From Diphasiastrum complanatum (lineage: Eukaryota > Streptophyta > Lycopodiopsida > Lycopodiales > Lycopodiaceae): a stretch of DNA of 64,000 nucleotides. The stretch is taken from assembly GCA_029204225.1 (NCBI GenBank), contig CM055098.1, forward strand, positions 2,727,106 through 2,791,105. The letters are read 5' to 3'. Below the pieces are notes generated by a model. It ran no database searches. It was not told the origin of the DNA and worked only from the letters and a program-made list of their open reading frames with translations. Both the position numbers and the translations under genes were made by a program. Positions 1 through 64,000 of this stretch are shown here, piece by piece. Every line of letters starts with the position of its first letter. Within the stretch, counting starts at the first letter, position 1.

Positions 1-1165
1 ACCAAGTCTTTTGGCTAAGCAAAATGTAAACGGTTAAAACTATTCATACTCTTTTTATAAATAAAAACAAACTGATATGGACCAACTGGCCCGTAAACTG
101 ATCAGCATGGCACTCGCCGTGATACGATTATAGAACGGCTTGGCCTATCGCCAAAACACTGTTTGATTGGGAAGACTGGACTATGTTTTAAAATGCTATT
201 CAAAGTTGCTAAGTAGTATAACTTCTTTTGGAAATGATAACAACTGATGCTCAGCTATGACACCTGTCTTCCTCACTAAACTAACTTGTGTGGTTGTGTT
301 TTGTGGGATGGTGGCAGGTAGCTGGACGTCTTGAAAGTGGTTATGCTTTATGGTGCTTTTTAGTACTATCACCTATAGGTTTTTTTTTAATTTTTTTTTT
401 TTGTTTTTTTAAAAGGTCCACTTTCCGAAAATAATAATTTTGGAATTGTGCGACTTACCATAAATAATAATTAAATCCTACAATATTGTAAGATGTTTCT
501 TGATATTTCTAAAAATAACAAAGATACCTTACAAATCTGTAAGGTATTTATTGCTCATAATTTCCAAAAGTAAAATATTATGCCATTTAAGGCAATCTTT
601 AAATGAACTGGAAAAAAACCTGCAGGTTTTTACTTGTCATGTGGCACCCATGTCATAGGCTGTCCACACACATTAAGTCGACCAAAAAAAAATTTGCCTG
701 CAATTTTTTTTTACTTTTTGCATTTGGCCATTATGCGAGAAAAATAGAAAACTAGATGTAAATAATGATTGCAAAAAAAATTAAATATAATAAGTACATA
801 GGAGATGGCTTAAGGGCCTCAAGCCCTCTGCCCTGGTTAGGCCCTGTCCTTGGGCAAGGGCTCTCTGTCACGGTGGAAGGCCCTCGAATTGAGCCCTGTC
901 TCTCCGCAACATAAATGGGCTTTATTGGGCTTTAAAATGATCATTAACACAAGTATATTAGAATTTACGGGCATATCAATAAGGCTAGAGTGCAAATGAC
1001 CTAATGCACCCAAGGGACATGCCCAATTTTAGGAGGGATTTTGAGAGCCACAAGTGAGAGGAAGCCTCAAGGGTTGTTGTAGATGTAGTCATCCATCAGG
1101 ATTAGCACAATATTTAGTTGGTGGGCTAATAAAACGCCTCCAATATTTATATATATATACTAGTA

Positions 1166-1322
1166 ACGCCTGCCCAACCCAACGGCGGGCAACGTTGGGC
1201 GGGCAAATTCAAATGTGACGGGCAGCACACGGCTGCCCGTGTGCAAGAAATCGCGAGGGTGCGGTTTTCCGGGGCAGCTCACACTGGCTGTGAGAGCGTG
1301 ACGGGCAGCGTGAGCTGCCCGG
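1166..1322. repeat. GC-rich block of nested inverted repeats
   Basis: A GC-rich island in AT-rich surroundings. Two hairpins are visible. GCACACGG (1225-1232) pairs with CCGTGTGC (1237-1244) across a 4-base loop. CCGGGGCAGCTCAC (1269-1282) pairs with GTGAGCTGCCCGG (1310-1322) with one bulged base. A third, looser pairing joins CCCAAC and GTTGGG runs near 1172-1200. It is flanked by an AT run and a T run, so it may be a small non-autonomous element, but no target duplication was confirmed. Confidence 0.5.
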
Positions 1323-1468
1323 AAACCACTTTTTTTTTAAGTATATACATTACACAAGTTGGGTTGGCAAGAATTTAATCTTTTTCTCTCTTTTTAAGGT
1401 ACATCCCCCCTGGACATGTCGTGACGTAGATAAGCTTCCTTTCTGCGGTGACACCGCCTGCGCGAGCG

Positions 1469-1491
1469 AGAGAGAGAGAGAGAGAGAGAGA

Positions 1492-1523
<32 letters not shown>
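1469..1523. repeat. Compound (GA)n-(CA)n microsatellite
   Basis: An uninterrupted GA tract passes directly into a CA tract, just upstream of the duplicated TATA block that precedes the selenium-binding-protein exon. GA/CT tracts are common in plant core promoters. Confidence 0.9.
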
Positions 1524-1526
<3 letters not shown>

Positions 1527-1601
1527 TTCGATTATATAAGCAGCCCCTCTTGGTTTGCGAGAGAGAGAGAGACTTCGATTTTATAAGCAGCCCCTCTTAG
1601 T
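1524..1601 (+). promoter_or_regulatory. Duplicated TATA-containing core promoter block
   Basis: A block of about 31 bases beginning GACTTCGATT occurs twice, at 1524-1554 and 1571-1601, with a GA-rich spacer. Each copy has a TATA-like core (TATATAAG at 1533-1540 and TTATAAG at 1581-1587) followed by CAGCCCCTCTT. It lies about 400 bases upstream of the ATG at 1999, at a spacing typical of a plant promoter plus 5' UTR. An intron within the UTR is possible (GT at 1715, AG at 1971-1972) but unproven. That it drives this exon is an inference from position. Confidence 0.55.
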
Positions 1602-1998
1602 TGCTTTCTGATATCGCCTGTTGGGTCCGGTTCATTTCTGTGAGTGTCACCTGCTTATCTACTACACTCTTGTCCACTGGAGTGGCGAGGAGCCTACTGG
1701 AATTCACAGAAAAGGTGCGAATCATGTTTTATTTTCCCTTCAAATGCTCATTGCTCATGCTTTGTTTTTATAAAGCTACTTCATGTATAGTTCATAGCTT
1801 GATCAATCTACCAAGCGTTTGCATATGCTCTATCTCCGGTCAACATCATAAGGGACGTCCTGCACTGTGTTAGTGAGCCGATGGGTGCTCTCCTTTTTCT
1901 GGTTTTGATAGCAAGCAACACCTGACTGACTGACTGACTGGGCCTGAACTTTATCCAATTTGTGTTGTTCAGTGTTGTGGAGATCCTTGTCGAGAACA

Positions 1999-2180
1999 AT
2001 GGCGAGTGCAGACGTCCAACCGGCACCTACATCAGAAGAAGCATTTGCACCCAATGGCCTGGTCGACACATCAGCGCCTTTGTGTTGCAGCGCAGGAGGT
2101 CCTGGTTATCCCACTCCCCTGGAAGCCATGGCAGGCCCCCGTGAAACTTTGCTCTATGTTACTGCTGTCTATACTGGTGC
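1999..2180 (+). CDS. SBP1: Selenium-binding protein (methanethiol oxidase family), first coding exon only
   Basis: The ATG sits in a good plant context (ACAATGGCG) and opens 60 codons plus 2 nt, ending at a consensus donor (GTGAGT from 2181). After a variable N-terminus the exon reads GGPGYPTPLEAMAGPRETLL and then YVTAVYTG. This is the family signature of plant SBP1 proteins (GPGYATPLEAMSGPREKLIYVTA-like), cytosolic enzymes linked to methanethiol oxidation and to selenium or cadmium binding. The Cys pair just before it is also typical. The next exon would begin with the GRDKPDYLATVD region; I see nothing like it in the remaining 62 kb on either strand. The gene is therefore either cut off here or has an extremely long first intron, which is less likely because GRXS16 lies downstream on the other strand. 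Confidence 0.8.
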
Positions 2181-2921
2181 GTGAGTAACCTTTTGAGCTC
2201 TTCATACATGTATGGTGACCTGCTCTAAACTGCGTATAAAACTTGGAAATTAGAAGCATAATATCTTTCGAGGGATTATGGAGCGTCTCCTTTGCTGACT
2301 AGGGGAAATGGGATTACGTGTATATCTCTCTTTCTTGGGGGTGATGTCACATGAACACACATCCTGGATCAGCACCCACAATGAGCAAATCACAGCCCAC
2401 ATGCATGTTAAGAAGTGCTCCTAAATTTTGTTTTTTGTATTGGGGAACGCATTGTATTTATACAAATCAAGCCTAGCGATAATCAAACGACCATTGAACT
2501 CGGGTGTAAAGGTCAATAGAAGCACCCTTCCTAAGAGTAAAGGATGGCAAGGGAGACCCTTTTTATGGTTGAATTTATTTTCAAAGAGTCTCACTTATGC
2601 ATCTTCATGGATCATAATCTTTCTTCTCAAAATATTCTTGACCCATGTATGAGCACAGTGTTGTTGTGTAGTTTCTTAGCTTTGCCATGATAGCTCTAAG
2701 CTATTGTGACGATTTGCTAAACGATGAGATTTTACTCTTAAGTGCGTTTGAGCCTTAGAGTAAGTTTTGTTTTCTAATTTTTTAATTCTTCTAACAAGCA
2801 ATCTTTGTTATTTTATTTTCTAACTATTTGATTTTGCCCTATGATTGTGAAAGGCAAAGCCTCTCATGATATATCAATCACATTGTTCTATAGATGTAAG
2901 ATTTTATAATGTGTGTCTACT

Positions 2922-3172
2922 GAGCAGAGATGCGCGTCCGGGCCGGATGCGAGCAATCCGCGTCCGCATCCGGCGTCTGGACCCTGACGCGTTCGACCGC
3001 CGGACACGGGGTCGGACGTGTCCACATTTTTTTTAAAAATATATTTTAACAAAAAAAAAAAAAAACCAAAAAGCGGACGCGTCTGGACCCTAAACCCCGG
3101 ACGCACCCCTGGCGCGTCCGCGTCCGCGTCCGCGTCCGGACGCGCATTTGCGTCTGGGGTCCGCTACCTTAG
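2922..3172. mobile_element. Small non-autonomous hAT-like element (GC-rich ends, copy 1)
   Basis: About 250 bp, flanked by a 7-base direct repeat GTCTACT (2915-2921 and 3173-3179), close to the 8-base duplication of hAT elements. Both arms are built from repeats of the word GCGTCCG and face each other across a T/A-rich centre. The right end (read inward CTAAGGTAGCGGA) matches that of the element at 3814. The left end resembles the outer end of hAT copy A near 10660. It codes for nothing. Confidence 0.65.
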
Positions 3173-3813
3173 GTCTACTCATATCTTACACGAAGCAATG
3201 GTCCAGATTGAGTTTGGGACCACCATAACCTAGGCATGATAATAAACCTCATTAAACCTCATTATTTTCTACAAATTTGTTTCGCTGTAATTTTCATCCC
3301 TCAAAATAGAAAGATCACACGGATGGAATTTTGACAATACTTAAACCCTTATGGATGGAATCTTGAAAATACATAAGCCTCACTACTTGAAAGTGCGTAT
3401 TCCTCACAAATGGAATTATTAACAAAATCCTGAAAATAATTTTCATTTATTTCTTCAAATATTTTTGTGACACACATTATGTACAATATTGGGTGTTTAT
3501 TGGCCCATGGTAAAGATATAATGGCTTCTCCTCTCATGGAGCTGCGAGATACAATGGGCCTCCGAACAACCATTATCTAGTCCATAATATGTCCAAACAA
3601 AACTGAGGTTGTTGTCAAAGTTCATAATATTTGGTTCAAAATCTTAGGGCAAGGGTGTCATCATGTGTTCTATCGAACAAAGATTGAACATATAGTTTTT
3701 TGAGAAATCTCAACCTTTGCAACATTTAATGCTCTCAAGTTGAAGGAATTTTCTAAGTAAATCCCTTGCGCAATCTTTTAAATTTTTTTACTTCCTATAA
3801 TTCATACTAGTAG

Positions 3814-4024
3814 ACATGAGGGTCCAAGCCGGACGCGGGCAATTCGCGTCCGCGTCTGGCGTCCGGACCTGGACGCGTCCGACCCCCGGACGCGGCCGAC
3901 GCGTCCATTTTTGTTTTAAAGCCAAAATAACACTAAAAAAAAAAAGAAGCGGATGCGTCCGGACCCCCGGACACACTTCTGGCGCGTTCGGACACGCGTT
4001 CGGACGCACCATCCGCTTCCTTAG
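3814..4024. mobile_element. Small non-autonomous hAT-like element (GC-rich ends, copy 2)
   Basis: It begins ACATGAGGGTCC, as does the outer end of hAT copy A (read inward from about 10666). It has inward-facing GCGTCCG-rich arms around an A/T-rich centre and ends in CCGCTTCCTTAG, matching copy 1. Flanking sequences are similar but not identical, so the exact ends may be a few bases off. It directly abuts the next small element at 4028. Confidence 0.6.
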
Positions 4025-4027
4025 ACT

Positions 4028-4292
4028 CATAGTACCCACGGTTCTCAGAACCGTGTGTACTGAGAACCGTGGGGTGAACCGTACCACGGTTTATGAACCG
4101 TGATATGGTTCATCATAAATAAATAAATAATTAATTAATTAATGTTTGATAAAAAAATGAACTAAAAATAAAATAAAAAATTAATTAATTGATTAATAAC
4201 TACACGGTTCGCCACGGTTCTGGCCAAAAAAATTTGAGAACCGTACGGTTCTCAGATTCGTGGTGAATTGCCCACGGTTCGTTAATTCTATG
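4028..4292. mobile_element. Small non-autonomous hAT-like element of a second family (CATAG ends)
   Basis: It starts CATAGTACCCACGG and ends with the inverse, CTATG. Subterminal regions hold many copies of GAACCGTGG and its complement, around an ATTAATT-rich core. hAT copies B and C start CATAGGTCCC and carry GGTACCGTGG-type subterminal repeats in the same arrangement, so this looks like a deleted relative of that family. Flanking 8-mers match only partly, suggesting age. Confidence 0.55.
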
Positions 4293-5095
4293 CTATAACT
4301 TAAAAGTTATTTTTTCTAAAAGCTTAAAATAAACTGTTGGGCTAATATAAAACCCTTGGATTTCTCTTGATAATAATTGTAACAAATTCCTATTTGTCAA
4401 AATGTCACATGCAATTCATCTTTAAAACATTTAATTAAAGGTTTGGAAGCTAAATAAATAGGTCACCCTTCATCTAGAATTCGAAAATTTGAAAGCCCCG
4501 TAGTAAATTTCTCATAAACTTTGCTTGGAAAAATTAAAACTCCTTACACATCTCATTTGAAAGGCCAAATTCGAACTTTCTTATCAAATTGAATGCTATC
4601 AAAATATTGACACACCCTTCATCTTTGAAGATGCATGCTCTTCACTCCAATTGTGAATGATTGGAAAAAGCCACTTGGAAGTTGGTAGGAAGTATGGAGG
4701 CCACTCAATATCTAGAAACAAAGGTATGCATCATTTTATATATGATATGTATGGTAGGCATCAGACTCTAGAATACTCCAAGTAAAATAAAACAAGAAAG
4801 ACTACTTGTTGAAATATTTAATGTTGGAAACTCTCGAGGACCTTGGGCATTTCATGGCTTAATAACCATTGGAAGGCCTATTTTGTCATGGATATTTAAT
4901 TTCTACTTGTTGATTATGAGCTAGGTTAGAGTTTGCTCATCAGGTCTGTAAAGCTCATGAGCTTGGAGGGCGTAATGTCTCGACCTCATATCATTGGGTT
5001 TTTACTTTGTATAATTCTCTCTAAAACATAGAGAAAAATAATACAAAATTTTTACGTTTTAGGAAGTAGGCCGCGTTCAAAATGCACACGCGCGC

Positions 5096-5236
<141 letters not shown>

Positions 5237-5610
5237 TTGAGATGAAGCTAGACTGTGCAAAGACTAGTTGTTTTTGTTTGCATGTTCTTATGCAATTCTG
5301 GAAGTGGAGTCACAATTGGTCCTTCCTGAGATGCTGATATAAGACATAGTAGTGTGTAGGTCTTGTGGTTCCCTATAGTGAATGACACAGTTCTGGTGAC
5401 CATTCACTTCTTGATTAGGCCTATGCAAGAAGAACTTGGAGATGAAGTGAGAATGTGCAAAGACCAGCTATGAACTTGGAGAGCCTTGGAGTTTAAAATT
5501 GTGAGCAGCAGTTTTGTTGCAGTTGTTTTCCTCAAGGTATGGAATCGAGGATGCATACCACACAAGCACCTCAAAACGCGCAAAAATGTTGACCTTTTGT
5601 TTGGTTTAGG

Positions 5611-5931
5611 CAACCGCGCGAGCTAACAAACAGCCAAAAGAAAGATATCAAATATATTGTTGAGCAAGATTCTGATGATGATGAAAAGTACAAGCCTTCA
5701 GTTAGTCATGAAGAAAGTTTGAGCTCTTTCATAAGTTTGAAGTGTGACAGAAATAATGAAGCGTTTTCACCAGAAATGGCAACAAGCACCTTGAGTTTGC
5801 ACCCTCATAATCTGCATTTGAAAAATTGTCCACCTTTTTATTGTGAGGTCGACCGAATTCTGAGTTACAAGCCAAATCCTCTGAGTTCCAAGCCAAGACC
5901 TCAATATGGAGAGAGAGATGTGGACCTTTGA
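5611..5931 (+). CDS. Unrecognised exon-like open stretch (106 codons)
   Basis: An open frame without a start codon runs from just after an AG (TTTGGTTTAG, ending 5609) to a stop at 5929-5931. It is hydrophilic, with an acidic run (EQDSDDDEKYKPS) near its start and a Cys-containing centre (NCPPFYCEVDR), and does not look like a transposon protein. It could be the last exon of a host gene that lost its other exons, or chance. A second short open frame overlaps its left edge (about 5522-5628), so the splice site is not settled. I do not recognise the family. Confidence 0.25.
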   Translation, partial: QPRELTNSQKKDIKYIVEQDSDDDEKYKPSVSHEESLSSFISLKCDRNNEAFSPEMATSTLSLHPHNLHLKNCPPFYCEVDRILSYKPNPLSSKPRPQYGERDVDL

Positions 5932-6024
5932 AGCATAATGAGCTCTCTTCTCAATCCAGCAGCATCCCTTTTGACAGTATTAGTCAACCCTTTTGACAAT
6001 ATATGTAATGAGGATCCTCGTCGA

Positions 6025-6880
6025 ACTTCAGACTTCGAACTTCGAACTTCGGACGGACTTGGACGGACTTCGGACTTCGGACGGACGTTGCGGGCGGACC
6101 GTCGGTCCTTTCTTCGTCCTGTTTGTTCCCACAGGTTCATATCGAGGTTGTCCATTGGCCGAAGCAGACGACATCCGAAACGGATCCCGTTTGGAGAAAC
6201 GAGGCCGTCGGACAGAGAGTTGCAAAACCAGTCCATTTCGCTTGACCTAATTGCGCTTCGCTCCAGTCGAAGGGCCCGAACGATACCCGAATCGAGCCAG
6301 GCTCGATCCCTTGGGTTCGTATCGAGATCACGAACCCTAAACCTTAAACCCGAAAGGAAGCCTGTTTGGAGAAATTGGGCCGTCGGACAGAGACCTGCAA
6401 AACTAGTCCATTTCACGTGACCTTTTTGCGTTTCTGTCCCATCGAACAACCATTTTGACCGAACGACACCCGAATCGAGCCAGGCTCGGTCCCTTGAGAT
6501 CGTATCAGGATCGCGAATTGTTGGATTGTATTCCCGGACCATTCTGTCAATTACAAATATTTTCAGGTCCCATCCTGGCAAAGTGTCCTTGAAGCCCCGT
6601 TTTGACCCTAAACTTCGGAAGGACGTACTGGGCATGCATTCTGTCCGGTCCTCGTCCCGTCTGCTCCCACAGGTTCCTATCGAGGTTGTCCGCTGGCCGA
6701 AACGGACGACACTTGAAACGGATCTCGTTTGGAGAAACGGGACCGTCGGACGGATAGCTGCAAAACTAGTCCATTTCGACTGACCTAATTGCGTTTTTAA
6801 CCCGTCGAACGGCCATTTTGACCGGACGATGCCCGAATCGAGCCAGGCTCGGTCCCTTGGGTATGTACCCGCTCCACGAA
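6025..6880. repeat. GC-rich degenerate tandem repeat with palindromic core
   Basis: The region opens with short ACTTCGGAC-type repeats (6025-6085). Longer units follow: 6115-6330 and 6652-6870 are clear copies of each other, and 6361-6505 is a partial third. Each contains TTTGGAGAAA (6190, 6364, 6727) and, about 100 bases on, the palindrome ATCGAGCCAGGCTCGAT (6291-6307; near copies at 6474 and 6837). A 334-codon minus-strand frame (5901-6905) crosses it, but its protein is just the same repeat read through, so I do not call it a gene. Confidence 0.75.
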
Positions 6881-7211
6881 CGAGTGGACTGTATTCCTGG
6901 ACCATTAATACATTCTACGCAGGTTTACTACACAAGTGCAGCTTCGATGTTGAATCTGCACATACCTGTGGTGCAATGCCTACGACACAATGAGGACGTG
7001 GGTGGGGTTGATGATGTTTATGGATGTGGTTATGATGATTATGCTTGTGGCTTGTTTTGATGGTTATGGCTGTGGGGTTGTGGGTTTAGGATGATTTGTT
7101 AGGGTTTAGGGTGTTATGTTAACTTTGCCATTTGTTGGGGTGTCGGGTTTAGCATGTTATGTTAAATGGTTGAACATAATGCATATGTTATGAATGAGAT
7201 GCAGATGTGCT

Positions 7212-7213
<2 letters not shown>

Positions 7214-7293
<80 letters not shown>
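7214..7293. repeat. (CT)n microsatellite
   Basis: About 80 bases of uninterrupted CT lying between the GC-rich tandem repeat and the 3' end of hAT copy A. Confidence 0.95.
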
Positions 7294-7294
<1 letters not shown>

Positions 7295-7296
<2 letters not shown>

Positions 7297-10200
7297 TTGC
7301 ACGGAGCAAACCATTTCTGACTAACCATTCAAACTTCACAGAGCTAACCATTTGTAAGCAACCACGATAAATTAGCCATGACACAAATAGACTGTAAAAA
7401 AATATATACATCTCATCTGATGCCACTGTACATAAAGCTAAAATGTGTATCAGTATCTACAAGTCCTGCTAGGTCGACCGTCTCGTCTGAATCATATGTG
7501 GGCTCATCATCAGAGGAGGGCAATGGAACGTCAGCAGGGAGGGTGGTGGTCTCATCGGCATCGGCATCATCCTCAGGCTCACCCCGCAGAGCACGCCGAG
7601 CGGCATCGTCTGGATCAACCTCTGGCTCTGGCTCATAATCTGTCGCTTCAACCAGGCACTCATTGGGATTGACCTGCACAAGTCAATCATTCGTGAGAAT
7701 AGCTGAAGCAACCGTGAGGGCATTGCACTGAATGTCTTAAACCAATACGAAAGCAAAACGACAGAGCAACAAAATACACCTGCAGCAGCAGGGCGTGTGC
7801 GCCTCCTGCCCTCATGCTCTCCGTGATGCGTCGAACCACCTTGGTGTTGGTGTTGCAGTACACCAGGTCATTGCACCGCTCCGTCGTCAGATGGTTCCAC
7901 CTGTTCGTGTGAACAAGGCTGAACGCTGACCAGTTTCGCTCGCACACGCAAGCAGAACAGTCCTGCATTAATTGGCAACAACTCGAGTGAGTACCGACCT
8001 TGTAGAGAAAATGCGAAAACTGGTTGGATGAATGAGATTAGACAACATACTTGTGAAAGGACTTGGAGCGCAAGCGTCCTCAGGTCTGGCTGTCCGGCGC
8101 CGTAGCTCTCCCACCATGATACAACAAGAGCCTGTTCTCTCGAACACGTGCAAGGTCCTCGCCGAACAACCCCAGAGAGTGCCTGCAGTTGAGCAACGAT
8201 ATGCTTGAGTACCCTTGAGCCCGCGCAGGGAAATTGAACGAACGACAACGTACGATAGATCAAGAGTTTACCTGTAACCGAGCCTCTGCACCTTGAGCCT
8301 GCTGCGGAACCCAGTGTCGCTGCTGAGGAGGCGGATGTATGCGAACCAGTCCGCACGCAGCTCTGCATCGTCGTACTGCCTCTCGCTCTAAAACAACAGA
8401 TGCAGTATGTGGGCCACACTGTGAATGGGCCGATGAAACTTATCCCATCGTCGCTGCCACAAGCGCCTGATAGGCTCCAACCTGTGGACCAAACCACGTG
8501 GAGGCAACAGTTACATACCATCGTGTTGCGGCAGCAAGACGAAACATAGTGCGAAATGGAAGTAAGGATTGCGAGACGGAAAAAGGTTATACCTGGCAGG
8601 GTCCAGCTCAGAACGCTAGAGAGACTCACCCATGCGGTCCATGAACTCGTAAATGAGGCCCATCGTGCACCCCTTGCGATCAACGAGCCTCAAAACAGAG
8701 TAGATGGGGCGCATGACGTGCATGAGCTGCTGCATATCCACCCAGAAAGGCTCCATGAATAAGATGTCGTGGAAGGCCAAGCCCTCTCGGGTCGTGGACA
8801 GGTCCATGGCGGTGAACTCTGCCGAAGTGGCCATGTGCCGCAATTCACCCTTGAGCTTGTGTAGCCGCTCAAGCATGATGAACTGGTAGGTGAAGCGGGT
8901 GCGAGCGGGCTTCTTCAAGTTGAGCCTGCATTGACAAACGGAATGAGAGACACACATGAAAGGAGCAAAAAATAAAGAAGCATCTTGAACGAGCCAAAAA
9001 ATAAGTAGCAACTTACCTGCTGAATGTGCAGAAAAGGGCCGTCATGCGGCGCTTGCGTGTGACGAAGTCCACAACCGCAAGTGCCCTCATGAGAATGTCA
9101 CTGACCCAAGGCAGGCGCCCGATGGAATGCAGGAGGAGGTCCCGTGAGTGTGCGGCACATGGAGTCCAGACAATGGAGGGGTAGTCTGCCATAAGAAGCT
9201 CCCCCATACCACGGCAGTTGGACGCATTGTCCGTCACAACCTTTCGCGATACGTTCACACGATCAATTCACAGCTCGGAAACACATTGCAATCAATCGAA
9301 AACTACGCAAAACTATTGTATCAACATCAAACAGCAAATGAGCAAGCAACTAATGAAAGAATATTATACCTGGACAACGCGCTGTGGCCCGACCTCCTCT
9401 ATCGCTGCATGAATGATGCCGTAAATGTACTCGGCCGAATGCACTCTCCCTACCTCGGAGGCGTCAATGTTGCGCAGCAACATGGAACCGTAACAACTAG
9501 AAACAATCACGTTGATGAGTGGACATCTGTGACGATTAGTCCACCCATCAGCCATGATGGAACAACCGTATCTATTCCAAGCCTCGTGCAGTGCGGCCAG
9601 TCTCTCTCTGACTAATGCAACCCGGTCCTGGAGCAAAGGGCCTCGTAGTGCGTCGGCTGTGGGTGGTGTGTAGTCGGGCCCGCAGACTGCAACTTTCGAG
9701 ATAGCCTCTCAAAAGATGCGGGATGATGCCATGATAAAGGGGAGGTTCAGGTCATAGAACATCTGTGCTATGGTCCTGGTGGCCTCTCTGTGCTGCCCCT
9801 CTCTGAAAGATCCCGGCATGGACATCTGTCTGGTGCCTCGGGATGTGGATGGCTGGGAGGATGCGGATGGACGATGCGGATCTGGAGGTGGTGGCATAGG
9901 TGCAGGTGAGGAAGCGGAGGATGTGGACGGGCCGTGTTGATGTGACGGTGATGGCAGAGGCGTAGGTGCAGCAGTGGAGGCTGTGGATCCATGGGGAGTA
10001 CTGGCGGAGGCAGTGGCGGGGGTGGGTGCGGATGCAGCGGCGGTGGCGGGTGCAGATGCGACGCTGGAGGCGGTGGCACTGGGTGTACCAGTGGCAGGGT
10101 TGGTGGCAGTTGGTGCACCAGTAGAAATAGAGTCCGCGGCATCTGTGGACGGCTCGCCGGGCTCAGCAGCTGGCTCAGAATATGTCTCGATAATGCGAGC

Positions 10201-10664
10201 CCTCTCCGCAGCGGGGATGACCATACAAATGCCGATCCCGTAGCGCCCCCCTGTGGGTCGGACTCGCAACCCCCCCAGATGTGCTCGAACCCGAGAGGCG
10301 TTCCCTATGAACTGCCTTCGACAAAAAGGGCAACGCCACTTTTTGTCGGGCATCACCTCCATCTCATTCCAAATGGGATGAGCAGCCATCTCTCTCTCTC
10401 TCTATGCCTCTCCCACTCTCTCTCTCTCTCCCTCTTCCGCCCTCTTTCGCTACTCTCGGGTTCTGCGGACTGTCCGCAGGGCCCACGTGCTTTTGTTTTT
10501 TTTTTTTAAAAACGCGTTTAGGGCCCCGGACGCGTCCGCGTCCAGCCCAAAAAAATATATATATATATAAAAAAAAATAGGGCACATCTGACCCCACGTC
10601 CGGGGGTCGGGCGCGTCGGGGTCTGGGCGTCGGACGCGGGCACTTCGGCCCGGACCCTCATGTT

Positions 10665-10666
<2 letters not shown>
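7295..10666 (-). mobile_element. hAT DNA transposon, copy A
   Basis: A minus-strand hAT element. Its outer 5' end is near 10666 (read inward CAAACATGAGGGTCC), followed by GCGTCCG-rich subterminal repeats shared with the two small elements at 2922 and 3814. The other end was not found; the left limit given is simply the edge of the CT microsatellite. An (AT)n tract, itself a favoured hAT target, touches the right end. Copies B and C are relatives with different terminal sequences. Confidence 0.7.
7413..10389 (-). CDS. hAT transposase (BED-type finger, DUF659, dimerisation domain), copy A
   Basis: A cut-and-paste transposase in about seven exons. The first (10389-9370) has a BED-like zinc finger (CPFCRRQFIGNASRVRAHL), a long Pro/Ser/Thr/Ala-rich linker and the start of the RNase-H-like core, with the first catalytic Asp in CSIMADGWTN. 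Exon 9240-9017 carries VVTDNASNC (second Asp) and exon 8925-8630 continues the core. Near 8080 lies VVSWWESYGAGQPDLR and near 7960 CERNWSAFSLVHTNRWN (catalytic Glu), the hAT dimerisation block. A final acidic exon ends at 7413. Junctions at 9370, 9240, 9017 and 8925 have GT/AG signals and keep frame. One in-frame TGA (9709-9711) lies just before the DUF659 region, so this copy is probably dead but recent. Confidence 0.85.

Positions 10667-10726
<60 letters not shown>
10667..10726. repeat. (AT)n tract between two hAT elements
   Basis: About 60 bases of alternating AT. Its last eight bases (10719-10726) serve as the left target-site duplication of hAT copy B, and its other end touches copy A. 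Confidence 0.95.
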
Positions 10727-10728
<2 letters not shown>

Positions 10729-11108
10729 TAGGTCCCGTGGTATTGGGTACCACGGTACCATGATGGTACCGTGGTACCATAATATAATAATATAATTAAT
10801 ATTTAATATTTTTTAAAATTTTTTAAACCTAATCTACCCGCCCCCCTCGCTTCTTCTCTCCCAATTTTTTTGCAGCCATCGTTGCCTTGCCTTCGCTACT
10901 GGTTTTGCTGCCCTGCCTTCCCTGCCTTGCGTCTGATTTGCGTCGCCCTTCTCCCACAGACCGCCCTGCCTTGCATCTGATTTGCAAGAACTTGCCTTCG
11001 CCCATTTTCAGCATCTCTCACATAGTGTACCCTGCTGTTTTTTTTCCAGCATTCCATCCTTGCAGCTTTAGCTTCATCTGCATTTTGTCCCTAGTTTTCT
11101 CCATTGCA

Positions 11109-14100
11109 ATGGTGCAATCCGACCTTTCCGGTCTGTGGGACGAGGTAGACATTGTCAGGCGGGTTGCCGACAAGTCCAACAAGACCGGACAAAAGATCGT
11201 GCGCTGCCGATACTGTCTCGTCGAATTTGCTGCATCCCTCACTCGCCTTAAAGGCCATCTACTCAGTGCACGCGCCAAAAATGGTGCCACCTTGAATGCT
11301 GCCTTTTGCGGCAGCATGACCGTCCCCGACAGGCAACGACTACTGGACACCTATGGGCCGCGGCTCGTGGCGGGGGAGAACACCATTTCGGAGGGCATTC
11401 TCTGATTTTGCACCGCTCCTTATGTGGCTGACCCAGAGTTGCTGCCTGCTTGGCTGGCACGCACGAGGAGAGGGAGTGCATCCTCGTCCAGTCCCTTTGC
11501 CCCTCATCCCCCTCAGATAGTTCCGCCTCACGCACCCCATCTGCTCAGATTCCGGTGGATTCCGTCCCATCGCGTCCGCCAGTTGCTAGTGTGGTTCCAC
11601 CTCCACGTCCTGTTGCTCGCACACCCTCGGTTTACGACTTTCTCATGGACTCTCCGCCACCCGAGCAGGCCCAGGATGCTACTGCTGAGGCCTTCGAGGA
11701 TGTGGAAGAGATCCCTTCTTCCTTCCCTTCCCATTCGGATGACCTCCTCAACCAGCAGTTTTCGTACCCCATGCCAGATGTTGCCCCTCCACCAGTGCAC
11801 CCCACCTATGCTGCTGCACCCATCCCTGCCAGTGCATCCCACTCTCCCCATTCCACGTCTACAGCCGATGCATCCACCAGTGCCCAACCTGTCGCGTCAT
11901 CATCCATTCCCGTCACGGTTGGTGCACCGTGCTGGAGGTCCACCACCCGTTGCCCACCAGGTAGAGCCCTTGTGCAGCAGACCATTCGTGGCGCGCATCA
12001 GCCACACATGGACAGAGAGGCCACACAGGTCGTGGCCAGTTTGATTTACGAGCTGAACCTACCTTTTGCCATCATCGATTCTGAGCCCTTCAGAAGGGCA
12101 TTCCGCCTTGCACAGTCTGTCAGCCCTGGCTGTAGAGTCCGTGGTTCGGAGGTTGTCCGCACACACATGCTGAGAGATAGGGTTGAGTCCTTGTCTAGAG
12201 AGATGGAGCCTCTACGCCGCCACTAAGCCACATATGGATGTAGCATCATGTCCGATTGCTAGACTGATGTCAGGAGGAGGCCGATCCTCAACATCTTGGT
12301 CTCCAGCTGCATGGGTACACAGTTTTTGAGAGCCGTGGATTGCAGTAGGGGGGGGAGAGTCATATCTGCAGATTTCATGTACGGTGACGGACAATGCCAC
12401 CAACTGTGTTCAGATGGGTGTCCTACTAGAGGCCGAGTTCCCTCACATCGTCCATACCCCCTGTGCGGCGCACGTCATAGACCTTCTCATGGGGGACATA
12501 GGTGCACTTCCCTGGGTTAGAGCCATCGTTCGTGAGGCCCTCTTCCTGTTGACTTTTGTCACCAGAAAGAGGCGTGTTCTTGCCATGTTCCGGGTGTTCA
12601 GCCATCTGGACCTCCGTAAGCCAGCCCCCACACGCTTTGCATTTGACTTGGTGGTCATCGACCGTCTGATCAGGTGTAGGGCGCAGCTTCTACAGATGGT
12701 TGCTAGTGATCTTTGGTGTGCCAATACGTTTCAGCACACTGAGGATGGGGAGCATTTTTCTTCCACGGTGAGGGGAGACCAGTTCTGGAGGTATGCACAG
12801 ACATTGTCAGGACTGCTTCGACCACTCTACATTGTGCTCCACATGGCTGACAGCGAGGGGTTGACACTTGGACTTGTATATGAGCTCATGAACCAGATTG
12901 GACAGTTCCTGCAGCTGCCCATCTTGCAGCCAGAGAGGTAAGAAGTATAGTAATGTAATTGGCCTTTATCTTTTTAGTAATTGCTAGTTTGTTTTTTTGT
13001 CAGTGTTAAGTTTTTTCGTAATGCCCTAAACCACATGCCTCTCACCTGCAAGATGACAGAGCTGAAGTTCATATGGGAGACACGGTGGAACTACTTTCAC
13101 AGGAGTATCCACAGCGTTGCACACATGCTGCATCCCCTCTTCCTCTCTCCAACACAGATCACAGACAGGGAGCTCGAGGCCGATTGGCTTCAGTACATTC
13201 ACAGGGTGGGTCTCCGCATAGGTTTGGATCCTATCAGGCTCATGGAGGAGCTCGCTGCATTTCGTTTCGGCATGGGCACACGGCTGCTCAGGATCCAGAG
13301 AGGAGGCAGCTCCCTATTACCTGGTGGACCATGTTCGTTAGCACCTATCCATCCATACAGCGTCTTGCACTGCGTGTCTTTTCTCAGGTATGCATCTCAT
13401 TTCATCCTCCATTGCTGTGTTTTGTTGACCTTCCACCCGTGCACATGTGCTGAAGCATTTCATTGCACGTACCACAGGACTGCGCTGCCTCCGTGTGTGA
13501 GCATAATTGGAGCACATGGGCACTGATTCACACGAGGAGAAGAAACCGGTTGTCAGTGAGTCAGTTGGAGCGGTTGGTGTTCTGTAGCACCAACGCACGC
13601 CTCGCCAGGAGACTTTTCGACCTTTACGAGCGCATTGCAGTTGATTAGCTATTCTCACATAGCATGTTGGTTGACTCCTAGTCCGTTGGTTTCATTTCTT
13701 CATAAAGTTGTCTCTCTGACATGCAAATTTTAAACCTTGCAGACGAAGATATTTGATTTGGAGCGCCAGGTTGACTTGCCTACAGACAATACCCATCCCA
13801 TGCCTGCAGATGACCTGGGCACACAGTTGATGGCAGAGAGAGAGAGGGAGCTTGCCGAGATGAGAGAGAGAGAGCTTGGGCTTGAGCACAGAGAGCCCCC
13901 ATTGTATGAGGCAGATGAGTTAGTGTTAGAGGATGAGCCCATTCGGGTTGTGTTTGCCAGATCAGAGAGGGATGAGGCGGATGATACAGGTGCAGGGCAC
14001 ACGCCACGGGCAGGGGTCACAAGTGCATCACGTGGCAGAGGTGGGACACATGGCACAGGTTATACCGGGAGATAGGCAGGGCACATAGGGGGGGCCAATG

Positions 14101-15160
14101 GCATACCTACCTATGCCGACATGATAGAGGAGGCTCTTGATAGAGGGCAGAGTGATTTAGATGTCGATCCGGCAGATGTTTGGATGCGTGCAGTACAGAG
14201 TCATGGCCGTTACTACGACAACACACCAGAGGAGGAGAGGCCCAGCAGATGCCGAGTGTCAGGGCGCCCCCATCATCTCTTGCCAGCATGCCATACACAG
14301 AGTCCCAGCCAGAGCAGCTGCATGAGGTGCCTACAATTCCTCCAGCTCCTCAGAGGGTGTATGTGCGTCGCACAGCTCCTCCAGTGCCACCGATGCCATC
14401 TAGGCCTACAGCCCCTCCATCGTCGTCCACTTCTGCAGCACCAGGTCTCCATGGCAGGCCACCATCTGTGCCAAGGTTTTCTCTCGCAGCGCCCACATCC
14501 ACAGTGGCTCCTCCAGCTGCTCCTCTAGTGGCAGCACCCACTCCACATCCTCATCCTTTGGCAGCACCCACTCCACTGGCTCCCCCTTTGGCAGCACCCA
14601 GGATGTACCAATACCGGCCACCGCAGCGCCCCTTTCAGTACATATCGCCGTTGTACTCGCCTCCTGCACAGCCAGTTTCTCCACCTGCAGCAGCCCCACG
14701 GGCACACACTCCACGAGCTCATCCTCCTCGCTCAGGTGCACAGGGAGTTCCCTCTTTTGCTTCCCTATCCCAGCCGGCCTCAGCTTGGGCCCAGCCTAGC
14801 CAGCCAGGTGATTTGCATGGGGGTGACGAGGCATTGACAGCTCCTCTTGTCCGCAAGAAACCAGGAAGGCCCAAGGGTGCACCGAACAAGAAAAGCAAGG
14901 CATAGAAACTGCCAGGGAGGAGAGGACGACCACGTAAGGCATCCTCATCCTCCCAATCTGCCTCCGCATCAGCTCCCAAGCAAGCTAAACCAACAACACC
15001 TGCACCAACTGGCCGTGATACTGCACATCTACCTGTACTCCTCCTCCTCGGATACACAGCCCATGCCAGTTCCAGACAGACAGAGATATCGGCTGCGAGA
15101 GTCAGCTCGGGGCCCTGAGTTGTCTCCAGAGCATTCATCTGAGTCAGAGCCAGAGCATTG
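11109..15160 (+). pseudogene. hAT transposase with AT-hook tail, copy B (inactive)
   Basis: It starts MVQSDLSGLWDEVDIVRR, with a BED-like finger (CRYCLVEFAASLTRLKGHL), a Pro-rich linker, the DUF659/RNase-H core and, after an intron from about 12940, the dimerisation exons. ITWWTMFVSTYPSIQRLALR spans 13320-13380, and the exon at about 13481 holds CEHNWSTWALIH. A last large exon from 13741 adds a charged segment, a long Pro/Ala-rich stretch and two AT-hook-like motifs (KKPGRPKG near 14860, RRGRPRKA near 14920). Against copy C it has a TGA near 11403, a stop in place of the Trp after the first catalytic Asp (about 12260), a loss between that point and VTDNATNC, and frame changes in the tail. Confidence 0.8.
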
Positions 15161-15688
15161 ATTGTGGCTCTGTTGTTTTAGTTTCAATAGTTTGTCTCTA
15201 GCAGACAGTCTACCATTGTACTCAGATGATTTTTCACATTATATACAGTGTTTGGCCTACATTATTTGATGCACATTGTGCGTATGTCACTCTGTACATG
15301 TGATGCTGTATTTTCAATTTTATGTCGAATTCTATGTGCGTGTGTGAATCCTTTTTTCATTTAATTTCATTTGAAGTGAATGCTAGCTTCACATATATGC
15401 ACCTACATCATGAGCACAACAATCACCCCTACACCCCAAACGACATTTCATAAACACATGTAATACATCTGCATTTAAAAAAATTACAGAGATTGCATCT
15501 TACATGACCAGGCTCGCGTTGCACAAAAAACAACTATGTATATATTCAACCGTTGTATCAAGATAACATCACATATACTGTCACTTTTTTAAGTAGCCAT
15601 CTAGTTATTTGCTGCACCATAAATTGCCAAAAACTACATAGCAACAGTCCGCCACATACGGCTGGACCTTATCTATTCTAAACATCCC

Positions 15689-16096
15689 TCACTGATCCTC
15701 CACCGACTCCTCGCCCTCGTCTGGTGCATTGTTTTGTCGCTCTTGCTCTGCCTCCCGGTTAGCCCGAGCTGCCTCCTGGTTATCCCGACGTCTGGCCGCC
15801 CTTTCCCTGACCATGATGAGCTGCCGTCGTGTGAAATTCATTTTGATCTGCTCATCCAGATCCAGCTCGACAGCGGGGACAGGATCCACAGCGGGGGCGG
15901 GTGGCTCCAGTTCCGGATTTCTCTGTCGAGTCTGTCGCAGCATTTCTCGGATATTTGCCTCTTGCTTCCGATGTCTCTCGTTGTGCCTTCGGATATCTTC
16001 CTCAAGCTTCCTCCTGGCTTCGCCCTCGGGCTTCGGTGGTATGCGCTCTGCCATCTCGATCGACCATCTCCTGACAGCACCTTGGTCCTTGAACAC
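15689..16096 (-). CDS. Small charged coiled-coil ORF inside hAT copy B
   Basis: 135 codons on the strand opposite the transposase, converging with it. The likely start is 16096 or the in-frame Met at 16054 (MAERIPPKPEGEARRKLEED). The protein is rich in Arg, Glu and Gln, with long helix-forming heptad-like segments (EEDIRRHNERHRKQEANIRE; RERAARRRDNQEAARANREA) around a Pro-rich centre and an acidic C-terminus. No known domain is recognised. It has no introns and is uninterrupted although the neighbouring transposase is broken. It could be an accessory protein of this hAT family, or a chance frame in GC-rich sequence. Confidence 0.45.
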   Translation of the reverse strand: MFKDQGAVRRWSIEMAERIPPKPEGEARRKLEEDIRRHNERHRKQEANIREMLRQTRQRNPELEPPAPAVDPVPAVELDLDEQIKMNFTRRQLIMVRERAARRRDNQEAARANREAEQERQNNAPDEGEESVEDQ

Positions 16097-16264
16097 CCTC
16101 TCACAGCACCCTGGCTCTCAAACAGCCTCTCATCGGCTCTCGCTTGCTCTCTCACTGTCTATCACTAGCTCTCTCACGGCCTCTGAAAATGCCGACCACA
16201 ATGGCATTGTGAGTGCCTATTTATCCCCACAGCCTGATCGGCCATGTGTATCCCCATCATCCAT

Positions 16265-16463
16265 CCATGTGCCTCTGTACCTGCCCCAATGTGATGCTCC
16301 TCCCATGTGTTGGTCTCCCATTGGCCCCATGGTTTGCTCACCCACAATGCCCATGTGCCTCTGTACCTGCCCCCATGTGATGCTCCCCCCCTCTGTTGGT
16401 CTCCCATTGGCCCCATGGTCTGCTCACCCACAGTGCCCATGTGCCACTGCACCAGTCCCCTGC
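16265..16463. repeat. 86-bp tandem repeat, 2.3 copies
   Basis: Units begin CCATGTGCCTCTGTACC at 16265 and 16351, and a diverged partial unit begins at 16437. It lies inside hAT copy B between the minus-strand ORF and the right terminus, so it probably covers that ORF's upstream region. Confidence 0.8.
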
Positions 16464-17056
16464 ACCATGTACTGTACCCTTTTTTTTTACACCCAGTACC
16501 CCTTTTTTTTCCATTTTTTTGTCCTTTTTTGGTAAGTAATAGACAAAAAGAAATTATTAAATATATTAAAAAAATTAAAAAATGGTACTGCGGTTCTCAG
16601 GGCGGTACCGTACCGGCGGTACCACTGATATGGTACCGGCAGTACCATACCAGCGGTACCAGGGGGTACTATGATATATATATATCATAGGTCCCGCGGT
16701 ACTAGGTACCGCGGGACCGTACTGGTACTGTGGTACCATGATGGTACCGCGGTACCATAATATATTAATATAATTAATATTTAATATTTTTTCAAATTTT
16801 TTTAAACCTAATCTACCCGCCCCCCTCGCTTCTTCTCTCCCATTTTTTTTCCAGCCATCGTTGCCCTGCCTTCGCTACTGGTTTTGCTGCCCTGCCTTCC
16901 CTTCCTTGCGTCTGATTTGCATCGCCCTTCGCCCACAGACCGCCCTGCCTTGCATCTAATTTGCAAGAACCTGCCTTCGTCCATTTTCAGCGTCTCTCAC
17001 ACAGTGTACCCTGCTGTTTTTTTTCCAGTGTTTTGTCCTTAGTTTGCTCCATCGCA

Positions 17057-19458
17057 ATGGTGCAATCCGACCTTTCCGGTCTGTGGGACGAGGTAGACAT
17101 TGTCAGGCGGGTTGCCGACAAGGCCAACAAGACCGGTCAGAAGATCGTGCACTGCCGATACTGTCTTGTCGAGTTTGCTGCATCCCTTACTCGTCTTAAA
17201 GGCCATCTGCTCGGTGCACGCGCCAAAAATCGTGCCACCTTGAATGTTGCCCCTTGTGGCAGCATGACCGTCCCCGACAGGCAGCGACTACTAGACACCT
17301 ACGGGCCGCGGCTCGTGGCAGGGGAGAACACCATTTCGGAGGGCATTCTCCGATTTTACACCGCTCCTTATGTGGCTGACCTAGAGTTGCTGCCTGCTTG
17401 GCTGGCACGCACGAGGAGAGGGAGTGCATCCTCCTCCGGTCCCTTTGCCCCTCATCCCCCTCAGACAGTTCTGCCTCACGCACCCCCATCTGCTCAGATT
17501 CCGGTGGATCCCGTCCCATCGTGTCCGCCAGTTGCCACTGTGGTTCCACCACCACCCACTGTTGCTCGCACTCCACCAGTCTACGACTTTCTCATGGACT
17601 CTCCGCCACCCGAGCAGGCCCAGGATGCTACTGGGCGGGCTTTCGAGGATGTGGAAGAGATCCCTTCTTCCTTCCCTTCCCATCCGGATGATCTCCTCAG
17701 CCAGCAGTTTTCGTACCCCATGCCAGATGTTGCCCCTCCACCAGTGCACCCCACCTATGCTGCTGCACCCATCCCTGCCAATGCATCCCACTCTCCCCAT
17801 TCCACGTCTAAAGCCGATGCATCCACCAGTGCCCAGCCTGTCTCGTCATCGTCCATTCCCGTCACGGTTGGTGCACCGTGCTGGAGGTCTACCACCCGTC
17901 GCCCACCAGGGAGAGCCCTTGTGCAGCAGACCATTCGCGGCGCGCATCAACCGCACATGGACAGAGAGGCCACACAGGCCGTGGCCAGTCTGATTTACGA
18001 GCTGAACCTACCCTTTGCCATCACCGACTCTGAGCCCTTCAGAAGGGCCTTCCGCCTTGCACAGTCTGTCAGCCCTAGCTGGAGAGTCCCTAGTTCAGAG
18101 GTTGTCCGCACACACATGCTGAGGGATAGGGTTGAGTCCTTGTCTAGAGAGATGGAGTCTCTACGTCGGCACTGGGCCACTTACGGTTGCAGCATCATGT
18201 CCGATGGCTGGACTGATGTCAGGAGGAGGCCGATCCTCAACATACTGGTCTCCAGCTGCATGGGCACACAGTTTTTGAGGGCAGTGGATTGCAGCAGGGG
18301 GGGGAGAGTCATATCTGCAGAGTTCATGTTTGATGTCATCAGGTCTTCCATCCTAGCCATAGGCCCACAGCAAGTCGTCACGGTGGTGACGGACAATGCC
18401 ACGAATTGCATTCAGATGGGTGTGCTGCTAGAGACCGAGTTCCCTAATATTTTTCATACCCCCTATGCAGCCCACGACATAGACCCTCTGATGGGGGACA
18501 TTGGAGCACTTCCCTGGGTTAGAGCCATCGTCCGGGAGGCCCTCTTCCTGGTGACTTTTGTCACCAGAAAGAGGCGTGTTCTTGCCATGTTCCGGGTGTT
18601 CAGCCATCTGGACCTCCGTAAGCCAGCCCTCACACGCTTTGCATTCGACTTGGTGGTCATCGATCGTTTGATCAGGTGTAGGGCGCAGCTTCTACAGATG
18701 GTTGCCAGTGATCTTTGGGGTGCCAGTACGTTTCCGCACACTGAGGATGAGGAGCACTTTTCTTCCACGGTGAGGGGAGACCAGTTCTGGAGGGATGCAC
18801 AGACATTGTCAGTACTGCTTCGACCACTCAACATTGTGCTCCGCATGGCTAACAACGAGGGGTCATTACTTGGACTGGTGTACGAGCTCATTGACCGGAT
18901 TGGACAGTTCCTGCAGCTGCCCATCTTGCTGCCAGAGAGGTAAGCGGTACAGTGTTGTAATTGACCTTTATCTTTTCAGTACTTGCTAGTTTGTTTTTCT
19001 GTCAATGTTAAGTTTTTTCGTAATGCCCTAAACCACATGCCCCTCACCTGCAGGATGACAGGACTGAAGTTCATATGGGAGACGCGGTGGAACTACTTCC
19101 ACAGGAGTATCCACAACGTTGCACACATGCTGCATCCCCTCTTCCTCTCTCCGACACAAATCGACCCATCTATACAGCGTCTTGCACTGCGTGTCCTTTC
19201 TCAGGTATGCATCTCATTTTATCCTCCATTTTTGTATTTCGTTGAAGTTCCACCTCTGCCACAATGTGCTGAAGTATTTCAATGCACGCACCACAGGACT
19301 GTGTCGCCTCCGTGTGTGAGCGTAATTGGAGCACATGGGCACTCATTCACATGAGGAGAAGAAACCGGTTGTCAGTGAGTCAATTGGAGCGGTTGGTGTT
19401 CTGTAGCACCAATGCACGTCTCGCCAGGAGACTTCCGACCATTACGAGCGCATTGTAG
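17057..19458 (+). CDS. hAT transposase, copy C, N-terminal and catalytic exons
   Basis: The best-preserved copy. Exon 1 (17057-18939) is open for 627 codons: BED-like finger (CRYCLVEFAASLTRLKGHLL), Pro/Ser-rich linker, DUF659 and RNase-H core with SIMSDGWTDVRRRPILNIL and VVTDNATNC carrying the two Asp residues. GTAAGC donor at 18940; exon 2 (19054-19204) continues in frame with LKFIWETRWNYFHRSIHN and ends RLALRVLSQ; exon 3 begins at 19297 with VCERNWSTWALIH (catalytic Glu). Exon 2 lacks about 160 bp present in copy B (TDRELEADWLQYIHRVGLR onward), removing the segment before the dimerisation helix. A 2-base loss near 19438 shifts exon 3 to a stop at 19456-19458. It would not give normal transposase. 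Confidence 0.8.
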
Positions 19459-19538
19459 GTGATAAGCTAATCTTTCATAGCATGTTGGTTGACTCCTGGT
19501 ATGTTGGTTTCATTTCTTGATAAAGTTGTCTCTCTGAC

Positions 19539-20401
19539 TGTTGAAAATTGTCACTTCTCACTTGACATTGGTTCATGTAAATATTGATCAAACATTAGAA
19601 TATGTTGATGATATGATTTCACACGTGTGGAGCCTGTTCCCACGTGTGAAAGGATGTACTTTTCATGTTTGTATATATCCAAATTGATTTTGTATCATTC
19701 TAGTTAGTGTGAACATGAAATGACTAGTTTTTAGTCAACTTGACTAGTCACCTACAAATTAGCTTTTCCTTGCATGTGCATGAGTAAATGCTCCCACATG
19801 GCAAGTGGATGTTCACACGTGTGTATAGAGTACTAGAAGATAAGAGTTGACCATTTTCCTTAGATCCTATTTTGTAGGGAATATTCCTATATTCTAGGAG
19901 ACTAGCTTTTTGGATTTTAGTCATATTCTAGAAGGTCAACTATTGGATAAGGATCAAGGATGGATAAAATGGATAGATCTGAGTGATGTGGCACTCTTCA
20001 CACGTGTGAAGGCCTGCTGGACTGTACCAGACTCATGGATGTACTTGATCCATAAAAGGATCATCATTTTGCTAAGAAAATTGATGAGACTTTTGCACTT
20101 TACACTTTTGTGAGATTTTTAGTCATTTGTCTTGTGATTTTTATGCATGATTGCTATCTAGTATCATTGTACTTGTTGTTTCAGGTGCAGGCCGTACAGT
20201 GGACAGTACTCCACACGTGTGAAGCCGCTCTCACTAAAAAAATGATGTGTTGATCCATTGCTCTTGCTTAAATCCAAGTGTAGTGAATCTAGATCAAGAT
20301 CTAATGTGTAGAACTTGATAGATTCATTGATTAAGCAACCAATAACTCTCTATGATTGTAAAGTACAATCATTATTGTCCTAAAAACTGTAAAATTTATC
20401 A
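19539..20401 (+). repeat. 5' LTR of the Copia element (863 bp)
   Basis: It begins TGTTGAAAATTG and ends TTTATCA, the usual TG...CA. It carries five ACGTG-centred palindrome copies at 19618, 19640, 19812, 19997 (perfect TTCACACGTGTGAA) and 20211. Confidence 0.93.
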
Positions 20402-20413
20402 TGGTATCAGAGC
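20402..20413 (+). promoter_or_regulatory. Primer-binding site, initiator Met tRNA type
   Basis: TGGTATCAGAGC directly follows the 5' LTR, the usual Copia complement to the 3' end of initiator Met tRNA. A further palindrome copy (TTTTCACACGTGTGAAA, 20561-20577) lies in the leader before gag. Confidence 0.92.
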
Positions 20414-20996
20414 TAAGTAAGAGAGTGATCATTGAATCATAAATCTTGTAAAGATCATTGGCAAAATTTGTTTTTTGGCCAATACTAGTGAGGGCGAGTT
20501 CTTCTAGAGTGATAGCTTGTAATCATTTGGATAAAAACGACTTGGAGGCTCTGTATGTACTTTTCACACGTGTGAAACCGTACAGCAACTTTCAATTCAA
20601 GTTACTTTGTGTTTGTTGGTCCCAAAATCACAATACTAGTTCATTTTTTGTGCTTTTTGAAGCATAGTATTGATCTAGATTCATTCTAACTAATGCCTAT
20701 GACCAAATAGTGTTTTGGATCATTGAAGCATTTCTTTTTAGAGTCTAAGATCAGATCTTAAGAGGCTGATTTGTTCAGATCCTTAGTTGAAGTGAAATCT
20801 CTAAGAAAAGTGTAAAGCAATTTTTTTGTGAGAGTGAAAGCTAGAAATTTTTGGTAAGATCTTTGAGTATCATTCAAGCTTGTGTGCTAGTTTGATAGAG
20901 ACAAGCCTATAGGCATTCTAGTAAGCTTTAGGCCTTTTCATAGATCTTTTAAAATTCAAAAATCTTTGTGATTTTTAAAAGAGCATTCATTCTAAA

Positions 20997-23900
20997 ATGT
21001 CATCCATGGGTGGATATTTGATGGAATCAAGTGAGAGACTCACTTCCACAAATTATTCCATTTGGAAAGTGAGAATGGAATCACTCCTAATGATCCATGA
21101 TTTATATGACATAGTTCAAGGAGTAGAGGAAGAGCCTCAAACTTCCCAAGAACAAGCCAAGAAGAGAGCAAGATTAGCTCTACATTGCATAAAGTTAGAT
21201 GTATGCAATGACCTCTTGAAAGAGGTGTCTTCTTGTACCTCATCCAAAGAGGCTTGGGATTCATTAAAGAGCATTTATGAATCCAACAGTACTTCAAGAA
21301 TCCTCATGCTAAGAAATCAAGTTTTCCAAAGCATGAAAGGAAGTGGAGAGAGTGGACAAGAGTATGTTCTTAGGATCAAATCTCTTAACAAGGAGTTAAG
21401 TGCAATAGGATAGAAGATCCAAGATCAAGAACTAGTACAAATCATTTTGAATGGTCTAAGTGATGAGTTTACCAACTTAGTCCAATCATTTGCCATTCAA
21501 GACTCTCTTCCATCCATTGAAAAGTTGCACAATGTTCTTGTGGCCGAGGAGAGTAGGCTTCTACACCTCAAGACAAGAATGGATAGCATGTCACTTAATG
21601 GAGGAGAGGAGAAAGCTAACTTTACATCTAAAGGCAAGAAAAAGCAAAATCCATTCAAGAAAAATCAAGGCAAGGAGGCCGAGATGAAGAATGGAGGATC
21701 TACCTCCAAAGGCAAAGTGAAGAACAAGGCAAAACTAAAGTGTTTCTTTTGTGGAAAGAAAGGACACTTTGCCTCAGAATGCTACTTGAAGAAGAATTAA
21801 CAAGCCAAAGGAAATCAAGGGAACATTGCTCAAGAGAGAGAATATGAGGATGGATTCAACACATCCTTAATGGTTGCATCTACACCAACTTCAAGTCAAG
21901 ACACATGGTGGATAGATAGTGGGGCTAGTTCCCACATGTCCTTTAACAAGCATTATTTTTCTACTCTTCTATCTTGTAATGACTCTAAGAAGTCAATATA
22001 CACTGCTAGTGATCAAGCATGCAAGATAGATGGCATAGGATCTATACCTCTTTGTTTAGGCACATCTAAAAGGATAGATCTAGATAATGTTTTGTATGTT
22101 CCTACCATTTCAAGAAACTTGCTTAGTGTAGGACAATTAATGGACAATGGACTAGATGTACATTCCAAGAATGGAGTTTGTTCCATCTTGAAAAATGATA
22201 AGTGCATAGCTAGTGGCATTAAGCAAGGTAGACTTTTCAAGTTGGATGCTAATGTTGCAAGTGAAAGTGTGAACTTGGCTAGGGAGGAGCTAACTCAAGT
22301 GGAGCTTTGGCATAAGAGATTAGGCCATCCTAATCTTCAATCTATGGAGTCAATGGCAAGCAAGAAACTAGCTCTCGGCCTACCAAGAATTTTCAAGAAG
22401 TGTGGAAAAATGTGTGAGGCATGTGGCCTTGCAAAGTCACACAAATCTTCTTACAAGAAATCTTCATCAAGATCTCTCTCTCCCTTGGATCTCATACATT
22501 CTGATGTACATAGTTTTTCACATGCAAGTAATGGAGGTGCCTTGATGTATGTAACTTTTATAGATGATTGTACTAGATTCACATGGATTGAGTTACTATC
22601 AAAGAAAAGTCTTGTTTATGAAGCTTTCATTAAGTTCAAGTCTCTAGTAGAGAAACAACTTAGTACTTCTATCAAAGCACTAAGATGTGATAATGGAGGA
22701 GAGTACATCTCCAATTAAATGAAAGACTTTTGTGAGATCAATGGTATTAAGTTACAATACACTTGTTCTTACACCCCTCAACAAAATGGGGTGGCCGAGA
22801 GGAAAAATAGGAGTCTATGTGAGTGTGCAAAGTCCTTGAGGCTTGATGCATCACTTCCCATCTCATTTTGGAGAGAAGCCATAACATGTGCTAATTATGT
22901 GTAATAGACTTCCTAGTAATGCTCTAGATGGGATCTCACCTTATCAAGCCTTGTTTGATAAGAAACCCAATGTAAAAGATTTTAAGATCTTTGGATGTAC
23001 TTGTTATGTACACATTCCTTTGGAGACTAGAAGGAAAGAAGATGCTACCTCCTTCAAAGGAATCTTTGTTGGCTATGGAGAAAATAGCAAGGGATATAGG
23101 ATATATGATCCTACATCCAAGAAAGTAAAGGTAAGCAAGGATGTACTTTTTGATGAGTCACAATTTGCTAAGAGCTTGTCAAATGGATCTAACCCATTGT
23201 GCATTGAAGATCTTGACAAATCCGAGGAGGATCTTGACAAACCCGAGGAGGATCATGACAAACCCGAGGATGGAGATTTGGATCCGAGTCAAAAGGGGCC
23301 AAGAAGATCATCAAGGAGCAAGGCCGAGCCCTCAAGGCTTACCTATGTGGACAAGGGAAAGCAAAAGGAAGGCTCTACATCTTCTACCTCTTACTCCTTT
23401 TTAGCTACATTGATTGAAGAACCATCATCTTTTGAAGAAGCATGTAAATCTAAAGTTTGGAGAGATGCAATGCAAGTAGAGTATGATGCATTAGAAGAGA
23501 ATCATACTTGGAATCTTGTAAATCTTCCAAGAGGAAAGAAACCACTTGCATGTAAGTGGATTTATAGAATTAAGTACAATCAAGATGGATCTATTAGTAA
23601 ATACAAAGCTAGGCTTGTTGCTAAGGGATTTCTTCAAATAAAAGGATTGGATTATGAAGAAACATTTGCACCTGTAGCTAAGCTTGTAACTATTAGATTA
23701 ATCATTTGCATTGCTACTTTGTTCAAATGGGATCTCTACCAAATGGATGTGACAAATGCCTTCTTGAATGGCTTCTTAGAAGAGGAAATCTACATGATGC
23801 AACTCGAGGGCTTCATCAAGGTTGGTAAGGAGCAAAAGGTGTGCTACTTAAGGAAGAGCCTATATGGCTTGAAGCAAGCACCTAGAGCTTGGTACTCTAG

Positions 23901-24969
23901 GTTGCATGATTTTCTCTATTCCCTTGGCTTTGTACTAAGTGCTTATGAACCTTCTTTATATTTCAAATGTAATGAAGGAAAGATCATCATTTTGGTTCTT
24001 TATGTTGATGACATCATTATGACAGGAAATGATGATGATGGCATAGGCAAAGTAAAAGTTGACTTATCTAGTGAGTTCAAGATGGTAGATCTAGGCTTCC
24101 TAAAGTTTATACTTGGGATAGAAGTGTCTAGAAGTAGCAATTGTACTTTCATAAGTCAATCTAAGTATGCTACTTCCATTCTTAAAAGATTTGGTATGAA
24201 AGATTGTAAGGGGATTGACACCCCTATGGAGCATGTTGTGAAAGCAACTAATGAAGGTGATGAAGCATCCTTTGAGGACATCACTCTCTTTAGGAAGCTT
24301 ATAGGCTCTCTAATCTATTTAACTATCACTAGACCTAACTTAAGTTTTTGTGTAAGCAAGTTGAGTCAAAGTATGCAAGCTCCTTTAGTTCATCATTGGA
24401 AAAGTGCCAAGAGAGTACTTAGATATGTTTCTAGTACTAGATTTTTTGGCATACTTTATGAAGGATCTAACTTGCACTTGAGAGCCTACTCGGATTCAGA
24501 TTTTGCAGGTGACAAGATGGATAGGAAGTCCATTAGTGCATTTGCAACATTTCTTTGTGGAGGAGTGATATCTTGGCTTTCCAAAAAGCAAGATACAATC
24601 TCACTATCTTCTTGTGAAGCCGAGTACAAGGCATTGACTTCAACAATCAAAGAGCTCCTATGGCTAAGAAGACTCTTGATGGAACTACATGTGCTAGAGG
24701 CCGAGGAGATCCCTTACATATTTTGTGACAATCAAGCTTCTCAACAAATTGCTTCAAATCCTATCTTCCATGCTAGAACAAAGCATATTGAGATAGTTCA
24801 CCACTTTGTGAGGGAGAAGGTACAATCCAAGGAAGTGCAACTACGTCATGTACCATCATCCGAATGCATAGCTGATATCTTAACCAAACCATTGTCCAAA
24901 GATCCATTTTTTAAGTTAAGATATGCTCTTGGAATTGTAGATAGATGTACACTAGATTTGCCAAGTTAG
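20997..24969 (+). pseudogene. Copia gag-pol region (fossil)
   Basis: Gag opens with YSIWKVRMESLLMIHDLYD and ends in a CCHC knuckle (CFFCGKKGHFASEC) near 21750. Protease is marked by WWIDSGASSHMS near 21910. The integrase zinc region shows LWHKRLGHPN near 22310 and the core follows. Reverse transcriptase shows KARLVAKGF and YVDDIIMTGND near 24010. RNase H shows YSDSDFAGDKMDRKS near 24490 and ends with ADILTKPLSKDP near 24880. The order protease-integrase-RT-RNase H defines Ty1/Copia. The region is broken in about four places. It lies wholly within intron 3 of hAT copy C, in the same orientation. Confidence 0.92.
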
Positions 24970-24982
24970 AAGTGAGGAGGAG

Positions 24983-25816
24983 TGTTGAAAATTGTCACTT
25001 CTCACTTGACATTGGTTCATGTAAATATTGATCAAACATTAGAATATGTTGATGATATGATTTCACACGTGTGGAGCCTGTTCCCACGTGTGAAAGGATG
25101 TACTTTTCATGTTTGTATATATCCAAATTGATTTTGTATCATTCTAGTTAGTGTGAACATGAAATGACTAGTTTTTAGTCAACTTGACTAGTCACCTACA
25201 AATTAGCTTTTCCTTGCATGTGCATGAGTAAATGCTCCCACATGGCAAGTGGATGTTCACACGTGTGTATAGAGTACTAGAAGATAAGAGTTGACCATTT
25301 TCCTTAGATCCTATTTTGTAGGGAATATTCCTATATTCTAGGAGACTAGCTTTTTGGATTTTAGTCATATTCTAGAAGGTCAACTATTGGATAAGGATCA
25401 AGGATGGATAAAATGGATAGATCTGAGTGATGTGGCACTCTTCACACGTGTGAAGGCCTGCTGGACTGTACCAGACTCATGGATGTACTTGATCCATAAA
25501 AGGATCATCATTTTGCTAAGAAAATTGATGAGACTTTTGCACTCTACACTTTTGTGAGATTTCTAGTCATTTGTCTTGTGATTTTTATGCATGATTGCTA
25601 TCTAGTATCATTGTACTTGTTGTTTCAGGTGCAGGCCGTACAGTGGACAGTACTCCACACGTGTGAAGCCGCTCTCACTAAAAAAAATGATGTGTTGATC
25701 CATTGCTCTTGCTTAAATCCAAGTGTAGTGAATCTAGATCAAGATCTAATGTGTAGAGCTTGATAGATTCTTGTAAAGTACAATCATTATTGTCCTAAAA
25801 ACTGTAAAATTTATCA
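24983..25816 (+). repeat. 3' LTR of the Copia element (834 bp)
   Basis: It follows a purine tract (GAAGTGAGGAGGAG, 24969-24982) and begins with the same TGTTGAAAATTG as the 5' LTR. It is nearly identical to the 5' LTR except for one block of about 30 bp present only in the 5' copy. Confidence 0.93.
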
Positions 25817-25843
25817 TTGACATGCAAATTTTATACCTTGCAG

Positions 25844-26690
25844 ACGAAGATATCAGATTTGGAGCGCCCTACGGACAGCACCCATCCCATGCCTGCAGAT
25901 GACCTGGGCACACAGTTGATGGCAGAGAGAGGGAGAGAGCTTGCCGAGATGAGAGAGAGAGAGAGAGCTTGGGCTTGAGCACAGAGAGCCCCCATTGTAT
26001 GAGGCAGATGAGCCAGTGTCAGAGGATGAGCATGATGAGGATGAGCCCATTCGGGTTGTGTTTGCCAGACCAGAGAGGGATGAGGCAGATTATACAGGTG
26101 CAGGGCACACGCCACGGGCAGGGGTCACAGGTGCATCACGTGGCTGAGGTGGGACACATGGCACAGGTTATACCGGCAGACGGGGAGGGCACACAGGGTG
26201 GGCCAATGGCATACCTACCTATGTTGACATGATGGAGGAGGCTCTTGATAGAGGGCAGAGTGGTTTAGATGTCGGTCCCGCAGATGTTTGGATGCGTGTA
26301 GCACAGAGTCATGGCCGTTACTAGGACAACACACCAGAGGAGGCACCTGATGACTTTGATTGCACAGATTGGGAGGCCATGCAGGGTCTATAGGGTGCAC
26401 ATGATGAGGCACGGGATGAGGGTTGGGTTGATTCAGGGGTTGGTGCACAAGATGATTCAGAGGTTGGTGCACAGGATGATTTAGAGGCTGGTGCACAGGA
26501 TGATTTAGAGGCTGGTGCACAGGATGAGTCCCAGAGCCCAGAGCATTTGTATTCGGATGCCCAGCTGGCCGACTTGGTTGCCACATTGGATTCAGAGGTC
26601 CAGCAGATGTCGAGTGTCAGGGCGCCCCCATCATCTCTTGCCAGCATGCCATACACAGAGTCCCAGCCAGAGCGGCTTGTTATTTTTATG
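25844..26690 (+). pseudogene. hAT copy C, detached C-terminal exon
   Basis: It resumes copy C beyond the Copia insertion. The CCTTGCAG acceptor (to 25843) leads into sequence matching copy B's last exon (ACGAAGATAT...GATTTGGAG). It is frame-shifted early in the GA-rich part. It keeps a segment deleted from B, with a four-fold 8-residue repeat, then matches B again (SSVRAPPSSLASMPY) before all similarity ends near 26671. The AT-hook portion is absent. Confidence 0.7.
26438..26533 (+). repeat. 24-bp coding tandem repeat, four copies
   Basis: Units start at 26438, 26462, 26486 and 26510, each like GGTTGGTGCACAGGATGATT plus four bases. In frame they give an acidic 8-residue repeat of the type VGAQDDLE. 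It lies in the hAT tail exon of copy C and is absent from copy B. Confidence 0.9.
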
Positions 26691-29209
26691 TAGCCTTGAG
26701 CAATCAACATTAAAGGCACATACCCATGAAGGTAGGCAAGGTCACGTCATTGCTAGCACGAGCATTGAGCCCTTATATCTTTTAAGGACAATAGGAAGAA
26801 CAAAAAAATATCAAAACTCCAACCATACACATGCATCAATCAAAAATTGGAAGAGCATCTAATATTTCATAGGTATGAGCCTTATGAAGCCAACAAATGG
26901 GAATTTGGATACTTACGTCTAATTTTTTTTTTTTAAAGCCAAGAATTTGTTAAAGTATGACCTTTATAGAGTATTTAAATGATATGCACTCAATTCAACA
27001 TGTTTCATTTGACTATTTCATCTTCCTAGGTGAAGCACAACTCACCCTTGATAAAGGCTATTTATAAAGGTCAAAACAAATGAATGAAGTTCCTAATTTT
27101 GTATTGAGCATCCAAACTTTATTTGGTCCTAGGTTCAAAACCCCTTGGAAACCAAGATGCATAAAAAGGTATCGATTGCAATGTTTCATCGCTTAGCACA
27201 TTGGTTTTTGTATAAACCCATAAACTTAATATTGACGTATCTCAAAGTTGTAGCATGCACCTACTATTGGGCATTCTTGATGGAGAAAAGATGATTGTAT
27301 GATTCACAAAGCTAGAAATTGCACAATGTATGTACTTTGTTTTGCTACTACACTGGGTTTTGTTTCTCAAAATAGAGAATTAGTCTTCAAATCACTAGAA
27401 TAAGATGTAATGCCTACCATCGTATTTTCCATGTTTGATTTAGTTTTAAGTTACGTAATCATTTTAACTTTTCATAGCTTTTATGAGAAGGTAGGAATCT
27501 CATTGGATTGGCTTTGATCCAATACATTAGCCTTCAACGTGGCTGGTTTCTTTATTTATGTAAGAGTTGGCACTTTTGTAATTGCAAAAAAATAGCTTTT
27601 TTATGCATCTAACATTTATGTACTCTTGGGGCTAATTGTATGATGTACTAACTTGGAAAATAGAACTTCATCAAGGATGATTGCCACAAGCATGTGTCAC
27701 TCACCTTTGTGTAAGATATTCAAATATAATACAATCAAATTTATGAGTGGGAAAGTCATAGCATTTAGTGTAATGGTGGAAGTGATGAGCTAAGACTTTT
27801 TGGTTGGACTCGTTAAGCCTCAAAGATTGCACTTTGTCTCTTGTCATGGCTTGATGCTATTCTAGACCACAATCGTTACAATACATATCCACATAGTTTA
27901 ATGAGTGTAACTTGTTGGAATTCAAGCCATTGAAAGGCTAACTACATGCTACTTGTCATTGTTATGTTAAGCATTGAGCTTATGACAAGGCTTTAGCCTT
28001 CTAGCTTGGTCTATTTATTAGACATGACTACTAAGTTGAGGCTCCAATAGCAACTGTAAACATGTGCTATATTGGGGTTGATGCTTCTTATGTCTATATT
28101 ACAAGTTAAGTGTTGTTTCAAATTCATATCCGTTGGAAAACGATATTTTCTATCATCTTTGCAATTATACATGACATCCAACACATTTTACTAGATTATG
28201 TAGTATTGTATGGGAAAAGGATATTCTCTATCATCTTCGCAATCATGGAATTATAGTTGAAGACAACTGTTTGAATCGTTAGGGCAAATCGTTAGCTTCA
28301 AAACAAGGGAAAACGGTTCTATTAACATTTGATAGTTCGAACACCTTCAATATTGTTAAACCCGACTGTTAGCCATTCCCGTGTATTTCTGCGGACTATG
28401 TAAAAAAATGAGAAAAACTGCACAACTGGATAGATGAATGGATGTAGATTAAAGATTGATTATTTGGATAAATCCAACATGATGAACCCAATGACAATAA
28501 CCCTGGTGTAAGGATTTCCTTCTAGTTACCAACCAATAGCAAAAATGTGGGTAAATAAATTAATGTGAGGAATTGAAATCATTTTTCTTACAAACATACA
28601 TCCATTTCCTATATTTAACATGAAATGTCTTTTGCCCAATATGAAAGCATGAGCTCTCTTGCATTGATTATAAGAATGTAGAGAAGAATGGCATCTTCTA
28701 GGAGCACTTTGACAAAAACTTGTATGAAAATGTGGCCTTTCCAATTGTTAGTGCACATTATGTCTGGAAAGTGGGGCCAAATAAGTACATCCATTGCTCT
28801 ATCTTAAAAGCACCAAATAGAAGCCTCAACCTGGTTATCCATAAGATTAGTTATTGTTAAAAAAAAACATAATTCATGCTATCTAATTTCAGGCAATGTT
28901 TTTTATGGTAGGTAATTTGTACAAACCAGTAGCGTCTCTTGAGCTTGCTTGAGAAGATGTATCAACAAACTAAATTAAAGCTATAAACTCTTTGAATTTG
29001 GAAATCCAGTAGCCTTTGTCATGGTAAAGTCATTGTAGAGAATTCATAATGATTCATATGGATGAAAACTGAGAAAAAAACAACAAAGAAACTATAGCTA
29101 CATAAGGTCTCATTGTCTTTGGTATAAGCATGGAATCAATTGAGTTAGTACTAGGAAGCTCATAAGCACCACAAATGGAAAAGGTTTTCCTATTATTTCT
29201 CTTGAAGAT
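26672..29209. other. No gene recognised (2.5 kb)
   Basis: AT-rich sequence with no long open frame, no recognisable transposon protein and no obvious tandem repeat. A 72-codon minus frame at 28526-28744 has no recognisable features. Copy C ends at its left edge and a Copia fossil starts at its right edge. Confidence 0.6.
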
Positions 29210-31640
29210 TATCATGGAGGGATGGGGCCGAGAATTGAGGAGGAGTCACCTCGAGTCTTCTCACCTAGAAGATCACTAAGAGAAAGATCCGAGCCTAAGA
29301 GGCTCTCATATGGTGAAAAAGGCAAACAAATGGATTTCGGTTCCACTTGTTATGCATATTTTATCTCACATGAAGAGCCAAAGGATGTCCAAGAGGCACT
29401 CAACTCAAAAGAATGGTTTTTAGCCATGCAACAGGAATATGATGCATTGATCACCAACAAGACATGGGAGCTTGTGGATCCTCCATCCAATAAGCATACT
29501 ATTGGTTGCAAATGGGTCTTTTGAGTCAAATATAATCAAGATGGCACAATCAACAAATATAAGGCAAGACTTTGTGCAAAGGGATTTTCATGGACTTGAT
29601 TATGAAGAGACCTTTGCTCATGTTGCAAAGATGGTATCAATAAGAGTTATCATATCCATTGCTTGTTTTTTTAAATGGAAGGTGTTCCAATTAGATGTCT
29701 CAAATGCTTTTTTAAATGGATATCTAGAAGAAGAAATCTATGTGGAACAACCTCAAGGATTCATCAAAGATGAGTCCAAAGTTTGCTTGCTTTTCAAAAA
29801 TCTTTATGGACTAAAGCAAGCACCAAGATCTTGGTATTCTCGACTTAACTCTTTCCTTATCTCACTAGGATTCATTCTTAGTGACTATGATCCTTCCATG
29901 TATATCAAGTTTTATGCTAGTGATATTGTCATTCTTCTCATTTATGTTGATGATATTATCCTAAGTGGAAGTTGTATCAATTTAGTTGAAGAAACTAAAG
30001 TTGCACTTGGAGGAGAATTCAAGATGCAAGATCTTGGAAAAATTCATTGCAATTAGATTGACTTTCATAATGATAAAGCTTTTATTTGTCAATCCAAGTA
30101 TGCTCTTTCAATGTTGAAGAAGTTTAATATGTTAGATTGTAAGAGTATTGATACTTCAATGGAGCAAGTTGTAAAAGATCCTAATAAAGGTGATGAAAGA
30201 TCCTTCATGGACATCACTCTTTTTAGGAGTTTTATAGGCATCTTAATTTGGCTTACCATAACTAGGTCTGATTTTAAGTTTTAGTGTTCATAAGATAAGC
30301 CAAGCTATGCAAAATCCTACAATTCATCATTGGAAAATGGAAAAAAGAGAAGTTAGGTACATATCTTCAACCTATGATTATGGATTGTTGTACAAAAATG
30401 AAGACCTTTCTATGATTGGATATTCTGACTCGGATTTTGCTAGTGATAAAGTGGATCGGAAATCTACAAGTGCATATGTAATATACCTTGGAGGGAATTT
30501 AATATCTTGGCTTTCTAAAAAGCAAGATACCATATCTCTCTCATCTTGTGAAGCTAAATATAAAGCACTTACTACTACAACAAAAGAAGTGTTTTGGATC
30601 AAGAGGTTGCTTTCATCAGTTACGTAGTCTTTAGCAACCAATGCAGATCTGCACAACGAATATCAATTCACAAAATAGTTAGGAGAGATCTATACACACA
30701 ATGTATTGACTGCAACACATTGCTAAAACTCATTCAAGCAAGTGAAAATTAATAACCGATAGAACTAGTGATTGCATTAAATCAAAAAAAAATTAAACAA
30801 TTTCAAGACAAATAAGTTAGTACAAACTTGAATGTATGGATCCTTCTTCTTCGGTGACCTCCTCTTGATGAAAGATCACAAAGATCCTTTGTTGTCTATC
30901 ATCTTCTTTAATTACTTTTCGTCTTTTTTATTCATGAAGTCCATAACTTTAACTAAAGACAAATATGAGATATACTTGGATTGAAATGCATCATCATTAT
31001 TATTATTTGTAAAATCATGTAAAGAACAATATTATATTTCAACTTCTTTCTTGAGGACCTCACTTTCTTACATACAAATTTTCAACTTCAAATGTTTTTA
31101 ATGATAATCTTTTGATATTTTCCTAATTCTCAAGATCTTGGTAACATGATTATGGACCTTTGCGATCCTTTCGATTCAAGAAAGACTCTTGATTTTCTCA
31201 TGGAGTTGCAGCTAATTTCAAGGAGGAGAAGCTTGGGGATCAATCGTGTTCTTCAAGGATGGAATAAATCAATGGCAAAAGTGTGCAAATGGTGGAAAGC
31301 TCTTCTTGGTGCTTGGAAATGTTTTTCAATCAAGGAAGCCTTGTCATGGTTATGGTGATCTTGTTGCAATCGCATGTTTATTGGCTAGTTTTATCACCAA
31401 ATCCATGCCAAAGGATCCACTTGAGAAGCTATTTTTGGCTACTTAAGTGAGAACTAGCATACTTATCAAGCTAATTTTTGAGGTGTGAAAAATATGCAAA
31501 ATTTAGCTTGATTAGTGTACATTTTCATGTACATATGTGAGGAGCATGTTCCTACATGTGAGTAGCAGGCCTATTTGCATTAGCTAATTCATGCCTTAGA
31601 ATTTGTTTTACAAAGCAATGTGAAAGTAGGCAAAAGCTAG
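29210..31640 (+). mobile_element. Old Copia fossil, pol 3' half plus probable LTR edge
   Basis: Reverse transcriptase (KEWFLAMQQEYDALITNKTW, LDYEETFAHVAKM, YGLKQAPRSWYSRLNSFL, IYVDDIILSG) and part of RNase H (YSDSDFASDKVDRKS, SWLSKKQDTISLSSCEA) are readable at 29390-30610. A short RNase H end (TKSMPKDPLEKLFLA) reappears at 31390-31445, with unrelated sequence between. An LTR-like stretch from about 31460 shares words with the young Copia LTR (GTGAGGAGCATGTTCCTACATGTGA). Gag, protease and integrase are gone. It has many breaks and is much older than the element at 19539. Confidence 0.8.
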
Positions 31641-31649
31641 TCAAGTATA

Positions 31650-32290
31650 ATCGTGCCGCCATCCTTTTTACTAACTAAAAGGATTGGTGCTCGAGCCCCA
31701 AGGGGACTTACTAGGCCGAATATGGCCCATCCTAAGGAGTTCTTATAACTGCTTAGAAATTTCATCCTCTTTCTTGATGCTAACCTTGTATGGAAAAAGA
31801 AATATAGGTTGACTTCCAGAAAACAACTCTATCTGATGGTCAACAGTCCTTTCGGGAGGTAGGCCATCAGGGAGTTTATCAAGAAAAACATCGCTATACT
31901 ATTGCCTAAGTTTGTTAAATATTATTCCTTCAGGTGAGTTAACACTTAAGGGATTATTTACAGGCACATTCAAAGGCAAATGAGATAAATCAATATTTAG
32001 ATTCTGGACTGGATGGTCATCCACATAAATTTCATCTTTCAAAAAACAAAGATAAACTATATTACCAGAATCTTTCAAATATTCAACAACTTCTAAAGCA
32101 GAAACCAAAGGATCAAAAGGCCTATTTACATCGCCTTTTAGCTCAACCAACGAGTCCTTATGCAAAAAGGAAATACTATGTGTAACATAATCCTTTCTTA
32201 AAGACTCATTTTTGGAGTAAAATCATTCTTTTCCTAAGATTATGTCTACGCTATCCAAGTTCATCATTAGATAAAATATGGGCCCAAAGA
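31650..32290 (-). mobile_element. Ty3/Gypsy fossil fragment (protease end to RT start)
   Basis: Read on the minus strand, a protease-tail region (SVDIILGKE near 32250) is followed by the lead-in to reverse transcriptase: LPDGLPPERTVDHQIELF near 31860, then MGHIRPSKSPWG near 31690. It is cut at the RT start and abuts the older Copia fossil. It has several breaks and no LTRs were seen. Confidence 0.75.
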
Positions 32291-32646
32291 GGGCCCTATA
32301 AGAAATGCCATGTAGGAGAGAGAAAAATAACTATAAAGTAATTATAATATCATTTTCTAACTTCTTTGCACATCTGAATGCACCTTAGTTTAGTCACATC
32401 AAACTTCACTGGTGTTTAACCATAGTTAAAATATAATTTTTCAAAATGCTGAAATACTCCCTCCCAATAGTTGGGAACACTCAAAAATTTGAATTAGGAG
32501 TGACATTTCTGAAAAAAGCCTACGCATCTCTATCTCCAGGGTCAAAAACAAGTGTTTAGCGCCATCTCTATCTTCAGCAGAGTCGTTAGCGCCATCTCTA
32601 GCTTTGTTATTGTCATTGTGTTGTTTGTTACTGTACTACTGTACTG

Positions 32647-35377
32647 ATGACAAAGCTTCATCATCTTCATGTGGATCTGTCACCAGAATATGCTCCGCTC
32701 AGGACGAGAAATTCAAAGCAACCCAAATTGTCAACTTCTGATATGGTCCGATACAGGGAGGAAAAGCTAAAACATGTAGATTTATGGTCATCAGGAACAT
32801 TGTACCCTATTGATCCATGTTCAGTGCAACATCCAGATTTTCATTCGGTGAGTCAGTTAATAATCTATATGTGTCATAAAAATGGCCTTTTGGGTTATTG
32901 TGAGTATTTGATGCTCTATGCTAATGCACATTCAATGCAAAAAATACATTATTTGGAAGAGGAATCAAGCAAAATATCAAAGGAGTGCGAAGAAAAATCT
33001 ACAAAGATGAAAACTTGTTTGGATGAAAATGAGATGCTCAAGGAGGAGATCCAAAGGTTGAAATCTTCTTTGCATCATTATACAACTAGTAATGATGAGA
33101 TAAAAATTGCATTTCAATCCATGTGTATCTCATATTTGTCTCTTGTTAAAGATATGGATGTGCTCAACATAAAGGTCCGAAGCAACAAGAGGAAAAGACT
33201 GGTAAACAAGGATATATGTGATCTATCATCCAGAGGAGGTCATAGAAAAAGACAAATCCGTGCATTCAAGTAAGTTATAGCTTATTTGGTATTGAATAAT
33301 GCTTGAACTTTTTGATTCATTCATAATCACTAATTTTGTTAGAGATTCATTTCAACTTTATGTTGATTTGCTTATTATATACTGCTGTGAATACTATGAG
33401 TGTCCTAATTTCTACTGACATTTTCATGAACATTATGTTTGCAATGCAGATCAACATTGGTTGTTGAAGACCATTTGGCCGATGAGATTTCAATTGGAAA
33501 CTCACTAGGCTCTATCTTGACTTCTAAATCTATGAAATCAATGTTAAATAATAACAAAATGAAAAAGATTAAGGCATCAGTTACTGATAGCATTATGGAT
33601 GAAGTTGGAAAAATATTAGACACTACATTGCTTCATGGGGCATTTGACTTTTCTAGCATCAGTAGGGAAGCATATGCAACAATGTTTAAGATGATAAAGG
33701 AGGCACTTGCACAGGTAAATATTAAAAAGTTTTCAATCCCACGACCATTTCATCTTTTAAAAAAAAGAGACATGGTAAACCATGGTATGCAGACAATAGT
33801 TGGTAATTCATCTCATATCAATGAAGTGTATTGCTCGAAAGGTGAAATTCTAGCTTATAACAATTTCAAGAATTTATTTATTGACATTATTCAGTTATTA
33901 ATATTCATCATAAATTTTTACGGTATTACAAATGAGAATGTCAATAACAAGTTGATAGTTGTTCTCAAGTTAGGTGAGTTTGAGATTATAAAAGGACAAA
34001 AAATGGAAAGAGTCAGTCTCACGATTATGAATGGAGCACTTTCAAAATTAGAAGACTCAGAAGGCCTCAATTTCAGTGTTCAATTAGAAAATGATATCTG
34101 GTGGTTGGCAGCATTTCAGGTATAGCAGTTCCTTCACATAATAAATAGGGATAATCATTTGAATATGGATTTCATATCTAAAATCTTCTCTGTGTTAATA
34201 TTATGAGGCTAATCACATTTCTGTATTCTCTTATAGGTGCTGAAAGAAGACCGTGACATTTTCTCATGTATATTTAATAGAACATCATATCCTGCCACCA
34301 TAAAATATCACATGGAGGGAGTTCCACTCAATATTCCTGGAATTGGCACCTTCAACATTGAATGGCATTTAGCGAGAGATCTGAAGACATTAAAATGTAT
34401 GGTCAATGTATCTCATGGCGCTAACTCTAAACACCCTTGTTTGTACTGCATGAAAACAACAAAAAGACATGACAAGGAGTACAGGAACATCAAGAGATCA
34501 AGAAGATCCTAATTGGAAACCTGTACTACTGATTTTTCTACGAAATGTTCATATATGTACATTGCATGCGGAGGTGCGAATTATAGAAAAAATAATATAT
34601 CTTCACACCTTGTTTGCATGGAATTCTGAGCCAGAGGCCTCTGCGAAGGAAGCTATTTCCAGATTAGAGAATGTGTTGTCCAAAGCAGGCTTATATAAAG
34701 GCCACATTAAAATGAAAAAAGATGACAAGCTATCAGGTAAAATAGGAAATATTCCATGCAAGCCGAGCATTGGAGGATCTAAAGCTCGAAGATTTTTATC
34801 AAATTATTCAGGCAAACAATCTAAGCTTCAATTCACAGTTTGGAAAGAAATTATTGTAGCAACTCAAGATTTCGAAGAATAAGGTTCTACTCGTATACAC
34901 AAAGTAGAAGTTTGGAAAAAGTTAGACAACATGGTGAAATACTTGAGAAAAGATAAACTTTCAAATACTGATGTATAAAGATACAAAAAACAACCAATGA
35001 ATTTGTGAATGCAGTTCAAAGTGCATGGGGTGTTGATCATATAACACATTATATGGTAAGATTTTGATTTTACACTACGATAGACAAATATGTGCAATTA
35101 AATTAGATAATTTTGGTACTGATTTAGATTATGTTTTTATAAAATGCAACACATATTACGACATCATTCGACATTCTTTGCAAGAAATAGTGGAAGTCTT
35201 GGCATATGGTCATCACAAGGAATGGAAAAATCCCATTTGAAGCAAGAGCGACATTTCATAAAAGTACACAACATGGTTGGTTTTACAGAAGAATCCAAAT
35301 TCCTCATAATACAAAATCGACGGATTATAAAAAACTTTCAAAAAGCATGCAAATTTATACAAGCCAGTAGGCTATAG
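32647..35377 (+). pseudogene. Spliced transposase-like gene of unassigned family
   Basis: Exon 1 (32647-33269) has a coiled-coil segment (EESSKISKECEEKSTKMKT) and a basic end (KRQIRAFK). It joins through GTAAGT/GCAG to exon 2 (33450-34119), then through GT/TATAG to exon 3 (from 34237); frame is kept across both junctions. Exon 3 has FNIEWHLARDLKTLKCM, then a Cys pair (SKHPCLYCMKTTKRH), a hydrophobic block with NVHICTLHAEVR and a conserved-looking KPSIGGSKARRFLSNYSGK. A further open stretch (35144-35377) has HHSTFFARNSGSLGIWSSQG followed by MEKSH. The order D...HPCLYC...H...SSQG-E resembles large unannotated transposase-like proteins I recall from animals, where the final Glu would be catalytic. 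That is inference from memory. At least two interruptions show the copy is not fully functional. Confidence 0.5.
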
Positions 35378-35437
35378 ACACACAATAAAATTTTGTATAT
35401 TAAATAAAAATATTTACAAAGTACAATTCAGCAGTAT

Positions 35438-36621
35438 CTAATCTGCTTCTAATATTTTTTCCAATGAAAGTTGCAACTTAGAATCATGCAATAATTTTTG
35501 TCTTTCGTATGGATCCAATAGCTCATAGTTTTCATGCTTACTCAGATCAACGTAAGCAGCATACACTGCAAAATGAGATGATCTGAGCATGGACTTCACT
35601 GATCCATATCCTGAAATTTTAACCGCAATAGTTTTCTTTACAAAAATTATTTTATGCACCTTATTGAAATTATGTCCTCCAAGAAAATGAGAGAGTGCCT
35701 TGATTGCCATAATCATAGTTTCACCATGTTGATGAAACTTTGAAGGGGCAACACTTATCTCATTATTCTTGAAGGACTTCAAATAGTGCCCTAGTGCATG
35801 ATCTCCTAAAAATTCTCCAACAAAAGATCTCTGCCCTCCTCGACGAATTGTGACATAACAAATCTACTAGTATTTGATAAGATACAAAAACTTACGCATT
35901 CGGATTTGTCGTCCCTGATTACTGTCTCTCCATCAATATTATGTCCACCTTTCGATGTCAATATTGTTGGTGAATAGACAGTTGGCTGTGGAAAACCAAG
36001 TTGACTTTGGATTCTAAGAAACTCCTCCTCAGAAGGTAGATCATCTTCTTTGTTGCGCATTTCCTCCACAACCATTTTCAAGCAATCTTTCCCTGAATAA
36101 AACTTATCATTATGTACATCGTCAGCACCAGGGAGAAAATCATCAGCATCAAAATCAATTATATCCGAAAATTCATCAAGCTCTTTGCTCAAAATGCAAA
36201 GAGTCTCAGCTTCAGTGAGATCAAAAATATCCGATATATCCGATATTATAAAAAAGGAAGTATTATCTATATTATAAGTAGGCAAAGTGATCAAAGATTT
36301 ATCAGAAGGAGAAAAGGTAGTGGGTGTTCTAGGGCCTATGAACGTAGCCCTATTTTGAGCATGATCAAAATTAGAATAATCATCTAAATTAACACTCATA
36401 TCAAAAAAAGAAGTATCTATATCTACAATCTTTGACTTTTTAGACCTTGTACCACTAGAATAAGCTACTTTAGAAGTGGAGGGGACAGCCTCTGAATCGT
36501 CAAAAATATTTAACAAAAGAAAAAAAAACAAAAGTGGACTGAAAATCAACAAATCTACATTTTTATTGTGAATTGGGCACTCATCTATAGACTTGAAATC
36601 ATTATGTAACTTGGTAAACAT
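35438..36621 (-). CDS. Unrecognised two-exon gene with acidic N-terminal region
   Basis: Two minus-strand exons. The first, ending with a GTAAGT donor near 35896, is Ser/Asp-rich (TRSKKSKIVDIDTSFFDM; ELDEFSDIIDFDADDFLPGA) and ends near GETVIRDDKSEC. The second begins after an AG near 35830 and stops at 35438. It is open for about 130 codons and more basic (KKTIAVKISGYGSVKSMLRS; ENYELLDPYERQKLL). The true start is unclear: a hydrophobic run before FDDSEAVPSTSK (about 36515) looks like intron. I recognise no domain. It is head to head with the histone-like gene across a shared 0.85-kb region. Confidence 0.4.
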
Positions 36622-36942
36622 TCAGTCAAGCTTAGCTTTATAGATATGCTTGTCGAATGCCACCAGGTCCTGATAATGAATCATGTCCTTATTCTGAGAT
36701 CTGAACTACGGAGTACTGAGCAGGGACTTAAATCTGAGATATATCTCAAAAAATGCCTCCACACTAGGGCCCTCAGTTATAGAAGGTAGAATAAAAATAA
36801 AAGGAGAAAAAAGCGATTTGAAATACTCCAACCTATCAGTAATACCAAATTCATGAAAAAAAGAAAGCAAACTAGATTCAAAATTAGACATTTTAAACAA
36901 AAACAATAGAACTAAAGTTCCAAATATCGCTCTCAGGCGCAA

Positions 36943-37788
36943 ACTGTAGGTCAGTCAAGCACGTCAAGGCAACGTGCGCTCGAGAGAGATATTTCAAGTT
37001 GGAGTATCGGGTCCGAGCACAAAAACACAAAGCACAAAAGAAAAGAGATGCGAAGCACGCTTGAATGCGATACCGGACGATGCAGTATCGGATCCAGGCG
37101 CAAAATAGTCAACGAAGGGTAATGAGAGCAAGCGGCGCGCTTGAAATCGATATCCGGCAAAGCAATCGTAAATTTACGTGAAAATCTTAGCTGAAAAAGA
37201 TCTGTTTAGAAAAAAAAATTTGCACATGTGGAAGAGTGTCGAAGAAACACGTGTCGACTTGTGATTGGTCAAAATAAATGTGTCGTACCTAGAATGATTG
37301 ATTTGACATCTGTCACGTGCGAGAATGACACGCATCGAGAACGGATTTGCACACGTGTCTCAGCCCACATGGCCTCATAATTGGGTCATCATTGTCAGTA
37401 CGGACATTCCACATGGACGAATAATCTAACGACATGTGTCTTCGCCGTGTTTTCACACGTGCAAAAATTTCATATATATAAGTCCTCGGAATTTTCATTT
37501 TTTTTCGCAAAATTTTCGCTTTTAGCTCCCAATATCGCTCTCAACCGCGCTCTTTCACTGTTCAAGCTTTCGTCCTCTCATAGTGCGCTCGAGTCTGATA
37601 CCGCTGGTAGTGCAATATCACTTTCGAGCGCGCATCTCTTTTCATAAAATAATCTGTGTAGATCTTGCTCTCAAAACCGATATCCAGTTCTGGTATCGAT
37701 CTTTAGCGCCCTTTTATCGCAAATTTTTTTGTTTTCAACCACTTTTCTTTTGTTCAAACTTTTTTTTGTTAATCTTCTTCTTCTGAGA
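36943..37788. promoter_or_regulatory. Candidate bidirectional promoter region rich in ACGTG boxes
   Basis: Lies between two divergent gene models and is richer in CpG than its surroundings. It holds several ACGTG-core elements (ACACGTGTCGAC near 37248, CACACGTGTCTC near 37350, TCACACGTGC near 37453) and a TATA box TATATATAAG at 37473-37482 facing the histone-like gene. It also repeats words such as GATATC/GATACC with CGGA. Promoter function is inferred from position and motifs. Confidence 0.4.
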
Positions 37789-37791
37789 ATG

Positions 37792-38253
37792 ATGGCCAGG
37801 ACCAAATCCACTGCTCGTGCCATAACCACTGCTCATGCCATAACCACTATATAGCCATCCCATTCCCGTGTTTCCCCTGGTATTGGCCGTAGGCGTGGCA
37901 GGAAGCAGGTCTAGCTGAGGGAGATCAGAAAACTCTAGAGATCAACTGAATTGTTGATCCCTAGAGCTCCTTTTGGCCGATCTGTACGGAATGTCACTCT
38001 GTCACTTGAGCTAAATGTTCATTTTGCCATGACAGCCATGCAGGCCTTACAGGGTGCTACAGAAGATATTATGTCCCAGTTTTTTGAGGATACTTGCCTT
38101 TTGGCAGTGCATGGTAAGCATGTCACCATCTTGCCAAAGGATTTCGTCATTCTCAAAAGGCTTTGGGACAGATATTCTGGTCTGCATGTTGATAATGCCA
38201 GCACCTCCAGAGACCTGCCTCTGGAAAGAATCAACTTGTCTAACTACCTCTAG
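37792..38253 (+). pseudogene. Highly divergent histone H3-like gene (degenerate)
   Basis: It starts MARTKSTAR, the canonical H3 N-terminus (MARTKQTAR). The modified tail is poorly conserved. The alphaN and histone-fold regions are clear: LREIRK, then STELLIPRAPFGRSVRNV, then HFAMTAMQALQGATEDIM, FFEDTCLLAVHGKHVTILPK and D. These match H3 LREIRKYQKSTELLI, PFQRLVREI, FQSSAVMALQEAAEAY and [21 protein letters not shown] in order and spacing. In the fold I estimate about 40-45% identity, far below any normal H3, which is nearly invariant. About three in-frame stops show this copy is dead, yet the frame is held over about 150 codons. A basic tail (SRRKRKQHVPKKAGSRRPAA) can be read just downstream in another frame. 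Confidence 0.8.
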
Positions 38254-38270
38254 AAGGAAGAGAAAGCAGC

Positions 38271-38850
38271 ATGTCCCTAAGAAGGCTGGATCTCGAAGGC
38301 CAGCTGCTTCCCTTCCTCCTAGACGTATCCCGGCCAAGAGACCTCCGTGTCTTCTTGAGCTCTATGTCAGATGTTGGAGAATCTGACTCAGATCGAGAAT
38401 CTTCACCCCTTCCTCCTCCTGTTATTTGTCCAGCTCCTCAGCAGGTTTCATCACCAAAAGTGTTGATTACCCAAGAGGAGCTAGACAAAATAACAGAGAA
38501 ATCTGTAAATATTGTTTCCACTTCTGTTTCTGCTCCTGTACATAATCTTTTTGTGAGAATTCCATACAATCCAGCCCAGGTTTTTTTTTATTCTGACCAT
38601 TATAATCAATACGAGACCTAGCTAGCTAACAAAATTGATCTTCTCGGCAACTTTTTTGATTTTTATCTTCCAGATACACGTAAAAGCTTTAGATTAGGTC
38701 CCAAATTTTGTGCCAAGTTAAAAGATAAGACCTCGGAAATTTCAGATGTAATAGTAGAGGCCAAAGTTTTTTTCTTGCAAGATAGTATTAGTTTTGACTC
38801 CACGGTACAGTTTTTGTTGTTAGTCCATTTTTCATGGGAGCGGTAAAGGC
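38271..38850 (+). CDS. Unrecognised ORF downstream of the histone-like gene
   Basis: An open frame (38271-38621) with a Ser/Asp/Pro-rich start (MSDVGESDSDRESSPLPPPV) and then a more globular part (LITQEELDKITEKSVNIVST; HNLFVRIPYNPAQVFFYSDH). Similar coding character continues past its stop to about 38850. It may be part of the same transcription unit as the H3-like gene or a separate gene. No domain recognised. Confidence 0.3.
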
Positions 38851-39037
38851 GAAAGAAGCCAATTTTGAGGAGAATGTCTATTTTATTCAATGCAGTCCTA
38901 TGGCAAAATTCTATTTGATTCCATATGAAAATAAGTAAGGATTGCTCTTTTGTTTTTCTTATTTTAATCTGGATTGTTGCATGCTTCGTTGCTTTAATAA
39001 GTAAGGAATTTTTTTGTAAATATGAATTTATTGATAT

Positions 39038-39916
39038 TTGTATTTTGGTTGTTGCAGTCGGCATTGGAGCCTAAACATTCTTTTTGTTAAGATAAATAAG
39101 GAGGGAGTATCAAATTTTCTATGTGTAAAATTAAACTCAGCTCAAAGTACACATAGAGAATTTGATTCTCTACTTCATGATGTCGTTCGGGAAATATCGA
39201 CAATGGCAACTTCAATTGGAGAGATAACCATTAAATCTCTCAAGATATATTCAATTTATCTCTTATATGCATGTATTCCTTTTTTAATTCAAATGTATCG
39301 TCATAGCATAAATAAAATTTCTATCATGATATTATTAATTTCTGTTCTATATATGCAGTGTGTATAGCAAAAAGACTCTTTTAGTTGTGCATGTTCATCC
39401 TGTACAATACGAAGTTATTTTTTGAATGGTATAATCTACAAGTGGATGTAGATATTGAAAAGGTAATATTCTGTTCATTTGTAGTTCATTTCATTTTGAT
39501 TCATATTTTTTTACTATCATTGTTTGTAATTTGCTGATTCTTGTGTTTTGTGATGACAGTTCACTCTTGAGCCGTATACTCCTGATGATGTATATAGATT
39601 TCGGCAAGAGTTGATCAGAACCTATGCTCGGTACGGTGTAAGCGTTGGACCTGCAATCGAGGGCCCTCAAAAGGAAGCTGCTCCTGCCTTAACAACCTTT
39701 CAGGTTGCTCAGGATGCAGATCTTATTTTATATGAACAAAAAGGAATAAAAGTCCTTCCAAATATAGAGGAAGGCAATTTTATAGTAGATATTCCTCTTG
39801 CCTTAAAAGGCATTGAGGCCCTTCCCAAAACAGAGGAGGGCGAGATTATAGAAGGAGCTGTTGCCTTATCAGTTTCTAATACTGATATAGAAAATATAGA
39901 AAAATTGATTGAATAG
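39038..39916 (+). CDS. Unrecognised multi-exon gene remnant
   Basis: A first stretch (about 39060-39240) reads NILFVKINKEGVSNFLCVKL and EFDSLLHDVVREISTMATSI. A middle exon follows an ATATATGCAG acceptor near 39360. A last exon starts after GATGACAG near 39560 and is open to a stop at 39916. It includes EPYTPDDVYRFRQELIRTYA and a tandem motif GIKVLPNIEEGNFIVDIPLA then GIEALPKTEEGEIIEGAVAL, an internal duplication of about 22 residues. Several frames are involved and one exon is interrupted. Function unknown. Confidence 0.35.
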
Positions 39917-40115
39917 AGATCTATTTGTAAATAGAGAGACATAAAAAAAAAATTACAATCATTTTACATATAAACAACCCGCTTATGGATTTTTTTTATT
40001 GATATCACAATAGATTCTTACAATCAGGTTGTGTCCATAGTCTAATACTGGAATGCAATTTTTCTATAATGATAAAAAGACATGATGATTGGCATGTATT
40101 TGTTGATAGTGAATC

Positions 40116-40531
40116 TCAATGTTCTTCTATTAGTTGGATTGTTTCGCCAATATCTCTGCATTTGATCTCGAGCTCATGTCTTTTACGTACCTGTATAAAA
40201 CTAATACAAAGTTAGTTAGAATTAGTACAGAGTTTGTATTAGAAAGTTTTGATTGAAACTATTCATAAAAGATTGAGTGTTTACAGTTACTTACGAGTTT
40301 ACCATTAAAAATGAATCTCAAGTCTGAAAGTACATCATCTTGTAGGAGCAATAGTTCCCGCCGAATGTAGTTTAGACTCCAATCTTCTTCCACCTCAACA
40401 CATGTCAAAACGACATCATTGTATATAATTTCAATATTTTTTCGTTTTGAATGTCCACTGGCTTCCGAGTCTTGATCGAGTTGCACCCATTTACCTTTAT
40501 TTTTTTTTTCCATCTTTGATAATGGAAGCAT
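40116..40531 (-). CDS. Intact two-exon gene for a 103-residue protein with possible ubiquitin-like fold
   Basis: Exon 1 (40531-40295) starts MLPLSKMEKKNKGKW; an alternative Met lies six codons later. It ends at a clean GTAAGT donor. Exon 2 (40190-40116) follows a TTTATACAG acceptor and adds VRKRHELEIKCRDIGETIQL plus IEEH, then stop. Both junctions are phase 0 and the whole frame is open. After a basic, nuclear-signal-like stretch (SGHSKRKN) comes VVLTCVEVEEDWSLNYIRRE, then DLRFIFNGKL continuing into VRKRHE across the junction. That alternation suggests a compact beta-grasp-like domain, but this is a guess from pattern. It is one of two minus-strand models on the right side of the block. Confidence 0.5.
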
Positions 40532-40764
40532 AAGCTCAACATTTGTTTTTCAATTTGATAACGGAAGCACATGGAATACATTTTAATTCTGCATTCTATT
40601 TCTCCATCTGATCTTTTGTCTCAGCCTTCATCCATAAGTTCAGATAATAAACTATTTGATAAATTTTTGCATATAAACATCGTTGGGGTTTTGTGTACAT
40701 TGACACTTGAAAAGAAATCCACAAATGTATTCAACGAAATAAACCAACTCAATCTGACTATTTT

Positions 40765-41360
40765 TTATCTCGTGCTCATTTTTAATGAATTTTTTACATC
40801 ATTATTTATCTTGCAATGAAATGATTCTAAAAATGTAGCATTTGGTGCAATCCATTCATCGCTTTCAAAACTAGGTAATGGAATTGGTACTATTTGTCCA
40901 AAATTTTCTTTTGTATCAGGAATGTACATTGATTCATAAAAAAAAATTCCACTATCAGCTAGATTTTTTGCAATTCTACCTCGATATTGCAGCTGTCCAA
41001 TATCAGTGTGAATAATATCTAACACACCTGCTAAAGATGCACTCGGCTCTCATTCATTTATGTTGGATGGATATAAATCTGCGAGAGAAAAATAATCAGA
41101 TTGGCAAGTTTACTATTAGATATTTATGAATGACAAAAATCAAAGTATCAAAAATATCAATACTCACAGTTGTTTTTTTTGTGATCCTAATGGTTGAATC
41201 CTTGCTTTTTGTCTTTGAATGCATACATACATGTTGGACTAGAATTAATAAGATCGAAATGATAGTCTTGACCTTTTCCTTTTTTGAAATGCTCCTCTTG
41301 ATGATGGATGCATAAAAAACCAAGAGTTTTTTGAATATTTTCGTGGCACTCATAATCCAT
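40765..41360 (-). pseudogene. Unrecognised minus-strand gene, partly degraded
   Basis: Upstream piece near 41360-41180: one frame from the ATG at 41360 (MDYECHENIQKTLGFLCIHH) is Cys/His-rich. An overlapping frame from 41353 runs to a GTGAGT donor. The downstream piece (about 41075-40765), after a TCTCTCGCAG acceptor, reads SLAGVLDIIHTDIGQLQYRG and IPLPSFESDEWIAPNATFLE. I cannot decide which upstream frame is real. One interruption is present near the downstream exon start. No family recognised. Confidence 0.3.
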
Positions 41361-41394
41361 TATCATATGTCTCGTTGAATTGAAGCATAGAGTA

Positions 41395-42560
41395 GATTGA
41401 GGAGCAAGGCTTCCTTGATGGCGCCATTATTCTGGATCACTTGATGGGTCCAAGAACCTTTCACATTCTTGATAGTCAGTTCGTTAAGCGACAAGTCTCT
41501 CTTCCCGCTTCTTCTGTAGGTGTTGGTCTTATTTGCACATATTCCATTGCTCTAGCTACTTTTCTAGGGAGTTGGGCCCTTGTTGCCTCTGCACTTATCT
41601 CTCAGTTTCAACAGGGCAACCAGCCCATTCTTCTTGATTCAGTAGCTCATGTTTAATCAGACAAACTTCCTTTCCAGCAACATCTTCGTGCGGCCAAGGG
41701 TCTCATCCCTCCACCTGTGCGAGCTTCTTTGCCTCTTTTTGAAACTTTGCTCAACCATCATTGGCCTCATGGAGCAGTTCCACTCACATGCTTTCACCCA
41801 TCTCCTTAGTGATTCACCTTCCAACGAGACTCAGGCTCGCCTTCTTTCTTGTGCAGGCCCAGGTGTTGGTGTTTGGCTTGTTGCACGCCATGTTGTTCCA
41901 CTCTTGCGCCTTTCTTTAGAGTTGTTTGTCACCATCCTTCGTGTCATATTGGGTCTTCCGGTCACCCTCTTGATTCTCTTGGCACTCATCTCGTATGTTG
42001 CCCTTCTGGTAGGGATCGCACTGCGACTCATGATTTCATTCATTCGTGACGTACTTGCATGTATTGCTCATGAATGCGGCTTTCATATTGTTCGGGAGCA
42101 TACTCACATTTTGCCTACGTCTGACACAATTGTCTTGTCGTCGGGTTGACCTTGTCCTTTCGCACGAGGGGATTCGCACCCTTGGGGATGTCATTGTTGC
42201 TGATCCCTTGCAGAGAGAGGGTCTTCGTCGTGCCTCAACTATCCAATGTGTTGTTGCTTTCATGCAGCTCAAGATAAAAGGCGGGATTATTTACAACGGA
42301 CTCCCAGAGAAGATTTTATTCCTTTTGCCTTGGATACTTACGAGTGCCTGCATAAGAAATTCGATGACTTTCTATCAACCTATGCAGGATTTGCAGCGAA
42401 ACTCCAAGGACATGGTGCATCGCCTTTATCCATCATTATGTCCTATTATTGTCAACGAGTTTCAAATCATTCAAGCATTTGCAATACTTCAACGTGCCGT
42501 AGTTGCATGAATGGTTGCTTCACAGCTTCCTGCACTACCTAAACTTGCAACTATCTTAGC
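41395..42560 (+). mobile_element. LINE-like retroelement, C-terminal pol remnant
   Basis: Sequence after the reverse transcriptase of a non-LTR element: GFLDGAIILDHLMGPRTFHI, then SSVGVGLICTYSIALATFLG with SWAL, the usual GGLGL...A.LGSWA block. Shifted frames then give KLPFQQHLRAAKGLIPPPVR, CPSGRDRTATHDF, HECGFHIVREHTHILPTSD and RRVDLVLSHEGIRTLGDV. RRDYLQRTPREDFIPFALDT follows, the end domain typical of such elements. At least four frame changes and several stops make it dead. The RT core is absent and the left edge falls at the end of the gene block. Confidence 0.7.
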
Positions 42561-45500
42561 TAGTGACTTACATCAAGCAGTAGGATTTCAATAGCTACTT
42601 TGTGGGTCTTTTGCTTTGTTATAGGTGATGTATAGTATCTCAATCCACCTTATGGCCTTTATACTTTCTATATGCATTTCTTTGTACTTCAAAGGGTTTT
42701 CCCATCTTTTATTAATGAAAACAAGAAGTCTCTCTATCTAGAGGCAGACTATCTATTGTAGCACCCCGAGCCATTGGAGTAGCCCACCATTTGGATGGCG
42801 AATTCCATACATAACAGTTGCAAAATGATGTCATGTGTCCAATATAACTTCTCACAACTGCTACAAAAAAATTGAAGTTTTGTGGTTCAAATGTAATTTG
42901 ACTAAAGTGGAATGAAAAGCCTCTTTTCCATTTGAAATTGAAATTGGAGTTTGGCTATTCTACTGCTATGAAAAAATTCAAGGTGAAATTTGCCCTACTG
43001 TTGACTAAAGTTGCAGGTATGTTATTTGAAGAATATCTTATCAAAGTGAAACTATCAGGTTAAAGGCTATGAAAAGGTCAGCCCTAGACAAAGTATGAGC
43101 AAAACTTTCAAGTGAAATTTTGCCTTAGTGCATTAACTTGTTGAAGTTTTACTGGTGACAAAATGTCAGTGACTTGATGACATTATTTCAAAGTAAAATT
43201 TGACTATCATCTTCTTCTTTGAAGTTTTAACACTTCAAAACATATCTCAGAACTTTATTGTATATGGTCCAACCCTTTATATGACAGGTTTAGCCTTGTT
43301 TTTAGTGCCCGATGAGTGCTTCAAAAAATCTGAAATTTGTTTCAAGTCACATGAGGTAGAATTCATGTAGTCAACGTGAATTGTCGGTTCCATGTTAAGT
43401 TGAATTTTCTATATTCCTAAAGTGATGAAAATCACTAATGAAGTAGTTTTTCAATACTTAAGAGGACTGATCAGCCTACTTAGTGTTTCTTTTGTGGTTT
43501 TCTACTAAGTTAAAAGAGTGGAATAAGTTTAAAAAGGAGTTGACCCTTGAAAAGATAGGCTCCAGCTGTTAAATTCAGTCTGGAACTACTTTCCTTGATG
43601 CAACTTGTCAGTTTTTCATTATGAATTGGATTTTTAGATCTAGGGGGAGATTTTTCCCATGGCACCTGATTAATAGTAATAGGCTAATTGGTCATTGGCA
43701 AGGAACTCAGTTGGAGTTCATTTGTGAGAATTTATGAGCCTTCTACAAGGTTTTATGGAGAAGTGTTGGGGTATTTTCGCTCTCAGTATTGACCTAGAAG
43801 ATGATGTCCTTGAAGATGCAAGAGAGCCCTATCTTCCTTGTTACGAACCATATTGATCAGCTAATCAATGATGCAGGTGCAGGATGTTTGCTTCTTGTTG
43901 CTCATGGATGTTTGACTTCGAAGGAGTTTCTAACATGTATATGCTCATGTATTTTACTTAGCAGTTTTAGCTTTAGTCATTTATTATTGTAACACAATTG
44001 AAATGTACTCAATAGAGCTAAATGACTAAATGGGGCCTAAATGCCCATAAATAGTGCAAGCTAAGTAATGGACCATTTTGTATTGTGAATAGGTGTAAAT
44101 CATAAGTGGCTTATTGTGACAAGACATAACCTCCACTATCTCTCTACGTAGAGTATTCCTTCTTTCTTTTCATCGTATGGTACAACCTTCTTGAATACAA
44201 GCATGTTGTGTGTTCTCTCTACAATCTCTCTTTCACTATGGATTGAATTTGATGCATGCTCTGATTCGACATCTTTTCTTTATTGTAATCACATATTTGT
44301 TTGTCATTCTGTTTTTTTTTTAATTTCTTTTCTATATTTGAATATAAAATCCATGGATAAGCATGATAAAAATCTAGGAAGCCATAACTAATAAAAAAAG
44401 AAGAGAGAAGGAGATGGAGGCTAACTCATGCACTAAGTTACCATGATGCTTGAAGTCAATTATATAGACTGACATTGAAGAAAAGTTTAGGATTGCCTCC
44501 CTAGCCCACTTGTGATAGAATTTAGTGACATGATCATTGAAAAAGGTGCAATACTACCAAATAAAGCAACAAAAAATGCTAGAAAAAAGCACACTAGAAA
44601 TATGAATGCTCAATTCTCTCCACCAAAGTGCAAAAAGAAAAATTGATACAATAGTAAAAAAGTCTTATTCATAGTCGTAATTATAAAGATAAACTCCTCA
44701 TATATGTGATTTGGCCTCCTTCCATATGACTTAAAGAAGATGATGATGATGATGATGATGTTGAACAAAAAAAAAAAATTGCAAGTTGTCTTACACGCCT
44801 AAGAACACCAACGTCTCACTGAGGATAGAAACATTGTTTTAGTGAAAGTTACATTTGAACAAAAAATAATCTACTTATAAAAATTTTGGATGCTTTAAGA
44901 AAAGTATTGTTGGGCAGGTAAAACATTAAGTTTGATAATGACCATCAGTTATATAAGTACCCAGACTTTACAGGTATGCTTTTCATAGGGAACCAATCAT
45001 TAACGAGAAGCATAGATATAATGCTGCTTAACATTCGTGTGATTCCTTGTTGATAATTGACCTTGTACTTGATAGAACCACTAAGAATTGCCGAAATTAA
45101 AATTTTTACTGATATTTCAAAGCTGCCAAATAATTTCGCACATGAGATTTTGCTTTGTGTGGACCCAACGATTATATATGCCTTCGAAAATTCATATCCA
45201 AGATCAATGAGTAAGTACTAAAAAAAATTATACCACATGTAGCACTAGGGGGATTTCATATTCATAACCTCATGACTAGGATCATATTGGTGATATGATA
45301 AGTAGGCACTGAAACACAAGACAAAACATGAATCTGTTGAGTTTAAATGTTTTTCTCAGAAATCTTTATATACCTTGCTAAGGCATTGACCTACTATAAG
45401 CAATCCAACGCGCTATTGGCTCTCCCATAAAGAAATACTTGAGGCCATAGCTTGAGGCCATAGCTCTCAATTTGTAGAATGCTCTTCAACATGCTTGTTG

Positions 45501-47775
45501 AAATATAAGGAATCCCAAACATGAAGCAAGAAACTTCTAATCTCTATCATTATTTTGAGAAATTGAACTAGATTGCAATAGAATGCGAATTTGAAAACAT
45601 GTGATACAAAGGCCCTTCAACGACCCAACAATGAGCATGAAATTAAGAAGTCCCTGGTAGCCCAATGACATTTTATATTTATATCATCGTCATGTATAGG
45701 ATAACATCCAACATAACAAAGGAGGCATGCAATCTTCAACCCTACGGTCTTAGACCATGAGCTTCATCATGCATAGCATGGACCAAATGCTACGGCATCC
45801 CTACTCATAATGTCAACACCCTATAATAGGTGCAAGTCACATGTACATCATATGCCCACATTCACCTTCACAAATTTGTACCCAGACTTACTCACGATGA
45901 AGGCTAGCATCAAAGAGCAAAGCTAACTAAATGAGGTCCCTACTTCCTCATGGAGGAAATAAGAAGAATATACATTTCAGCACTTCAGCTGCTCAAAACC
46001 TAACTAGAAAACAAGCAGAAACCTGACCGAGCCAAAATTTGGGAAAAGCAAATTAAGTCAATGATAAGAAACCAAGTTACTCCTAGTAATACATACAATT
46101 GCAATGGCCCCAAAGAAATCCAAAAAAAAAGAATAGCGAGCTGTTCTTTACACAATTCTTGGCCCACCATTTTACTACAAAAGAGCAAATGGCTCTGATG
46201 TAAAGAACAATCAATTTCTGTGTGAACCGTTTCATGGAAGATGATGGGTCATATGATCACACATTCAATCTCAATTTGTCTTTCATAGTAATGCATACAT
46301 GCACAAACATGGGCACATTTTATCATACAGTGCAGCGCAGCACAGTACCCTTAGCAATGTATATGATAGATATGAGGAATTGTGTTGCAAAGTCACCAAG
46401 GTGAATTTCCAACTATTGATTTGCAGCAAAGAAGAATTGATTAGGAGGTCGTAAAAAAGCAATACTAACTGTTGCTGCACAAGCATAGATATTGATGTCA
46501 ACAAAATTGTACCCTAAGCATCATTGCCAATCATTCAGAAGGATAAATAAGATATTACTTGGTATAGTAAGCAAAAGTCTGCTGTAACTTTTTTAGGAGA
46601 TTCATTTCCAACAAGTAGGCTCGTCTGGGAAAGATTCCTGTTGTAGTCTTCTATTTAGGTACATACACCAATCTCATTTGTCACAATAACAAAGGAATTC
46701 CAAAAAACTAGAAAAAAGACCGTGTGTATGTGGGGTGCGGGGGAGAAAGATAAGAAGCAAGCTTTATCCCTAAGCCAATTCCATCACACAGAGGATGGAA
46801 AACATGATCCAATAACCTCAACCTGCACACTTGATTCCGAAGAATAGGATCCTGTATTGTATATATATTTGTGCTTACATCAGTTTTTGTACAAAAATAC
46901 CGACATCAAGGCTTGTGTAGATACCTACTTATAATACCAATGGAAGTAAGATCAGGCTTATGCTGATTAAGTCTTCAAAAGTTGACCTATAAGCCCTGTT
47001 TTTTTTCATGAAGAGCACATTAATTGATGTCTCATTCATTTGATGATCTTGTAAGGAGTTTGCAGAATCACATAGACCATAATTTGCTAGTAGGAAAAGT
47101 TTGTAACTCAGGTTGTGCATGTACATTGTACAGTTATGTGATGTTTATTAAGATGCTGTTAAATGTAGCAAACAACATGGCTGACGCCAAAATGAATTGT
47201 ATATCAAAATTGAGACCAGAAACAACAATTGACTTCGAACTCAGAATTGATTTTCAGAAAGACTCTGATCAACCAGAACCTATGTCTAAACGAGGCCTAT
47301 CCATTATCTCCACGCGTTAAAAATCCACAAGCAGACGACAACCTTTCTGTTTAATGGTGAGCAGCACCTAAGTTGTTCTCTGTGCTAAACATCGATCTAC
47401 TGACTTCAAGATAACATAAAAAAGTACAAATGGCAGTGTCAAAAGCTGCACAACTGCCAGCAACTGCAGCCTTTCATATCTACACCTCCTTTAACAATGG
47501 CATCATCTTATATTTCAAGCACAAGCATGTGAATATTTCATTGCAAACACAATCGAACCCAAAAGTCGCCTGTCAGGATGTAGCGAAGCGGCTCACATTG
47601 ATACACCATGGATGTGAAATACTGCGAGTCTAGTTCATTGATACACCATGAAAGTGAAATACTGCAAGTCTAGTTCATTGTGACAACAGCTCCTGAAGTT
47701 TTGACAGTTTGAAGTCTTACTTATCAGAGAGATCTTATCCCGTTAACCATATTGATAAAGACCAGAATAATAACC
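42561..47775. other. No gene recognised (5.2 kb)
   Basis: AT-rich with only short open frames. TGTAGCACCCCGAGCC at 42757 looks like an LTR start, but no matching end or second copy is visible. A GAT trinucleotide run lies at about 44740-44760. The last few hundred bases before 47776 would contain the 3' UTR of GRXS16; CACCATG-type words repeat around 47600-47650. Confidence 0.5.
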
Positions 47776-48279
47776 TTAGTCTTGCAAAATTTTCTTCATC
47801 TCTCCACCTTGAACCATTTCATCAAGAACATCAGCTCCTCCAATAAATTCGCCCTTGACATACACTTGAGGAATGGTAGGCCACTGGCTATAAGCCTTTA
47901 TGGCCTCCCGTAAGCCTGGATTATACTCTTCATCAAGCACATTTAATGTCTCGTATTCAACTCCCTGCTCATTCAAAATTGTCAGGACACGATGGGAGAA
48001 TCTACATTGAGGGCTTGTCCGTGAACCTTTAATGAACGCAACAACTTTGAACTCCTTGACAACCTTGTCTATTAGTTGTTCCAAAGACACAGTCAGCTGC
48101 ACATGTGGACCCGGAGTCAGTTTCAAGTCAGGTTTTAATGGCTTCTTTCTTTTTGTCCATGTGGTGTCACCTGCAGCATTTCCTGGAGGCACCTTTCCTG
48201 TTGACTCCAAATGCTCTTCCATCCACTGCTTCCATGCCTCTGTCAGAACGTTTCTATCAGGAGCATCGACCACATTAAT
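47776..48279 (-). CDS. GRXS16: Monothiol glutaredoxin S16, plastid: exon 2 (Grx domain)
   Basis: The 3' exon, 167 codons plus stop (47776-47778), after a TTGGTGCAG acceptor. It completes the N-terminal domain (INVVDAPDRNVLTEAWKQWM; TGKVPPGN) and encodes the Grx domain: VVAFIKGSRTSPQCRFSHRV, then LDEEYNPGLREAIKAYSQ, WPTIPQVYVKGEFIGGADVL and a short helix to ILQD. The family binds glutathione and 2Fe-2S clusters in the plastid stroma and serves Fe-S transfer and thiol redox roles. Lys in KGSR, active-site Cys 229, TIP and GG are kept. Two changes stand out: the CGFS motif reads CRFS (Arg codon AGA at 48001-48003), and the Cys usual after the late GG is Ala 286. A single G-to-A change would explain the Arg. 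Confidence 0.93.
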   Translation of the reverse strand: MNVVDAPDRNVLTEAWKQWMEEHLESTGKVPPGNAAGDTTWTKRKKPLKPDLKLTPGPHVQLTVSLEQLIDKVVKEFKVVAFIKGSRTSPQCRFSHRVLTILNEQGVEYETLNVLDEEYNPGLREAIKAYSQWPTIPQVYVKGEFIGGADVLDEMVQGGEMKKILQD

Positions 48280-48302
48280 CTGCACCAACATAAGGAAGCC
48301 TC

Positions 48303-48337
<35 letters not shown>

Positions 48338-51300
48338 TCTAGAACATTCGGTAGCACTCGGTTCAAAAAATGACAACAAGGCACAAGACTCAAGAGTTCC
48401 CGAAATGATGTACCAGACTCTGCCACTGGAAGCTCAACTGCTATAGAAATACATAAAGTGAACCAAAAAGAAAACAAGTATGAGTCTGTTCCATTAATTT
48501 CATAAATGCATTGAACAATGTGATGCACAGGGTTCTAATGGTTCAAATATTAGCTGATTTAAGGAACAGGAGGATTCTATTTGTTTTGAAAGAGAGAAAT
48601 GAAAACTGGAGCTCTAAAACATCAACTAGAGAAACATGAGACATTCGAAGTCAGAAACTTAAGACTCAACAATCCAAATGCCATTGGACAATGATAGCTA
48701 GAAATTCACAAATTGGTAAGAAAAAGATCCCTGATCTACTAACCAGAAGATATTCCTTACTAATTATAAATGGCTTTTCCCCTGAACCAAGCTAGGCACC
48801 GAGCTGGGTGCAAAAAGTACAAATAAGTCAACAATGTAGACTCTAGAGGGCCCATTACCATCCTCTAGAATTGTATCCACATTAGACAGATCTTCTTTGT
48901 TGAAAAATTTTCTCCAGGTTTAGGAGCTAGGGTGATTTTTCCATGTGAGCAAACTAGTGTCGAGCCTAGTTGTTAGGGACCCAACCCCTTGGGTCCCAAA
49001 CCCCAACTTGGAACTGAACATCGACTGGGCATGTTGACTTGACCAGTGACTTGCGGACCTGCATGGTTGCCACGTGTCGTGATCTAGTATGTGTGCTTGG
49101 CTCGGAGACTCCTACCTTGGAGGTATACAAGGAGAGGAGGTCTCACTTTACGAATCATTCTATCTACCTAGGAGAAGGTGGAGGGTGAGCGCTTGTGCAC
49201 AGCCAGAATGTGAGTTAGCTTGGGGTGAGATGGTTGATGGCTTTAGAAGTGGTACGAGACACTATTAGGGTCGGAGATCGGATCTCGCTTGTTATAGGTC
49301 ACCAGCCAAGGCACGGAGGGTGGATCTGGATTGGATCCTAGATCGTGTGACATTCATTTCCTCATGGGTAACCGGCATCTAGCAGTTTGCGGCTTGGAAG
49401 GTTGTAACATTTGGTATCCAAGCCACCGTATTCCGTGTACAGGTTTGATCGATCCAATGATGGCAAACTGCAAGTTGTTGTATTCTGATCATTGCTCTAT
49501 CGTTGAGGCTGGAATCGGCTTTTTGTTTATCCTGCTTTTTTCCTGGTTGCGCGGCAAGCGATCTGGCTGTCTGCACGGTGGCACCAGTGGTTGCGGCCGC
49601 TGGGTGGCAGGCCAGTGTGCTGCCACCTCTTGCTCCTGCCCGCATGGCGCTCAGCTGGTTGAGGAGTTAGCCAAGTGGCAAACGGGTTGCTTGCATGGGG
49701 AGGAGGCACATCCCTTGCTGGTGGTTCCATGTGAAGAGGGAGTGGGTGATGGATTGCAACCTATTCTCACATCTCTCTCTTGGTTGAGTAAAAATCTTGG
49801 TGGCAGCCGTGGACAATACCACTTTGATGGTGTGTAGTCAACAAGTTTGAGCTTGTGAGTTCTCTCCTTGAGTTGAAAGTGTATTCCTCTTCTCTTCTAT
49901 TTGCTTATCCTCTTTCACTCTTGGCACATGGATCCTAGCCCTTCCACCTTAGAGGAGCATGAAGAGCATCTCAGGACTGTCTTAAAGTTACTTAGACAAG
50001 AGAAACTCTTTGCCAGGGAATCCAAATGTGTCTTTTTCCAGAAGAGATTGGTTTATCTCGGTCATGTTATTTTGAACCATGGGTTGGAAATTGACCCTAA
50101 TGAAGTCTGTCAGGTTCGTGAGTGGCCTATACCCCAAACCATCCGTGAGGTCAAATCCTTTTTGGGCTTTACAAGATCTTTTCATAGATTTATCATGGGT
50201 TATGTGATAATTGCATTACCTTTGACAAATGTCCTCAAAGGGGCGAAAAGAACTAGCTGACACAATAGTCCTCCAGTTACTTGGACTGAAGAGATGAATC
50301 AGAGTTTTGAGAACCTCAAATATTGTGTGTCTACAACACCTATTTTATACATAGTTGATCCTAACAAGCCATATGTGCTTGAAATAGATGCTAGCGACTA
50401 TGCCATAGGAGTAGTCCTATATCAGGATGGTAGACTGGTTGCTTTTGAAAGCAAAAAGTTGGACCCTACTCAAAGGTGGTATTCCACCTATGATAAAAAA
50501 ACTTTTTGCAGTTATTCATGCTTTAAAAATCTGGAGACATTATTTATATGGATCCAAATTTACCATAATAATTGACCATCAAGCATTAAGGTATATTAAT
50601 GATGCAATTGACCTTAAGGGTCGTAAAGCCAGATGGTCAGAAATACTCCAAGAATTTCATTATGGCATTGAGTACCGGAAGGATAATCTAATAATGTCGC
50701 GGATGCCTCAGTCGGATTGAAAAAGTTAATCAATTAAGCTTTTTTGAGATCCAAAGTTATATCTGTCCTTAAGAGATGTGTGTAAGACTGACAAGTACTT
50801 CGGTTGTATTTGGCTAGACGTCCTGGCAAGTACTTCTAGATCTAGTGGTGACCTTGGAATGTAGGATTCCAAGATTTCTCCTCAGGACAAGATATTAAGG
50901 GACTATTCCATAAGGAACGGGTTACTTTTCCGGAATGGGAAAGTGCGTGTGCCCAAAAAAAATGATGATATTAGTTAGGGCCCAAATCCTGAATGCACCC
51001 TAGCTCACAAAGAACGCTTGGCCTAATAAAAAGGAATTTTTATTAAGGCAGCTGGTTTGTTACTTCCTTTGGAGATTCCCTAAAGAAAACGGGAAAGTAT
51101 TTCCATGGATTTCGTGGTTGGACTTCCTCGGACAGGGAAACAATATGCTATTTGGGTTATAGTTGACAGACTAACCAAAATGGCGCAATTCATTCCAACC
51201 AGGCAGTGTGTCAAAGCTTCTGAACTTGCTCAGCTTTTCGTGGAAAAGTTGTTCAGGTTGTTTGGTTTGCCGAATGATATTGTAGTGGTCAAGAATATAA

Positions 51301-51652
51301 GCTCACTGGCAAATTTTGGTAGTCGGTCTTTGAGAAATTAGAGACCACTTGAAGTCTAGGGTTCCAACAGATTTATTCTGTGGCACATCCTGACTTATGA
51401 AAAGTTTCCAAGTTATGCCTAGGGATAAATTATAAAATGATAAGGATGCAGACTATGCAGGAAAAGTAAAAATGCTGAATCTTCAAAAAGGAAAGAAACT
51501 TAAATGTAGATGCATGGTCCTTACTTTTATCGGCCAGGCCAACCAATATGACATCCCTATAAATTGAATCGCTATCTCCTATGAAGAAATCAACTCCACA
51601 ACAGCTGTGCGTATCAAGTTTGTATGACACCTACAAAAGAGAAACGAATCAC
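48280..51652 (-). other. GRXS16 intron (3.37 kb) carrying a Gypsy fossil and a GA tract
   Basis: Donor AAG|GTGATT (51652 inward) and acceptor GCAG (to 48280), phase 0. In related proteins the sequence is continuous at this point (GSVK followed by the VVDAPD-like segment), which supports the splice. The intron holds a (TG)n(AG)n run at 48301-48336, within 60 bases of the acceptor, and the Gypsy element at 48971-51400 on the opposite strand. Confidence 0.85.
48971..51400 (+). mobile_element. Ty3/Gypsy fossil in the GRXS16 intron, with 5' LTR
   Basis: A 439-bp LTR (48971-49409) begins TGTTAGGGACCCAACC and ends GTTGTAACA. It is followed by a Met-tRNA-like primer site TGGTATCCAAGCC. After a shortened gag region come the RT end (ESKCVFFQKRLVYLGHVILN; VREWPIPQTIREVKSFLGF), RNase H (YVLEIDASDYAIGVVLYQDG; DHQALRYINDAIDLKGRKAR) and an integrase piece (SMDFVVGLPRTGKQYAIWV). 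There is no 3' LTR. Several breaks; middle-aged to old. It is antisense to the host gene. Confidence 0.85.
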
Positions 51653-52063
51653 CTTGACAGATCCAACAAGCTGTGGCAAATCTTGAGCATGTGCTTGAAT
51701 GCTGGAAGATACTCTCCGAGAAAGCCCCAAAAACTGCAAATCGCCCACCTTATCGTACACGGCGTAAACTCCAGGAGAAGGGGGCAGGCTAGTGAGCAAG
51801 GATATAGCATCGTCCCCCAACAACACTAAGGGCTCGACCTCTGAGAGCTTCTTCAGCTGGCAGCACAGCACGAGTACGCTTTGCCTCCACCTTGAAACAC
51901 TTCTGCTTCTGCCTTGGAAACTGCAAAGCTGAGGACCGCGCCAAAACGCCAGCCCAGCAGCGGTACTACGGGAGGAGGAGATGGAAGCAGAGGAAGACCA
52001 GCGCGAGGAGGAGGAGGAGAAGCAGGAGAGAGTGAGAGGATGGGAGGTGATGGCGGACGCCAT
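51653..52063 (-). CDS. GRXS16: Monothiol glutaredoxin S16, plastid: exon 1 (transit peptide and GIY-YIG-like domain)
   Basis: 137 codons from the ATG at 52063 (MASAITSHPLTLSCFSSSSS). An upstream in-frame ATG at 52072 has a poorer context; MASA fits plastid transit peptides better. Residues 1 to about 65 are Ser/Arg-rich with almost no acid, a typical transit peptide. Residues about 75-137 begin the GIY-YIG-like domain (SLPPSPGVYAVYDKVGDLQF, then LGLSRRV) and end GSVK at the donor. With exon 2 the protein is 304 residues, close to the 293 of Arabidopsis GRXS16. A TGGGCC site II-type box (52114-52119) and a TATA-like AATAAATA (near 52131-52140) lie just upstream, as in many nuclear genes for organelle proteins. 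Confidence 0.92.
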
Positions 52064-52149
52064 GACATACATAATAATAACTTAAAACACCCACATCACC
52101 CAAAAACCATAACTGGGCCTCAAAGCTTAGGTATTTATTAGTGGGAAAA

Positions 52150-52860
52150 ACAAAAGGTGGATCAATGATATCACAAGACTCCCATTGGCAAGAGATATTA
52201 CAAGAGAGATAGATCTCTTGGGTTTTGCCATGTGCATATTTGCTTGATGGGAGTCTTAATGCTTAATCTTAAAAATATGGCAAAATCATCATAAGGTCCA
52301 ATCTCGTGCGCACTTTAGATCATCTCGAACCATCAAGATACTAGATACTCTCAATCTAGATTGCACTATTGGGGAATGGAGTACACTAGGTAATTGGGTA
52401 AGGCCTCATGTAAGTTCCAAAATTGCTCAAACACAACCCATGAATTTGGTAAAAGAGACTTTGCCTCTATGTAATGGAATTTTATTTTGATTTAAAGAAT
52501 TCAAGAAAAACCTTTACGTGCCTTGTTCTATTCCTAGTTTAGCAATATTGCCCTTTTGTGAATGTATCGATTACTATCTCAAACTTCAATGAATGTGAAA
52601 ACTAGCATGTCCAATTGGGTAAGAGTGTTGCTCAATCATCATGGATTCTCACCTCACTTTTAACACATTGGAGCCTTAGCTCTTCTTTAGCCACAATGAG
52701 CAGTTAATAGTGTATATTTATACAAATCCAAAACCAGTAAAAATCAACTCAAAAATTTCGGCAATTGTAAGAAAACTTCAATTGACAAGGTAACATATAA
52801 GTGATCATACAATAAGAAAATAAAATAACTCACACATGCGAAATGCACTGCATCCACAAG
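52150..52860. other. GRXS16 upstream region, no gene recognised
   Basis: AT-rich sequence between the GRXS16 promoter and a Gypsy gag fossil. No open frame or repeat worth naming was seen. Confidence 0.5.
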
Positions 52861-52863
52861 GAA

Positions 52864-53569
52864 TTATGGCTGATTGCAGCGGACCTCCAACTGATAATCT
52901 TTGGGCAAGTCCAAAATTAAATGCAGCTTAAGGAGAACTCTGCCAATGCGGTTAACAAACCGTGAAGCAGCTTCTTGGTAGTCTTGCAAATAGATATCCA
53001 AGGATTTCGTCCCCATTTGCAATATAGCAAATCGACGATAATACTCAAAATCGTTGAGGACTAGCATAATGGCGGCCTTAAAGGCTACTTGAAAATCATC
53101 CCAAGTAGATGGGATTGTAGCATGCTCCTTAAGATCTTGCCACCATGAGTATGCTTTTTCACGTAAAAACATAATGGCAGTCGCAATCTGGGAGCTGTCT
53201 GACAGATTGTGCATGGAAAAATGAGATGTCCATCGATCAAGCCATGCCAAGACCACATCCTGATGTCTGTCCTTTTTCTCCCCAGTGAAAAATCCGGGGC
53301 CAACATCGGGTTGAGGAGTGTCTGCCGAGACTGGGACATAGCCAAAACTCAGTCTCCGCCCATCCATGCATAGAGCACATGTCGACAATCTGTTCTTGCA
53401 ACAGATTTATCGCACGCATCATTTTTTCCATTTCAGTCCTCGTGGGACTTGGAGCTTGGGTAACATCCATAGGGGTGTCCATGGCAACAACAAAGTGTAT
53501 AAAAAAAACTAGAGGAAAAATGGAGAGCAACGGTGTCCAAACCGTTAAAAACTGACAACTATAGCACAA
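52864..53569 (-). mobile_element. Ty3/Gypsy gag fossil
   Basis: Minus-strand gag with ATAIMFLREKAYSWWQDLKE and IPSTWDDFQVAFKAAIM, the capsid-like core of plant Gypsy gag, preceded by a coiled region (TEMEKMMRAINLLQEQIVDM). It has a few breaks. No pol follows: the sequence runs into the GRXS16 upstream region, so only the 5' part survives. Confidence 0.7.
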
Positions 53570-53599
53570 AAGCCCAAGAAAATAAACTAACTTGAGCTT

Positions 53600-55450
53600 A
53601 TGGAGGACTCAAAAATAACTTGGGAAAATGGGGGAAAGAATGTGAACGTACACTCCTATACCCCCTCTCCAAAGCTTCTCCCCTTCCTCCATGCAAAAAG
53701 AACAAGTGGGGCCCAATAAAGGCCTCATTTGTCCCTTCTAGTGCTTTCCTACCTTGTGGGAACACCATAGGGTGCCACATGGCCCATGGACTCCAATAGG
53801 ATATTAAACTGAATTAAGGTTCTTCTCCCTCCTCCCTTCCCCTACGTACCTCAGTTCCTCTCCAAGGCTTCAGAGATCTGTAGGTACACAAAGGGAGAAA
53901 AGAGAAGTACGATCAGAAAGGACAGCCACACCAAGATTGGGATTTACTTTCAATCCTTTAACAAAGATTCCTAAGCTCTTGTAGCAAAAATAACTTAGAG
54001 TAAAAAATTTCAACTTAGAAACAAAACTTTTAAGTTTAATACATAAGTTTACAAAAGTATATTACAAACGCACACCCCATACCAGTGACAACGCACCATA
54101 TTCCATCCATAGGGTCACAAACGACCCACCCCCATGCACTGGAGCTATCGACATATTCATGCCTAGTCAAGTCTCCTGTGATAACTGGCGTCCCATACCA
54201 CCAACCTTCGCCCTTGGCTCTCCCTAGCACACATCTCCTAGCCTAGAGATACATCCTGGCTAATGCATGTGCTCTCCATCCACCAACTCCCTGGTAGACT
54301 GAGTGAATGGAAAAGGGAAAGCCCACCACTATGTAGGAATAGCATAGTGGGTCCCATCAAGCACAGTCCTGCCGGCGACACGTGACCACCTAGGATAGTG
54401 ACGCGTGGCACCAAAACATGTCGATAACGCCATACCTGCATCATGCCCCTTGTGAGGCTGTCACTGAAGGGCATACAGTTATGGTACATAACATGAAGCC
54501 TAAGAATATACCTTTCAGGACCTTGATTCACATCCAATTGCTTCTGATCTCCTCATCATGAATAAAAGTTGTTAGTCGTCATGCATTACTCCACATGTCC
54601 TAATTGGAGTGCCCGGGTCCTCACAAGGTTGTTAATTACATTTCTAGCCTAGTTCTGAATGATGAGGCATAACTATTAATCTCATACACTTGAGTGCCGA
54701 ATCTTCTCGCCAAGGATAATCTTGAATCCTTAGAACCGGACATGGAAGTAACGCTATGGATGGGATGATGTGAAGTAATGATCGAATATATGTTCTAGTC
54801 ACAATGTACATATAGCTTCTTTGGAGAGATCTAACAACTCATCTCCTAAAATCAAGAAAATTTGGTAAGTTTTTAGATTTTTTTTGAATCTAACTAAGAT
54901 AAACAAAAAATAAGCAAGCATGACCTTCTAGCCCATCTTCAGTGTAGGCCACCAAAGGAAGAAAACAAAAAATAGGTGTTGTAAATATAATAATAAATTA
55001 TAGTTTTTAATATAAATGAAAAGTAATAAGATGAAGAAGATGCAAAATATTTTGGAATGGTCATGGCAAATTTAAGAATGCCTCTATGCATGTGGAATTT
55101 AATAGCCCAATTTGAATGACAAAGAATGGGAGTGATACTAAGGATTGCTTCAATTTAAGGAAAGTTTCAATAGCTTGAGGTGTCTATGAGAGTTAGATCA
55201 TGAATTTGTTGTGATAGCTTCTTGAAAGCCGATATGAATTCTTTCATTATGATTGCAATTCCCATAAAAGTGAGGTTTTTTGTGTCATACCTGGTTCATG
55301 CAAAACTGGAAAATTATGGTGGTCAAGGCATGAAGATGGCATTTGCTGATTTTTCACATCTCCCACAAATCCAACTTTTTTTTCCCTTTGATAATAGATC
55401 TCATCCATACACCCAAAGAATTCCCATATTCCTCAAATAGTTCTTTGCCT
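53600..55450. other. No gene recognised; probably Gypsy leader or LTR debris
   Basis: It lies upstream (minus-strand sense) of the gag fossil. No clear LTR ends or primer site could be fixed. Some stretches (54040-54540) are less AT-rich and contain short meaningless frames. Confidence 0.35.
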
Positions 55451-55479
55451 AAGTACCCGATCCCAATTGATAAAGATCT

Positions 55480-55810
55480 AGATTAGCATCCATATAGAAT
55501 GCCTCAATGAATCTGTTTGACAACTAGAAATGAGATTTCAAAATGTAAACTTCCTAAGGATAAACAATATGAACTTTTTTGCCAAAAGAAAAAAGTACTC
55601 GAAGTTTTCCATACTTCAATCCCTGACATACAATGAAGACTTTTAAGATCCCTCATCTTAGATATTTGACTAATATTTTTTAGAGAATCTAGCTTACTTC
55701 TCGTGAGTACAAAATCATCAACATAAAGAAAATGAATCAATGAAGGTGACAAACATACTCCATCCTCCAATGCTTCTTGTCTTTGCAAAGTGAGGTAGAT
55801 GAGTCAAAAA
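55480..55810 (-). mobile_element. Copia reverse transcriptase fragment
   Basis: Minus-strand frame with LIHFLYVDDFVLTRSKLDSL (RT active-site YVDD) and MRDLKSLHCMSGIEV, matching the Copia MKDLG-LHYFLGIEV block. Short and broken. A primer-site-like word (AGCTTTGATACCATG, 56036-56050, minus sense) lies a little upstream but may not belong to it. Confidence 0.65.
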
Positions 55811-56109
55811 GGTTCCTTTGATCCAAAAGTTGACTTTCAAGACTCAAACTTGTGGAATTTAGAAAGAGCACATGCTTGGCATACATTGCTAACTTAATAG
55901 ATACCCTTTGATGATCTATTTAAAGTAGACTTTTTAAGCAATGCATCTATATACTCAAAGTTGCAATGAACCAATCTTTTATTGCCCATTCTTGCTTCCT
56001 TCTTTGTATTCAAACAAAGGAGTATAGCTGATCTTAGCTTTGATACCATGTGAAGTTTCGCCATAAAGTGGTGGCCCGCTACCAACCATAGATTCTCTGT
56101 TTGGGCTAC

Positions 56110-56616
56110 CTAGAGTTGGGCTTGGAGCGAGGCAAGCTGTTGTTGTGTGCTAGTTGTGGCTTCTTGGACCTTTGCAGCTACGTCCACCCACCAACTTGTA
56201 CAACACCTTGATGTAGTCCCAAAGGGCCACCTCACCAGCTTCAGAACTTTTTCTTTCTCCATGTTTGTGTGATGTTGCGCCACTTGATAGTCGAGCTGCT
56301 CGAGCTCGACGCACAATTTGGTCTTGTTTGTAGCCCATGTGACTACTCGGCCATCCAACTTTTGTTTACCAGCTATGAGCTCGTTGAGTAATGTACCCAA
56401 TTGCTGGTAGGCCATCGTGATGTTCTGAGGAGCTGCCGGTGTGGTTGTGTTGGTTGGGACGGGTTGAGGTGTGGCCTCTTCTTCTTCTTCCTCGACTAGC
56501 TCTTCCTCCTCTACAAGCTCTTTCGGTGCGGTTGGGTCAGCACACGATGGGTATTGGATATATAAAGTGCTTATGAATGTGTCATCATCCAAGGGTTTAT
56601 CGGACTCGACATTCAC
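56110..56616 (-). CDS. ORF of unknown origin, acidic then coiled-coil
   Basis: 168 codons. A run of Glu (ELVEEEELVEEEEEEATPQP) is followed by a helical, possibly coiled-coil part (LELIAGKQ-like; VELEQLDYQVAQHHTNMEKE). It sits between Copia and Gypsy fossils on the same strand and may be a retroelement accessory frame. No domain recognised. Confidence 0.3.
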   Translation of the reverse strand: MNVESDKPLDDDTFISTLYIQYPSCADPTAPKELVEEEELVEEEEEEATPQPVPTNTTTPAAPQNITMAYQQLGTLLNELIAGKQKLDGRVVTWATNKTKLCVELEQLDYQVAQHHTNMEKEKVLKLVRWPFGTTSRCCTSWWVDVAAKVQEATTSTQQQLASLQAQL

Positions 56617-58899
56617 GATGGTAGGGGGAGTATGGGTGGTAGCAATAGTGTGGATGGGTGTAGGATGGGATATTCTATGAAGGGAAAAAGCAAGGCATGA
56701 AAAATTTGAGGGTTGTGTCGAGAATGTTAGCGAGTGATGTAGGAGGGGTGAAGTGGATCAAGTTCATTAAGGCCAAGGTGCCCGGAAAGAGTTGTGAATC
56801 TTGGGGATTGATGGATGAGGGAGGAGTGGATACGGTGTCGTGAATGGCAGTGTCTAAGAGAGTGACAAGGACATATATCATTGCCAATGCTTCCCGCTCT
56901 GTGGTTGAATAATTCATTTCTGTATCACTGAGCTATCGGCTTGCAAATCGGATCGGAAAATCCTTTTGGTGTTCTCCTGGCTGGGTTAAGATTGCTCTTA
57001 TGGCATACTTCGATGCATCTATATACACATGAAACTCAATGGACCAATTGGGTGGGCGTAAGATTGGTGCTGAGACCAATGCATCTTTAAGCTTCTGGAA
57101 AGCCTTTAGGGCTTCCTCATTCCAATGTGGATCCGTTGTGAGTTTGTGAATTGGTCGCGCTACCTCCGCAAAATCTGAAATGAAAATCCTGTAATAGTTA
57201 GCGTGACCCATAAAGATGTAGATCTTGCGGATCGTTCCGGTGGTAGATCAATAATGATCTTAATCTTCGATAGGTCCATGGAAATCCCGTGTCTAGACAC
57301 TATATGGCCAAGAATCAAGCCATGTGTAACCCAAAATTGACATTTTTCTGGATTCAAGGAGATCTGAAATTCATGGCATTTCTGTAGCACCTTCTCCAGA
57401 TTGGACAAATCCTCTGAGTTAGACTTGTGCACGCACAGATCGTCCAAGAAAATCTCCAAAAATTTCTACAAACACTCTTTGAACGTCGCATGCATAACTC
57501 TCTGAAAAGTGCTTGGGGTGTTACAAAGTCCGAATGGCATCACGTTATAGGCATAAGTCCCCCCATTCAGTGGCGAACGTTGTCTTGTGTTGATCTTGTG
57601 GCGCTATTTCACCTGATTGTAACCGCTGAAGCCGTCCAAAAAACTGTAGGCTTCTGCTCCTACTACTCTATCAAGGACACTTTCCGTAAAGGGTAAAGAA
57701 AAATGTCCTTTTTGGTGATTGCATTTAGTGCTTTCAGATTCACACAGATTCGCATTTTGCCGCTCTTCTTGGGTACTATAACTATAGGCGATACCCACTC
57801 AGTGTGCTCAATTTCATAAATGAAATCAGCATCTAACAGCTTCTGCAACTCCTGCTTGATCAGCTATGTATAGTTCGGGTTGCAGCGGTAATAACGACTC
57901 ACCTTGGGGACTGCTCCATCCACCAAGGGTATGGTTTGTTGGACTACTGTTGGTGGGATGCCCTTCAAATCACTATAATTCCAGGCAAAACAATCCATGA
58001 AGCGGTAGATGATGCTGACGCTATTATGGGTGGTTGGATATTCATCGTCTGATCCCTCATCCTCTTCCCTGATGGCATCTTTCATGGCTTCTTGCAGAGT
58101 AGTGTACTGCTCCCGTCGTTTCAGTTCTCTTCTGATGCTATGTGGTAACCCCACAAGGAACCACATGGTCACCGCATGATCGAGAGTTAGGGCTGCACTA
58201 CATTCGGATCGTAGATGTTTGACCCACTCAATATAGTACCTGACCCTTTCTCTTTTTCCCATCTTGACTTTGCTGAACAGGAGAAACGAGTTTAAAGCAC
58301 GTGATGAGAGCTGCTTTAACCGCTTCCCACGTGGATTTTTCTTCCTATGACAAGTTGAAAAACCATTCTTGAGCAACAACTACTAGTGACATGGGGACCA
58401 ACATCAACTTCTCTGCAGGTGTCCGATCACCGTAGATTTCACAAGCTTGCTCGTAGACTGGAGGAAGCGGATGGGATCTAATGATCCGTCGTATTTTGGT
58501 ATCTTCATCCGAGGCACCCTCTGGACTGCTTGCAAAAGAGCGACATGTACACGTTGACCTATTGGATCCATTGGCACTGGTTTCAGTTATGCCTCTTGTT
58601 GTGTAGCTGCTATTCTAAGAAAGTGTGGTGTCTGATTCACTGTCCTTCTTGCTACTGATCATTCAGATCTCAGATTCATCCAATGGTAGAGTCCAAGGTA
58701 GTTGGATCTTGTTGGCACAATGGGATGCAATCTGGATCTTATAGATCTGATCAATCTGATAGGCCGGTATTGAGGATTCATGCCCCTTACGGTGGTTTTT
58801 CCTTGATAACTTTTTGCTCCTTGCACTAATTGTCCCGAGATTTTGATAGTAGATGGATCTGATGCAGATCTTTCCACTGATCTAGTCTGTGAGGGTTAC

Positions 58900-59830
58900 T
58901 AGTGCAAGGGTTCTTTAGTTGTTTTGCAGTCATAAACCTTGATATCTCTCAAATCATTGGGAAGTAACTCTCGCAAGGATCACAGGAGCTGAATCTGGCC
59001 TAGATCTGGAACTCTCTACGAGGGTTAACTCTCGCAATAAGTGAAAAATTCATTGTTTGCAAGAGTTAAAAACCACTATTTTGGCTTTATCTTTTCCAAC
59101 AATCAGTACTAACTCTCGTAGGCTTCACCACTGATGGAAATTGACATTATGGATTGATTGGAGTGGTCTGCGAGAGTTATCTCTAGAAGGATTTGCTGGA
59201 TCTTCACTTTTTAGTGATTTTTTTGCACTTAAACCCAATTTTTTGCTCACTAGAATCAAACTAGCTCTCACAAACTCTTCTGTGCCCTGGTCTCAATGAG
59301 ATGAAACTTTAGAATTCTCTACGAGGATTCTTGACCACTAGAACTGAAAATTTTAGTGTCTGCAAGGGTTCTTTGGTATTTTCCCGTCTTTTTTTCCATT
59401 GGGAACTCTCGCACAAGCACTTAAACTCTGAACTAACTCTTGCAAGCTCTACTGTGTCCTGGTCTCAATGAGATGGAACTTCAGGGAGCTCTGCGAGAGT
59501 TCTTATGGAGATTTGAATTTTTTTTTGATTTTTTACAAGGGTTTTTTGAATTTTTATGGTTTTTTCTCTTATTACTCTAGCAGGCTTCTATGCAAGTCTA
59601 AGAGAGTACCCTGGAGCTGTTGCCAGTCGTGCGAGGGTTAACTCTCATTGGTTTTGGAGAAAACAAAATCTGATGGAAAATTTGGCTCGTTTTTCCTCCA
59701 AAATGCAGATTGGTGTGTTTTTTGGATTTTTTCAGGTTTTGGTTTGGATGTCAAGCCCTTAGAAGTTGTTCAGGGCCTCCTCTACCCTCTCACACCTCGT
59801 CCACTAGTTGGGAACAATCCAAACAAAAGA
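58900..59830. repeat. Dispersed ACTCTCGCAAG motif array in the Gypsy leader
   Basis: A degenerate word (AACTCTCGCAAGG and variants such as CTCTACGAGGG and CTCTTGCAAG) and its reverse complement (CTGCGAGAGTT) recur about 15 times in under 1 kb. Two longer units share CTGGTCTCAATGAGATG (near 59289 and 59459), so part of it arose by duplication. Confidence 0.6.
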
Positions 59831-59927
59831 AAATATAGAAAACTAACTCTTCCTACCCCAAAATCCACCTAAAACTACTCTGAAAAGCAAGAAATAGCTA
59901 AAATGCAACTATACAAGTTAGTGATAA

Positions 59928-59949
59928 CCTATCCCCGGCAACGGCGCCA
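59928..59949 (-). promoter_or_regulatory. Primer-binding site, Asp tRNA type
   Basis: In minus sense TGGCGCCGTTGCCGGGGA followed by TAGG, one base after the LTR end (CCTACA). This is the well-known primer site of plant Athila/Tat Gypsy elements. Confidence 0.9.
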
Positions 59950-59950
59950 C

Positions 59951-60561
<611 letters not shown>

Positions 60562-61640
60562 GTCATTTCTGCTAGTATCATCTAGCTTTTTTCTTAAATC
60601 AGCAGGGATCCGAGAGTAAGTAATGCATCCAAAAACTCAAATGTGCTTGAGTGAGGGTTTCGATCTTGTCCATACCTCATAAGGTAGTTTGTCATTTAGA
60701 GCTTTTGTAATGGATCAATTATGTAGATAGGCAATAGTCGTGATAGCTTTTGCCCAAATTTTTTTTGGAAGAGAGGCATGGGCCAACATGCTCTTGGCAC
60801 TTTCGATCAATGTCTGATTCTTCCTTTCAGCTATACCATTGGACTGAGGTGAATAGCTAGTTGTAAATTGTTGGTGTATTCCATTTGCCTTGCAGAACTC
60901 CTTGAATTCGGTGGAGATAAATTCTCCCCCTCCATCAATGCATAGAGCCTTGATTTTTCTTTGTGTTTGATTTTCAGCAGATGAACTGCTTGAAAAATTT
61001 GAATGCTTTATATTTGTTCTTCAAAAAGTAGGTTACAGTTCTTCAAGAAAAAATCATCAGTAAAGGTTAGAAAGTAAATGGCTCCCCTGTGGAAGCAGTC
61101 TGCATAGGGCCACAGATATCATTATGCACAAGATCTAGCAAACCTTTAGATGAATGGACTGAATCAGAATTGAATGGACTTCTGGCATGTTTGTTGATAA
61201 TACAGCTTTCACAAAGAGAAGTTGATTTGTTAATAGCTGGTAGATCTTGCACTAAAATCAGATTTGATATTTGTTGAATACTTCTGAAGTTTAAATGGCC
61301 TAGTCTGAAATGCCATAGCATATTAGTCGATTCAAAAGTTGAAGTATGAAGAGCTTAACTATTTGTAGAATAACATTGGCTTAGCTTGTAGAGATAGCCG
61401 TATCTCCTACCGAAAGCTAAAACTTTTCTAGATTTGTCAAGAAGAGTGCAGCCCTCTATATCAAATTCGACCCTATGACCAGAATCAGTGATTCTGCTTA
61501 CTGAAAGCAGATTTTTAGTAAGACACGAAGAACATTGGACAGAGATTTTACATCACCTTTCTGAAATTCGATCCTAGTCAATCTTACCAATTGAGGACAA
61601 AGTGTAGACATTGTAGGTACCAGTTCTTGCTATACAATTG
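60562..61640 (-). mobile_element. Copia fossil, integrase region
   Basis: Minus sense: a protease-side region (LLSVSRITDSGHRVEFDI near 61490), the integrase zinc region (MLWHFRLGHLNFRSIQQISN, CESCIINKHARSPF) and the integrase core (IKALCIDGGGEFISTEFKEF, SPQSNGIAERKNQTL). Reverse transcriptase is absent, cut at the Gypsy LTR. It has a few breaks. Confidence 0.8.
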
Positions 61641-62580
61641 GCTTAAACTATGAGAGCCCACATGATCCATTTTCTATCTTTTTATACTTGTTTGTAATTA
61701 GAGTTCATGTTTACTTGTGATAGATAGCCCACTTTTATTATAGACAATAGATTTTAGAGGTTTCAGGCTATAGTAGAATTTCTAAGTCGAAATTGATACG
61801 TATCAAATTCTAAAATCGATACTGACTCGAATTGTGAAATTCGATACTAGATTCAGTTATGGTAGTTAGAACAATTATTATCAGTCACGAGGCTATAAAG
61901 AACCCTTGTACTCATTTATTAGAATGAAATATATTGACGAATGAAGTGTTGAGGACCTTATATGTTGTATGACTGTATCTCGCGCTTTCTTTCTGCCTAT
62001 TATTTTCGGGATTATGCTTATGTTGTTGAGTGTCAAGTATAATCTGTATGGTTCATTTAAGTGTTATCAATTACAACGTGATGAATGTGAATTTTAGTAC
62101 ATATATTTTCTAATCTAAAACAGGTTGCAACGAGCATTTCAAGGTCTTCTATACAGTACAACTATATGTTTTCTGATTTGATGAGTAGAATGTTCGGTGG
62201 TGTAGATCCTCCGATTCATTTGCGAGACTGGCTTAACTACTAATTCGAATCATTACACATATAACATCGAAACTATAAGGATTTATTGGCATGGCTTGTG
62301 TAATTCTAATTTGATACAACGCTGATCATGCAAAGCTATATGCATGAGATAAGTAGATGCATTGAAACTTTGTGTAGATTGAATAAACATTTAAATTCTG
62401 AATGATGGAAAATATTGGCCGCCTAAGAAAACATCTGTTGATGACCAGTTAACTATCTATTTCACTCATAAGAGCTTTTCACCAAGTAATAACCATAAAT
62501 TCGATCCTTGTGGGGAACGATATCTTTTATACTGCATAATATATAGAAAATCGAGTTCATTGAGCTAAGACATGATCTGA
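61641..62580 (+). repeat. Probable LTR of a second Gypsy element
   Basis: Non-coding sequence immediately upstream of a clear Gypsy primer site. It contains repeated TCGATAC/GATACG words (about 61780-61860). The left LTR edge could not be fixed, so the start given is only the edge of the preceding fossil. Confidence 0.35.
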
Positions 62581-62581
62581 A

Positions 62582-64000
62582 TTTTGGTGTCGTTGCCGGG
62601 GATCAAAAGTGGTTTTACTAATGATAAAGATCATATGTAGTGGTTCAAGGAACCTAATTCAAAATGTCCAAAAGGAATTTTCTTAGAAGCATAGAAAACC
62701 GAGATTTGCTTAGATTATTTCTTGGACAGATTGGCTACTTTAGAAGGTTCATTCCTTTCCTTGAAGAAGAAATTACGATTCTTGGGAATCTTCTAAAAGT
62801 AGAAGGAGAATTTTAATGGACCAAGCGACATGAGAATTGTTATCATGATATAATAGCAATTGCGAACTATGCATGGCCATAAAGAAAGAACGTCGCATAA
62901 AAACATAATCCAACCAATATAAAGATGCAGTGACAACAGAATTCTCTCGCATATATATTTGTATACAAGATCACTACATTAAAGAGATTCCGTGGTACAA
63001 CGTCATGACTAAACTGTATACATAGAGACTTGCGCAAATTATCAATACAATTTTTGAAATTTTAAATGTTGGCAACTCTTGAAGTGACGGATTGTTAGTC
63101 TCTGACGGAATAGCAACTAGCTCAAATTCTCTAGAGGAAACCTCTTCAACATTTACAAAATAATTTATGGGAGGAGAACCTTCGAACGTAATTCTGGAAT
63201 CTTCATCGACGTCCAGTAACATAATTAGCCATCTTCGAATAAGTCGACCACCTCTTTCCATAATGCGTTCAACCATTTTGACAGATTGAAAGGAGCGAGT
63301 AGAAGGTCGAATTGTAATATCATATGGATTGATTGCTGGATTTATAGAAGAAGAATATTTAATTCTAGATAAATCTTTGAAGATTTGAATTCATGTGATT
63401 ATTCTTTTTGATAAGACCTTGTGATACCTTAAAACACGTGACTAATTATGAAGTAAAGATACTAATCGTGTGTATGGAACTAGTGACGTATGCATCTGTG
63501 TGAACTAAGGATCGAATAAGTTCGATCCTGGATCGGAAAATTTCAACCCTATGAACTTCAATATTATGATTGGATATTTAACATCAATTCTTCTGTAGAC
63601 GAATTCTCATGATACAATCAGGTCTAAATAAAGAAAGAAGATCTGGACAAGACTACCTTTATGACCAATTGGGGAACCTATGCATATACTAGAATGCCAT
63701 TTGGACTTGTAATGCACCATCAACATTCCAGAGGATGATGACGGCTATATTTCAGGATTTTTTGAGGAAATTCCTTGAAATATTTATAGATGATTTATGT
63801 GTTTTCGGTTCTGCAAAGGATCATCCTAATAAACTTAAACAGATTCTACAAAGATGCAGGGAAACATCGATCTCATTGCATGCTGAAAAATGTTATTTTG
63901 AAATGTCAGAAGGCATACCTCTTGGTCATTGAATATCAAAAAGAGGAATAGAATTAGACCAAGATAAAATCGGGATAATTGAAGTTCTACAAACACCCAA
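62582..64000 (+). mobile_element. Second Athila/Tat-type Gypsy element, rearranged and running off the window
   Basis: The primer site reads TTTGGTGTCGTTGCCGGGGA at 62583-62602. Close behind (62690-62840) is the RT-to-RNase H junction region (LGQIGYFRRFIPFLEEEITI). Reverse transcriptase itself appears later, at 63720-64000 (STFQRMMTAIFQDFLRKFLE; IFIDDLCVFGSAKDHP; SISLHAEKCYFEMSEGIPLG; KRGIELDQDKIGIIEVLQTP). The order is not colinear with an intact element, so it is rearranged or composite. Several breaks; continues beyond base 64000. Confidence 0.7.
62974..63276 (-). CDS. Unrecognised 100-codon ORF between Gypsy pieces
   Basis: The protein begins MVERIMERGGRLIRRWLIML, has an acidic middle (DVDEDSRITFEGSPPINYFV) and ends in a hydrophobic segment (VLIICASLYVYSLVM) that could span a membrane. 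It is antisense to the surrounding Gypsy sequence. It may be part of an insertion separating the two Gypsy pieces. No family recognised. Confidence 0.25.
   Translation of the reverse strand: MVERIMERGGRLIRRWLIMLLDVDEDSRITFEGSPPINYFVNVEEVSSREFELVAIPSETNNPSLQELPTFKISKIVLIICASLYVYSLVMTLYHGISLM

Follow-up and report, generated by a model that had tools for sequence, protein, structure and literature searches.

Do the genes that crowd positions 32647-41382 of a 64,000-nt stretch of Diphasiastrum complanatum DNA (the window) really exist, and do they belong to one large mobile element, as the sequence-only reading suggested to be possible? The first part of the question has a plain answer: the block holds real, intron-bearing genes on both strands, most of which are decayed. 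Its features, together with those on which each assignment was based, are the following.

30605-31124, minus strand: second G1 fragment, decayed and inverted (alignment and translation)
32647-35377, plus strand: G1, transposase-like gene (splicing, open frame, RAG1 motif comparison); exons 32647-33269, 33450-33714, 33793-34119 and 34237-34512, from open-frame splicing
35438-36891, minus strand: G2, acidic protein with a weak SAM-like C-terminal half (ORFs; Pfam SAM_1)
36892-37791, unstranded: bidirectional promoter (CpG O/E)
36925-37152: left array of the motif TATCGnnnTCnAGCGC, at 36925+, 36991-, 37005+, 37072-, 37086+ and 37152-
37223-37461, unstranded: cluster of CAYRTG (E/G-box), nine sites, two overlapping
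37533-37709: right array of TATCGnnnTCnAGCGC, at 37533+, 37600-, 37616+, 37682- and 37694+
37792-38253, plus strand: G3, divergent histone H3-like gene (Pfam Histone; MARTK N-terminus)
38364-39916, plus strand: G4, candidate Ulp1/C48-like gene (motif chain; stops, splice sites); pieces 38364-38934, 39058-~39272, 39359-39462 and 39560-39916, joined by candidate introns
40116-40531, minus strand: G5, intact, 103 residues; exons 40531-40295 and 40190-40116
40765-41382, minus strand: G6, broken ORFs

Reality, decay and setting of the genes

The longest stop-free stretches in 32400-41400 have 271, 231 and 223 codons, while in Markov simulations (n=200) the longest stretch averages 126 codons and never exceeds 204; the fifth longest has 141 codons, against a simulated fifth-longest maximum of 111. 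Chance ORFs are thus ruled out as the source of the block, and the spliced genes on both strands announced for it, as well as their divergent arrangement, are borne out. The further statement that most genes have clean GT/AG introns is right for G1 and G5; it fails for the Ulp1-like gene, in which one candidate intron out of three is in frame.

No transposon family was detected by Pfam in the six frames of the block, and G1, G2 and G4-G6 have no Pfam family above cut-off. Rfam gave zero matches over the whole window, PDB searches of the block proteins other than H3 found no meaningful relative, and no relatives turned up in viral contigs (four queries) or genome contigs (one query).

Among the internal stops of the H3 gene, the Ulp1-like gene and G2 exon 1, seven out of eight are TAG, one is TGA and none is TAA (counted without G6 and without the broken end of G1). 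Decay by methylation may lie behind these stops, but the block does not have a low CHG content. The CpG and CHG content of the block genes is close to that of the host GRX region and differs from that of the Copia element; the hAT-like copies resemble the block genes in this respect.

Copia, hAT-like and other repeat remains lie all around the block. Of the two that were said to flank it, neither the "Gypsy fossil" (31637-32222) nor the "LINE remnant" (41396-42510) has a Pfam match at E 0.01, and both names come from inspection; a Copia RT fragment nearby, at ~29451-30587, is confirmed (Pfam RVT_2).

G1 and its second copy

Three GT-AG introns join the four exons of G1 into 496 open codons starting from an ATG. 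Downstream of exon 4, up to ~35377, stops and frameshifts break the frame, and this broken part contains H-x4-H and GSLGIWSSQGME near 35150-35227. The two motifs by which the gene had been called transposase-like, HPCLYC and SSQG-E, are indeed both present.

The inverted fragment lies 1.5 kb from G1 and comprises the end of exon 1, intron 1 and the start of exon 2. Its positions 30627-31124 align with 33471-32968 at 68% identity over 510 columns, intron included (30605-30626 were appended by eye from the translation). This shows that G1 is multi-copy, and since the fragment keeps its intron, G1 was copied as DNA.

By its motifs, the C-terminal part of G1 appears RAG1/Transib-like, a likeness that Pfam and PDB do not confirm. 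The contiguous tail ORF scores 50 against RAG1, a score matched by 3 shuffles out of 2000; the tail joined over an assumed splice scores 60, which none of 2000 shuffles reaches. Over all six frames of the window, the best place for the RAG1 core is G1, but with E 0.70, and the stretch corresponding to the catalytic core scores at shuffle level (P 0.39). Three patterns, written post hoc to fit RAG1 and G1 (from H-x4-H to E; the E motif; from D to C-x2-C), each match a single place when all six frames of the window are scanned, and that place is G1; according to these post hoc patterns the zinc ligands C-x2-C and H-x4-H and the catalytic E have the order and spacing of RAG1. The second D (ARDLKTL) and the E of the DDE triad are present; the position of the first D reads GEFE. 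In Pfam and PDB, neither RAG1 nor Transib is among the matches for G1 up to E 10; in PDB the core has no match, and the sole match of the tail, papillomavirus E2 at E 0.12, was counted as chance.

G2 and the shared promoter

The acidic, regulator-like gene that had been noticed is confirmed at 36891-35438 on the minus strand. Its exon 1 has two internal stops, its SAM_1 match (E 0.0047) lies under the curated Pfam cut-off, and the AlphaFold model of its C-terminal ORF is uninformative (mean pLDDT 40.9).

The 900 bp separating G2 from G3 form a CpG island, with O/E of 1.45 against 0.27-0.67 in the block genes. In this divergent promoter the 11 copies of TATCGnnnTCnAGCGC alternate in orientation, in units of ~80 bp, with the nine CAYRTG boxes between the two arrays. 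The motif array and the CpG island are new observations of this analysis; the earlier reading was silent on them, as it was on the inverted G1 fragment.

The histone H3-like gene and the candidate protease

G3 matches Pfam Histone at 1.6e-15, and at 5.6e-18 when its three internal stops, all TAG, are read as X (57.9 and 65.8 bits, for a cut-off of 26.4). The best 60 of its 174 PDB matches are all named H3. The gene had been called histone H3-like from its letters, and this identification stands. Downstream of it follow first a basic stretch read in a different frame, then the Ulp1-like ORF.

G4 is possibly a gene for a SUMO protease of the Ulp1/C48 type, judging from a chain of motifs. The chain H-D/N-Q-C runs in order through the joined pieces, with C six residues from Q and with N replacing D, an arrangement found in none of 60000 shuffles (a post hoc test). 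The first candidate intron is the one in frame; the other two break the frame at obvious sites, and the pieces bearing H and Q join out of phase at such sites. The gene is further damaged by three internal TAG stops and by a frameshift near 38820. It has no match in Pfam or PDB, and its alignment to yeast Ulp1 gives P 0.08. Ulp1 domains are known from plant DNA transposons, according to a review (PMC13317346) in which the word "histone" is never mentioned.

G5, G6 and the ends of the block

The intact 103-residue protein described earlier was recovered as a two-exon open frame at 40531-40116 on the minus strand, with a single GT-AG intron of 104 bp. It has no match in Pfam and chance-level matches only in PDB. 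A ubiquitin-like nature was dropped, as its alignment to ubiquitin equals that of shuffles (P 0.51). G6, for which Pfam matched no known family, might represent the 5' portion of the gene for G5.

Terminal repeats had been reported as missing, and convincing ones are still absent after a search for 14-mer pairs between 31125-32645 and 40900-43000, which returned 32 pairs. One of them, 32040/41211 (two mismatches, 5-bp flanking repeat), would cut G6 as an element end and was taken as chance. We also note a perfect 15-bp inverted repeat, 31329-31343/41405-41419, with no target-site duplication; about 0.01 are expected from composition (a rough estimate), and we do not claim it as the ends.

One element, or several neighbours?

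Our preferred explanation, which we hold tentatively and to which we give slightly less than an even chance, is that the block is what is left of a large plant DNA transposon with several genes and introns, in a copy that is dead or dying. A mobile element is favoured over ordinary host genes because of the transposase-like gene, the possible Ulp1, the accessory genes, the structured promoter and the second G1. Hence the earlier suggestion of a large mobile element survives as regards gene content, which fits it better than it fits host genes; its unity is not borne out, only G1 being duplicated and the ends being missing. What we infer is that the whole gene set formed a single element.

A somewhat unlikely alternative is that G1 is the remnant of one transposon, while G2, the H3-Ulp1 unit and G5-G6 form an unrelated element or gene cluster adjacent to it by chance. 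Consistent with this, among the block genes only G1 occurs twice in the window, exons 1-4 of G1 are stop-free while H3 and the Ulp1-like gene have three stops each, and no motif links G1 to the other genes, the TATCGnnnTCnAGCGC array being confined to the divergent promoter (36925-37709). However, G1 and G2 lie tail to tail with only ~60 bp between their ends (35377 and 35438), and no mark of an edge was seen there.

It is also conceivable, though we hold it to be unlikely, that G3 simply decayed under neutrality from an ordinary H3 gene of the host and is unrelated to the rest; this would be compatible with the other readings. Its three stops point that way, and in a decay simulation one measure out of three, the proportion of mismatches that score zero or more in BLOSUM62, is as expected under neutrality (P 0.16). 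But its frame is unbroken across the histone fold behind a start that follows the structured promoter, and the other two measures depart from neutrality: in 2000 runs of the simulation 77 stop-free codons were kept in 4.7% and the observed mean mismatch score was reached in 3.7%.

Lastly, a lineage-specific host cluster (H3 variant, protease-like gene and partner on one bidirectional promoter), now pseudogenes beside a transposon remnant, would account for the CpG-island promoter, the introns, the gene-like CpG/CHG content, the host-type histone gene and the intact G5, but is improbable given an H3 so far from canonical, the repeat remains all around and the multi-copy G1.

If the block is indeed one transposon, G1 would be a DDE-type transposase with an RNase-H fold and a RAG1/Transib-like C-terminal half, and would have had transposase activity. 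Accessory functions, directed at chromatin, SUMO or silencing, would fall to G2, to the H3-like/Ulp1-like unit and to G5/G6. The array of motifs would have a regulatory role: a factor encoded by the element would bind to it and keep the shared promoter active and unmethylated. It is very unlikely, in our estimation, that the block stands for a superfamily of large DNA transposons new to plants and to science, combining a RAG1/Transib-like transposase, its own H3 variant and SUMO protease transcribed together (perhaps even as a single protein), and an 80-bp-periodic palindromic promoter array kept unmethylated by a factor of the element. Among the papers listed in literature searches, no title or abstract opening describes an element of such design. 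A plant element with a histone variant beside a SUMO protease and a structured, CpG-rich promoter would be a direct example of a transposon that turns components of chromatin against its own silencing, and if its transposase were RAG1-like, the known range of the RAG1 lineage would be broadened. Even a dead copy yields concrete queries, the G1 exons and the TATCGnnnTCnAGCGC array.

Comparison with known systems

G3 shares with core histone H3 the MARTK start and the histone fold, and differs from it by an altered tail, by its stops and by a fold stretch in which 33 of the 77 residues compared are identical.

RAG1/Transib elements have TIRs with a 5 bp target-site duplication; the search of the flanks of the block returned no convincing pair of this kind. 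G1 further differs from them in having no significant Pfam or PDB match and no clear first catalytic Asp. It resembles them in its C-x2-C, ~20 residues past an Asp (hand count), and in its H-x4-H followed by G-S-x-G-x-W-x-S-x-G-x-E at RAG1 spacing.

The VANDAL elements of Arabidopsis are non-TIR MULEs with VANA, VANB and VANC, and the Kaonashi/KIU type has Ulp1. No MULE-type transposase domain was found in the block (Pfam, six frames), nor were its ends, and the VANDAL motif YAGTATTAC differs from TATCGnnnTCnAGCGC. VANC, which VANDAL elements encode, binds motifs that often make up tandem repeats within the element, according to PMC5735166. The plan of the block may nonetheless be comparable: according to these two sources, VANDAL elements likewise have several genes per element, introns, a transposase with a regulator and, in some, an Ulp1 domain, and they too repeat short motifs in noncoding DNA, as the block does with the 11 copies in its shared promoter.

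The promoter array

The most clear-cut new feature is the promoter at 36892-37791, which separates two divergent genes of the block. The genes and the surrounding features are:

32647-35377 (+): transposase-like gene, G1
35438-36891 (-): acidic gene, G2
37792-38253 (+): histone H3-like gene
38364-39916 (+): Ulp1-like gene
40116-40531 (-): small intact protein, 103 residues
40765-41382 (-): broken ORFs
~29451-30587: Copia RT fragment (Pfam RVT_2, 2.9e-47)
~30605-31124, inverted: second G1 fragment (68% alignment across exon, intron, exon)
Left of the block: Gypsy-like pieces (by eye)
Right of the block: LINE-like ORF (by eye)
~47.8-52.1 kb: glutaredoxin-like host gene (ORFs, by eye)

The pattern TATCNNNYYNNNGCNC, drawn up after its copies had been seen, occurs 8 times in the 64 kb, always inside 36925-37709, for 1.29 expected occurrences; none of 100 shuffles reach 8. 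With three weaker members the array comes to 11 copies of alternating orientation: each inverted pair covers 67-68 bp, and copies on the same strand are spaced by 80, 81, 83 and 78 bp, on both sides of a 380-bp centre. By a matrix built from the members themselves, these score 20.0-27.5 bits, against 11.5 for the next place in the window and up to 15.8 in five shuffled windows. Nine CAYRTG sites, two of them overlapping, lie in 37223-37461; this motif is also enriched window-wide (135 vs 70 expected). As expected of palindromes, the folding of the promoter's single strands is somewhat stronger than that of shuffles (z -2.38 and -2.68; 3/200 and 4/200 shuffles are as good).

In the three parts of the promoter the CpG O/E is 1.41-1.54, whereas the block's genes have 0.27-0.67. 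The promoter value is reached by none of 500 promoter shuffles, and is still 1.18 without the motifs. Between 2.7 and 4.5 kb the window is about as rich (1.24 and 1.45); the second CpG-rich stretch of 2700-4500 holds a CGCGTC repeat at 3113-3138. Neither the sharp CpG island nor the alternating palindromic array of 11 copies at 36892-37791 figured in the sequence-only reading.

The genes of the block

The genes which that reading proposed are real: the ORFs of the block are far above simulated length, and G1 reads through 496 codons over four exons, with three GT-AG introns. Between the two copies of G1, exon 1 differs at 26/101, 24/99 and 33/102 sites by codon position and the intron at 57/173. 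Hence the constraint between them is at most slight. Since the second copy retains the intron, its origin is at the DNA level.

The histone H3-like gene, likewise borne out, begins with MARTK and covers the histone fold (Pfam 5.6e-18, stops as X); it is identical at 33/77 positions to a canonical H3 stretch. Its three stops all lie upstream of the compared fold stretch. Under simulated neutral decay (2000 runs), that stretch stayed stop-free in 4.7% of runs and the mean mismatch score was at least that observed in 3.7%; a third measure was unremarkable (P 0.16). On balance this outcome favours a variant whose evolution was that of a protein until it broke.

The Ulp1-like ORF starts at 38364, ~110 bp downstream on the same strand, and its joined pieces have the Ulp1 order HW...NS...Q-x5-C. 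The first intron is in frame; two other candidate introns break the frame at the obvious sites, the alternatives that keep it being donors at 39182 or 39185 and at 39473, the last of which adds a stop. It has no profile match, and comparison with yeast Ulp1 gives P 0.08. A strongly basic stretch, seen by eye in another frame between the H3-like and Ulp1-like ORFs, makes it possible that they form one fused protein.

Surroundings and extent of the block

By eye, the Copia and hAT-like repeats and the glutaredoxin-like host gene mark the window as land-plant DNA. Remains of repeats surround the block at 32.6-41.4 kb of the window. The flanks described earlier as Gypsy and LINE resemble these by eye, as pieces on the left and an ORF on the right; neither has a Pfam match. 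A 15-bp perfect inverted repeat spans the block (31329-31343 / 41405-41419), with no target-site duplication, and no element ends were found. Viral and prokaryote collections, where a plant element is not to be expected, gave no relatives. Two separate things may lie next to each other in the block, and we therefore put its being a single element at a little under one half.

Further to the left, two hAT-like copies, named by eye (10715-13160 and 16674-19162), are 89% identical. Pieces of 13349-14319, which adjoins one copy, recur at 19166-19538 and 25818-26677, flanking both LTRs of a Copia (19536-20402 and 24980-25817). This arrangement of hAT-associated pieces on both sides suggests that the Copia went into a hAT-like copy. 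Its coding region (20979-24969) displays an extreme depletion of CpG (0.10) and CHG (0.10), different from the hAT-like elements and the block, and long methylation of that Copia family may be the source.

Comparison with known systems

G1, read earlier as transposase-like, has no Pfam match above the cut-off, and PDB searches with it gave neither RAG1 nor Transib. The order of its motifs is similar to that in the RAG1/Transib lineage: an Asp is followed by C-x2-C and, near the end, by HILRHH...GSLGIWSSQGME. Compared with mouse RAG1, the contiguous tail ORF scores 50 (equalled by 3/2000 shuffles). Joined upstream over an assumed splice, without a clear acceptor and picked with RAG1 in mind, the tail scores 60 over 35 columns (0/2000 shuffles). 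The upstream core has a shuffle-like score (P 0.39). With the plain window as target, the RAG1 core matches best at this same place in G1 (E 0.70; tail alone 0.035). As RAG1 was picked after the motif had been seen, the likeness counts as a lead rather than as membership. In plants, 39 Transib-like proteins are reported by a published survey (PMC9435367).

In the mechanism that we propose, the transposase would mobilise the element, a factor from G2 or another gene would bind the array and hold the divergent promoter open, and chromatin or SUMO marks would be changed by the H3-like/Ulp1-like unit together with the intact 103-residue protein. VANDAL elements, some of which are reported to carry Ulp1 (PMC13317346), provide a precedent for the array: the motifs to which VANC proteins bind are often found within tandem repeats of the proteins' own element, and VANC proteins bring about loss of methylation (PMC5735166).
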